Of a stretch of DNA of 50,027 nucleotides, positions 1-50,027 are shown piece by piece (positions within the stretch are counted from its first letter, which is position 1; each line of letters opens with the position of its first letter). Made by a program: the position numbers and the translations under genes. Under the pieces are notes generated by a model. That model was not told where the DNA came from, ran no database searches, and was given only the letters and a program-made list of their open reading frames with translations. This stretch comes from Mesobacillus subterraneus (GTDB taxonomy: Bacteria > Bacillota > Bacilli > Bacillales > Cytobacillaceae), in NCBI RefSeq assembly GCF_000934845.1, contig NZ_JXIQ01000103.1, positions 1-50,027 of the forward strand. Direction: 5' to 3'.

Positions 1-5
1 TTGAC

Positions 6-31
6 ATACTACCGCAGGTCTTACGTAGTAT
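6..31. repeat. Short perfect inverted repeat at left edge
   Basis: A 7-bp arm (ATACTAC, 6-12) is repeated inverted (GTAGTAT, 25-31) around a 12-nt spacer, just beyond the rbfA terminator. It could be an operator or a small RNA hairpin for the next gene, which lies outside the window. No function can be assigned. Confidence 0.35.
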
Positions 32-40
32 ATAAATTCG

Positions 41-74
41 AAAAAAATGGATAGACGGGTTGTCTATCCATTTT
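41..74 (-). terminator. Intrinsic terminator after rbfA
   Basis: A perfect 13-bp stem (44-56 paired with 62-74) with a 5-nt GGGTT loop is followed on the minus strand by seven T residues (47-41). This is a strong Rho-independent terminator about 30 nt past the rbfA stop codon, so the nusA-infB operon probably ends here rather than running on into a truB-like gene. Confidence 0.88.
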
Positions 75-105
75 AATCGGATCAAGTTTCTTGACTATAC
101 TGTCT

Positions 106-489
106 TTAATCCGTGTCTTTTTTCTCTTGCTCTTCTTCTCCAAGCTGCTCTTCTCTGTGCAGCTCATGGATTAGTGAGTTGATGCGATTTCCGTACGCCA
201 TTGTTTCATCAAATTCAAAGATCAGCTCCGGTGTCTTTCTAAGGCGGATTCGCTGGCCAATTTCTGTCCTGATGAAACCTTTTGCCTTCGCTAACCCTTT
301 AAGCGAATCTTCCCGCTGTTGTTCGTCTCCTAAAACAGAGATATAAACCTTCGCCTGCTGCAGGTCTCCTGTAACCTGGACATCTGTCACAGTTACAAAA
401 CCTACTCGCGGATCTTTGATTTTTCGGCTGATGATATCGCCTAACTCTTTTTTCATTTGTTCGCCAACACGATTTACTCTATGACCCAT
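106..489 (-). CDS. rbfA: Ribosome-binding factor A
   Basis: RbfA is a KH-fold protein that binds the immature 30S subunit near the 5' end of 16S rRNA and is needed for late small-subunit maturation and cold adaptation. The 127-residue protein has the family N-terminus ([16 protein letters not shown]) and the conserved core [18 protein letters not shown]. The C-terminus is a Glu/Lys-rich tail typical of Bacillus. An AGGTGA Shine-Dalgarno sequence lies 6 nt before the ATG. It is the last gene of the rimP-nusA-infB operon, 18 nt after ylxP, and is followed directly by a terminator. Confidence 0.96.
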
Positions 490-507
490 TTTTAATCACC
501 TCATTAA

Positions 508-789
508 TCAAAGCCATTCTATTTCGGTGATGGTACGTTCGATCTCTGGAAAAGAATCAATCATTTTCAAGGCATTGTGAAGCTCCCTTTCGGTCGATAC
601 CTTAGATGCTGAAACAGCTACAACCGCAATTGTTGTCCGCTGCCAGACATCGTGATGCTCAACTTCGGAAACAGAGACATTAAATTTTCGCTTCAGCCTT
701 GTGATAATCCGCTGCAGTACAGCTCTCTTTTCTTTTAGAGAATGAGCATCATATATGATGCACTCACAGGCTGCTAAGCCTACTATCAT
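508..789 (-). CDS. ylxP: YlxP, DUF503 family protein
   Basis: A 93-residue DUF503 protein. The conserved start ([12 protein letters not shown]) and the SLKEKRAVLQ segment are typical of YlxP, which is almost always found between infB and rbfA. Its biochemical role is not established; the context suggests a part in ribosome assembly or translation. Its ATG overlaps the infB stop codon (TAATG arrangement, one shared base), so translation is probably coupled to infB. No signal peptide or membrane segment is visible. Confidence 0.93.
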   Translation of the reverse strand: MIVGLAACECIIYDAHSLKEKRAVLQRIITRLKRKFNVSVSEVEHHDVWQRTTIAVVAVSASKVSTERELHNALKMIDSFPEIERTITEIEWL

Positions 790-3092
790 TAACGTTCCAC
801 TTCTTCCATGATATATGCTTCAATAACATCGCCTTCCTTGACGTCATTGAAGTTTTTAATGGTAATCCCACATTCATAACCAGTAGCTACTTCCTTCGCA
901 TCATCCTTGAATCGTTTTAACGCATCAAGCTGCCCTTCAAAAATGACAACTCCTTCACGGATCAAGCGAACACCGCTGTCACGAGTGATTTTTCCATCAG
1001 TGACATAAGAACCTGCAATCGTTCCGATTTTTGATACCTTGAAAATCTGGCGGACTTCAGCCTGGCCAATGATTTTTTCTGCATAAACCGGATCAAGCAT
1101 TCCTTTCATCGCTGATTCGATTTCTTCGATCACCTTATAAATAATCCGGTGGAGTCGAATATCAACCTTTTCAGAATCAGCAGCACGTTTTGCATTATTA
1201 TCCGGACGTACGTTGAAACCAATAACGATACCGTTTGAAGCTGCTGCAAGGGTGATATCAGACTCATTGATCGCACCGACACCTGTGTGAATGATCCTTA
1301 CATTTACACCTTCAACCTCGAGTTTCTGCAATGCCGCAGCAAGTGCTTCGACTGACCCTTGGACGTCAGCTTTAATAATTAGATTTAGGTCTTTCATTTC
1401 CCCTTGTTTCATATGTTCAAACAATGTATCGAGGCTCACGCGTGTTTTTTCGCTTCGCTGTGCCTGCAATGCCTGCTGTGAACGGTTTTCACCAATGTGG
1501 CGTGCCGTTTTTTCGTCTTCAAACACGACGAAGCGATCACCGGCCTGCGGTACATCATTCAATCCTGTAATTTCAACAGGAGTGGAAGGTCCTGCTTCCT
1601 TTACGCGACGGCCTAAGTCATTCACCATGGCACGCACACGTCCAAACGTGTTCCCAACAACGATCGGATCTCCAATTTTCAATGTGCCATTCTGGACAAG
1701 CAGGGTTGCCACGGAGCCACGCCCCTTGTCAAGCTGTGCTTCGATTACAGTACCCATTGCATTTCTGTTTGGGTTAGCTTTGTATTCTTCCACTTCCCCG
1801 ACAAGAAGAATCATTTCCAGTAAGCTGTCAATTCCTTCCCCTGTCAATGCCGAGATTGGTACAAAGATTGTCTCTCCGCCCCATGCTTCCGGTACAAGTC
1901 CATACTCTGTTAATTCTTGCATGACGCGATCTGGATTTGCAGTTGGTTTATCCATCTTGTTTACTGCAACGATGATTGGCACTTCGGCCGCTTTCGCGTG
2001 GTTTATTGCCTCGACAGTCTGCGGCTTTACTCCGTCATCTGCGGCGACAACCAGAATGGTAATATCCGTAATTTTCGCACCGCGTGCACGCATCGTAGTG
2101 AACGCAGCATGGCCAGGGGTATCCAGGAAGGTAATTTTCTTGCCATTTTCTTCAACCTGGTAGGCACCGATATGCTGAGTAATTCCACCGGCTTCTCCTG
2201 CTGTCACTTTCGTATTTCGGATAGAATCAAGCAGTGTTGTTTTCCCGTGGTCTACATGGCCCATAATGGTAACAACGGACGGTCGTTCAACCAAGGAATC
2301 TGCCTCATCCTCCGAAAAGTACACTTCAAGGTCTGTTGAATCGATCTTGATTTCCTCTTCTACTTCGACGCCATAATCAGTGGCGATCAACTCGATTGCA
2401 TCTTTTTCTAGTTCCTGATTAATCGTTGCCATGACACCAAGCATGAAGAGCTTCTTGATGATTTCGGAAGGCTCACGGTTCAATTTCTTGGCTAGTTCAG
2501 CAACTGTAAGGGATTCAGTAAAAGTAATCTTTACTGGTAGCTCTTTTACTTTTTTCGGCTGTTGTTGTACCTGCTGTTGGTTTTGTCTTCCTTTATTTTG
2601 ATTCTGCTGATTTTTGTTTCTGTTGTTTTGTTTGTTCTTGTTGAACGGCTGAGAATTACCAGGCTTTTTAGCTGCCGCCGAAGTTTTTACCTTTTCAGGA
2701 GTTGTCGCACGGCGCTCATCATCAGAAAATGCGCTTGCGGTTGTCTTAAGTTGTGGTTTCTCCTGACCATTTTGGTTGCGTTGTTGATTTTGTCCTTGAT
2801 TGCGATTTGGACCTTGGCTTGACTTTTGTCCCTGACTTGGTCTTTGGCTCTGATTACGGTTCTGACCTTGGTTGCTGCCCTGAGAAGCCTTCGGCCGGCT
2901 TTGTTCTGGCTTCTGAGCTGATTGATTTGGATCTTTCTTTTGGTAGATTGCATCCAGCTTCTTGATCGTATCTTCTTCAATAGTAGTCATATGGTTGGAA
3001 ACCTCAATATTCATTTCTTTTAATTTTATAATCACGTCTTTACTCGATAAATCATGCTTCTTCGCATATTCATAAACGCGTGTTTTACTCAT
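789..3092 (-). CDS. infB: Translation initiation factor IF-2
   Basis: IF-2 is the GTPase that places fMet-tRNA on the 30S subunit and promotes 50S joining. The 767-residue protein has an N-terminal IF2_N domain (about 1-50), a long basic Gln/Asn-rich linker (about 55-180), and a second IF2_N domain (about 187-240). The G domain follows with G1 GHVDHGKT (278-285), G3 DTPGH (324-328) and G4 NKMD (378-381), then the beta-barrel and C-terminal tRNA-binding domains. The start was set at the ATG at 3092, preceded by GGGGGTGAAA; an upstream in-frame extension of 17 codons to 3143 lacks family similarity and overlaps ylxQ. The linker is longer than in the usual Bacillus protein of about 716 residues. 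Confidence 0.97.
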
Positions 3093-3111
3093 ATTTTCAC
3101 CCCCGTTAGAA

Positions 3112-3423
3112 TTAATCGAGCAACGTAAACAGTTTTTTTGCAAAGCCCTCGTCCAACAGGGCTACTACAACACGGGCATCCTTTCCAATCGCCTTGCCAA
3201 GCTGAAACCTGTCTGGAACCATCTTGCAGGGAACGTTATAGGATTTGCACTTGTCGGTAATCTTCTTTGTAGTATTTGCGGATGCATCCGCTGAAAGCAA
3301 AATGAGTTTCGCTTTCCCGCTTCTGATTTCCTTGACGGAAAGCTCTTCTCCTGAAATGATTTTCCGCGCTCGATTGGCTAAACCAAGCAGTGACATCCAT
3401 TGATTTGCGTTCATCAGGATCAT
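3112..3423 (-). CDS. ylxQ: YlxQ/RplGA, L7Ae-family RNA-binding protein
   Basis: A 103-residue L7Ae/L30e/S12e-family protein that by family should bind kink-turn RNA. Visible family features are the N-terminal [16 protein letters not shown], the central [11 protein letters not shown] and the conserved [13 protein letters not shown] near the C-terminus. Its precise RNA target in Bacillus is unclear. The ATG overlaps the rnpM stop (ATGA, four shared bases), and GGAG sits just upstream. A second in-frame Met four codons later is a less likely start. infB begins 20 nt downstream. Confidence 0.92.
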
Positions 3424-3701
3424 CTGCTCTCCTTTTCGATAAGGTCAATCAGCTCATCGTATATTGCATCATCCACCTGTGTTTCAAGTTGCTTGGACAA
3501 TATATTTCGTTTCTTTGCTAAAACCACCGCTTGTTTATCTTTTGAAAGATAAGCTCCTCGTCCTGACTTCTTCCCAGTCAGGTCGATTGATACTTCTCCT
3601 TCTTTTGAGCGAACGATGCGAACTAGTTCTTTTTTCGGCCTCATTTCACCGGTTGCGACACACTTTCGCATAGGAACCTTTTTGCGGCTGTTCACGATCA
3701 T
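3420..3701 (-). CDS. rnpM: RNase P modulator RnpM (YlxR, DUF448)
   Basis: A 93-residue YlxR-family protein. The conserved stretch [20 protein letters not shown], the [17 protein letters not shown] loop and the LSKQ region identify it. The Bacillus subtilis homologue has been reported to bind the RNA of RNase P and modulate its activity. AAGGTGAGG lies just before the chosen ATG; a GTG two codons later is an equally spaced alternative. The gene lies 10 nt after nusA and overlaps ylxQ by four bases. Confidence 0.93.
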
Positions 3702-3711
3702 TCACCTCACC

Positions 3712-4818
3712 TTAATCGAAGTCTTCTTCATAGTCATCATCAGCAGATAACAACGGCTCATTGTCTCGTGGAAAAATCCCGATCTCTCTTGCCTCGGTTT
3801 CTGCCTTGATGTCTATTTTCCAGCCAGTAAGCTTAGCGGCAAGACGCGCGTTTTGTCCGCGTTTGCCAATTGCAAGTGATAGCTGGTAATCTGGAACGAT
3901 TACCGTTGTTGCTTTTTCTGCTTCATTGACTAGGACATCAAGAACTTTTGAAGGGCTCAATGCATTTGCCACAAATACAACTGGGTCCTCAGACCATTTA
4001 ACGATGTCTATTTTTTCACCCTTAAGCTCATTTACGACAGCCTGAACGCGATTTCCGCGCGGACCAACACATGAACCTACTGGGTCCACCTCTTTGTTAT
4101 CAGAATGGACAGAGATTTTTGAACGGTCTCCTGCTTCTCGTGCAACTGACTTGATTTCAACCGTACCGTCATAAATTTCAGGTACTTCAATTTCGAAAAG
4201 TCTCTTTAACAGCCCCGGGTGGGTTCTGGAAACGAAAATTTGTGGACCTTTTGTGGTTTTTTCAACCTTGGTGATAAAAACCTTGATGCGGTCATGAGGC
4301 TTATAATGTTCATTTGGCATCTGCTCATTCGCTGGCAGGATCGCCTCGATTTTGCCAAGACTCACATAGATGAACTTTGGATCCTGGCGCTGGACGATGC
4401 CCGTCATAATATCTTCTTCCCGATCGATGAATTCTGAATAGATGATTCCTCTTTCAGCTTCACGAACACGCTGAGTGACAACCTGTTTGGCAGTCTGAGC
4501 CGCAATCCGTCCGAAGTCCTTTGGTGTGACTTCGAGTTCCACTACATCTTCTACTACATAATTAGGATTGATTTTCCGTGCATCTTCCAGTGAAATTTCC
4601 AGGCGCGGGTCAAAGACTTCATCGACTACTTCCTTTCTGGCAAAAACACGCATGGAACCACTTCCTAAATTCAAGTCGATCCGAACATTTTGGGCCTGAT
4701 TGAAGTTACGACGGTACGCAGAAATTAATGCAGCTTCCATGGCATCAATTAAAACATCCCTGGAAATTCCTTTTTCTTTTTCAAGAATTGTAAGAGCATC
4801 CAACAATTCGCTGCTCAT
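3712..4818 (-). CDS. nusA: Transcription termination/antitermination factor NusA
   Basis: NusA binds RNA polymerase and nascent RNA, stimulates pausing, and is required for many weak intrinsic terminators in Bacillus. The 368-residue protein has an N-terminal RNAP-binding domain (about 1-130), an S1 domain (about 135-200) and two KH domains, with loops at [12 protein letters not shown] and [14 protein letters not shown]. It ends with a short acidic tail and lacks the long C-terminal acidic repeats of enterobacterial NusA, as expected for a Firmicute. A GGGGG Shine-Dalgarno sequence lies about 11 nt before the ATG. The 117-nt gap from rimP shows no clear promoter. Confidence 0.97.
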
Positions 4819-4935
4819 GAGATATGAATCCCCCTTTTTTTACTACCCTCTTTTTAAGGTTTCTTTGGGACTATGTAACCCGAGAATAATCCAAAATTGC
4901 CTTTACACTAATGACTAAAGATTTTACTGGACAGA

Positions 4936-5406
4936 TTATGAAAAAGTGACTGCAAGCCTTGCGCTGGCAATCTTATCAAAAGGTAGTTGAATTATTTTCG
5001 TACGGGTTTTGATCTTCACTTCCACAGTAACGGTTTCACCATTATAATCGGTCAATATCCCCTCAAACGCCTTTTCTCCATCTATCGGTTCATACGTCTT
5101 GATAAAGACATTTTTTCCGATGGCATTTTGATAATCCTTTTCCTTTTTCAAAGGGCGTTCAGCACCAGGTGAGGAAACCTCCAAAAAGTAGTTATGCGGG
5201 ATTGGATCAATGGCATCAAGCTTCTCGCTAAGGCGTTCACTGACGATGCCGCATTCCTCGATATCAATACCGTTGTCCTTATCAATGTATACGCGCAGGA
5301 ACCAGTTCTTCCCTTCTTTGACGTATTCGATGTCTACTAATTCTAAGTTGTTTTCCATTAAGATGGGAGTTACTAGCTCTTCCACTGTTTCTGTAACCTT
5401 GCTCAT
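4936..5406 (-). CDS. rimP: Ribosome maturation factor RimP
   Basis: RimP helps assemble the 30S subunit before S19/uS19-dependent steps. The 156-residue protein matches the Bacillus family length and shows conserved [20 protein letters not shown] and [17 protein letters not shown] segments, followed by the C-terminal Sm-like domain. The start at 5406 is fixed by AAGGAGGG five nt upstream; in-frame codons extending to 5499 lie in the leader hairpin region and are unlikely to be translated. It is the first gene of the nusA operon. Confidence 0.96.
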
Positions 5407-5469
5407 AAAATCCCTCCTTAGACATAACATTCCGTTACATTTTTGGTTAAATTTCCACAAAAAAGTGCT

Positions 5470-5502
5470 TAACAAACAAGAAAGAGCGGGTTGCCCCACT
5501 CT
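5470..5502 (-). promoter_or_regulatory. Leader hairpin of rimP-nusA operon, probable attenuator
   Basis: An 8-bp stem (5483-5490 with 5495-5502, one G-U pair) capped by a GCAA tetraloop is followed on the minus strand by an interrupted T-rich tract (5482-5470). It lies between the operon promoter and rimP. A weak U-tract is the hallmark of a NusA-dependent terminator, and nusA autoregulation by leader attenuation is known in B. subtilis. Its use here is inferred by analogy. Confidence 0.6.
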
Positions 5503-5537
5503 CCTCTGCCAGAGTTATCCTTAGTATTTCCAATAAA

Positions 5538-5566
5538 AATATAACATAACCTGCTATTTATTGCAA
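5538..5566 (-). promoter_or_regulatory. Sigma-A promoter of the rimP-nusA-infB operon
   Basis: On the minus strand TTGCAA (5561-5566) is separated by exactly 17 nt from TATATT (5538-5543). Transcription should start near 5531, giving a leader of about 125 nt that contains the attenuator-like hairpin. Confidence 0.8.
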
Positions 5567-5597
5567 CCGAAGGCGAACGGAACGTTTTCGTACGATA

Positions 5598-8500
5598 TTA
5601 GAATAAGGACAATTGGTTTTGATCTGGCATTCCTTCCAGGCAGCCGTGGTTATCGAGATACTCCAGGATGGTCTTTGAAATCTTTCCGCGCTGCTGGAGG
5701 TCTTCTTTTGACAGGAACTCTCCTTGTTCACGCGCATTGACGATATTAAATGCCGCGTTCGTACCTAAACCTGGGATTGCATTGAATGGCGGAATCAATT
5801 TATTTCCTTCAATAATGAATTCCGTTGCACTTGACTTGTATAAATCTACTTTCGCAAACTCATACCCGCGTTCGCACATTTCTAGCGCCAGTTCCATAAC
5901 AGTCATCAAGTTCTTTTCTTTTGTTGAAGCATCAAGCCCTTTCGTATTGATTTCGTCAAGGACCGATCGAATACTTTCAGAACCTCGAACCATAGCGTCC
6001 ACCTCAAAATCATCTGCCCTAACTGTAAAATAGGCCGCATAATACATAAGCGGATGGTGAACCTTGAAATACGCAATCCTGACTGCCATCAAAACATAGG
6101 CAGCCGCGTGAGCTTTAGGAAACATATACTTGATCTTTTTACAAGAATCGATATACCATTCCGGCACTTTATTTTTGCGCATTTCTTCTTCCATTTCATC
6201 CGTCAGGCCTTTCCCTTTACGGACAGATTCCATAATCTTAAAAGCGAATGCCGGTTCTAGACCCTGATAAATTAGGTAGACCATTATATCATCACGACAA
6301 CCGATCACTTCACTAAGGTTACAAGTATGGTTATGGATCAATTCTTGGGCATTTCCAAGCCATACATCCGTACCATGGGAAAGGCCGGAAATCTGCACGA
6401 GCTCGGAGAAAGTCGTCGGCTTCGTGTCTTCAAGCATTTGCCGAACGAATTTAGTGCCGAACTCCGGAATACCAAGTGAGCCGGTCTTTGACATTATTTG
6501 CTGCTCCGTCACACCAAGCGATTCCGTTCCGCTGAAAATCTTCATGACTTCCGGATCATCGGTTGGTATGGTTTTAGGATCGATCCCGCTTAAATCCTGG
6601 AGCATCCTAATCACTGTCGGGTCATCGTGACCAAGAATATCCAGTTTCAATAAATTATCGTGAATCGAATGGAAATCAAAGTGAGTTGTTTTCCATTCGG
6701 ACGTGTTGCTATCTGCAGGAAACTGAATCGGCGTAAAGTCATAAATATCCATATAATCTGGAACAACAATGATTCCGCCCGGGTGCTGCCCGGTTGTTCG
6801 TTTTACTCCCGTGCACCCAGACGCGAGTCGGTCGATTTCTGCCCCTCTTAAATGCAGGTTATTGTCACTCTGATAGCCTTTCACATAACCATAAGCCGTT
6901 TTATCAGCAACCGTACCGATTGTTCCGGCACGATACACATAATCTTCTCCAAACAACTTTTTTGTGTAGTTATGGGCACGTGGCTGGTATTCACCCGAGA
7001 AGTTCAAGTCGATATCCGGAACTTTGTCGCCCTTAAACCCTAGGAAGGTTTCAAACGGAATATCATGGCCATCTTTTTTATATTTGATCCCGCAATCTGG
7101 GCAATCCTTGTCTGGAAGATCAAACCCAGAGCCAACTGAGCCATCATTGAAAAACTCGGACTTCTTACACTTAGGGCATACATAATGCGGCGGAAGCGGA
7201 TTTACCTCGGTGATTTCCGTCATTGTCGCTACAAAAGAAGATCCAACAGAACCTCGTGAACCAACGAGATACCCATCATCCAATGACTTTTTCACTAGTT
7301 TATGGGAAATCAAATAGATAACAGCAAAACCATTATCTATAATACTCTTCAGCTCTTTTTCGAGGCGTGCTTCGACGATTTCTGGAAGTTCGTTCCCGTA
7401 GATTCTGCGAGCCATTTCATAGCTCATGCTGCGCATTTCTTCATCCGCGCCTTCAATTTTCGGCGTGTAAAGCTCGTCTTTTATCGGTTTGATGACCTCG
7501 ATCCTATCAGCAATCTTATTCGTATTTTCGACAACGATTTCTTTTGCCTTTTTCTCTCCTAAAAACGCAAAGGCCTCCAGCATTTCATTCGTGGTCCTGA
7601 AATGAACGTCAGGAAGCTGGTGACGGTTTAGCGGATTAGCGCCGCCTTGGGAATTTACTAAAATTTTTCGATATATTTTATCGTTTTCATTCAAGTAATG
7701 TACATTCCCTGTAGCAACTACTGGCAAATCCAGCTTTTCACCAAGCTTGACGATATTGGCAATGATATCCTCTAGTGCTTTCTGATCTCTGACTAATTCC
7801 AGCTCCAGCAAATGGGCATAAACCGCTTTCGGGTGGACCTCTAGATAATCATAGAACTGCGCTGCTTCTTCGACTTCTTCCCGGCCTTTTTGCATCATGC
7901 CTTCAAAAATTTCTCCTTTGTCGCAACCCGAACCTATCAGGATGCCTTCACGATGCTTGTTCAGCAACGATCGCGGAATTCTTGGCACTCTGTAAAAATA
8001 ATCAATATGTGAAATGGAAACAAGCTTGAAAATGTTTTTCATACCAATTTCATTTTTCGCAAGCAAGGTAGCATGAAATGGACGCGCTCTTTGGAAAGCT
8101 TTCCCCTTCCCCATGTTGTCGTTAAGCTGATTATGGTATTCCAGTCCCAGTTCCGCTGCATCTTTCAACATTCTCAACAATAGATACCCTGTCGCTTCGG
8201 CATCATAAATTGCACGGTGATGCTGTGTCAATTCAATATCGAATTTTTTTGCAAGGGTATTTAACCTATGGTTCTTCATATCCGGGTACAGGAAACGGCC
8301 CAATTCCAGTGTATCGATTACCGGATTTGGAGCTTTTCCTATTCCGATTTTTTTATAGCCGGTGTTCAAAAAGCCCATATCGAATGAGGCATTATGGGCA
8401 ACTAAAATACTCTCAGCTGCCCACTCATGGAATTTTTTCAAAACCTCGCTTATCTCCGGGGCATTTTGGACCATATCATCCGTAATACCAGTCAGGTTAA

Positions 8501-9923
8501 TTGTTGTTGCCGACAATCGATGGTGCGGATTCGCAAACGATTCGAACCGGTCAATGATTTCGCCGCCGCGCACTTTTACGGCTGCTAGTTCAATGATCGT
8601 ATCGTATACAGCGGACAACCCGGTTGTTTCAACGTCAAACACAACATACGTAGCGTCTGCAAGCAATCTATGCGCCTCATTATAGGCAATAGGCACCCCG
8701 TCATTCACAAGGTTGATTTCCACACCATAAAGGATTTTAATGTCATTTTTCTTTCCGGCACTGAATGCTTCTGGGAAAGATTGGACAACTGCGTGATCGG
8801 TAATTGCCACCGCTTTGTGGCCCCACTTGGCTGCCTGAGCGACAAGGGCACTAACAGGAGTGACCGCGTCCATTTGGCTCATCGGACTATGAAGGTGCAG
8901 CTCGACTCTTTTTTCGCCTGCTGGGGCAGAATCGATTCTTCCTTTTGGTTTGATTTCGTTCACATCATTCCCAATCATGATAAGATCACGAACGAAGGTG
9001 TCATTTTGGATGCTTCCTCTTACCTTTAACCACATCCCTTTTGAAATGCGCTGATATAGGGCAGCATCCTCCTTGTCTCGTGAGAACATTTTTACGATGA
9101 TGGAACTGGTATAATCGGTAATCTTAAATGTTAGAAGCGTTCTGCCGCTGCGAAGTTCCTTTGTCTCAGCAAAAAATACATATCCTTCAACAGCAACGCG
9201 GCGTTCTTCATCAACAATGTCCTCCAGCTTGCGGAAATCGGCATCATCTTTGATTGTTAGTCCGATGGTTACTGGCCCATCGAGAGCTGACCCATCACCC
9301 TGGGCTTTTTCCGCTTCCTTTTTCTGCATTTCCATCATCGCCATCAATCCGCGTTCCTGATCTTCCTTCTCATTTGCCTTCAAGAATCGTTCGTATTCAT
9401 CCGAAGTGTGATCACTGCTGACAACAGTGTCCACCGTCAATGGCGGAAATCCAAAACCTTGGTAGATCTCAGCAATCATCCCTCCATATTTCCTTTTAAG
9501 GGCTAGTCCTTCTGCATCATTCCTGGCTGTAAGAAGGATCTTTGTCCCCTGTATTTTCGGTACCTGTTCATTCAGCAGCTTTAACAATGGCGGTGCAATT
9601 CCATCGATTTCCTTGATGCACAGCTTCCAGTAATCAAGGATGTGCTGCTCGCTAATGGCCTGGTCCAATACTTTTACCGAGTATGCTACTTTTGCAATGT
9701 GGGAAAAAGTCTGCTCTAATTTTCCTGCGAAGCTACTAAACAGCGAACAAGGAATAATTCTTTCAAACTGGAAAAAGAAATGCCATTTTCTTGCCTGCTT
9801 TTCTATTATGACCTTGTCAATTTGCGCATTTTGAAACTGGGTGACAATGGCATCTTCTGTAAGCTGCAACTGTTGCAGCAGGAGCTGAAACCTTGCTTTT
9901 TTCCCTGACGAAAGATCACTCAT
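5598..9923 (-). CDS. polC: DNA polymerase III PolC-type, replicative
   Basis: PolC is the main replicative polymerase of low-GC Gram-positive bacteria, with built-in 3'-5' proofreading. The 1441-residue protein has the family layout: an N-terminal domain (1-230), an OB fold (about 240-325), a PHP domain starting at VELHLHSP (about 340-347) and split by the DEDD exonuclease (DVET, catalytic D430 and E432; later AHNASFD and YDAEATGY), then the second PHP half. A Zn-binding CPKC...CPDC module precedes the polymerase core with [15 protein letters not shown] precedes the ATG. It has its own promoter upstream and is separated from rimP by the nusA operon promoter. Confidence 0.98.
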
Positions 9924-10020
9924 ATTTTTTCTCTCCCATCTAGTTTGAAATATCTATCGGGACGAAAAGCCCGTTAAAAGTGATTCTAGTTTTTTTATTA
10001 AGTGATTAATAGCAATGGTT

Positions 10021-10047
10021 ATTATACCATAAAATGTTTGTGCCGTT
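10021..10047 (-). promoter_or_regulatory. Probable extended -10 promoter for polC
   Basis: On the minus strand a perfect TATAAT (10026-10021) is preceded by TGG, an extended -10 element. The -35 region is weak. It lies about 100 nt before polC and after the proS terminator, so polC can be transcribed independently. Confidence 0.65.
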
Positions 10048-10136
10048 ACCTGTGTTTGATATTTCATTTTGGTGTTCCAATAGGAAAAGGATTCTGGGCA
10101 CATTGACTATCACGCTTGCAGGAAACTCCTAATAAA

Positions 10137-10172
10137 CACCAAAAAGCGGAACCTAATGAAAGGATCCGCTTT
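10137..10172 (-). terminator. Intrinsic terminator after proS
   Basis: An 11-bp stem (10143-10153 with 10162-10172, one mismatch) with an 8-nt loop is followed on the minus strand by five T residues. It begins five bases after the proS stop codon and ends the uppS-proS transcription unit. Confidence 0.87.
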
Positions 10173-10176
10173 CTGT

Positions 10177-11880
10177 TTATAGTTCTTTGAGCATATTTTT
10201 TAATGTATCCGCGAGGTCATCTTTGTGTATTTCTTGCATTTCACCGTTTTTGCGGATTTTGACTTCGACGATTCCTTCGCTGGCTTTTTTGCCGATCGTG
10301 ACTCTTATCGGCAAACCAATGAGGTCAGCATCTGCGAATTTCACTCCTGGGCGTTCCTGTCGGTCATCCAACAGGATTTCCATCCCAGCTTGCTGCAGAC
10401 TGGAATACAGCGCTTCAGCCAGTTCTGCCTGAGCATTGTCTTTCATGTTCACAGCAATTAGATGGACATCGAATGGCGAAATATTCGTTGGCCACACTAG
10501 TCCGTTTTCGTCATTAAATTGTTCAGCAACTGCAGCCATTGTACGGGAAACCCCTATCCCATAACAACCCATGATCATAGGCTTTGACCTTCCATTTTCA
10601 TCGAGAATTTCAGCATTCATCGATTCACTATACCTTGTGCCGAGCTTGAATACATGGCCTACTTCGATTCCCTTTGCAAACACGATGGTTCCTTGTCCAT
10701 CTGGGGATGGATCTCCTTCTTTAATAAAGCGAAGATCCGTGTAGGTTGAAACCTTTAAGTCACGATCAGGATTGACATTTGTATAATGGTAATCTTCTTC
10801 ATTAGCTCCGCATACTCCATTTACGATTGCCTCCACCGCTAAATCTGCAAGTACCTCGACACCATCCACTCCGATTGGACCAAGGGAGCCAACAGAGCAT
10901 CCAAGTATTTCTTTTGTTGTAATCGTATCGGCTAATTCGACGGTAGCAGCACCATAATAATTTTTCAACTTAATATCGTTCACTTCGTGGTCCCCACGTA
11001 CCAAAACAAGCACAAAGCGATCATCTATTTTGAACAGCAGAGACTTGATACAATCTTTCTCTTCGACATTCAAGAAGCTCGAAACTTCTTCGATTGTCTT
11101 CTTGCCTTCTGTGCGGACTTTCTCCAGCTCCTTAGCCGGATCGCTGCTCTTTTCGTAAACAGCAGTCACTGGTGCCATTTCAATATTAGCAGCAAAATCG
11201 GACGTATCCGAATAAGCGATCGTATCTTCGCCAATATCCGAAAGGACCATGAACTCGTGAGTATCTTTTCCTCCCATTGCACCCGAATCAGCGATGACCG
11301 CTCGGAAATTCAATCCACAACGTCGGAACACATTGGAATACGCCTGAAAAATGCGCTCATATACCTCATCGAGACTCTCCTGCGATGCATGGAAAGAATA
11401 GGCATCCTTCATAATAAATTCGCGGCCGCGAAGGAGACCGAATCTTGGTCGTTTTTCATCACGATATTTCGTTTGGATCTGGTAAAGCGTTAGCGGCAGA
11501 CGCTTATAAGACTTTACTTCATCGCGTACAAGGCTGGTGATGACTTCTTCATGAGTGGCACCGAGGGCAAACTCCCGGTCGTTCCGGTCCTTCAATCTCA
11601 TTAATTCCGGTCCATAAGAATACCAGCGACCTGATTCTTGCCATAATTCCGCTTGCTGGAGCGCGGGCATGAACAGCTCAGCCGCTCCCGCATGGTTCAT
11701 TTCATCCCTGATGATTGCCTCTACTTTTTGCAGAACCTTTCTCCCTAAAGGCAAGTATGTATAAACACCGCTAGCATTTTGACGGATGAATCCGGCTCTT
11801 AGCAAAAGTTGATGGCTTTTTACATCTGCGTCAGCTGGCACTTCTCTTAAAGTAGGAATAAACGACATACTTTGCTTCAT
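10177..11880 (-). CDS. proS: Prolyl-tRNA synthetase
   Basis: A class II aminoacyl-tRNA synthetase that charges tRNA-Pro. The 567-residue protein has motif 1 and the active-site segments [29 protein letters not shown] and the motif 3 [15 protein letters not shown] YbaK-like editing domain lies between motifs 2 and 3 (about 225-400), so this is the bacterial editing type. An anticodon-binding domain follows. GAGGTG lies 9 nt before the ATG. No T-box leader was seen in the 100 nt upstream, which instead contains the rasP terminator, so expression may depend on read-through or an unseen promoter. Confidence 0.97.
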
Positions 11881-11919
11881 CTTAATTTACACCTCGTTAT
11901 GAATTTTTCATCGTTTTTT

Positions 11920-11956
11920 GAAAAAACATTCCTGACCGAAAATTTTCGGGCAGGAA
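11920..11956 (-). terminator. Intrinsic terminator after rasP
   Basis: A long near-perfect inverted repeat (11929-11956: TTCCTG, one mismatch, CCG plus an AAAATTTT centre) is followed on the minus strand by six T residues. It lies between rasP and proS and may be only partly efficient, since no clear promoter for proS was found. Confidence 0.82.
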
Positions 11957-11980
11957 GTTTCTTTGCTACACAATGTTACA

Positions 11981-13240
11981 TTACAGAAAAAACCGTTGAA
12001 TATCGTTCCAAGTGACGACGAGCATCAGAAGCATCAATAACGCAAAACCAATGAAGTGGACCATTCCTTCTTTTTGCTTATCGATTGGTTTTCCTCTGAG
12101 CGCTTCAATTGCAAAGAATGTCAGCCTTCCGCCGTCTAAAGCTGGAAATGGAAGCAGGTTCATAATCCCAAGATTGATGCTTAAGATTCCCGCCCATTTC
12201 ATTAAATAAAATATCCCAGACTTAGCAACAGTATCTGTGGACACATAAATTCCTACCGGACCAGACAACGCGTCAATCGAAAATTGGCCTGTCAGGAGTT
12301 TTCCTAGCATCGAGAAAATTTCGGTTGTCCAGAAATACGTTTCTTTTACGCCATATGAGATTGATTTGATTGGTGATTTTTCAACAGGACTGTAAACACC
12401 AATCAAGCCAATTTTTTGCCCTTCGACGTCTTTCACTTCAGGTGTCACCGGCATATCCAAGTTTTGTCCTTGACGGTTTATTGAGAAATCAAGTTCAGTC
12501 CCGGGATTTTTACGAATGATCTCAACAACATCTTGCCAGCTAGAAACTTCTGAACCTTCAATGCTATTGACTACATCCCCTTCTTGCAGCCCCGCTTTAA
12601 GGGCACTGCCGTCAGCAGTCAGCTTCCCAAGAACGGGCTCATTTGAAGGAATCCCCTGGAACAAAGCAAGGATGATGAAAACCACCATAGCAAGGATAAA
12701 ATTCATCATCGGTCCAGCAAAGATTGCCATGGTTCTTTGTCCGAGTGTTTTGGAAGCGAACTGCCTGTCATATGGAGCAATTTGTGTTTCAGTATTATTT
12801 TCAACAATCACCGCAGTTTTGCTGACCGGATAGGATTTCAGCAGGCTGTCATCCTCGCCTTCTTCATATCCTTTTATCACCAACTCATGCTCAATATCTG
12901 CTTTTTCCACTTCAATAATTCTTGCATCAGGATACTTTTCCTTGTTCGTAAGGATAATTTTTTGCACTTCATTCTTTTCTAAAAGCAAACCCACTCTGTG
13001 CCCAGGCTTGATTTCTATTATTTCCGGGTCTTCGCCAGCCATTCTCACAAAACCGCCGATAGGCAGGAGACGAATCGTATAAACCGTTTCATTTTTCTTA
13101 TGGGAGAACACTTTTGGCCCAAAACCAATCGCAAACTCCCGGCAAAGGATGCCTGCCCGTTTTGCGAATATCAGATGACCAAGTTCATGAAAGAATACGA
13201 GGGCACCAAAAATGACAATGAATGCAATAACTGTATTCAA
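11981..13240 (-). CDS. rasP: Site-2 intramembrane metalloprotease RasP/RseP
   Basis: An M50-family zinc protease that cleaves transmembrane anti-sigma factors and other membrane peptides. In B. subtilis RasP acts on RsiW and on FtsL. The 419-residue protein has HELGH at residues 18-22 in the first membrane helix, a central PDZ domain (about 200-285), and the LDGG motif (around 361-364) that supplies the third zinc ligand. The start is a TTG at 13240 with AAAGGTGG about 9 nt upstream. It lies downstream of dxr, the usual Bacillus order, and is followed by a terminator. Confidence 0.96.
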   Translation of the reverse strand: MNTVIAFIVIFGALVFFHELGHLIFAKRAGILCREFAIGFGPKVFSHKKNETVYTIRLLPIGGFVRMAGEDPEIIEIKPGHRVGLLLEKNEVQKIILTNKEKYPDARIIEVEKADIEHELVIKGYEEGEDDSLLKSYPVSKTAVIVENNTETQIAPYDRQFASKTLGQRTMAIFAGPMMNFILAMVVFIILALFQGIPSNEPVLGKLTADGSALKAGLQEGDVVNSIEGSEVSSWQDVVEIIRKNPGTELDFSINRQGQNLDMPVTPEVKDVEGQKIGLIGVYSPVEKSPIKSISYGVKETYFWTTEIFSMLGKLLTGQFSIDALSGPVGIYVSTDTVAKSGIFYLMKWAGILSINLGIMNLLPFPALDGGRLTFFAIEALRGKPIDKQKEGMVHFIGFALLMLLMLVVTWNDIQRFFL

Positions 13241-13291
13241 ATTAGCAAACCACCTTTTTTAAGGATAAAATCAACTTTGTAAAACTCTCTT

Positions 13292-14434
13292 TTATATTAC
13301 CGAATTCACATAGTTTCTTGTCTCTCTGTCCGCCTCTTGAATGGTTTCGAGGTCAGGAGTTCCTATGATGATATGATGTTCCATTGCTTTCTCTATTAAG
13401 TCTTCAATTTGGAGAAAAGAGATTCTGTCCTGTAAAAAGGCAGCAACCGCGGCTTCATTTGCCGCATTCATCACCGCAGGCATCGTTCCCCCTGCCCGAC
13501 CGGCATCATAAGCAAATTTCAGGCAGCGGAATCGGTTCAAGTCCATATCCTTAAAGTGAAGGCTTCCGATTTCAGACAGGTTCAATCTCTTTCCTGACAA
13601 AAGCGGCAGCCGGTCTGGGTAGGTAAGAGCATACTGAATCGGCACTTTCATATTCGGCGTACCGAGTTGGGCGATGATGCTAGTATCATGAAACTCTACC
13701 ATCGAATGGATAATACTCTCTTGATGGAGCAGAACCGAAATGGCATCATATGGAAGAGAAAATAGCCAATGCGCTTCGATAACCTCTAAGCCTTTGTTCA
13801 TCATAGTCGCGGAATCAATCGTTATTTTTGCTCCCATCGACCAATTCGGATGGTTCAAAGCAGCTGATTTTGTCACCCCATGCAATTCTTCTCTTGTCCG
13901 GTCCCTAAAGCTTCCACCCGAGGCTGTAAGGATGATTCGTTCGATATTCTTTTCTTTCTCACCCTGCAGTGCCTGAAAGATTGCTGAGTGCTCACTGTCC
14001 ACTGGCAAGATCGTCACGTTATTTCGTATTGCTTCCTCCATAACAATATGACCAGCAGTGACAAGTGTTTCCTTATTGGCAATTGCGATCGTTTTGCCTG
14101 ATCGAATTGCTTCTAGTGTTGGCTTCAATCCTACACTTCCAAGCACTGCATTGACTAGAACATCAGCCTTATCGAAAACTGCTGCTGCTTCAAGACCCTG
14201 AAGTCCATACACTATTTTAACTGATGAAAATTCTGACTTTAACCGGTCGGCATCCTCTTTTTCCTGTACCGAAACTAGTTCTGGCTGAAACTCATGGATG
14301 ATTTTCCTGCAGAGCACAATGTTCCGGCCCGCAGACATGGAAACGAGTTCGAACTCCTCAGGATGCTCCCTGATCACTTCGAGTGTTTGGATCCCAATTG
14401 ATCCTGTTGCACCCAACAAGCTAATTCTTTTCAC
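13292..14434 (-). CDS. dxr: 1-deoxy-D-xylulose 5-phosphate reductoisomerase
   Basis: Dxr converts DXP to 2-C-methyl-D-erythritol 4-phosphate with NADPH, the committed step of the MEP isoprenoid pathway. The 380-residue protein shows the NADPH-binding GATGSIG (8-14), NKETLVTAG, the metal-binding [10 protein letters not shown] and the [10 protein letters not shown] region. The start is GTG at 14434, with AGGAGTG 8 nt upstream. It sits between cdsA and rasP; its product feeds the isoprenoid supply used by UppS two genes upstream. Confidence 0.97.
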
Positions 14435-14516
14435 AATTCTTTCACTCCTAATATCGGGAAGATGTATTCATCCGGCCGATCATGCTTGCTAAGCCCCTTT
14501 CACCGGTAAAAATCAA

Positions 14517-15305
14517 TCACAGCAAATGTAGTAAATGGATTAACGGCCAAACAAACAGCAGACTGTCAAATCTGTCCAGCATACCGCCATGTCCAGGAAG
14601 GATGTTCCCTGAGTCTTTTATATGATAATAGCGTTTTAGCGCGGATTCGACAAGATCGCCTATTTGACCAAAAATAGATAAAAAGGCTGTAGCTGCCAGC
14701 AGGATGATGACTGATACCTCCATATCACCGAGTATACTAAACAAAAGTGCAACGACAAGTGCCGATGCTACACCGCCAAAAAAGCCCTCTGTTGTTTTAT
14801 TCGGGCTGATTTCCGGCCAAAGCTTATGCTTGCCAATTGCCCTACCGATAAAATATGCTCCCGAATCGGTAGCCCAAATGATGAATAACGAATAAAACAC
14901 ATAGATTAGATTTGCATCTCGGGTTTCAATGAAAAAGTAAAAACCAAGCCCTACGTAAAGAATAGACATTATCGAAAAGGCAACATCTTCATAGGAAAAG
15001 CGATTCTTTGAAATGACCGTATAAGCCAAAAGCAAAAGCACTCCAAGAAAGAAGATTTCCACTTTGGTATAATCAATCTCCTTTAGAAAGCCGCTGTACT
15101 GGCTGGGAATCAGGAAAATCCATAATAGCACCAGGGATAGAAACCCCGGGATCGAGTAAAGGGTTAATTTCTTCATTTTCAGCGCTTCATATAATCCAAT
15201 AGATGCTATTATATATACCATTGCGATAAATGGCCAGCCTCCGAAAATAACGATTGGAAGAAAAATAGCTGCAGCGATCACTGCTGTAATGATTCTTTGC
15301 TTCAT
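14517..15305 (-). CDS. cdsA: Phosphatidate cytidylyltransferase (CDP-diglyceride synthase)
   Basis: CdsA makes CDP-diacylglycerol from phosphatidate and CTP at the membrane, the branch point for phospholipids. The 262-residue protein is mostly hydrophobic, with about seven or eight predicted membrane helices. It carries the family signature near its C-terminus: SALKRYYHIKDSGNILPGHG followed by GMLDRFDS. AAGGTGTG precedes the ATG. It lies 19 nt after uppS and is probably cotranscribed with it. Confidence 0.96.
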   Translation of the reverse strand: MKQRIITAVIAAAIFLPIVIFGGWPFIAMVYIIASIGLYEALKMKKLTLYSIPGFLSLVLLWIFLIPSQYSGFLKEIDYTKVEIFFLGVLLLLAYTVISKNRFSYEDVAFSIMSILYVGLGFYFFIETRDANLIYVFYSLFIIWATDSGAYFIGRAIGKHKLWPEISPNKTTEGFFGGVASALVVALLFSILGDMEVSVIILLAATAFLSIFGQIGDLVESALKRYYHIKDSGNILPGHGGMLDRFDSLLFVWPLIHLLHLL

Positions 15306-15324
15306 TTACTTTTTCACACCTTTT

Positions 15325-16101
15325 TTAAACTCCTCCAAAACGCCGCTGGCGGCCCTGGAATGCTTCGATTGCTTCGATTAAATGCTCTTCGTTAAAATCA
15401 GGCCAAAGTACGTCAGTGAACCAGAACTCCGTATAGGCAAGCTGCCAAAGCATAAAATTGCTCAAACGGATTTCTCCGCTTGTCCTGATCAGTAAATCAG
15501 GATCATTCATCTCCCTTGTCATTAAGTAGGAGGAAAAGGCATCTTCTGTTAAATCGTCTTCTGAAATCTTACCGGTTCTCACATCTTCAATGACCCTTTT
15601 GACACCATCTAAAATTTCCGCCCTGCTACCATAATTAAGCGCAAAATTCAGTACAAGGCCGGTATTATCCTTTGTATCATCCATCGCTTTTTCAACGGCT
15701 TTTCTTGTATGCTCGGGAAGCTTATCCATGTATCCAATCATTTCAACCCGGACATTTTCTTCAACCAATTCAGGAAGGAAGGTGCCGAGAAATTCTTCCG
15801 GAAGTTTCATGAGAAAATCGACTTCCAATTTCGGTCTTTTCCAGTTCTCTGTAGAGAAAGCATATACAGTCAGCGTTTTTATTCCAAGTTCATTGGCCAG
15901 CTTGGTTATTTTTCGGACAACCTTCATTCCTTCATGATGACCAGCTACACGCGGCAATGCGCGTTTACTAGCCCAGCGTCCGTTTCCATCCATGATAATC
16001 GCTATATGAGCCGGAACTTGATGTTCTTTTATTTTTAGTAGACGTTCTTGGAAATCGGATGGGCTAGGATCCTTCTTCCATGGATTCAATTTATTTAACA
16101 T
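15325..16101 (-). CDS. uppS: Undecaprenyl diphosphate synthase
   Basis: UppS is the cis-prenyltransferase that builds the C55 lipid carrier for peptidoglycan and teichoic acid synthesis. The 258-residue protein shows IIMDGNGRWA (catalytic Asp38), GHHEGMK, VYAFSTENWKRP and the C-terminal PDLLIRTSGEIRLSNF with FTDVLWPDF. AGGGGAG lies 8 nt before the ATG. It has its own probable promoter and a structured leader that may control translation (see findings). First gene of the uppS-cdsA-dxr-rasP-proS group. Confidence 0.97.
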   Translation of the reverse strand: MLNKLNPWKKDPSPSDFQERLLKIKEHQVPAHIAIIMDGNGRWASKRALPRVAGHHEGMKVVRKITKLANELGIKTLTVYAFSTENWKRPKLEVDFLMKLPEEFLGTFLPELVEENVRVEMIGYMDKLPEHTRKAVEKAMDDTKDNTGLVLNFALNYGSRAEILDGVKRVIEDVRTGKISEDDLTEDAFSSYLMTREMNDPDLLIRTSGEIRLSNFMLWQLAYTEFWFTDVLWPDFNEEHLIEAIEAFQGRQRRFGGV

Positions 16102-16130
16102 TGTGACAGCTCCCCTAAAAGATTATCTTT

Positions 16131-16174
16131 AGCACCAATCATGGGGGTGACATTCCCTAAGAACGTTTGGTGCT
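16131..16174 (-). promoter_or_regulatory. Inverted repeat in the uppS leader
   Basis: A perfect 8-bp arm (AGCACCAA, 16131-16138) is repeated inverted (TTGGTGCT, 16167-16174). The loop contains a CCCCC tract that could pair either with an adjacent GGG or with the GGGG of the uppS Shine-Dalgarno sequence. This resembles a translational control structure, but no known riboswitch signature was recognised. Confidence 0.5.
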
Positions 16175-16201
16175 GAAGCTGGACTGCTCACGAAAAGCCA
16201 T
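16157..16201 (-). CDS. Candidate 14-codon leader peptide upstream of uppS
   Basis: ATG at 16201 opens a 14-codon frame ending in TAG at 16157, with AGGA about 8 nt upstream. Its last codons cover the promoter-proximal arm of the leader inverted repeat, the arrangement seen where a translating ribosome controls RNA folding. A second frame (16188-16235, 15 codons) overlaps it. Both are short enough to occur by chance, so this is tentative. Confidence 0.2.
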   Translation of the reverse strand: MAFREQSSFSTKRS

Positions 16202-16243
16202 AGAGTAATCCTGTTCTTCTCTCTTTCATTTCCATATGCCACT

Positions 16244-16252
16244 ATCATACCA
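16244..16252 (-). promoter_or_regulatory. Probable extended -10 promoter for uppS
   Basis: On the minus strand TATGAT (16249-16244) is preceded by TGG, an extended -10. No good -35 box lies 17 nt upstream. Transcription would start near 16237, giving a leader of about 135 nt. Confidence 0.55.
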
Positions 16253-16450
16253 AAAAAGAACCAAGATATCTCTATAAACGGATGGACTAAAGCATGATAT
16301 TATGTTGAATCAGGTTCCAGGCCAATAGCAGCCTTATAGACAGATTATGTTATTCAAAGAAAAAACAGAATAAAACGGCTAATATTATTATATTCTATCA
16401 TTCAAACCGTTATCGTAAACTCATTCTTTTTATGTACTTTTTTAAAATGA

Positions 16451-16491
16451 CAAATGGCCGCTTCCCTACTATTCCGTTGGCGGCCCATTTG
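16451..16491 (-). terminator. Second hairpin downstream of frr
   Basis: Arms 16451-16461 and 16480-16491 pair over 11 bp with one bulged base. On the minus strand a short T run follows (CATTTT). It may act as a back-up terminator behind the main one, or protect the 3' end. Confidence 0.5.
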
Positions 16492-16497
16492 ATAGCG

Positions 16498-16525
16498 AAA
16501 AAACCCCCTGGAAAACAGAGGGTTT
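16498..16525 (-). terminator. Intrinsic terminator after frr
   Basis: A 10-bp stem (16501-16510 with 16516-16525, one G-U pair) and a short loop are followed on the minus strand by a run of T residues. It lies 16 nt past the frr stop codon. Confidence 0.88.
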
Positions 16526-16540
16526 CGATGATCACTGACG

Positions 16541-17098
16541 TTAAACTTCCATGATCTCTTTTTCTTTGTCTTTCGCAATCTGATCGATTTTAGCGATATG
16601 CTCATCTGTAAGCTTCTGAATATCGTCTGAATACCCACGATGGGCATCTTCAGTGATTTCTCCACTTTTCTCTAACTTCTTTAAATCTTCATTGCCATCC
16701 CGGCGGATGTTACGAACAGCAACTTTTGCTTCTTCCGCTTCTTTTTTCACAAGTTTGGCAAGCTCTTTGCGCCGTTCTTCTGTTAACTGAGGAATCGCGA
16801 TTCTAATGATCGATCCATCATTAGAAGGATTCAATCCTAAATCGGATTTCAAGATAGCTTTCTCAATCTCGCCGAGGATCGACCTATCATACGGCTGGAT
16901 GATCAAAAGACGAGCTTCCGGTACAGAGATGCCGGCAAGCTGATTGACGGGTGTGGGCGCACCATAATAATCCACCTGAATCCTGTCTAAAAGAGAGGCA
17001 TTGGCTCTGCCTGCACGGATGCTGGCAAGTTCGCGGGTAAAAGCCTGGATCGCTTTTGACATTCTTTCTTTCACATTGGCAATTGCTTGTTTTGGCAT
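16541..17098 (-). CDS. frr: Ribosome recycling factor
   Basis: RRF splits the post-termination ribosome together with EF-G. The 185-residue protein matches the invariant family length and shows the conserved [25 protein letters not shown]-like [14 protein letters not shown] and [19 protein letters not shown] segments. The ATG shares one base with the pyrH stop codon (TAATG), so translation is probably coupled. GAGGGGG lies about 8 nt upstream. Confidence 0.97.
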
Positions 17099-17823
17099 TA
17101 GTTTTTCCCCCTCACAATTGTTCCGATTGTTTCACCCATTACTGCTCGTTTGATATTCCCCTTCTCCAAGATGGAGAATACAATTAATGGAATATCATTG
17201 TCCATACAAAGCGATGAAGCAGTTGAATCCATAACAGTTAGACCTTCTTTCAACACATCTAAATAAGAAAGCTCTTCGTATTTAGTCGCTTGCTTATCAA
17301 CGCGTGGATCTGCAGAGTATACACCATCAACATTATTCTTTGCCATAAGGATCACATCTGCTTCGATCTCTGCAGCCCGCAATGCAGCAGTAGTATCCGT
17401 GGAGAAGTACGGATTTCCCGTTCCGGCAGCAAAAATGACGACGCGTTTTTTCTCAAGATGTCTGATTGCCCTTCTTCTGATATACGGTTCGGCAACTTGA
17501 CGCATTTCAATGGAAGTTTGTACCCTTGTCTCGATTCCGGCTTGTTCCAAACTGTCCTGCAATGACAGAGAATTCATGACAGTGGCAAGCATACCCATAT
17601 AGTCTGCCGTCGCCCTGTCCATTCCCATTTCTTCACCGATTTTACCTCTCCAGATATTCCCTCCGCCAACGACTACAGCGATTTCTACATCCAATTCCGC
17701 AATTTCCTTTACCTGGTCTGCAACATTTTTGATTACCGTCGGATTGATGCCAAATCCTTGTTCTCCGGCTAACGCTTCTCCACTTAACTTTAAAACAACT
17801 CTTTTGTATTTAGGACTCGTCAT
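17098..17823 (-). CDS. pyrH: UMP kinase
   Basis: PyrH phosphorylates UMP to UDP and belongs to the amino-acid kinase fold. The 241-residue protein shows [15 protein letters not shown], the VGGGNIWRG loop, [17 protein letters not shown] and the [15 protein letters not shown] region. GGAGG precedes the ATG. Between tsf and pyrH there is a terminator and a further hairpin (17848-17881), so pyrH depends on read-through or on a promoter that was not recognised. It overlaps frr by one base. Confidence 0.97.
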
Positions 17824-17847
17824 AGGGTACCTCCATATGTAGTTTCA

Positions 17848-17881
17848 GGCTTTTCCTTTGCAAGAATAAATAGGAAAAGCC
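17848..17881 (-). promoter_or_regulatory. 10-bp hairpin in the pyrH leader
   Basis: Perfect 10-bp arms (17848-17857 with 17872-17881) enclose a 14-nt loop just before the pyrH Shine-Dalgarno sequence. No T tract follows on the minus strand, so it is not a standard terminator; it may be a leader control or processing element. Confidence 0.5.
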
Positions 17882-17898
17882 CTAGTAAAGCTATGTCC

Positions 17899-17927
17899 AA
17901 AAACAGGGAACACTGTAGTGTTCCCTG
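17899..17927 (-). terminator. Intrinsic terminator after tsf
   Basis: An 11-bp perfect inverted repeat (17904-17927, tiny loop) is followed on the minus strand by TTTTT. It lies 23 nt past the tsf stop codon. Confidence 0.88.
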
Positions 17928-17949
17928 CCATTACATACGCAAGTAAAAA

Positions 17950-18834
17950 TTATTTCTTGTTTACCTGGTTCATTACTTCTTCAGCAAAGTTGTCTTCACG
18001 CTTTTCAATGCCTTCGCCTACTTCGTAACGAGTAAATTCACGAAGAGTTCCGCCTTTTGATTCAACGAATTGGCGCACTTTTTGGTCAGGATTCTTAACG
18101 AATGGCTGATCAAGAACACAAACATCTTCAAAATATTTGCTAAGGCGGCCTTCAACCATTTTGGCAACAATATTTTCTGGCTTGCCTTCATTCAGTGCCT
18201 GTTGAGTAAGAACTTGACGCTCATGCTCCACTTCTTCTTGAGATACTTCGTCGCGTGAAACGTATTTAGGGTTTAATGCAGCGATGTGCATAGAAACATC
18301 CTTAGCAGCTGTTTCGTCAGTAGTTCCTTCCAAAACAGATAGTACGGCAATTCGTCCTCCCATGTGAAGGTATGCACCGAATGCATCGTTATCAGTCTTA
18401 GCTTTCACTTCAAAGCGGCGAAGGGAAAGCTTTTCCCCTATTTTTGCAATTGCATTGCTAATGCGAGTTTCAACAGTATCGCCATTTTCCATTGTTTGAG
18501 CGTTCGCTTCTTCCACCGATGCCGGCTTATTCTTTAATAAATGCTCAGCAATTTCTTTAACAAGGACTTGGAAACCCTCGTTCTTTGCTACAAAGTCTGT
18601 TTCAGAGTTCACTTCAAGAATGACAGCTTCGTTGCCTTCTGCAAGAATATAAGTGGTACCTTCAGCAGCGATGCGGTCAGCTTTTTTTGCAGCCTTAGCG
18701 ATTCCTTTTTCACGCAGGTAATCGATTGCCTGGTCCATATCCCCATTTGTTTCCTGAAGCGCCTTTTTGCAATCCATCATACCTGCGCCAGTTTTTTCGC
18801 GCAATTCTTTAACCATTTGTGCAGTAATTGTCAT
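17950..18834 (-). CDS. tsf: Translation elongation factor Ts
   Basis: EF-Ts exchanges GDP for GTP on EF-Tu. The 294-residue protein shows the N-terminal UBA-like domain with [19 protein letters not shown], the ETDFVAKNE motif that contacts EF-Tu, and the dimerisation core with MHIAA. AGGAGG lies 10 nt before the ATG. It is 152 nt downstream of rpsB, with a terminator in between, so rpsB is expected to be made in excess. Confidence 0.97.
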
Positions 18835-18940
18835 AATGAAAAATCCTCCTAAAATCTCAGGTTTTATGTAACTATACTTTATTTTAACTAGATTTCGCCA
18901 ATATAAACTCCAATGGAATCATTTGGGATATATACATCTT

Positions 18941-18981
18941 AAAAAAAGGTGATAAAGGGCGCCTCCCTATATCACCTTTTT
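18941..18981 (-). terminator. Intrinsic terminator between rpsB and tsf
   Basis: A long stem (AAAAAGGTGATA with a few mismatches and a central GGCGCC) is followed on the minus strand by seven T residues. It probably lets a fraction of transcripts continue into tsf. Confidence 0.87.
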
Positions 18982-18986
18982 GTAAA

Positions 18987-19736
<750 letters not shown>

Positions 19737-19743
19737 TCATCTT

Positions 19744-19777
19744 CAGCCAGGACTGCCTCGGCAGCACCATCTGGCCA
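19744..19777 (-). promoter_or_regulatory. Nested stem-loop in rpsB leader
   Basis: An outer GCCAG/CTGGC stem (19746-19750 with 19771-19775) encloses an inner CTGC/GCAG stem-loop (19753-19764). Ribosomal protein leaders often bind their own product, and S2 autoregulation is known in other bacteria. Here the role is inferred only from position and foldability. Confidence 0.45.
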
Positions 19778-19810
19778 AATCATTGAACGTGTGTATTAAC
19801 ACCATGAGAT

Positions 19811-19839
19811 AATATAGCATAAATAAAACTGACAATCAA
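19811..19839 (-). promoter_or_regulatory. Sigma-A promoter of rpsB
   Basis: On the minus strand TTGATT (19839-19834) is followed after exactly 17 nt by TATATT (19816-19811), with TGC just before the -10. The -35 box lies directly after the swrB stop codon, with no terminator between. Confidence 0.8.
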
Positions 19840-19840
19840 G

Positions 19841-20395
19841 TTATTCCTGCCTATTTGGCCGAAATTTAAGCAAAAGTTCTATTTCTGTTTTCCCTTTATT
19901 CAGCTTCCTTGCTATTTCTTCGATTGTCAGCCCTTGCTGTTTCATTGTTGTGACCTGATCCATTAAACTAACTTCCTTTGTTTCTTCTGAACCCGCAGTC
20001 ACGCCTTCTATCTCTGAGTGTTTGATGGGTACACCAGCTTGGTAAGCCTGTCTTGCTGCATGATAAGAGATCCCTTTACGGGTGTGGGGTTGTTGAATTT
20101 CGCGGATTACTGCTTCGGGGTCTTTCTGTGAACCTATATCTGTTTTTTCAGCAGGCTTGTCCGCTTTTCCTTGATTTACTGGCATATTGGCATTCGTTAT
20201 CAACTTAAGAAACTTATCATTCTCTTCCTTCCATTCCAATAGATATGCTGAAAAAATTTCATCGATTTCACTGATGATTTTCTCTTGCTTTCTTTCTGTT
20301 TCCACAAGTCGATTTTGCCGTAAGTATAATACAATAATGGCGAAAATTGTTGCCATGTTCAGTATTAAAGTTAAGAGTAGTAGAAAAGTGGTCAT
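19841..20395 (-). CDS. swrB: Swarming motility protein SwrB
   Basis: SwrB is a single-pass membrane protein that in B. subtilis promotes flagellar type III export activation and swarming. The 184-residue product has an N-terminal membrane helix (about 4-24), a short coiled region (about 28-65), a variable linker, and a conserved C-terminal helix-turn-helix-like segment (GLTIEEIARKLNKGKTEIEL). The ATG at 20395 has GAGGG six nt upstream; a TTG start 9 codons earlier is less likely. Last gene of the fla/che operon, directly followed by the rpsB promoter. Confidence 0.88.
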   Translation of the reverse strand: MTTFLLLLTLILNMATIFAIIVLYLRQNRLVETERKQEKIISEIDEIFSAYLLEWKEENDKFLKLITNANMPVNQGKADKPAEKTDIGSQKDPEAVIREIQQPHTRKGISYHAARQAYQAGVPIKHSEIEGVTAGSEETKEVSLMDQVTTMKQQGLTIEEIARKLNKGKTEIELLLKFRPNRQE

Positions 20396-20405
20396 AAATA
20401 TCCCT

Positions 20406-20717
20406 CTATCCGCTGTAATCAATCACCTTCCCTTTATATGGGTGGTGTTGCTGGACAATCTCATCATCCTTATTCTCATGGTTTTCTCTGTTTTTTTGCT
20501 CTTGATCGCCTTGGTGACTACCCTCTTTATTTAAGCGGGCTTCCTGCTTTTGGTTGTTTTTCACTACGGTATTACGTGTTAAATCCTCTTCCTTCGTCAC
20601 CATTTTTACGGCATGTTCCTGAAGATGCTGTCCCCGCTGTTGGAGTTGCTCTTGAATTTTGCCGGCATCCTGTGTCCTAGGAAGAGCAATCTGCATTTCG
20701 ATTGCTTTGAGGCTCAT
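20406..20717 (-). CDS. Uncharacterised 103-residue protein in the sigD-swrB interval
   Basis: Function not recognised. The 103-residue product is strongly hydrophilic. It has an apparently structured N-terminus (SLKAIEMQIALPRTQDAGKI), a low-complexity Gln/Asn/Lys/Glu-rich middle, and a distinctive C-terminal HPYKGKVIDYSG. No membrane helix or signal peptide is seen. The ATG at 20717 has AGGAAG 7 nt upstream; in-frame codons up to 20747 overlap the preceding gene and are less likely. It begins 5 nt after the DUF342 gene and ends 10 nt before swrB, so it is part of the motility operon and probably works in flagellar assembly or its control. Confidence 0.75.
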   Translation of the reverse strand: MSLKAIEMQIALPRTQDAGKIQEQLQQRGQHLQEHAVKMVTKEEDLTRNTVVKNNQKQEARLNKEGSHQGDQEQKNRENHENKDDEIVQQHHPYKGKVIDYSG

Positions 20718-20721
20718 CTTG

Positions 20722-22116
20722 TCACTTCCTAATGTTCGAGAGTTCAACTTTTACTATAGGATGAATCGAAATCTCACTATTCTCAAGACCGAAATACACC
20801 TTCTTGTATAGTTGATTTGTCATGAAGGTGTACTTGCCGAAAAACATCTTCGTATTGGGGAATACTTGATCATGAACAGTTAAGCAGGAATTCAACCGAT
20901 CTTGTTTCTCTAGTTGCAATAACTCGAGGTTAGTCAAAAGTTCCAATAAGGATTCTTCCACTTGCAGCCTTGTATTTCGCTGTTTTGCTATCATTTGCTT
21001 CTGCTCATCTGTCAAGGAACCTGCACGCCTGCCAATTTCACCGAGTTTCTCCTCGATTTCTGTCAGTTTCCTAATGTTCTCTTTTGCTGTTTCGATTGCG
21101 GCAATCGTTTCCTGTTCCGTTTTTTCCAGCAGCGGATCCCAACCCACAGCTAACTCGGTTTTGGTAAAAAGCTCATTTCCCAATTCCTTGACTGAAATGT
21201 TCCGTCCTGCCGAAATCGTCCCCCCAATAATGGTTCCATTTTGGCAGTCTACATTTCCTCCAGCTGTCAATTTACTGTGAAGAACGGATGACTTAATAAT
21301 GATATCCTGCCCTGCTTTGATATTTGCCTGATTAAGGTAATAGGCAAATACATTCCCGCCAGCGATAATCCTGCCCTTCATCGCTCCGGCGATTCCGCCT
21401 TTAATAACAATACTCCCTCCTGCCTGGAGATTGGCAGCTTCCACAAGCCCCTCGACGATAATATCCCCGCCGGCCTTCAGCTCATAACCGCTAGGAACAT
21501 TGCCTTTTATGACGATATTTCCTACAAATTCTAAATTTCCTGTTTTAAGATCAAGATCCCCTTTTACCTCATAAACAGGATTAACGGAAATGGATTTCTG
21601 CGTGATGCTAACCTGTCCATCACATTCAGCATAAAATTTTCCAGTCTCCAATCGTACATTATTTCCTGCTCGTACTCTTAGGGGCCGTCCGTGCTTTGCC
21701 GGAAGGACTCTGCCCGTCACGTCCTTCCCAGGCGTTCCCTTCACAGCAGGAATAATACTTGCCAGCAACTGACCTTTTTTTACGGAAGGAATATGCATAA
21801 CGGAACGGAAATGAAGCACTTTCTGTTCCAGCATACTAGATTGTTCAAGTTCATTGCGCAAATAGGCATCTTCTCCATCTACTTTTTGCATTCCAGTCGC
21901 AATGAGGACAGGATCTTTAATAGAAGTAGGATCTTTGGAAATTTGTTCTAAAATGTCCATTTTAATACCGAACGCAATCGTTTCTTTTTCGAGGACACTC
22001 TGTAATTCCCGAACAGATACTGAACGTTCCATCTCGTGGATTGAGTTATTGATTTCTAGTACTGCTGAAAGCCTGTCATTGGAAATCTTCACTATAAAAT
22101 CCGTCGCCACATCCAT
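20722..22116 (-). CDS. DUF342/FapA-family protein
   Basis: A 464-residue DUF342 (FapA-like) protein. After an N-terminal domain (about 1-150) it has a run of short repeats of the AGGDIIVEGLV kind (about 170-310), predicted to form a right-handed beta-helix, followed by a coiled coil (about 325-400). In Vibrio vulnificus a FapA protein is needed for flagellation, but the role in Bacillus is unknown. The first ATG (22116) abuts its GGAG; a GTG two codons later (22110) has better spacing and may be the true start. It lies 13 nt after sigD. Confidence 0.88.
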   Translation of the reverse strand: MDVATDFIVKISNDRLSAVLEINNSIHEMERSVSVRELQSVLEKETIAFGIKMDILEQISKDPTSIKDPVLIATGMQKVDGEDAYLRNELEQSSMLEQKVLHFRSVMHIPSVKKGQLLASIIPAVKGTPGKDVTGRVLPAKHGRPLRVRAGNNVRLETGKFYAECDGQVSITQKSISVNPVYEVKGDLDLKTGNLEFVGNIVIKGNVPSGYELKAGGDIIVEGLVEAANLQAGGSIVIKGGIAGAMKGRIIAGGNVFAYYLNQANIKAGQDIIIKSSVLHSKLTAGGNVDCQNGTIIGGTISAGRNISVKELGNELFTKTELAVGWDPLLEKTEQETIAAIETAKENIRKLTEIEEKLGEIGRRAGSLTDEQKQMIAKQRNTRLQVEESLLELLTNLELLQLEKQDRLNSCLTVHDQVFPNTKMFFGKYTFMTNQLYKKVYFGLENSEISIHPIVKVELSNIRK

Positions 22117-22129
22117 CTCCTGCCTTCTA

Positions 22130-22891
22130 TCATGCTGATTCCAGCCATTTTCTCAATTTAAAAATTGCCTTTGAATGTATTTGTGAAATCCTTGAAGTAG
22201 ATAAATTCATGACTTGCCCAATTTCCGTTAACGTTAATTCTTCTTTGTAAAACAAGCTCAGTACAAGTTGTTCTTTATCATTCAATTTTGAAATCTTTTC
22301 AGCTACTTCTTCCAAAAGCTCAGATTTGACTAGTTTTTCCTCAGGGACCTCCGCTTTTTCATCCTTGATCACAAATGACTGATTGTCACGTTCCTCATTT
22401 TCATTTGGATGTTCATCTATTGAGAGGACATTCGCGAAAAAATGTTCATTTATCGTTGTGTATATGTCCGTTTCCTCCATATTCAGTTCACTGGCGATTT
22501 CTCCGATGGTTGCATTTCGCATGAAACGCTGTTCGAGTCTCTCGATCGCTGCATCTATTTTTTTTGCTTTTTCTCGAGTACTTCTTGGAAGCCAATCTTC
22601 CTTTCTTAATCCATCCAAAATTGCCCCACGAATCCGAAAGGAAGAATAGGTATCAAACTTAAGATCCCTGTTTGGATCAAATTTTTCCAAGGCATCATAC
22701 AATCCTATCAGTCCTAAGCTTCTTAAATCATCTCTAGAAACACTTTTTGGAAGACTTACGGAGATTCTTTGCACATGGTAGGAAACAAGTGGCATATATT
22801 TTTTTATCAGCATATTCCCCGCATCCGGATCTCGGGATTGTATCCATTTATCCCATATAATCTGTTCTTCCGAAGTGGATCCTCGCACCAT
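22130..22891 (-). CDS. sigD: RNA polymerase sigma factor SigD (FliA family)
   Basis: Sigma-28-type factor that transcribes late flagellar, autolysin and chemotaxis genes. The 253-residue protein shows region 2 (GLIGLYDALEKFDPNRDLKF then DTYSSFRIRGAILDGLRKED), region 3, and region 4 with the helix-turn-helix ELTLTEIGQVMNLSTSRISQ. The start was placed at the ATG at 22891, with AGGAGG six nt upstream; an in-frame extension of seven codons lies across that Shine-Dalgarno site. Its position far from the operon promoter is thought to make its level variable between cells in B. subtilis. Confidence 0.97.
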   Translation of the reverse strand: MVRGSTSEEQIIWDKWIQSRDPDAGNMLIKKYMPLVSYHVQRISVSLPKSVSRDDLRSLGLIGLYDALEKFDPNRDLKFDTYSSFRIRGAILDGLRKEDWLPRSTREKAKKIDAAIERLEQRFMRNATIGEIASELNMEETDIYTTINEHFFANVLSIDEHPNENEERDNQSFVIKDEKAEVPEEKLVKSELLEEVAEKISKLNDKEQLVLSLFYKEELTLTEIGQVMNLSTSRISQIHSKAIFKLRKWLESA

Positions 22892-22938
22892 TGTCAACCT
22901 CCTCACGCGCATAACGCCTCTTTCTAGTTGTCAAAAAA

Positions 22939-23436
22939 TTAAATCACACTATTTCCTTTGTTCACAGTCCTGATTTGCAGTAAACCGGTCTTCGGATCGA
23001 ATTCAATCGTTCTGCCGCTATTGCCGCCTACATCTTGGGCTATTAGTGGAATGCGAAGTTCTTTTATTTGCTGTAAAACTGCCTCTACATTCCGTGGTCC
23101 AATTCTCATCATGTCACTGCTGCCTGAAAATTGGAACATCTGGGCGCCACCGGCAATCTTTGCTTTTATGCTTACCTGTTTTGCACCTGATTGAATCATG
23201 ACTTCTAAAAGTTCTTTGATTGCTGTATCGGCAAATTTCGCCTTATTCAGAGGTTCGGCTCGGGAAAACGATGAATCCGGGAGCATAACATGAGCCAAGC
23301 CAGCTAATTCTGCCCGCTGATCAAACAAAACCACTCCAACACAGGATCCCAGGCCAGTTGTTCTGATCAAATCAGGTACTTTCGCAATATTCATATCGGC
23401 AATTCCAACTTTAATGATTTCTGCTGTTTTATGCAT
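22939..23436 (-). CDS. cheD: Chemoreceptor glutamine deamidase CheD
   Basis: CheD deamidates receptor glutamines and, with CheC, tunes adaptation. The 165-residue protein carries the catalytic residues of the family: Thr26 and Cys32 in TTGLGSC and His49 in AGLAHVMLP, with the same spacing as in known CheD enzymes. The ATG at 23436 was chosen; a TTG one codon earlier is possible. It overlaps the cheC stop by 8 nt, fitting the CheC-CheD partnership. Confidence 0.96.
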   Translation of the reverse strand: MHKTAEIIKVGIADMNIAKVPDLIRTTGLGSCVGVVLFDQRAELAGLAHVMLPDSSFSRAEPLNKAKFADTAIKELLEVMIQSGAKQVSIKAKIAGGAQMFQFSGSSDMMRIGPRNVEAVLQQIKELRIPLIAQDVGGNSGRTIEFDPKTGLLQIRTVNKGNSVI

Positions 23437-24070
23437 CAATCTTTACTCCTAGAGCAGAAAAAATGATATGGAAAGAATTCGGGTCGGGCATTAAAAAGAA
23501 ATGCCCTCTCACACTTTCTGGCAACTCGGCATCTTCTTCATCCAGTGCCGTATCGATCACGATCGCGTAATCACTTACCTGTGATAGTTCCAACAGGCCA
23601 AAACTGACGATTGCCCCAACCATATCAATACTAAGAGCAGGAACGGAAGGATACATGCTCAACTTTGTAAAATCGGACAAAGAAGAGAGATAGGAACCGG
23701 ATAGAATATTTCCTAATTCCTGAAGTGCTGACAATGCCAGCTCATTGTCCTGTTCATTCTTGAAGGAGAATGTCTCGTTTTTTGTTAGCTGGCGGATATA
23801 TTTCTCTGCCTGAGGAAGAGGAAGGATGAAAAACATACTCCCCGGAGCCTCCCCCTCAATCCGCAGGAATACGCTCGCTACCACATTGTCTGCACCTCCT
23901 GCTAATTCCATCACTTCGTCGAAGGATACGACCCTGACACTAGGGACTCTCATATCAATTTTTTTGTTCATAATGGTAGATAAGGCGGTTGCAGCATGGC
24001 CGGCTCCTATGTTTCCAACCTCTTTTAATATGTCCAGGTGTATATCCAAAATGCTTTTTAGAAAAGTCAT
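23429..24070 (-). CDS. cheC: CheY-P phosphatase CheC
   Basis: CheC dephosphorylates CheY-P and binds CheD. The 213-residue protein has the two pseudo-symmetric active-site motifs E-x-x-N: Glu17/Asn20 in KEVGNIGAG and Glu118/Asn121 in QELGNILSG. An AAGGGACGGG sequence precedes the ATG. It sits between cheW and cheD, the usual Bacillus order. Confidence 0.96.
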   Translation of the reverse strand: MTFLKSILDIHLDILKEVGNIGAGHAATALSTIMNKKIDMRVPSVRVVSFDEVMELAGGADNVVASVFLRIEGEAPGSMFFILPLPQAEKYIRQLTKNETFSFKNEQDNELALSALQELGNILSGSYLSSLSDFTKLSMYPSVPALSIDMVGAIVSFGLLELSQVSDYAIVIDTALDEEDAELPESVRGHFFLMPDPNSFHIIFSALGVKIDA

Positions 24071-24087
24071 AACCCGTCCCTTTCCGC

Positions 24088-24543
24088 CTATAAAGCTTTT
24101 CTAACGTCGGACAGAAGAATCTTATCCAAATCTATCAAAATTAATAACCTTCTATGAAGATTTGCAACACCTTTGATAAATCCTTCTGCAGCAATGCCTA
24201 CCACTTCTGGAGCTGGTTCGATCATGCTTGACGGAATATCAATCACATCATTTGCTCCATCAACAATCAGCCCTGCCTCCTTCTCCTCATCCCCAACAAT
24301 AATGACGCGAGTGCTGTCTGAATAACTTTGTTCTTCCATCCCAAACCTGACCCGTAAATCCAATAGCGGAGTGACGACTCCCCGAAGGTTGATAACCCCT
24401 TTCACGAATGGATTCACATGTGGCACTCTCGTGATATGGATAATCTTTTCAATCGATCTAACCTGACTAACAGGAATTGCATATTCTTTTTGATTCAATT
24501 GGAAGACGATCACTTTCAAATCCGAAATCAAGTCTTCAGCCAT
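24088..24543 (-). CDS. cheW: Chemotaxis coupling protein CheW
   Basis: CheW links receptors to the kinase CheA. The 151-residue protein is a single CheW domain with the start KVIVFQLNQKEYAIPVSQVR, NPFVKGVINLRGVVTPLLDL and the C-terminal LIDLDKIL. The ATG at 24543 with AGGAG 8 nt upstream was chosen; a GTG three codons earlier (24552) lies on the Shine-Dalgarno site itself. It lies 45 nt after cheA. Confidence 0.96.
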   Translation of the reverse strand: MAEDLISDLKVIVFQLNQKEYAIPVSQVRSIEKIIHITRVPHVNPFVKGVINLRGVVTPLLDLRVRFGMEEQSYSDSTRVIIVGDEEKEAGLIVDGANDVIDIPSSMIEPAPEVVGIAAEGFIKGVANLHRRLLILIDLDKILLSDVRKAL

Positions 24544-24588
24544 TTTCACCACTCCTAAAATATCATCTTTATCAGTCTGCCAAGATAT

Positions 24589-26652
24589 CTATTTAATTAA
24601 TGCGTTGCAATCAACGACCAATGCTACCTGACCATCTCCAAGAATTGTTGCTCCAGAAATTGCAAAAACATCTGTTAAGTAATTTCCTAGCGATTTAAGA
24701 ACTACCTCTTGCTGGCCAATAAAGGAATCCACAATCAAACCAGCCATTTTGTCTCCTTTACGAACGATGATCACAGAATGGAAATGATCATCCGCTCCCT
24801 CAAAAGGAACATCGAAGATATCTTTTAGGAATAGCAGCGGTACGACCTTGCCTCTGAAATCAATCACTTTTTGATTGTGAGCATTCAAGATTTCCGTGTC
24901 CTTGATAATCGCCGTCTCAATGATGGAAGACAGCGGAATAGCGAATTTCTCCTTCTGGATTTCCACTAACATGACCGAAATGATGGATAAGGTGAGCGGA
25001 AGCTGGATCGAGAAGATGGTGCCTTCATTCTCCTTGGAGTCAATCGAAATAGAGCCTCCCAGAGATTCAATAGTATTTTTCACTACATCGAGTCCGACGC
25101 CTCGACCTGAGATATCAGAGATAGTCTCAGCAGTCGAAAAACCTGATGATAAAATCAATTCATACGCTTGTTTATCTGTAAAGCCTGCAGCGGATTGTTC
25201 TGTAATGATTCCCTTGCTGATCGCTTTCTGCAATACTTTTTCTTTGCTGATTCCGGCTCCATCATCTTCAATTTCAATAAACACATGATTTCCACTGTGA
25301 AATGCACGCAGTACAATGGTTCCTTCTTCATTTTTGCCTTTAGATCGGCGAACTTCCGGTGATTCAATGCCATGGTCTACAGAATTTCTGAGTAAGTGCA
25401 CGAGTGGGTCGCCGATTTCATCAATGACGGTACGATCCAATTCGGTTTCCGCTCCAACGATTTCAAGATTGATCTTTTTATTCAAGTCCTTCGCTAATTG
25501 ACGGATCATTCGAGGGAACCGATTAAATACTGTCTCGACCTGAACCATCCTCATATTCAGGATGATGTTTTGCAGATCACCTGAAATCCTGGACATCCGC
25601 TCTACCGTTTCAGTTAGTTCACCATTGTCCAATTCTTTTGAGATTTGCTCTAATCGTCCGCGGTCGATGACTAATTCTTCAAATAAATTCATGAGAATAT
25701 CAAGCCGTTCGATGTTCACACGAATGGTCTTACTGCTGTTCGTTTGCTGTTTAACACTGGTTTTGCTGTCCTGGACAGCTGCTGTTTCTATTCCGGTAAT
25801 TATTGAACGTGCATCGGTATCTAAGGATTTAGATGTATCTACACCGATTATTTTTTCAGCAGCTTTGATGGCAACGCCTGAGTTCATCTCACTGAAATCA
25901 ACCGGATGTACCGTTGTTTTTACCACCTCGGATACCTTCATGATCTTGCCTTTAATATCGTCTGGATTTTCCTTTGTGATAATCGTTACAGAAAATTCAT
26001 CTTCAAACTGTTCTTCTTCAAGCTGTTCAACTGAAGGATTTGCTTTGATCACTTCGCCGATTTTTTCCAGCACCTCAAACACCATATACACCCGTGCGGC
26101 TTTCAGCAGGCAATCATCACGAAGTCCAATTTCAATTTCATACACTCCAAATCCTTGCTCTTTCGATTGCTTTAAAACAGTCAGTTCAAACTCATCGTAG
26201 CTAGCAGCAGATTTAGGTGCTTCTAGCGTGGAAGCTGCAGCAATTTCCACATCTGCTGAACGTGAGATTGTCTCACCGTTTTCAATTGCCTTCAACTTCT
26301 CAACTGTTTCGGAAACGTCTTTCTTCCCATCTCCTCCAGCTGCAATTGATTCAACCATTTCCTCAAGATGATCAACAGCCATAAAGATCACATCGATGAT
26401 TTCAGGAGTCGTAAGCAACCGGTTATTACGGATTGCATCCAAAACATTTTCCATTTGATGCGTCAAACTTGCCAGATCTTCATACCCCATCGTTGCTGAC
26501 ATCCCTTTTAAAGTATGGGCAGATCTGAAAATTTCATTGATGATGGACAAATTCCCTGGATTTTTCTCCAACTCCAACAGTTGTTCATTCAAGGACTGTA
26601 AATGCTCTCTACTTTCTTCTATAAACACTTCAAGATATTGATTTAATTCCAT
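24589..26652 (-). CDS. cheA: Chemotaxis histidine kinase CheA
   Basis: CheA autophosphorylates under receptor control and passes phosphate to CheY and CheB. The 687-residue protein has an HPt domain (P1) with the phospho-acceptor His46 in RSAHTLKGM, a CheY-binding P2 domain (about 155-250), a dimerisation domain (about 310-370), an ATPase domain with N box LLRNSVDHGIE and GRGVGLDVVKNTIESLGGSI, and a C-terminal CheW-like domain (about 550-687). GGAGGTG precedes the ATG. Confidence 0.98.
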   Translation of the reverse strand: MELNQYLEVFIEESREHLQSLNEQLLELEKNPGNLSIINEIFRSAHTLKGMSATMGYEDLASLTHQMENVLDAIRNNRLLTTPEIIDVIFMAVDHLEEMVESIAAGGDGKKDVSETVEKLKAIENGETISRSADVEIAAASTLEAPKSAASYDEFELTVLKQSKEQGFGVYEIEIGLRDDCLLKAARVYMVFEVLEKIGEVIKANPSVEQLEEEQFEDEFSVTIITKENPDDIKGKIMKVSEVVKTTVHPVDFSEMNSGVAIKAAEKIIGVDTSKSLDTDARSIITGIETAAVQDSKTSVKQQTNSSKTIRVNIERLDILMNLFEELVIDRGRLEQISKELDNGELTETVERMSRISGDLQNIILNMRMVQVETVFNRFPRMIRQLAKDLNKKINLEIVGAETELDRTVIDEIGDPLVHLLRNSVDHGIESPEVRRSKGKNEEGTIVLRAFHSGNHVFIEIEDDGAGISKEKVLQKAISKGIITEQSAAGFTDKQAYELILSSGFSTAETISDISGRGVGLDVVKNTIESLGGSISIDSKENEGTIFSIQLPLTLSIISVMLVEIQKEKFAIPLSSIIETAIIKDTEILNAHNQKVIDFRGKVVPLLFLKDIFDVPFEGADDHFHSVIIVRKGDKMAGLIVDSFIGQQEVVLKSLGNYLTDVFAISGATILGDGQVALVVDCNALIK

Positions 26653-26671
26653 GTGCTCTGCACCTCCGGCC

Positions 26672-27760
26672 TTAAATATAATTCATGATTGTTTCCGCAA
26701 TGTGATCGACATTTGCTACTTCATCTACCATGTTCGTTGCAATCGCTGCTTTTGGCATCCCAAAGACAATCGAAGTTTCTTGAGATTCGGCAATCGCTTT
26801 TACTATGCCATTCTTTTTTAATTCAACCAGCCCTTTAGCTCCGTCCGCACCCATCCCTGTCATTATCACAGCGATTTTCAAATAGTTTTTAACTAAACTG
26901 ACCGACTCGAACATTACATCTACGGAAAGTCGATGTCCGTTTCGGGGTGGGGAAAGACTTAAGCTGATAGCCAGTGCTGGTCCAACTCCCTTCACCTCCA
27001 GATGATATCCTCCTGGGGCAATATACGCTGTCCCTTTTTGCAGCAGCTCTCCATCTTCTGCTTCCTTGACAGTAATTTGGCACAAGGAATCCAATCTGCT
27101 GGCGAGGGATTTGGTAAAACCGGGCGGCATGTGCTGGACAACAAGCACTGGCACTCCGATATCTTTTGGAAGCAATGGCAAAACTTGCTGAAGGGCCCGT
27201 GGTCCTCCTGTCGAAGTTCCAATACAGACGATTTTTTTTGGTTCTTTATGGAATCTTCTACTATAGAGAACCTCAGACGGCTTAGTTTCCGTTTCTGTTG
27301 CTAAGGGCAGTGGTTTTCTGTCTGCTCTTGGTTTGTGATATGTGTTTAATTTTGCTAGATTTGCTTTACTCGCAGACAACACTTTCTGGATTAGCTCTGT
27401 TTTTACTTTATGTAGATCAACGGATATTGAACCTGAAGGCTTTGCCACAAAATCTACTGCACCTGCCTGGATCGCCTGCAGTGTTGTATCTGCTCCTTCT
27501 TTTGTCATACTGGAAAGCATAACAACAGGAATAGGACGTTCCTGCATGATTATTTTGAGTACCTCAAGTCCATTCAGTTTGGGCATTTCGATATCAAGTG
27601 TTATGACATCTGGGCGCATTTCCCGAAATTTCTTGACTGCATCCTCACCGTTTCGCGCCAAACCAATAACCTCTATCTTTGGGTGTTCAGATAGAAAGTC
27701 GTTGATCAGCTTTCGCATGAAAGCTGAATCATCTACGATGAGAACTCTTACCTTGGCCAC
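26672..27760 (-). CDS. cheB: Chemoreceptor methylesterase CheB
   Basis: CheB removes methyl groups from receptors when phosphorylated. The 362-residue protein has an N-terminal receiver domain with phospho-acceptor Asp56, a linker, and a C-terminal methylesterase with the catalytic triad Ser183 (GTSTGG), His210 (QHMPPGF) and Asp306 (MTGMGADG). The start is GTG at 27760 with AAAGG about 10 nt upstream. It lies 7 nt after flhG. Confidence 0.97.
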   Translation of the reverse strand: MAKVRVLIVDDSAFMRKLINDFLSEHPKIEVIGLARNGEDAVKKFREMRPDVITLDIEMPKLNGLEVLKIIMQERPIPVVMLSSMTKEGADTTLQAIQAGAVDFVAKPSGSISVDLHKVKTELIQKVLSASKANLAKLNTYHKPRADRKPLPLATETETKPSEVLYSRRFHKEPKKIVCIGTSTGGPRALQQVLPLLPKDIGVPVLVVQHMPPGFTKSLASRLDSLCQITVKEAEDGELLQKGTAYIAPGGYHLEVKGVGPALAISLSLSPPRNGHRLSVDVMFESVSLVKNYLKIAVIMTGMGADGAKGLVELKKNGIVKAIAESQETSIVFGMPKAAIATNMVDEVANVDHIAETIMNYI

Positions 27761-27767
27761 TCAACCA

Positions 27768-28634
27768 CTACCTTTCGAAAAGGAATTGCTTCAATCTAGC
27801 TGTAAAACTCCTGTTATCTCTCTTTTCGGCATTGTAGCTCTCTTTATTGATATATTTTTCAATAATTTGGACCATCCCTTTTGCGGCTTGTGAACGGTCA
27901 TTTAGCAATACAAAAGGAATTTGCCGTTTTACCGCTTCCTGGACGATTTTATCTTCCAGTATGATCCCGAGTTTAACCGGTATCCTTCCTAAAAATTTAC
28001 CGAGCACATTCTCAATCCTTGACAGTGTTTCCTGGCCTTCCTTGACGGAGCCTGCCCTATTAACGACCAGATAAAATGGCAGACTGGAATCGGCGAGGTG
28101 GATGTATTTCATCGTAGCGTAGGCATCCATCAAGGAAGTCGGTTCTGTTGTGGTAATCACGAATATTTCGTTTACGGAGAGAAGGATGGCGAGAGTTTCT
28201 TCATTTAAACCTGCTCCCATATCCAAAATAAGATAATCATATTTTCTTAGGATATCATGTAAGCTTGTGGTAAAATGAGCGATACTTTCCTTATCCATCC
28301 GAATCAGCTGGCTTAAGCCAGTTCCTCCAGATATATATTCCACACCTTGTGGGCCTTGAAAAACCACTTCTTCCAACAATGCTTTGCCTGCAAAAAAGTC
28401 AGCTATCGACAGTGCAGAATGCTTGCCCATTAATATCTCAATGTTTCCCATTCCGATATCAAGATCAAATAACAAGACGCGATTTCCCTGCTTTGCCAAG
28501 GAAATCGAGAAGTTAAGCGAAAAGTTCGATTTCCCTACCCCTCCCTTTCCGCTCACAACAGCAAGCGTCTTTGCTTCTTTTATTGGAATATTTGACAGGA
28601 GCCGATTTCTTAGCTTTTCCGCCTGGTCACTCAT
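27768..28634 (-). CDS. flhG: Flagellum site-determining ATPase FlhG (YlxH)
   Basis: FlhG is a MinD-like P-loop ATPase that controls flagellar number and placement, stimulates the FlhF GTPase and delivers FliM/FliY. The 288-residue protein starts with the DQAxxLR activator motif (residues 3-9, DQAEKLR), followed by the deviant Walker A GKGGVGKS (29-36), the DLDIGMGN switch and a C-terminal amphipathic region. The ATG at 28634 overlaps the flhF stop by 8 nt and has GGAG 9 nt upstream; an 11-codon upstream extension is unlikely because it would precede the DQAxxLR helix. Confidence 0.95.
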   Translation of the reverse strand: MSDQAEKLRNRLLSNIPIKEAKTLAVVSGKGGVGKSNFSLNFSISLAKQGNRVLLFDLDIGMGNIEILMGKHSALSIADFFAGKALLEEVVFQGPQGVEYISGGTGLSQLIRMDKESIAHFTTSLHDILRKYDYLILDMGAGLNEETLAILLSVNEIFVITTTEPTSLMDAYATMKYIHLADSSLPFYLVVNRAGSVKEGQETLSRIENVLGKFLGRIPVKLGIILEDKIVQEAVKRQIPFVLLNDRSQAAKGMVQIIEKYINKESYNAEKRDNRSFTARLKQFLFER

Positions 28635-29793
28635 ATTGGATTGCTCCAATAATGGTATTTGCTGCAATTTCAGGACTGGCTTCGATTAAATCATCGGGTA
28701 CATCCTGTCCATTCGTCATATAAGCAATACCGGTTGAAAATTTCTCGGCAATATTCAGCATCGAACCGTAAACGGAAGTCTCATCAAGTTTGGTAAAGAT
28801 AAATTTGTCGATAGGAATGAGCGAGAATTGTTTGCGTATTTCCTCCATATCCTGCTGTTTTGAAGTCAGTGCCAAGACAAGGAAGGTTTCCATTTCCTCA
28901 CTGAAATCAATGACACCGTTCAAATCATGTACATATTTCTGATTTCTGAAATTCCGACCTGCTGTATCAATAAATACGACATCATATTGTGCAAGCTTGC
29001 TGGTTGCTTCCTTAAAATCGTCCATCGTATAGCAAACCTCGATTGGCACATGAAGAATATTCGCATATGTTTTCAACTGCTCGATTGCTGCAATCCTATA
29101 CGTATCTGTGGTAATAAACGCTACCTTTTTTTGATGCTTCAATACGCAGTCTGCAGCGATTTTCGCTAGCGTAGTTGTTTTCCCAACGCCTGTTGGGCCA
29201 ATGACATTGACAAATTTCTTTGTGAAAGAAACCCCGCCGAAGGAAAGTCCATTCATCCTTTGCTGAATAGCTTTCCCACTCCATTCGGCTACTGCACCTT
29301 CACTTGCTGATGCTCCGTTTAAATACCATTTTTCCAATAAAATACTAGTTAATTCTTCTGCAATCGACTGGTCCACATCCTGGTCCCTTAAGTGTTGAAG
29401 ATGCTTATTTACAGGAGCAGGGAGCGGGATTCCGCTTGTGTTGCCTGCTGCCTTTAACATGTCTTTCAACTTGGATATCTCCGTTACTAAATCTTTCTCC
29501 ACTATTGATGACGGATGGTCTTTATAGGAGAATAGCTGTGTTTTCCGCTGTTCTGTTTTTATCGATGTTGGAGATTCCTTCATAGATTTATCCAAGTTTA
29601 CCGGTTTAGAGGCAAGCTCGGTGTCTGGATCAATAGCGGCAATGACCTCTATGCTGTTTTTCTTGAAGAAACCAATAAATCCCCCTGTTTGAACAACTCG
29701 CGAATTCAGGATCACAGCATCATTGCCAAGCTCTTTTCTGACCTGCTTCATTGCTTCTGGCATGGATGGAGCTGTATATTTTTTTACTTTCAT
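28627..29793 (-). CDS. flhF: Flagellar SRP-type GTPase FlhF
   Basis: FlhF marks the site of flagellar assembly at the membrane. The 388-residue protein has a B domain (about 1-120), an N domain (about 125-195) and a G domain with G1 GPTGVGKTT (199-207), DTYRIAAIEQL, G3 DTAGRN and G4 TKLDET. Its ATG overlaps the flhA stop (ATGA). It pairs with the flhG product, which overlaps its own stop. Confidence 0.97.
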   Translation of the reverse strand: MKVKKYTAPSMPEAMKQVRKELGNDAVILNSRVVQTGGFIGFFKKNSIEVIAAIDPDTELASKPVNLDKSMKESPTSIKTEQRKTQLFSYKDHPSSIVEKDLVTEISKLKDMLKAAGNTSGIPLPAPVNKHLQHLRDQDVDQSIAEELTSILLEKWYLNGASASEGAVAEWSGKAIQQRMNGLSFGGVSFTKKFVNVIGPTGVGKTTTLAKIAADCVLKHQKKVAFITTDTYRIAAIEQLKTYANILHVPIEVCYTMDDFKEATSKLAQYDVVFIDTAGRNFRNQKYVHDLNGVIDFSEEMETFLVLALTSKQQDMEEIRKQFSLIPIDKFIFTKLDETSVYGSMLNIAEKFSTGIAYMTNGQDVPDDLIEASPEIAANTIIGAIQYE

Positions 29794-31826
29794 TCTAGAT
29801 TCACCACTCCGACACTTTGGACTTCTACATTTGCTTCAAGCTCGTTATAGGACAAGACCGGGATCTGCGCAAAATATCTTTCTGTCAACTGACGGACATA
29901 CATCCTTACTGCTGGCGAGCAGAGAATAATCGGTGTCTGTTCCATTATGCTCAGCTGCTCAATCTGAGCTGCAACCGATTCAAGAATTCCCTGGGAAACC
30001 GTTGGATCCAATGATAGATAATTTCCATGTTCGGTTTGCTGGACACCGTCAGCGATCATTTTTTCTACCCTGCCAGATAATGTGATGACCTTAAGGCTAT
30101 CTTCATTTTTTGAATACTGGTTGGTAATTTGTCTTGCAAGCGCCTGGCGGACATATTCAGCAAGAATATCCGTATCGGTTGTGATCTTGCCATAATCGGC
30201 AAGCGTCTCAAAGATGATCGGAAGGTTTCTGATTGATACATTTTCTTTAAGCAGTTTGCTTAATACCTTTTGTATTTCTCCAACTGACAAAGGGTTAGGC
30301 GTTGCTTCCTCGACCAATATTGGATAACTTTCCCGCAGATGATCGATTAGCTGCTTTGTCTCCTGACGACCAAGCAGTTCGTGAGCATTTGCTTTGATTA
30401 CTTCCGTTATGTGGGTGGATACGACTGAAGGAGGATCGACAACAGTATAACCAAAAATTTCGGCCTGCTCCTTCATTTCTTCCGTAATCCACTTCGCAGG
30501 CAAGCCGAAGCTTGGTTCCACCGTATCAATTCCTTCAATTGACTCTTCCTCGATGCCAGGACTCATGGCAAGATAGTGATCGAGGAGCAATTCTCCTCTT
30601 GCCATTTCGTTTCCTTTGATTTTCAGCCGATATTCATTGGGCTGAAGCTGGATATTGTCACGAATCCTGACGACAGGAATAACGAGCCCCAGTTCAATGG
30701 CGAGCTGTCTTCGAATCATAACTATCCGGTCAAGAATGTCCCCCCCTTGATTGGCGTCTGCCAGCGGAATCAATCCATAACCAAATTCGAATTCAATTGG
30801 ATCGACATTTAACAAATTGACGACACTTTCCGGACTCTTCATTTCATCCATTTGGGTATCTTCTTCCAGTTCCTGGAGTTGTTGCTGATCAGGTTCCGGT
30901 ACACGGGAAAAAGCATATCCGCCATAGACTAACAACCCAGCTAACGGAATAGTCAGCAAGTCTGTTATCGGCGTGAACAGACCAAGCAGGAAAATGGTGC
31001 CCCCGGCAACATAAAGCATATTTGGGTAAGCTGTGAGCTGGGAGGTGATGTCGAAACCTAGATTCCCGTCAGATGCGGCCCTAGTGACGACTATACCGGT
31101 AGCAGTTGAAATCAGCAGCGCAGGAACCTGGCTGACTATGCCATCTCCCACTGTCAATAAGGAGTACCGTTGAGCTGCTTCGCCAATTGCTAGCCCCTGC
31201 TGCATCATACCAATAACGATCCCGAAAATGAGGTTAATCAACACAATGATGATCCCAGCAATTGCATCCCCTTTAACAAACTTGCTGGCACCATCCATCG
31301 CTCCGTAGAAATCAGACTCTCTGCTTACCTTTTCACGTCGTTCACGTGCCTGTTGTTCAGAGATCATCCCTGCGTTCAAATCAGCATCGATGCTCATCTG
31401 TTTCCCAGGCATCGCATCAAGTGTAAACCTTGCGGCAACTTCTGATACACGCTCCGACCCTTTCGTAATGACGACAAATTGAATGATGACTAAAATAAAG
31501 AAGACAACCATCCCTACTACAACATTTCCACCGACAACGAAGGAACCGAATACCTCCACAACCCCCCCAGCCTCTCCATGAGACAAGATGGCACGGGTTG
31601 TGGACACATTGAGACCGAGGCGAAACAAAGTTAAAATTAACAGCAAGGAAGGAAAAACAGAAAATTGCAATGGCTCCGTCATATTCATTGTGTTCAAAAG
31701 CACCAGCAGTGCAATTGATATATTGACCATAATCAGGATACTTAACAGCCACGTTGGGAAAGGAATGATTAACATCGCAACTATTAAAATGACGCCGAAG
31801 ATGACAGATAAGTCTTTTCCGGTCAT
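29790..31826 (-). CDS. flhA: Flagellar export gate protein FlhA
   Basis: FlhA is the large subunit of the flagellar type III export gate. The 678-residue protein has eight predicted membrane helices (about 5-330) with the conserved cytoplasmic FHIPEP-type region around FTLDAMPGKQMSIDADLNAG, and a C-terminal cytosolic domain that docks substrates and chaperones. AGGAGAG precedes the ATG. It overlaps flhF by four bases. Confidence 0.98.
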   Translation of the reverse strand: MTGKDLSVIFGVILIVAMLIIPFPTWLLSILIMVNISIALLVLLNTMNMTEPLQFSVFPSLLLILTLFRLGLNVSTTRAILSHGEAGGVVEVFGSFVVGGNVVVGMVVFFILVIIQFVVITKGSERVSEVAARFTLDAMPGKQMSIDADLNAGMISEQQARERREKVSRESDFYGAMDGASKFVKGDAIAGIIIVLINLIFGIVIGMMQQGLAIGEAAQRYSLLTVGDGIVSQVPALLISTATGIVVTRAASDGNLGFDITSQLTAYPNMLYVAGGTIFLLGLFTPITDLLTIPLAGLLVYGGYAFSRVPEPDQQQLQELEEDTQMDEMKSPESVVNLLNVDPIEFEFGYGLIPLADANQGGDILDRIVMIRRQLAIELGLVIPVVRIRDNIQLQPNEYRLKIKGNEMARGELLLDHYLAMSPGIEEESIEGIDTVEPSFGLPAKWITEEMKEQAEIFGYTVVDPPSVVSTHITEVIKANAHELLGRQETKQLIDHLRESYPILVEEATPNPLSVGEIQKVLSKLLKENVSIRNLPIIFETLADYGKITTDTDILAEYVRQALARQITNQYSKNEDSLKVITLSGRVEKMIADGVQQTEHGNYLSLDPTVSQGILESVAAQIEQLSIMEQTPIILCSPAVRMYVRQLTERYFAQIPVLSYNELEANVEVQSVGVVNLE

Positions 31827-31860
31827 ATTTCTTCTCTCCTAACACTGCATACCTTGACAA

Positions 31861-32946
31861 TTACAGCACTTTATTTTTTGTTTGATATACATAAGCCAGA
31901 ATCTCGGCAACAGCCTTAAAAAACTCTTCAGGAATCGCATCGCCGATTTCAGCCTGACTGTATAAAGCTCTGGCAAGCGGACGATTTTCGACAGTCATGA
32001 TTTCATTCTCTTTGGCAATCCATTTGATTTTCTGGGCGACAAAATCGACACCTTTGGCAACCACGACCGGCGCATCAGCCTTCTCTTCGTCATACTTTAA
32101 TGCGATCGCAAAGTGAGTCGGGTTCGTAATGACTACATCTGCTTTTGGAACTTCTTGCATCATCCGCCGCATTGCCATTTCTCTTTGCTTTTGCTTGATC
32201 TTTGATTTGATGAGCGGGTCTCCTTCGATATTTTTGTACTCATCCTTCAAGTCCTGTTTAGACATGCGGATTCCTTTCTCAAAGTCATATTTTTGGTACA
32301 AAAAGTCCAATAATGACAAAAATAGCAATGCTCCGGAAGCAAAAAGCCCCATTTGGAGCGTTAGTCCTGCAATTGTCGCAATTGCCGCACCAACACTTTT
32401 ATTGGCAAGCAGCAAAACTTCATCCATCCTAGCCCATAAAACGGAAAAAGCGATGACTCCAATGAAGCTGATCTTTAAAATCGATTTAAGCAATTCGACA
32501 ATTGCCCTCATCGAGAAAATTCTTTTAAAACCGCTGATTGGATTGATCTTTTCGGCATTCATCTGGATTGCCTCAGTGGAAAAAATAAAACCAACCTGCA
32601 TATAATTGGCGGCTACTCCCGCAAGCAAGGCAACGCCCATCACTGGACCGAGGAAAAAGACTAGTTCACCAAGGATTTCCACTACAATAGATTCTAGATT
32701 ATTTGCAGTCAATTCCATAAATAGATAATTTTGCAGCGCATGACGGAGAACTCCCATTAGTCTCTCCGTTATGTCCTTTCCAAAAAACATCAAATACAGG
32801 AAAACGGCAAGCAAGACGATCGCCGTATTAACGTCCTGGCTTTTGGCAGCCTGTCCTTTTTTTCGCGCATCCTGCCTTTTTTTAGGAGTAGCTTTTTCTG
32901 TTTTTTCACCAGCAAAAAATTGAAGGTCGACTTTCAAAAAATTCAT
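31861..32946 (-). CDS. flhB: Flagellar export switch protein FlhB
   Basis: FlhB switches export from rod/hook to filament substrates. The 361-residue protein has four membrane helices in the first 215 residues and a cytosolic domain with the autocleavage motif NPTH (275-278). The N-terminal EKTEKATPKKRQDARKKGQ stretch is typical. It follows fliR after one base; GGGGGAG overlaps the end of fliR. Confidence 0.98.
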   Translation of the reverse strand: MNFLKVDLQFFAGEKTEKATPKKRQDARKKGQAAKSQDVNTAIVLLAVFLYLMFFGKDITERLMGVLRHALQNYLFMELTANNLESIVVEILGELVFFLGPVMGVALLAGVAANYMQVGFIFSTEAIQMNAEKINPISGFKRIFSMRAIVELLKSILKISFIGVIAFSVLWARMDEVLLLANKSVGAAIATIAGLTLQMGLFASGALLFLSLLDFLYQKYDFEKGIRMSKQDLKDEYKNIEGDPLIKSKIKQKQREMAMRRMMQEVPKADVVITNPTHFAIALKYDEEKADAPVVVAKGVDFVAQKIKWIAKENEIMTVENRPLARALYSQAEIGDAIPEEFFKAVAEILAYVYQTKNKVL

Positions 32947-32947
32947 T

Positions 32948-33724
32948 TTATGCTCCCCCGATTATTTCCATCAATCCGCGCATCGTCGCGAGTGTGGTCG
33001 AAACAAGATCCGATGTAACCGCCATCAGGGCACCCATTACCGCGATGAGAACCAAGAAGCTGACACCGATTTTAATCGGCAGGCCGACAACGAAAATATT
33101 CAGCTGAGGTACTGTTCTGGCTACGATTCCAAGTGCAATATCCACCAAAAACAATGTTCCCACAATAGGAAGGGACATCTGAAAAGCGATGAGGAACATT
33201 TTATTAAAGGAAAGAAGAACAAACTCTGCGACGTTCTCCTTTCCAAAGGGAATCATCAACTGATCGATCGGTATAAAATTATAGCTATAAAAGATCCCGT
33301 CCATCAGCAAGTGATGGCCATTCACCGTCAGTAGAACAAGTAAAGCGATAATCGATAAATATTGCCCCATCAACGGACTCTGAGCACCTGTTTGCGGGTC
33401 GATGACATTGGCAATTGCAAATCCCATCTGAAAATCGATAAACCCTCCGGCAATCTGGATAGCAGACATCATTAATGCTGCGATAAATCCGATGAATAAA
33501 CCAACCATGGCCTCTTTGATGATTAACATGAAATAGACACTGTCAATCTTCAACTCAGGTGCATCGATCGCTGAAAACATGATAAGCGCTAACATGAAAC
33601 CAAGACCAATTTTATGTGTTGCCGGGATTGTCCGATAGGAAAACAACGGCATCATCAGGAAGAAGGAGGTCACCCTGACAAAAATCAGCAAGAAGGTCGG
33701 AAAAGATGGAATAAAATCTATCAT
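32948..33724 (-). CDS. fliR: Flagellar export gate protein FliR
   Basis: FliR forms the export gate core with FliP and FliQ. The 258-residue protein has about six membrane helices and the conserved FIGFIAALMMSAIQIAGGFI and DFQMGFAIANVIDPQTG segments. It begins 4 nt after fliQ, and a GTTGATG-type spacing suggests coupling. Confidence 0.96.
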   Translation of the reverse strand: MIDFIPSFPTFLLIFVRVTSFFLMMPLFSYRTIPATHKIGLGFMLALIMFSAIDAPELKIDSVYFMLIIKEAMVGLFIGFIAALMMSAIQIAGGFIDFQMGFAIANVIDPQTGAQSPLMGQYLSIIALLVLLTVNGHHLLMDGIFYSYNFIPIDQLMIPFGKENVAEFVLLSFNKMFLIAFQMSLPIVGTLFLVDIALGIVARTVPQLNIFVVGLPIKIGVSFLVLIAVMGALMAVTSDLVSTTLATMRGLMEIIGGA

Positions 33725-33728
33725 TTCA

Positions 33729-33998
33729 TCAACCTACAAACCTTGTAAGATTGGAAAAAATTTCGGTTGCATAGGAAAGCATATAACTTAGCATCCAAGG
33801 TCCGAAAAAAATGACACCGATAAGGACTGCAACAATCTTCGGAACAAAAGCCAAGGTCTGTTCCTGTATTTGCGTGGTTGCCTGAAAGATGCTGACAATC
33901 AAACCTACTACCAGCGCCAATAACAGCAGTGGTCCTGATACCATTAACACTGTATATATCCCTCTTTCGGCTATGGAGATTACCGATTCTGCTGTCAT
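33729..33998 (-). CDS. fliQ: Flagellar export gate protein FliQ
   Basis: An 89-residue protein with two membrane helices. The segment LVVGLIVSIFQATTQIQEQT and the TLAFVPKI stretch identify FliQ. AGGTG lies 6 nt before the ATG. It sits between fliP and fliR. Confidence 0.96.
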   Translation of the reverse strand: MTAESVISIAERGIYTVLMVSGPLLLLALVVGLIVSIFQATTQIQEQTLAFVPKIVAVLIGVIFFGPWMLSYMLSYATEIFSNLTRFVG

Positions 33999-34010
33999 GT
34001 TCTCACCTGC

Positions 34011-34676
34011 TTAAAAACTTTGTAATAATGATTTAACTACTAAATACCAGCCATCCACCATGACAAACAAGAGTATCTTGAAAGGCAGCGAGATCATTAC
34101 TGGCGGAAGCATCATCATCCCCATTGACATGAGGACACTAGCTACTACCATATCAATCACCAGAAATGGGATAAAGATCATAAATCCGATTTGGAAAGCA
34201 GTTTTGATTTCACTGATCGCAAAAGCCGGGACCAGTGCAGTCAACGGAATTTCCTGTACCGATTTAGGAGTATCCGCCTTTGCGTATTGAAGGAATAAAG
34301 CTAGGTCCTTCTGCCTCGTCTGTGCGCTCATGAACTCTTTAAAAGGAATGGATGCTCTTTCATAAGCTTGCTCCAAATTGATTTCTTCATTAAATAAAGG
34401 CGTCAATGCCTGTTCATTCACTTCCTGGAAAGTAGGTGCCATAATGAAGAATGACAAAAACATTGCAAGGCCCACCAATACTTGGTTAGGCGGCATTTGT
34501 TGGGTGGCAAGCGCTGTTCTGACAAAGGAAAGAACAATGATGATTCTCGTAAAACTGGTCATGAGAATCAAAATTCCAGGCGCAATCGAAAGAACCGTCA
34601 GCAACAGCATCAGTTTTACGGATGTCGATACGCTGGTTGGATCTGTGCTGTTGAAAAAATTCATGAACTCATTCAT
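34011..34676 (-). CDS. fliP: Flagellar export gate protein FliP
   Basis: FliP forms the export gate pore. The 221-residue protein contains TSFTRIIIVLSFVRTALATQ, PPNQVLVGLAMFLSFFIMAP and the C-terminal MGMMMLPPVMISLPFKILLF signature. The ATG at 34676 overlaps the fliO stop by 8 nt and has AAAGGG upstream; 21 in-frame codons further upstream lie inside fliO and are not expected to be used. Confidence 0.97.
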   Translation of the reverse strand: MNEFMNFFNSTDPTSVSTSVKLMLLLTVLSIAPGILILMTSFTRIIIVLSFVRTALATQQMPPNQVLVGLAMFLSFFIMAPTFQEVNEQALTPLFNEEINLEQAYERASIPFKEFMSAQTRQKDLALFLQYAKADTPKSVQEIPLTALVPAFAISEIKTAFQIGFMIFIPFLVIDMVVASVLMSMGMMMLPPVMISLPFKILLFVMVDGWYLVVKSLLQSF

Positions 34677-35343
34677 CGTGCTGTGACCCTTTCTTTTGCA
34701 TCTCCTCAAACATCTTCCTTCGTCCGCTCGCCATGTCATTCAGCTGATGCTTCAACAAAGCGGAAAAATTGGAACTTTGGGGATCGCGGCTACGCTTCTT
34801 CGCTCTCTTTCGTAACTTAGTCAAAAGATCGCTTGGTTGGATAAGCTGTTCCATTTTACTGTTATACTCCCGAATGACTTGATCATACTCTTTTGGGTCC
34901 TCTATTTCTTTCAAAAGCTGGATATTTTCTCCCACTCCTACAATGAACAGCCGATTACCCGCCTTCACAATCTGTACAGACCTATTGCCTCCCAGACTTG
35001 TCCCTCCAAGATTCTCCACTAACTTTGAGCTTTTATTTGATAGACTCCGCTTATTGATGAATTTGAGAAGGAAATATAGTAAAGCGATGACAAAGACAGT
35101 AGCAAGGATCATTCGGACGAAATCCAAGAAACTTACCCCTACTTGTGCATTTGCTTGTGCTTTATCTGATTGATTTGCTTCGGTTTTTGCCTGGCCATCA
35201 TCACAAGCATCCGGATTTTTTATGCATTCCTGAACACTTTTATTCAGCTGCTCTGCGTCAGCCAAGGCGACTTGACTAAACAAAGCAGCTAATACGATCA
35301 GAGTGGCCGAGGCAGTTCGAATTAGTTTTAGCAATAGCCGCAC
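34669..35343 (-). CDS. fliO: Flagellar export accessory protein FliO (FliZ)
   Basis: FliO assists FliP assembly. The 224-residue product has a likely signal peptide ending at LALADA-like residues VALADA (about 24-29), a short extracytoplasmic segment with two Cys, a membrane helix (about 74-93), and a basic cytoplasmic tail containing the SLGGNRSVQIVKAGNRLFIV region. The start is uncertain: the GTG at 35343 abuts its AGAGG, while a TTG three codons later (35334) has better spacing. Confidence 0.9.
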   Translation of the reverse strand: MRLLLKLIRTASATLIVLAALFSQVALADAEQLNKSVQECIKNPDACDDGQAKTEANQSDKAQANAQVGVSFLDFVRMILATVFVIALLYFLLKFINKRSLSNKSSKLVENLGGTSLGGNRSVQIVKAGNRLFIVGVGENIQLLKEIEDPKEYDQVIREYNSKMEQLIQPSDLLTKLRKRAKKRSRDPQSSNFSALLKHQLNDMASGRRKMFEEMQKKGSQHDE

Positions 35344-35368
35344 CCTCTATAATAAATAAATAAGTCCC

Positions 35369-35731
35369 TTATCCTAATGTTTTGGAAATCGCTTCGATGA
35401 CACGGTCTGCCTGAAAAGGTTTGACGATAAAATCTTTTGCTCCCGCCTGAATGGCATCAATGACCATCGCCTGCTGGCCCATTGCTGAACACATAATGAC
35501 CTTGGCATTCGGATTGATTTTTTTAATCTCTTTAAGGGACGTGATTCCATCCATCTCAGGCATGGTAATATCCATTGTGACCAGATCTGGGTGAAATTCT
35601 TTATATTTTTCAAGTGCCTGAGCTCCATCAGCTGCTTCCGCAACCACCTCAAACCCATTCTTTGTCAAAATATCCTTGATCATCATTCTCATGAAAGCCG
35701 CGTCGTCTACGACTAAAATTTTGTTCGCCAT
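35369..35731 (-). CDS. cheY: Chemotaxis response regulator CheY
   Basis: A 120-residue single receiver domain that binds the flagellar switch when phosphorylated by CheA. Key residues are Asp9/Asp10 for Mg, phospho-acceptor Asp54 (LVTMDITMPEMDG), Ser82 and Lys104 (FIVKPF). AGGAGG precedes the ATG. It lies between fliY, whose product dephosphorylates it, and fliO. Confidence 0.97.
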   Translation of the reverse strand: MANKILVVDDAAFMRMMIKDILTKNGFEVVAEAADGAQALEKYKEFHPDLVTMDITMPEMDGITSLKEIKKINPNAKVIMCSAMGQQAMVIDAIQAGAKDFIVKPFQADRVIEAISKTLG

Positions 35732-35749
35732 TGGAATTCCTCCTGTTGA

Positions 35750-37027
35750 TTATTTCAATTTTTTAATTCGATCGCTCTGGCTGATAATATCGGAAACCCG
35801 GACTCCGAAGTTTTCATCGATGACCACTACTTCCCCTTGTGCAATCAAGCGATTGTTCACGAGAATATCAACAGGCTCCCCTGCCAGTTTGTCAAGTTCA
35901 ATGATCGATCCGGATCCTAGTTCAAGGATATCCCTTACTGAGCGTTTAGTCCTTCCCAATTCCACTGTTACCTGTAACGGGATATCAAGCAGCATAGTAA
36001 GGTTCTTTGTTTCAGCGTGCTGCCCTTGCACATTTTCGAAACTAGAAAAAACTGCCGGTTGGACAGTTGGTTGGCTTCCAGTCATCACATTGCTGCCAAA
36101 GTGCTGTGGACCCTGGGGCATCGGCTGTGGGTGATAGCCAAATCCTTGTGGCATATTTTGTTGTGCCTGGGGCTGATAATACATCTGCTCTTGCGGCTGA
36201 TATTGCGGCTGCTGAAAACCTTGCTGGTGAATTGGATTTTGCTGCTGTCCTTGTTCAAATGAATTGTTTTGTTGAATAGGAGCCTGGCTGGCCAGCGGTG
36301 TTGGCAGCACAGTCTCTTCATGCTGGACCGCTTTTGTTCCCCCAGGATTCAATAATTCATCAACAAGACTTTTCGCAAAGGACACCGGCAAAAGCTGCAT
36401 GATGTTTGAATCAATTAATTTGCCTATTTTCAAAAAGAAGGATACCTTTACTAAAAAATCATCTTCAGGTATCGAGTCTGTTCCTTCCCCTTCAGCCACA
36501 TTCAATAGATTGATAATAGGGGGCGAAATATCAACCCTCTTGCTAAATACGGTTGACATCGAGGTTGCCGCTGAACCCATCATCTGGTTCATCGCCTCTT
36601 GAACTGCACTAAGCTGGATTTCGTCGAGCAGCTCCCTTGGATTCAATCCATCACCGCCAAGCATTAAGTCGGCAATAATCGCTGCGTCACTTTGCTGGAT
36701 GACAAGCATATTGCTGCCGATAAACCCTTCCGTGTAATGAACCTGAACTGCTACATATGGATCTGGGAACTCATCCTCTAGCTTGGATTTGTGCACAACT
36801 GTAACCGTAGGTGTATTAATTTCAACCTTCTGGTTTAGCAGTGTAGACAACGCTGTAGCTGAGCTGCCAAAAGAAATATTTCCGATCTCACCAAGTGCAT
36901 CTCTCTCCATAAAAGAAAAATAATCATCTACATTAATCTCGTTTTCTGTTTCTTCCACCCCATTAGAGGTACCTCTTAAAAGCGCATCAATTTCATCTTG
37001 AGATAGCATGTCATCGCTCACCATCAT
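35750..37027 (-). CDS. fliY: Flagellar switch protein and CheY-P phosphatase FliY
   Basis: FliY replaces or complements FliN in Bacillus and removes phosphate from CheY-P. The product of about 425 residues has an N-terminal CheY-binding motif (LSQDEIDALL), a CheC-like domain with two E-x-x-N motifs (GEIGNISFG and QEAMNQMMG), a long Gln/Pro-rich linker (about 245-340) and a C-terminal SpoA domain (VTVELGRTKRSVRDILEL). The linker is richer and longer than in B. subtilis FliY (378 residues). Two adjacent ATGs (37027, 37024) and a GTG follow a GGGGGGAG site. It overlaps fliM. Confidence 0.95.
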   Translation of the reverse strand: MMVSDDMLSQDEIDALLRGTSNGVEETENEINVDDYFSFMERDALGEIGNISFGSSATALSTLLNQKVEINTPTVTVVHKSKLEDEFPDPYVAVQVHYTEGFIGSNMLVIQQSDAAIIADLMLGGDGLNPRELLDEIQLSAVQEAMNQMMGSAATSMSTVFSKRVDISPPIINLLNVAEGEGTDSIPEDDFLVKVSFFLKIGKLIDSNIMQLLPVSFAKSLVDELLNPGGTKAVQHEETVLPTPLASQAPIQQNNSFEQGQQQNPIHQQGFQQPQYQPQEQMYYQPQAQQNMPQGFGYHPQPMPQGPQHFGSNVMTGSQPTVQPAVFSSFENVQGQHAETKNLTMLLDIPLQVTVELGRTKRSVRDILELGSGSIIELDKLAGEPVDILVNNRLIAQGEVVVIDENFGVRVSDIISQSDRIKKLK

Positions 37028-38012
37028 CGTCTCCCCCCTTAAATGTGTCAAACACTTGAATGGCTAATTTTTTGTTTAGTTTCCCTGGCTGTCCTACGAA
37101 TTTAGGGATATCTCCGACTTTTATCAGTAAAGGCTGGTCAATCCGCTGATTTAATTCAATTACATCGCCGATTTCAAGCGAAAGGAAATCCTGGATCGAA
37201 ATTTCAGACGATCCTATTTCTGCAGTAACGGAAACATCAGCCTTTTGGATTTCACTTTGCAATACTGAATTTTCAATTGGCAAGCTTTGTTTCTTGTCCG
37301 ATTGCATCCAATATTTTACTGACAATTTTGGAATGATCGGTTCGAGTACTACATGCGGTATACATATATTAATCATTCCGCTTGCTTCCCCGATCGTCGT
37401 ATTTAAAGAAATGACAACGACGGTTTCATTAGGGGAAACCATCTGCAAGAACTGCGGATTGATTTCAAATTCTGATAACTGGGGATCAATATCAGAAATC
37501 GAACTCCATGCCTCCCTGAAATTTTCAAAAGCTTTTTCGAACATGTTTGACATAATTTTTGTTTCAATTTCTGTCAAACTGTCCACTTTGTTGTGACTTG
37601 CCCCCCTGCCGCCTAACAGCCGGTCCATCATGGCATAGGCAATATTTGGATTGACTTCCATGAGGATTCTGCCTTCGAGCGGTTCTACATCGAAAACATT
37701 TAAGATCGTCATCTTAGGGATCGACCGGATGAATTCTTCATAAGGAATCTGGTCTGCTGACGCTACCGCGATATTAACATATGTTCTTAATTGCGCAGAG
37801 AAAAAAGTAGTCAGCAACCTGGCAAAGTTTTCGTGAATCCGGGTTAGGCTGCGAATTTGATCCTTTGAAAAGCGTAGCGCTCTCCTGAAATCATATACTT
37901 TCACCCTTTTTTCTATTTGTTCTTTTTTTAACTCATCCGCATCCATTTCCCCTGTAGACAGGGCGGATAGCAAAGCATCAATTTCACTTTGTGATAATAC
38001 ATCTCCCGACAT
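37011..38012 (-). CDS. fliM: Flagellar motor switch protein FliM
   Basis: FliM builds the C-ring and binds CheY-P. The 333-residue protein has the N-terminal CheY-binding helix (LSQSEIDALLSAL), a CheC-like middle domain with the conserved GGRG loop (LLGGRGA) and a C-terminal SpoA domain (about 245-333). The ATG at 38012 with AGGGAGGTG upstream was chosen over a start three codons earlier. It overlaps the start of fliY. Confidence 0.97.
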   Translation of the reverse strand: MSGDVLSQSEIDALLSALSTGEMDADELKKEQIEKRVKVYDFRRALRFSKDQIRSLTRIHENFARLLTTFFSAQLRTYVNIAVASADQIPYEEFIRSIPKMTILNVFDVEPLEGRILMEVNPNIAYAMMDRLLGGRGASHNKVDSLTEIETKIMSNMFEKAFENFREAWSSISDIDPQLSEFEINPQFLQMVSPNETVVVISLNTTIGEASGMINICIPHVVLEPIIPKLSVKYWMQSDKKQSLPIENSVLQSEIQKADVSVTAEIGSSEISIQDFLSLEIGDVIELNQRIDQPLLIKVGDIPKFVGQPGKLNKKLAIQVFDTFKGGDDDGER

Positions 38013-38053
38013 TCTCTTCACCTCCCTACGATTACGGTAATATGATTCTTCTG

Positions 38054-38482
38054 TTACTGGAGGAGAGAACCTGTTATGTATACTTTTTTGATTTTTCCAT
38101 CCTGCATCAGCTCATTTAATTTCACTTTAAGCGTTTCTTCTAGGTTCATCTTGCCTTCCTTGCCTTTCAGGTCTTCTGCCTTTTTCTCGGAAAGCTCATA
38201 GATAATCAGGTTTTTCACCTGAAAATCTCTCTTTTCCAGTTCATCCTTTGCTTTCTTTCCATCTGTTTCAATTTTGAAGGAAATTTTAATGTAATCATTG
38301 GATGCAAGGTTCGTCGTTACCTCTGGTACATCTACCGAAGCTGCCAGCACCTCTTCAATACTTGGTTCTTTGGTATTATCACTAGTTTTAAGCTTCATTA
38401 CCGCTACGACGGCAACTGTACCGACGAGCAGGATGACGACCAGCATGACTGACATAATCATGACCAGTTTATTATTCTTCAT
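38054..38482 (-). CDS. fliL: Flagellar basal body protein FliL
   Basis: FliL surrounds the stator units and supports motor torque. The 142-residue protein has one N-terminal membrane helix (about 6-28) and a periplasmic-type domain with the conserved LNELMQDGKIKKVYITGSLLQ-like end (stomatin-related fold). The ATG at 38482 has GGAGG 9 nt upstream and overlaps the flbD stop by 11 nt; an upstream extension lies wholly inside flbD. Confidence 0.95.
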   Translation of the reverse strand: MKNNKLVMIMSVMLVVILLVGTVAVVAVMKLKTSDNTKEPSIEEVLAASVDVPEVTTNLASNDYIKISFKIETDGKKAKDELEKRDFQVKNLIIYELSEKKAEDLKGKEGKMNLEETLKVKLNELMQDGKIKKVYITGSLLQ

Positions 38483-38693
38483 GGTCCAGTTCCTCCACCA
38501 ACCGGCTTCCAAGCAAGCCGATACTCTGGTAATATTCCTTGATAAAGCGTACTACTTCCTTTTCACTTTCTTTAACAACATACTTCCGACCATTGGCTAA
38601 GGTAATCGTCGTGTCCGGAAAGGCTTCTATTGTCTCAATAAATAATGAATTGAGCATGAACGTTTTTCCATTTAATTTCGTCACTTTTATCAC
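38472..38693 (-). CDS. swrD: FlbD/SwrD family flagellar protein
   Basis: A small protein of 73 residues in the FlbD/YlzI family. In B. subtilis SwrD raises flagellar power for swarming. The family features are IKVTKLNGKTFMLNSLFIE and DTTITLANGRKYVVKES. The GTG at 38693 matches the family start; its Shine-Dalgarno sequence is poor, and a TTG four codons earlier is an alternative. A hairpin lies just upstream (38706-38732). Confidence 0.9.
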   Translation of the reverse strand: MIKVTKLNGKTFMLNSLFIETIEAFPDTTITLANGRKYVVKESEKEVVRFIKEYYQSIGLLGSRLVEELDHEE

Positions 38694-38705
38694 TATTATC
38701 CACAA

Positions 38706-38732
38706 GGGCTAAAAGGACTTCCCTTAAAGCCC
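38706..38732 (-). promoter_or_regulatory. Hairpin between flgE and swrD
   Basis: Two nested stems, GGGCT/AGCCC (38706-38710 with 38728-38732) and AAGG/CCTT, fold into a compact hairpin 13 nt before the weak swrD start. No T run follows. It may affect swrD translation or mRNA processing. Confidence 0.45.
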
Positions 38733-38746
38733 TGCTCCTCTCTCCT

Positions 38747-39961
38747 CTATCGTTTTAAGTTCACGAGCTCCTGAAGAATTTCATCAGATGTCGTAATGAT
38801 TCTCGTATTTGCCTGGAAACCACGTTGAGCTGTGATCATCTCGGTGAACTCCTCAGAAAGATCTACATTGGACATTTCGAGTGAACCTGCGGCGATGGAC
38901 CCACGACCTTCTCCAGGAACATTGATATTCGCTGTTCCAGAGTTAACGGATTCTTGTAATGTATTATTGCCTATCTTGGAAAGACCAGAAGGATTGCTGA
39001 ACTTAGCAAGCGCAAGTTGTCCAAGAGTCAACACAAGCCCATTTGAAAAAACTCCGTTGATTTCACCAGTTGAACCGATGTTGAAGCTTTCAAGCGCACC
39101 TTGGGTGTTGCCGTCAGGGTAGGCATTGGCATCCATGCTGCCGCCGTCTACAGTCAATTCATCAAGCGGCAATGCAACGTTAAACGGAGTAGCAGTACCT
39201 GATCCATCGTTTAGCTTCAAAGTAATATTTTGTGGCGTATTAGTCGGAATCTGTATGTTTACGGTCGTGATATTTGGATTCGGCGCGGTTGGATCAGCGA
39301 CAGGAATCGATTTATCGACAAACGAAACAGTCCAATTACCCGTTGCAGCACCATTTGCACCATTGGGCTTCAGAGTCATGTCAATCACATGATCCATTCC
39401 ATTCCCATCTACAACTTTTAACTGCTGAAGCAATTCAGAAGAACCCTTTGCATCCTCTGGGAGATTGCCCTTCATCACCAGTTCAGTCGTTTGTTTGGCT
39501 GGCAGGAGCGCATTTACGTTAACGGTAATATCTTCAAGAATGCCGTTATTCAAGGACTGCACCTTCAATCCATCCCCAGTTACTAGTGTACCATTGTCAT
39601 CCAGGTAGAAGTTTCCCGCCCGGGTATACATCTGGGATTGTCCCTGTTTTACTACAAAATAGCCATCTCCAGAAATGGCAAGATCAAGGGCGCGGCCAGT
39701 TGTTTGCAGGCTTGACTGAGTATCAATCATATCAATACTCGCGATTGTTGAGCCAAGACCCACCTGCATTGGGTTCTTTCCGCCCTTATTCTGGGTCGCA
39801 GCGCTTGCGCCAGAGATGGTTTGATTCATTGTATCTTTAAAAGTAACACGGCCTTTTTTGAAGCCGTAAGTATTTACATTGGCGATGTTGTTGCCGATGA
39901 CATCAAGTTTAGTCTGGAAATTTTTCATTCCGCTGATTCCTGAGTACATTGAACGAAGCAT
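38747..39961 (-). CDS. flgE: Flagellar hook protein FlgE
   Basis: FlgE polymerises into the hook. The 404-residue protein has the conserved rod/hook N-terminus (LRSMYSGISGMKNFQTKLDV followed by IGNNIANVNTYGFKK), a central hook domain enlarged relative to the 264-residue B. subtilis protein, and the C-terminal coiled segment (SNVDLSEEFTEMITAQRGFQ then ANTRIITTSDEILQELVNL). The ATG at 39961 has AAGGAG about 11 nt upstream; in-frame codons up to 40009 are in the leader. In older Bacillus annotations this gene is called flgG. Confidence 0.95.
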   Translation of the reverse strand: MLRSMYSGISGMKNFQTKLDVIGNNIANVNTYGFKKGRVTFKDTMNQTISGASAATQNKGGKNPMQVGLGSTIASIDMIDTQSSLQTTGRALDLAISGDGYFVVKQGQSQMYTRAGNFYLDDNGTLVTGDGLKVQSLNNGILEDITVNVNALLPAKQTTELVMKGNLPEDAKGSSELLQQLKVVDGNGMDHVIDMTLKPNGANGAATGNWTVSFVDKSIPVADPTAPNPNITTVNIQIPTNTPQNITLKLNDGSGTATPFNVALPLDELTVDGGSMDANAYPDGNTQGALESFNIGSTGEINGVFSNGLVLTLGQLALAKFSNPSGLSKIGNNTLQESVNSGTANINVPGEGRGSIAAGSLEMSNVDLSEEFTEMITAQRGFQANTRIITTSDEILQELVNLKR

Positions 39962-39988
39962 AGCTTGTCCATCTCCTTTCGATTTTAG

Positions 39989-40014
39989 GGGCTGCTTCCA
40001 TCGATCCACAGCCC
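39989..40014 (-). promoter_or_regulatory. Small hairpin in the flgE leader
   Basis: GGGCTG (39989-39994) and CAGCCC (40009-40014) can pair around a 14-nt loop, upstream of the flgE Shine-Dalgarno sequence. No T tract follows. Weak evidence only. Confidence 0.25.
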
Positions 40015-40049
40015 AGGCCTCCGTGAAGGTCCAGCCACTTGTTTAAAAT

Positions 40050-40436
40050 TTAATTTTCCATTACAATCGTTCCATTTATATTGGTGAAAATTTGCTCTGT
40101 TGCCTCCTGCCTTCCCATCGCAGTAATAACGGTGTTGTTTTTCGCACTGACAATCAATGCTGCATCTTTCAGCAGGACAAGCGAATCATTCACGCCTTTG
40201 GCCTTAGCCTGGCTGACTTTTTCCTCAATCCTGTTCCAGCGCTCCGTGGATATATTAATTCCACGCTGCTCCAGTCTTTCAGTTGCATGCTTACTGATCG
40301 TAAGACCAGTCTTTGATTGAAGGGCCGATTGCAACTGTAAGGAAAAAGCTGTTTGAGCTTTGCTGGTTTTCACAGGTTTTTGGTAAGATCTGTTAGCAGG
40401 CAGTGAATGAATGGGACGAAAATTCGTTTTATCCAT
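40050..40436 (-). CDS. Flagellar operon protein, TIGR02530 family
   Basis: A 128-residue protein of the TIGR02530 flagellar operon family, recognised by the central LTISKHATERLEQRGINIS. The N-terminus is variable. The function is unknown; its constant place between flgD and flgE suggests a role in hook assembly. The ATG at 40436 has AGGAGTGGAG just upstream; 48 in-frame codons further upstream overlap the end of flgD and were excluded. Confidence 0.85.
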   Translation of the reverse strand: MDKTNFRPIHSLPANRSYQKPVKTSKAQTAFSLQLQSALQSKTGLTISKHATERLEQRGINISTERWNRIEEKVSQAKAKGVNDSLVLLKDAALIVSAKNNTVITAMGRQEATEQIFTNINGTIVMEN

Positions 40437-40452
40437 TACTCCACTCCTAATC

Positions 40453-41082
40453 TCATTGAATTTTGGTGATTTGTGAAGATAGAATGCTTGTGTTATTCTC
40501 ATCATCCAGCAAATAAGATGTTTTGCCATTTTTAAAGTAAACAGATTGGACATTTGCTGATTTCTCTTGTTCCTTTTCATCTAAATAGGTAATCGCTTTG
40601 CCAATCAGCATGCTCGCCTGCAGAAGGTGATTTTCACTTGAAACATCCTTGATTTGTGAGATATTTGCCGGTTCTAGCTCTGTACCGTCCTCCAGTAAAA
40701 ACGTTACCACATCTTCCTTAAACTGGACGGATGCCACCCTTCCGCTTCCTTGTTCGACTGTCTCCTGCCCGTCGGTTGTTTCCACTTTATGCCATGTGAT
40801 CTCCTTGCCCACGAACTGACTATAGGAAATCATTTTGTTTTGCTGTTCTGCCTGCACAAACCTGTCAATCGACTTTCCCATATTTGTGATTTGTTCAAGC
40901 GTAGAAAAGGTTGCCATTTGGGCAATAAAATCTTTATCCTCCATTGAATTCATCGGATCCTGATTCTGAAGCTGTGTCATCAGAATTTTCAAGAAATCAT
41001 CTTTTCCAAGAATATCAGAACCTAATTTTCTGTCTTTTTGAAGATTCGATAGCAGATAAGAAGAATCAATTGAATTCACCAT
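40453..41082 (-). CDS. flgD: Flagellar hook capping protein FlgD
   Basis: FlgD is the hook cap scaffold. The 209-residue protein has the family N-terminus LGKDDFLKILMTQLQNQDPM followed by EDKDFIAQMATFSTLEQITN, then a C-terminal region resembling the FlgD Tudor/Ig-like domains. AGGAG lies 7 nt before the ATG. It lies 10 nt after fliK. Confidence 0.95.
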   Translation of the reverse strand: MVNSIDSSYLLSNLQKDRKLGSDILGKDDFLKILMTQLQNQDPMNSMEDKDFIAQMATFSTLEQITNMGKSIDRFVQAEQQNKMISYSQFVGKEITWHKVETTDGQETVEQGSGRVASVQFKEDVVTFLLEDGTELEPANISQIKDVSSENHLLQASMLIGKAITYLDEKEQEKSANVQSVYFKNGKTSYLLDDENNTSILSSQITKIQ

Positions 41083-41092
41083 TTTTTTGCTC

Positions 41093-42337
41093 CTATACTT
41101 CAGTATTTAACAGGGCTTCCTCGAAGGTAAGCGTAAAGTTTCCGTTTTCTTCGTTTTGGTCTACTTCTCTTTTGTCAGGCTGTCTTTCTTGTTGTTGTTG
41201 GGAATCTCTATTCAGGAAACGCTCTTGCTGGCTCTGCTGCTGAGATACTTCGATTCTGTCGACTGCTAGGTTTTGGGCAGCAAAGGCCTGTTTTAGCCCA
41301 TTAATTTGGGCTTCCAACGTTTCTTTTGCACTGCCGGAAGCAGTAATGATTCTGGCCATCATTGTCTCGTCTTTTTGGATTAACTCTACTCGAATGCTGC
41401 CAAGATGTTCTGGAAACAATTTAATAAATAGTTTTTGGGTTCCGCCGCTAGTCATAAATTGAGATTTTGCGAGAAGGGACTCAAATTGTTTCATTAATTG
41501 CTCTGCAGAAACAGGTCTTTCCGGACTATTCATCATCAAGGTCAGCTGTTCAGCTCGTGCCATTTGCGGGAGAAACGAAACAGACCCGGTTTGTCCATCG
41601 GTCTTACTAGCCGATCCTGTTTCTGTTAAACTAGTAGCTTCTGAGAAATGGCTGTTTTTTTCATGTAACAGGTTTAACTCCCTTGCTACCTGGGTAAAGC
41701 GATTTTGAATGGCATCATTTAGGCTACTTCGATTGTTCGTTTTTAAGAGGCTGGACAAACCTTCTTCCAGCTTCTGCATCGACTGCTTCAGTGAGGCTGC
41801 ATGCTTAGATTGATAGCCATCGACTGACTTGGACATCAGCTCATACAGTTTGAGAGCTTTAATAGTCTCAAAATCATTGTTATCAAGCTTGGCAGCAAGT
41901 TCATTTTTGGGCAATTTCGCCATTTCAGCCAGGATAGCCGTAAGAGTCGTCAGCAATCCCTCTTCCGCTCGATTTTCTGAGTTTCCCTCATTGATCGGCC
42001 ATTTCTGAACCAACAGCTGAACTTGGTCCATGCTGACTCCCAAATAGCTAAGCGCCTTGCCTAAAAGATTGTCTGAATCTGTCATCAATTTTTCCAACAG
42101 CTTTAGTCCATCCTCTAAATCCAACAGGTCGTCTTTGTTTAAAAACCCAGCCAATTCTGCAAGACTCTGCAATTCTTTCTTACCTTGGCCTAATGATTCC
42201 GCATTCTTTGCACTATTTGCTTCCAAAAGCACCGATGCCATCATTTCCGCAAAACCGCCTTTGATTTCGTTCTTGCCGGATACAGGTTGTTTCACGGCTG
42301 CGACACTAAGAACAGATCCAAGCGATCCAATTTCCAT
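41093..42337 (-). CDS. fliK: Flagellar hook-length control protein FliK
   Basis: FliK measures hook length and triggers the FlhB switch. The 414-residue protein is variable and helical through most of its length. The C-terminal hook-length domain is recognised from KLFIKLFPEHLGSIRVELIQ and the following Gln-rich segment. The ATG at 42337 is preceded by a near-perfect AAAGGAGGTGA. Confidence 0.92.
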   Translation of the reverse strand: MEIGSLGSVLSVAAVKQPVSGKNEIKGGFAEMMASVLLEANSAKNAESLGQGKKELQSLAELAGFLNKDDLLDLEDGLKLLEKLMTDSDNLLGKALSYLGVSMDQVQLLVQKWPINEGNSENRAEEGLLTTLTAILAEMAKLPKNELAAKLDNNDFETIKALKLYELMSKSVDGYQSKHAASLKQSMQKLEEGLSSLLKTNNRSSLNDAIQNRFTQVARELNLLHEKNSHFSEATSLTETGSASKTDGQTGSVSFLPQMARAEQLTLMMNSPERPVSAEQLMKQFESLLAKSQFMTSGGTQKLFIKLFPEHLGSIRVELIQKDETMMARIITASGSAKETLEAQINGLKQAFAAQNLAVDRIEVSQQQSQQERFLNRDSQQQQERQPDKREVDQNEENGNFTLTFEEALLNTEV

Positions 42338-42366
42338 CTTTTCACCTCCTTTCAAAAAAATAACTG

Positions 42367-42969
42367 TTAATTGCTTCCCGCCTTGTTCGTTAATAATTGA
42401 GTGTAATTCGCAGCTACATCTGCCGGAAGCTTTTCCAGGATCGCTGCTAATGAATCCGTCTTGATATTCGTCAGGATTTTCATCGCTTCATCTGATTTCA
42501 TTTTTGAAATAATCGATGCAGCGCTTTTAGCTGACATCGTTTCATACGTCTTGACGATTTCCTGGAAGGCTCGTTTATTCCCTTCCTTGATTGCTGTCAA
42601 TTCTTCTATCTGCGCCTGAAGCTGGCCTTTCTCGAGTTCCATTCGTTTCAGATCGGTATCCTTGCTGTCTATTTCGGACTGAAGTTGTTTGAGTTTCGCA
42701 TCACGGTCCGTGATCACGGCTTCCATACTCACTATCTGCTTTTGAAATTCCTCGACAGATGGCTGTTTATTTACTTTCACCATGGAGGAGAGGAATGGAA
42801 CATTGCTGCCGAAATCCTTTGCCGTTTGTAAAATATTGACTCCAAGAAAAGAGAGGGCAACCAAAGCCACAACAATCGAAAATAAAACTGGGATAGCTAC
42901 TACAAATATAAATTTTTGAAACTTGCTTCTCTCTTGCTGGTTGCCTTTTTCCTTCATGCTCTCCGCCAT
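42367..42969 (-). CDS. ylxF: MotE/YlxF-family flagellar protein
   Basis: A 200-residue membrane protein with one N-terminal helix (about 19-45), a long coiled coil (about 75-130), and a MgtE-N-like C-terminal domain (SAKSAASIISKMKSDEAMKI). Related MotE proteins chaperone the stator MotC-type protein; the precise role in Bacillus is not settled. AAGGTGA precedes the ATG. Its stop lies 29 nt before fliK. Confidence 0.9.
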   Translation of the reverse strand: MAESMKEKGNQQERSKFQKFIFVVAIPVLFSIVVALVALSFLGVNILQTAKDFGSNVPFLSSMVKVNKQPSVEEFQKQIVSMEAVITDRDAKLKQLQSEIDSKDTDLKRMELEKGQLQAQIEELTAIKEGNKRAFQEIVKTYETMSAKSAASIISKMKSDEAMKILTNIKTDSLAAILEKLPADVAANYTQLLTNKAGSN

Positions 42970-42973
42970 TGAA

Positions 42974-43420
42974 TCACCTTATTTCCCGGTTCATGTATTG
43001 CTGAAGTGAGACTTCATCCATCATCCTGCTCTCGGCATATTTTTCATTCGCAAGAAACTGATGGTGGTCTTTCTGTTTGATTTTTTCAAACTTTTTAACT
43101 TCCTTGTTCTTTTCCATGAGCTGTATTTGCTGAAGGTTCATTCTATTTCTCGCGTTCATTACCACCTTTTGAAAATGGGCAATCGATTTGTCCAAATTGC
43201 CGATAAAAAGTTGATGGTGACGTATTTCCTGTACCGGTAAACCACCAAGAAGCCTGTCTGACTGAAAACTCTCAAGATCCTCTTTTTTCTTTAAAAGTTC
43301 ATAAAGTTTTTCAGCTGCATCTTCAAAGTTTTTAACTGATTCTTCGTATACCGCTTGTGCCTCGTCCTTTTCTCTTGACTTGAGAGAAAGAATTTTATCA
43401 AATTTGTATTGGAAACGCAT
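42974..43420 (-). CDS. fliJ: Flagellar export chaperone FliJ
   Basis: A 148-residue helical protein that forms the central stalk of the export ATPase. It starts with the typical FQYKFDKILSLKSREKDEAQ and is an antiparallel coiled coil throughout. AAAGG lies 10-11 nt before the ATG. It is 7 nt after fliI, its partner. Confidence 0.93.
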   Translation of the reverse strand: MRFQYKFDKILSLKSREKDEAQAVYEESVKNFEDAAEKLYELLKKKEDLESFQSDRLLGGLPVQEIRHHQLFIGNLDKSIAHFQKVVMNARNRMNLQQIQLMEKNKEVKKFEKIKQKDHHQFLANEKYAESRMMDEVSLQQYMNREIR

Positions 43421-43427
43421 CGAACGA

Positions 43428-44741
43428 TCAACCTTTCTTTACAAGCTTCCATAATGCTTCTACACTCTCATCAAATGAGACTTTTTCATTTGTGCTCTGC
43501 TTCAAGAAATCCAGTATAAGAGGGTATCTCATGACGGCTTCATCGATTGGAGCTGATGTTCCTTTCTTATATGCCCCAATATTAATTAAATCTTCAGCGT
43601 TCATATAAGTGCTTACTAATTCCCTCAATCTCTCTGCTGCCTGTAGATGTTCTGGGCTTACAATATTATTCATAACTCTGCTGATGCTTTTTAGGACATT
43701 CACTGCTGGATACTGACCTTTATTGGCCAAGTCCCGATCCATTACAAAATGACCATCTAGGATTCCTCGGACTGTATCTGCGATCGGCTCATTCATATCA
43801 TCTCCATCAACAAGGACTGTGTAGAAGCCAGTGATTGACCCAAATTCATTGGTTCCTGTTCTTTCAAGAAGCCTGGAAAGGATCGCAAACACCGACGGAG
43901 TATAGCCTTTCGTCGTTGGAGGCTCGCCAACTGCAAGACCAACTTCCCGCTGGGCCATCGCCACTCGTGTAACGGAATCCATCATGAGCATGACATTAAG
44001 CCCTTTGTCGCGAAAGTATTCTGCAATTGCAGTTGCTGTATAGGCTCCTTTGATCCGCATCAATGCTGGCTGATCAGAAGTTGCCACAACGACAATCGAA
44101 CGTTTTAAACCTTCTGGACCTAAATCTCGTTCGATAAACTCCCGTACTTCTCTTCCTCGTTCACCAATCAGTCCGATGACATTTAAGTCAGCGGTAGTGT
44201 TTCTCGCAATCATTCCCAGCAAGGTGCTTTTCCCTACCCCACTACCGGCAAATATTCCTACCCGTTGCCCATTGCCTACCGTCAGCAGACTATCAATCAA
44301 TCTAACTCCCACTTCGATTGGTTCAGTGATTGGTGGCCTGCTCATAGGGTTAGGTGGATCTTGCTCTGTCAGAACCGAGGCAAGGCCTTTTGGGAGACTG
44401 GATTGATCCAATGGAACTCCCAAAGAGTCGACCACTTTCCCGATTAACCCCATTCCAGCTTTCACTTCTAATGGCTTCATGGTAGTTTCTACTAAACTCC
44501 CAGGAGAAATTTCATGAATCGAGGTATATGGCATAAGAATAATGCTTTCATCTTTAAAACCGACTACCTCTGCCTGGATTTTTCGTTTCCTTGCTGCGCC
44601 TACATGGATAAAACAAACATCTCCGATCGAGCTTTCCGGACCTTGAGATTCGATCATTAGACCGACTACCCGCTTCACCCTGCCGTAACGTTTGAAGCTA
44701 TCTAATGAGTCTACATGATTCAATAAATCCCGAGCCTTCAC
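43428..44741 (-). CDS. fliI: Flagellum-specific ATPase FliI
   Basis: FliI powers loading of export substrates. The 437-residue protein resembles the F1 beta subunit, with Walker A GSGVGKST (166-173), the signature GLIGERGREVREFIERDLG and the Walker B VMLMMDSVTR-like LNVMLMMDS. The start is GTG at 44741, overlapping the fliH stop by four bases (GTGA). Confidence 0.98.
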   Translation of the reverse strand: MKARDLLNHVDSLDSFKRYGRVKRVVGLMIESQGPESSIGDVCFIHVGAARKRKIQAEVVGFKDESIILMPYTSIHEISPGSLVETTMKPLEVKAGMGLIGKVVDSLGVPLDQSSLPKGLASVLTEQDPPNPMSRPPITEPIEVGVRLIDSLLTVGNGQRVGIFAGSGVGKSTLLGMIARNTTADLNVIGLIGERGREVREFIERDLGPEGLKRSIVVVATSDQPALMRIKGAYTATAIAEYFRDKGLNVMLMMDSVTRVAMAQREVGLAVGEPPTTKGYTPSVFAILSRLLERTGTNEFGSITGFYTVLVDGDDMNEPIADTVRGILDGHFVMDRDLANKGQYPAVNVLKSISRVMNNIVSPEHLQAAERLRELVSTYMNAEDLINIGAYKKGTSAPIDEAVMRYPLILDFLKQSTNEKVSFDESVEALWKLVKKG

Positions 44742-45517
44742 TCTAGATCACTCTCCAAAATCTCAAACAGTTTCGTCTTAATTTCCTCCAATTGGCTATC
44801 CACACTGGCATCCATCCTGCCATTTTCTGATTCAATTATGCAGGAGGATTCGATCAGTCCATCATCTGGGTAGATGTAGAAGACTATCTCTTTTGGAAAC
44901 ATCGCGATTAATTCTTCTTTGTGGCTAAGCAATTCCTGATAATGATTAGGATGGACATGAAGCTGAATGTCCTTATAATCCCTTGCATTTTTCAACGCAG
45001 TTTTAACAAGCGGGAGGAAGCCTTCATCTGCTGTCAGTTTCTCTCCGATGATTTTGCCTGCGATTGTCACACCAAGGTCGAGAATTACTTTTTCTGATGA
45101 ATCGATATGATTCTGGTAATCCTGTTTTGCGGCTTGCACGATTTGTTGGGCAAACATTATTGACTGTTGATATTCCTCGTATCCTTGATTTCTGCCGTCT
45201 TGATACCCTTGGTCAAAACCAGCCTGCCTGGATTCTTCCGCAAGAATCTGCTTTTGCTCCTCCCAATCCTGCCTTTCTAATTGAACTTGCTTCCTGGTGA
45301 ATTCGGCTTCCTCTATCGCCTGCGAAACAATCCTTTTTGCTTCCATTTCAGCATCGTCCAGGATTCTCTTCCTCTCATCTTCTGTATGGGGGAATACAGA
45401 AGATGCCGTTTTTTCATCGGTAGAAGTATCTAGCATTCTAATGGAAATGACTTTCTTTTCTGGGGGCAAATCACTACTAGTAAACTGGGATTTAATTAGT
45501 CTAGACAATGATATCAT
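44738..45517 (-). CDS. fliH: Flagellar export ATPase regulator FliH
   Basis: FliH holds FliI in check and links it to the C-ring. The 259-residue protein has an N-terminal basic region, a long coiled coil with a short GxxxG series (GFDQGYQDGRNQGYEEY, about 115-131), and a conserved C-terminal domain. The ATG at 45517 lies within the end of fliG (17-nt overlap); GGAGG is only 2 nt before it, so a TTG three codons later (45508) may be used instead. In-frame sequence up to 45607 lies inside fliG and is excluded. Confidence 0.92.
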   Translation of the reverse strand: MISLSRLIKSQFTSSDLPPEKKVISIRMLDTSTDEKTASSVFPHTEDERKRILDDAEMEAKRIVSQAIEEAEFTRKQVQLERQDWEEQKQILAEESRQAGFDQGYQDGRNQGYEEYQQSIMFAQQIVQAAKQDYQNHIDSSEKVILDLGVTIAGKIIGEKLTADEGFLPLVKTALKNARDYKDIQLHVHPNHYQELLSHKEELIAMFPKEIVFYIYPDDGLIESSCIIESENGRMDASVDSQLEEIKTKLFEILESDLE

Positions 45518-46514
45518 CCCCTCCGCCGCGGGCAACGACGATTTCACCAGCTTCTTCCAGACGGCGAATGATGGCGACAATCCTTGATTGCGCCTCTTCG
45601 ACATCACGCAGTCTTACAGGGCCCATGAATTCCATTTCTTCTTGGAAAGTTTCTACCATCCGTTTAGACATATTTTTATAGACGATTTCCTTCACTTCAT
45701 CACTTGAGACTTTAAGAGCAAGCAAGAGATCCTCGTTTTCACAATCTCGGATTACTCGTTGGATTGCACGATTATCAAGAGTAACAATATCTTCAAATAC
45801 GAACATCCGCTTTTTGATTTCCTCGGCAAGTTCAGGATCCTGGATTTCCAGTGAATCAAGAATTGTTCGTTCAGTTGCTCGGTCTACCCCGTTCAAGACA
45901 TCCACTACCGCCTCGATTCCGCCTGTTTGCGTATAATCTTGAGTAACAGTAGCTGACAGTTTTCTTTCCAGAATTTGTTCCACTTCATTTATGATTTCAG
46001 GGGAAGTACTATCCATCACAGCAATTCGGCGGGCAATATCCGCTTGTACTTCCTGCGGCAATTCAGAAAGAATCTGTCCGGCCTGTGCTGAGTCCAAATA
46101 AGAGAGAACCAATGCGATTGTTTGCGGGTGCTCATTTTGGATAAAATTAAGAATCTGGCCAGGATCTGCTTTTCGGGCGAAATCAAACGGGCGTACTTGC
46201 AGGGATGAAGTCAATCTATTAATGATCACCGCTGCCTGATCGGTCCCTAATGCTTTTTCCAATACCGTTTTCGCATAGCCGATTCCACCTTGGGTAATAT
46301 AGTCCTGTGCTAGCGCAATGCTATGAAACTCTTCAAGAATTTCTTCTTTTGCCAGAGAGTCCACTTTTTTTACACCTGATATTTCAAGTGTAAGCTTCTC
46401 GATTTCTTCTTCACTTAAATGCTTGTAAATGGAAGCAGAGACATCTGGTCCAAGCGAGATCAGGAGGATGGCTGCCTTCTGTTTTCCTGTTAATTCTTTT
46501 TGATCTTTCCTCAT
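45501..46514 (-). CDS. fliG: Flagellar motor switch protein FliG
   Basis: FliG transmits torque from the stators to the rotor. The 337-residue protein has an N-terminal domain that binds FliF, a middle ARM domain with the EHPQTIALVLSYL motif that binds FliM, and a C-terminal torque domain with the charged ridge (about 270-310). AGGGGGG precedes the ATG. It lies 12 nt after fliF. Confidence 0.98.
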   Translation of the reverse strand: MRKDQKELTGKQKAAILLISLGPDVSASIYKHLSEEEIEKLTLEISGVKKVDSLAKEEILEEFHSIALAQDYITQGGIGYAKTVLEKALGTDQAAVIINRLTSSLQVRPFDFARKADPGQILNFIQNEHPQTIALVLSYLDSAQAGQILSELPQEVQADIARRIAVMDSTSPEIINEVEQILERKLSATVTQDYTQTGGIEAVVDVLNGVDRATERTILDSLEIQDPELAEEIKKRMFVFEDIVTLDNRAIQRVIRDCENEDLLLALKVSSDEVKEIVYKNMSKRMVETFQEEMEFMGPVRLRDVEEAQSRIVAIIRRLEEAGEIVVARGGGDDIIV

Positions 46515-46526
46515 TGCTTGACCCCC

Positions 46527-48119
46527 CTAGTCCTCAGAAATCCATGTCCGTAATAGCTTCGCAAAATCCTCTGGCTTTTCTTTTGCCATTTTTTCGAGCT
46601 GCTTTTTCTTCATTGTACCTTCTGTTTCCAATTCCTTGTTTACATCAGGAACATGAATTGGTTCAAGCTGTTCTTCATAAACAAACTCTTCTTCTACTTT
46701 GTTCTTTCTTGCTCTTAAGAACAGAAGCAACAGGGTCACGATAGCCGCAAGCAACAATCCGCCGATAAGGTATACCCACCAAGGCAATTTTTGGACAACC
46801 TGTTGATCAAAAGCAATTTTCCCATTAAATGGCTGAACAGAGACGACTACCTTCTCCTTGATCAACTCATCTGTCAACGGTGTTCCAAGAACGTCTTTAT
46901 CAATTGTCGTCCTTATAATCGTTCCGAGGATTTTGGTTATATCATCCCTCCTATCCTGAGGAAGAGAAGTTGGGTCATCAGGAGTCGGAGGTTCTACCAT
47001 CACCTGAATGCCCAAATCCCTCACCTTGTAAGGACTCTCTGTGATTTCTTTTTTAATTCTATTTACTTCATTATTGATCGTTTCTTCTACTTTTTCATAA
47101 TCTCCGTTCCCCGTCGCTCCCTCAAGATATTGGGAACCAGTCGTATCAGCAGGATTGCCTCCTGCTGGAACCCCTCCGGCCTGATTTGCGTTGCCAGTAA
47201 ACGTCTCCGTAATCCGCTGTGCACTAATGGCGATGCCTTCCATATTTTCTTTATCAACGGGTTCAACAATGTTTTCTACCCTGTTTTCTTGGGTAAAATC
47301 AATATCAGCAGTTACTGAAACAACGACTTTATCATGACCCATAAGTGTTCCGAGCATGTTTTGGACTTGTCTTTGAACATCCCTTTCAATTTGTTGCTTT
47401 ATTTCATGCTGTGAAGCAAATGTAGCACCACTGGAACTATTTTCATTTTTTAAATCAAAATACTCAAAAAACTGATTCATAATGACGATATTATCAGTAG
47501 GAAGATTGGGAACACTTTTTGCTACTAGATGGTAAAGAGCTGTAATTTGTTCTTCCTTGAATTGATAACCAGGACTCGTATTGAGGACGATGGATGCCGA
47601 AGCCGGTTCGGCATTATCACTTACAAATATTCCTTTTTCCGGAAGGTTTATCATTACTTTGGCGTCATTGACCCCATCGATTCCTTTCATCAAATTTGCC
47701 AATTCCGTCTGCATGGCTTCCAGCTTGAGCACATTGAACTCATTATCTGTCATGCCCATGCCTGCGTTCTGGCTAAAAAAGGAATAATCAATGCTTCCTG
47801 ACTTTGGAATTCCTTCAGCAGCCAGTTCTACCTTCAGCGTATCGACTGACTATTCGGGAACCATGATGGTCTTTCCGTCATCCGTTATTTCTGATTTAAT
47901 ACCCCTGGCATCCAGACTTTGTTTGATTGTTCCTGTCTCGGCGGGTGTTAAATTGCTATAAAGTGGCACTAAGGAAGGCTTTGTTGAAAAAATAGCGGTG
48001 AGACCAGCAACGGCGAAAACAAAGAAAATAGATGCCAAAATACTTATTTTTTGTTTTCTGGTTCGCCCGAGCCAGAAATCCTTCATTGTATGTATATACT
48101 TTTGAACGGTTTCTTTCAT
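46527..48119 (-). pseudogene. fliF: Flagellar MS-ring protein FliF with an in-frame amber codon
   Basis: FliF forms the membrane-embedded MS ring on which the basal body is built. The reading frame from the ATG at 48119 (CGGGGG upstream) is interrupted at codon 90 by TAG (47852-47850), then continues in the same frame to 46527. The interruption falls between VPE and SVDTLKVELAAEGIPKSGSI, both conserved FliF sequence, so there is no frameshift or loss. Read through, the protein has 530 residues, close to the usual length. It has a first membrane helix (about 25-45), ring-building domains, a second helix (about 447-469) and a FliG-binding C-terminus (EKPEDFAKLLRTWISED). Strictly read, only an 89-residue fragment is made. 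Explanations: a point mutation, suppression, or a sequencing error. Confidence 0.9.
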
Positions 48120-48188
48120 TTCAATCCCCCGGTTATTATGTCTCTTCTTTTATACAGCTAATAACCGATTAGTTTTTAGCCAATAATA

Positions 48189-48500
48189 TTAAACTTGCAT
48201 TCTCATCATTTCTTGGTATGCTTCGATCACTTTGTTTCTGACTTCCAGGGTTCCCTGTAGGGTAATGCTTGCTTTTTGGCTTGCAATCATCACCTGATGA
48301 AGGTCAATATTTTCACCACGGGCTAACTTTTCGGTCAGCACATCAGATTGAAGCTGGGATTTATTTACATTTTCAATTGTTTGCTTAAGTACGGACGAAA
48401 AACTTTTCTGCGCTTCGTATGGTGTAGATGTGGGAGTAGGACCCTTTGTTTCAAACGGCTTGACCATTTGGGTTACTGAATTAATTCCGGCAGTATTCAT
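48189..48500 (-). CDS. fliE: Flagellar hook-basal body protein FliE
   Basis: FliE joins the MS ring to the rod. The 103-residue protein has the family C-terminus LHQVMIASQKASITLQGTLE followed by VRNKVIEAYQEMMRMQV. AAGGAGAG precedes the ATG. It lies between flgC and fliF. Confidence 0.96.
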   Translation of the reverse strand: MNTAGINSVTQMVKPFETKGPTPTSTPYEAQKSFSSVLKQTIENVNKSQLQSDVLTEKLARGENIDLHQVMIASQKASITLQGTLEVRNKVIEAYQEMMRMQV

Positions 48501-48512
48501 TGCGTTCTCTCC

Positions 48513-48962
48513 TTACTTTCCAATTTCAAGTGCTTTCATCATCATTCCTTTAGAGGCGTTAAAAACTGTCACGTTTGCTTCATATGATCGAGTGGCACTT
48601 ATTAAGTCGACCATCTCCCTTAATGGATCTACATTGGGATAGGCAACATAGCCATCCGCATCGGCATCGGGATGCTCTGGATCATAAACCATTTTGAGCG
48701 GATTTTCTCTGTCTTCAGCGATTCTTGTTACTTTCACTCCATTGCCAGCTCCGGAGCTGTCTGTATTTCCGATTGCTTTATTAAGAAATGAAGAGAAGCT
48801 GCCTTCCTTTGGCTCCATGACAACCATCTTCCGGCGATAAGGCTCTCCATTCACACCTCTTGTCGAATCAACATTGGCCATATTGGAGGAAATGACGTCC
48901 ATTCTCAGACGCTGTGCTGTTAACGCAGATGCAGTCGTGTCCATGCTATGAAAGATTGTCAT
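48513..48962 (-). CDS. flgC: Flagellar rod protein FlgC
   Basis: A proximal rod subunit. The 149-residue protein shows the rod N-terminal motif (ASALTAQRLRMDVISSNMAN), the YRRKMVVMEP segment, and the C-terminal MVDLISATRSYEANVTVFNA. It begins 2 nt after flgB and is probably translationally coupled to it. Confidence 0.97.
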   Translation of the reverse strand: MTIFHSMDTTASALTAQRLRMDVISSNMANVDSTRGVNGEPYRRKMVVMEPKEGSFSSFLNKAIGNTDSSGAGNGVKVTRIAEDRENPLKMVYDPEHPDADADGYVAYPNVDPLREMVDLISATRSYEANVTVFNASKGMMMKALEIGK

Positions 48963-48964
48963 AC

Positions 48965-49360
48965 TTACCTACCTCCCCTAATGACCGATTGGAGCGTATT
49001 GAATTTCCCATTGATCCTCTCAGTCACTGCATTATAGTAGATTTGATTTGTTGCCATATCGGCCATTTCTTTATCCAAATCAACGCTATTCCCATTTTCG
49101 TTATAATTAACGTTTTGTTTGTTAATGATGCCAGGCAAACGGCTTGGCCTGCTGAAGAAATCATAATGTCGCGAATCCGATTTATTCGCTTCAAAGGATT
49201 GTTCCATTACATCCTGGAATACCGCCTTGAATGACACATCCTTTGCTTTATAGTTCGGTGTATCAACATTAGCAATATTTTGCGAGATTACTTTCTGCTT
49301 TGCTGAAGAGTAGTCCAGCGCATGTTCGAGCGTCGATATTGTATTTGAAAACAAATTCAT
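48965..49360 (-). CDS. flgB: Flagellar rod protein FlgB
   Basis: A proximal rod subunit and first gene of the fla/che operon. The 131-residue protein has the rod motif LDYSSAKQKVISQNIANVDT with PNYKAKDVSF, and the C-terminal ADMATNQIYYNAVTERINGK. GAGAGGTG lies 5 nt before the ATG. The candidate operon promoter is 60-90 nt upstream. Confidence 0.97.
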   Translation of the reverse strand: MNLFSNTISTLEHALDYSSAKQKVISQNIANVDTPNYKAKDVSFKAVFQDVMEQSFEANKSDSRHYDFFSRPSRLPGIINKQNVNYNENGNSVDLDKEMADMATNQIYYNAVTERINGKFNTLQSVIRGGR

Positions 49361-49420
49361 TTTTGCACCTCTCGTTTACAAAACAGGATTTTTTTTGCTG
49401 AATTTTGTAATTCTTTGGCG

Positions 49421-49449
49421 AATATCGTCAATCTACCCCTAATTGTAAA
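49421..49449 (-). promoter_or_regulatory. Candidate sigma-A promoter of the fla/che operon
   Basis: On the minus strand TTTACA (49449-49444) is followed after exactly 17 nt by GATATT (49426-49421). Its -10 overlaps GACGATAT (49429-49422), one base from the sigma-D -10 consensus GCCGATAT, though no good sigma-D -35 box lies at the right distance. Confidence 0.55.
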
Positions 49450-49814
49450 GAATCTGAAATAATATGTCTATGTAGTTTCCGTTAATTTTTATCATGCATA
49501 ATGCTCATTTTATAAAACAGGATAAAAGACCTATACACCTACTTAACCTTAATGTAGTTATTTTACGCCTGTTTTTAGATTGTGTTTTTAGTATAACTAG
49601 GTAGAATGAATCAATCCGCATTCTTATATCCCTGTTTTTTTAGTCTACTTACCTATTTCTTTTTGCTTATTTTTTGCTTTTTTAGCTGGATATGTCTGCC
49701 TAATCGTTTTATTTTTTTGTAAATATAACGAAATATTTTTGTAACACTGATGCTTCTCTATTCATTCATTTTTAGGATAAATAAAACACCGAAATGAACG
49801 GAACTGGAAAAGTT

Positions 49815-49844
49815 ACAAGAAAAACCGGGCAAACTGTGCCTGGT
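49815..49844 (-). terminator. Terminator of the unseen upstream gene
   Basis: ACCGGGC (49824-49830) pairs with GCCTGGT (49838-49844), one G-U pair, around a 7-nt loop. On the minus strand TTTTTCTT follows; on the plus strand a CCTTTTTT run also follows, so it may work in both directions. Confidence 0.75.
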
Positions 49845-49966
49845 CCTTTTTTGGTTTGGATGATCATCGAGGCTGTTGATTGGTTTTCACTAAATCCATA
49901 CAGGAAATTGGAAATCACAACTCCTCAAATATTATATGTTTCGTGGTTTTTTCCTAAAACGACTGC

Positions 49967-50027
49967 CATAAGGGCATCTTTCAAGTGGAATGATACCCTT
50001 ATGCGAGCATTTCCACCTCCATAAGGG
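49967..50027. repeat. Three alternating copies of an 8-bp arm
   Basis: CATAAGGG (49967-49974), its inverse CCCTTATG (49996-50003) and CATAAGGG again (50020-50027) form an inverted series. The middle copy can pair with either neighbour, so two mutually exclusive hairpins are possible. The third copy ends exactly at the window edge, so the element may continue. Confidence 0.6.

Follow-up and report, generated by a model that had tools for sequence, protein, structure and literature searches.

An in-frame amber codon in fliF of a Mesobacillus draft genome, probably a very recent nonsense mutation

The MS ring of the bacterial flagellum, and with it the basal body, is built only in the presence of FliF. 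Mutations in the corresponding gene have been encountered in culture: a study on Vibrio cholerae describes many flagellar genes mutated in cultures, fliF among them, with one such gene per isolate (PMC10654082). Here, we analysed a stretch of 50,027 nucleotides from Mesobacillus subterraneus (hereafter the window), which is one whole contig of a draft genome of 3.9 Mb in 208 contigs, and in which fliF carries an internal stop codon.

An interrupted fliF and the aligned codon in relatives

The gene and the pieces into which the stop divides it are as follows.

46527..48119, minus strand: fliF, gene of the MS-ring protein, 531 codons with one internal TAG (TIGR00206, 427.9 bits over 1-554/555)
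47850..47852, minus strand (read 47852-47850): in-frame TAG, codon 90 of 531 (direct reading; sense codon in 100/100 relative rows)
47853..48119, minus strand: translatable N-terminal piece of 89 aa (ORF list; TIGR00206, 49.6 bits, profile 1-90)
46527..47759, minus strand: open frame of 410 aa starting at codon 121, the first ATG after the stop (ORF list; TIGR00206, 323.2 bits, profile 122-554)

Read through the TAG, the whole frame matches the fliF family model TIGR00206 over positions 1-554 of its 555, with a score of 427.9 bits for a curated cut-off of 129.75. This is the single match to the family in the genome, and the gene occupies its place in the flagellar operon between fliE (TIGR00205) and fliG (TIGR00207). 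Direct reading of the minus strand at 47852-47850 bears out the original prediction that codon 90 is TAG. The same holds for its count of 30 open codons before the next Met (30 sense codons, the next ATG being codon 121) and for its statement that FliF sequence flanks the stop with the frame kept, since the TIGR00206 match spans the TAG and both pieces also match separately. Past the TAG, the frame is open to the normal gene end, and the TAG is the sole lesion in fliF. The stretch following codon 120, used as a query for structure matches, aligns with residues 134-315 of the FliF ring chain 6scn; as this query covers the part after codon 120 only, it says nothing on what the 89-aa piece lacks. 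That piece itself had no match among PDB sequences at E 0.1.

Then, we compared fliF with its relatives, using 20 further genomes of the genus in the search set and a search with a FliF fragment that kept 80 of 96 relatives and from which own-genome records may be missing. The first eight loci matched by this fragment share 84-91% identity and suggest a Mesobacillus host. Their records bear the names Mesobacillus, Bacillus sp., Cytobacillus or Chryseobacterium, of which the last two are presumably wrong. At the position aligned with codon 90, not one of the 100 relative rows shows a stop; each carries a sense codon, for E in 76 rows, for Q in 12, for D in 9 and for G, K and A in one row each. 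These rows comprise 98 loci with near full-length matches and the damaged copies of two genus genomes, G010 and G001; as the collections overlap, 86 of the 98 are distinct, and among the residues listed for these 86 sequences are E 63, Q 11, D 9, A 1 and G 1. The comparison with closely related genomes that had been proposed with the original prediction thus yields TAG in 0/100 rows, and the stop is not conserved. As every row can be translated at this codon, the open frame beyond the TAG is not a product of chance. Within the genus, fliF is neither split nor interrupted by a stop in 18 of the 20 relatives, the two exceptions being the least complete assemblies: G010 (66% complete) has a frame break together with two TGA codons, including one at codon 9, and G001 (87% complete) has frame breaks.

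Constraint on the frame and the reading of the codon

At 3 of its 530 positions, stop included, the FliF sequence of the strain departs from every residue seen in the 86 distinct relatives; among the relatives themselves, a sequence has on average 6.4 positions with an otherwise unseen residue. As such residues are found, besides the stop, at only 2/530 positions, the frame appears to have been constrained until very recently. Against nine relative sequences, some of which are the same genome taken from two collections, dN/dS ranges from 0.024 to 0.084. The ratio is 0.076-0.084 between the strain and its two closest relatives and 0.024-0.049 among relatives (where computable and non-zero); over codons 1-89 it reaches 0.25-0.27 between the strain and the two closest. 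Several of the dS values exceed 1.5 and are near saturation, which makes the ratios concerned rough. The raised dN/dS of the strain's own gene may point to a degree of relaxation preceding the stop.

An older decay of fliF was considered and rejected, since nearly all of its residues are also present in relatives and 9 of the 46 other window genes change more per codon. On the strain's own branch, amino-acid change in fliF amounts to 0.066 per codon (stop counted), and higher values are found for example in fliO (0.120), ylxF (0.118) and fliJ (0.088); in this comparison, proS was covered over 297 of its 567 codons only. There being no clear drift after the stop, the change would be either very recent or not real. 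The gene combines a single disabling change, a constrained remainder and sense codons in the relatives, as in a recent nonsense pseudogene. Our preferred explanation, to which we give a probability of roughly 0.6, is that one nonsense mutation arose very recently in this Mesobacillus strain, in a fliF that is well kept in all other respects.

We also considered whether the codon might be read in another way. Of 48 window genes, 8 (fliF among them) end in TAG, at C-termini common to four relatives (for cheW, the terminator is TAA in two of these four). UAG is thus neither rare nor absent as a terminator (8/48), and the stop is conserved at this site in none of the relatives (0/100 rows). Because TAG is an ordinary terminator here and no relative has it at codon 90, a use of UAG as a sense codon appears unlikely. 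No CUA anticodon was found among the 20 tRNAs typed by ARAGORN, out of 23 tRNA places of which three, at contig ends, stayed untyped; 150 of 182 candidates were scored, and the set is incomplete, as several amino acids are missing from it. Amber suppression or programmed read-through, yielding some full-length FliF, would fit a frame that is kept and constrained past the stop; a very recent mutation accounts for this constraint equally well. The relatives and the terminators with C-termini shared among relatives speak against suppression or read-through, which we hold to be improbable. Still harder to credit is a strain-specific amber suppressor, encoded in an unassembled part of the genome, that would read the TAG and set the number of flagella through inefficient read-through of fliF. 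Of the three explanations offered with the original prediction, two are compatible with the observed constraint, namely a very recent loss of function by mutation and an error in base calling; the third, amber suppression or recoding, is disfavoured by the terminators and the relatives.

Translation might also restart at codon 121, where a 410-aa open frame begins, and give a partly working FliF. A bare estimate of the Shine-Dalgarno duplex, computed with an assumed 16S tail, is however weak for codons 121 and 123 (-5.2, vs. -9.0 for the real fliF start). Moreover, the product would be devoid of the first 120 residues, which presumably include the first transmembrane helix. We agree with the earlier view that no good Shine-Dalgarno sequence precedes the downstream ATGs and, from this same estimate, that a restart at codon 121 is unlikely; a partly working protein made in this way seems very improbable to us.

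Other motility genes and the quality of the assembly

The surroundings of fliF comprise two further features.

19841..49360, minus strand: fla/che gene cluster around fliF, other genes open (family search for fliE, fliF, fliG and fliI)
49361..49544, minus strand: leader preceding flgB, with strong conservation in four relatives (blastn and alignment)

Apart from the four genes searched by family, the fla/che genes bear names that we assume from the gene order of Bacillus subtilis. Among the 52 window genes checked, 48 were examined by frame (47 open, fliF not), and four small ones (ylxP, ylxR, fliQ and flbD) are open by comparison with the relative G007. Thus, 51 other window genes are open, as expected from the earlier claim of an otherwise intact operon, and the promoter in the leader before flgB would be kept as well. 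Outside the window, motA, motB, flgK, flgL, fliW, csrA, fliD, fliS and two rod-protein genes are open, and so are the genes that we take, from their position, to be flgM, flgN, flaG and fliT. Among the flagellar genes checked (52 genes in the window, about a dozen elsewhere), fliF is the only one found broken.

A truncation of the flagellin gene hag was examined as a second motility lesion and rejected. In this gene (L149, G000:C65, 1483-3375), the reading frame stops after residue 477 and the missing C-terminus is encoded some 350 bases downstream; a group I intron (RF00028, 90.6 bits) lies between them at 2905-3253, near the 3' end, and the 3' exon follows, splicing being assumed. In searches of 21 whole genomes of the genus, that of the strain among them, 8 contain the intron DNA with at least 88% identity, 6 have weaker matches only and 7 have none. 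Flagellin introns are reported from thermophilic Bacillus (PMC3984707). Directly after hag, on the opposite strand and outside the intron, lies a gene for a LAGLIDADG endonuclease (PF03161, 1.6e-27; L149, 3378-4337, minus strand), which may be the homing enzyme of the intron.

The right end of the window (49808-50027) runs into a dispersed repeat: the genome contains 96 matches to the last 648 bases, the self-match counted. Elsewhere, this repeat is often in tandem with a spacing of about 53 bases; no tandem copy was found at the window's own end. It probably caused the contig break. In addition, the two flagellar contigs L148 and L149 have the same short sequence, in translation, at their right ends, apparently a further dispersed repeat.

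To evaluate the frequency of broken genes in the assembly, we compared 133 genes (42,751 codons) with G007, keeping only genes at least 70% identical to it; the filters applied may overlook a break in the final 15% of a gene. The contig C8 was in the comparison database, yet it was the best match of no counted gene; a search for its counterpart gave at most 71% identity among the larger matches. Eight genes were flagged, and after reading of the alignments two were counted as truly broken, i.e. fliF and a gene encoding an MFS transporter. We ascribe the other six to the choice of ORF or to unequal lengths. In three of them the starts differ, in one a TAA falls five codons short of the relative's end, and one is an antisense frame; in the last, the strain's protein has 254 residues where G007 has a frame of 575, which probably reflects a fusion or an extension on the G007 side. 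The MFS transporter gene (L151, G000:C68, about 33274-34083) differs from G007 by a TAG and by frame shifts, and is either a decayed pseudogene or a cluster of errors. With only two truly broken genes out of 133, the assembly is not riddled with stops.

These counts bear on the possibility of a base-calling or assembly error, in which case fliF would be intact and the strain motile. When single-base changes are introduced at random in 47 window genes, 4.24% of them create a stop, so one false stop in the 42,751 sampled codons needs about 1.8e-4 substitution errors per base. Such a rate is high for a good draft, yet not impossible for this one. It would suffice for one false stop in the sample, and a draft in 208 contigs, the broken appearance of fliF in 2/20 genus relatives (G010 and G001), as in poor assemblies, and the lack of any other checked flagellar gene pointing to real motility decay all fit an error. 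On the other hand, good short-read drafts typically have an error rate of about 1e-5 per base, at which about 0.05 such stops are predicted in the sample, and the MFS transporter gene, which has several lesions, is the one gene besides fliF that was judged broken in the sample of 133. We consider an error possible, though on the doubtful side.

Expected consequences and comparison with known systems

Under a very recent nonsense mutation, translation would end at residue 89, leaving most of FliF unmade. Without FliF, no MS ring would form and hence no basal body is expected; the strain would then have no flagella and be unable to swim, with its downstream genes still open. We infer that the TAG base is real, that full-length FliF is absent and that motility is lost. 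On our analysis, a null mutation of fliF would be of a kind that culture can select. Most likely, the stop in fliF is an ordinary recent mutation or a sequencing error rather than a novel mode of decoding. If real, it is a further example of a flagellar gene set that is open but for one broken motility gene. It also calls for caution: were this genome taken as the reference of its species, a single base would lead to the prediction of a non-motile organism. The accessible parts of the literature on premature stop or nonsense codons in fliF, flagellar read-through, Mesobacillus motility and flagellin introns gave nothing on this gene or strain.

Compared with known FliF, the flagellar M-ring protein (TIGR00206; PDB 6scn and others), homology is full-length across the read-through frame, and the gene differs by one in-frame TAG at codon 90. 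The likeness to the V. cholerae mutants from starvation cultures lies in one lesion in one flagellar gene, fliF included (PMC10654082). The fliF lesion described there is a 1-bp deletion, whereas a TAG codon is found here; moreover, the V. cholerae isolates were genome-sequenced and their motility was tested, whereas the present change is known from one assembly alone.
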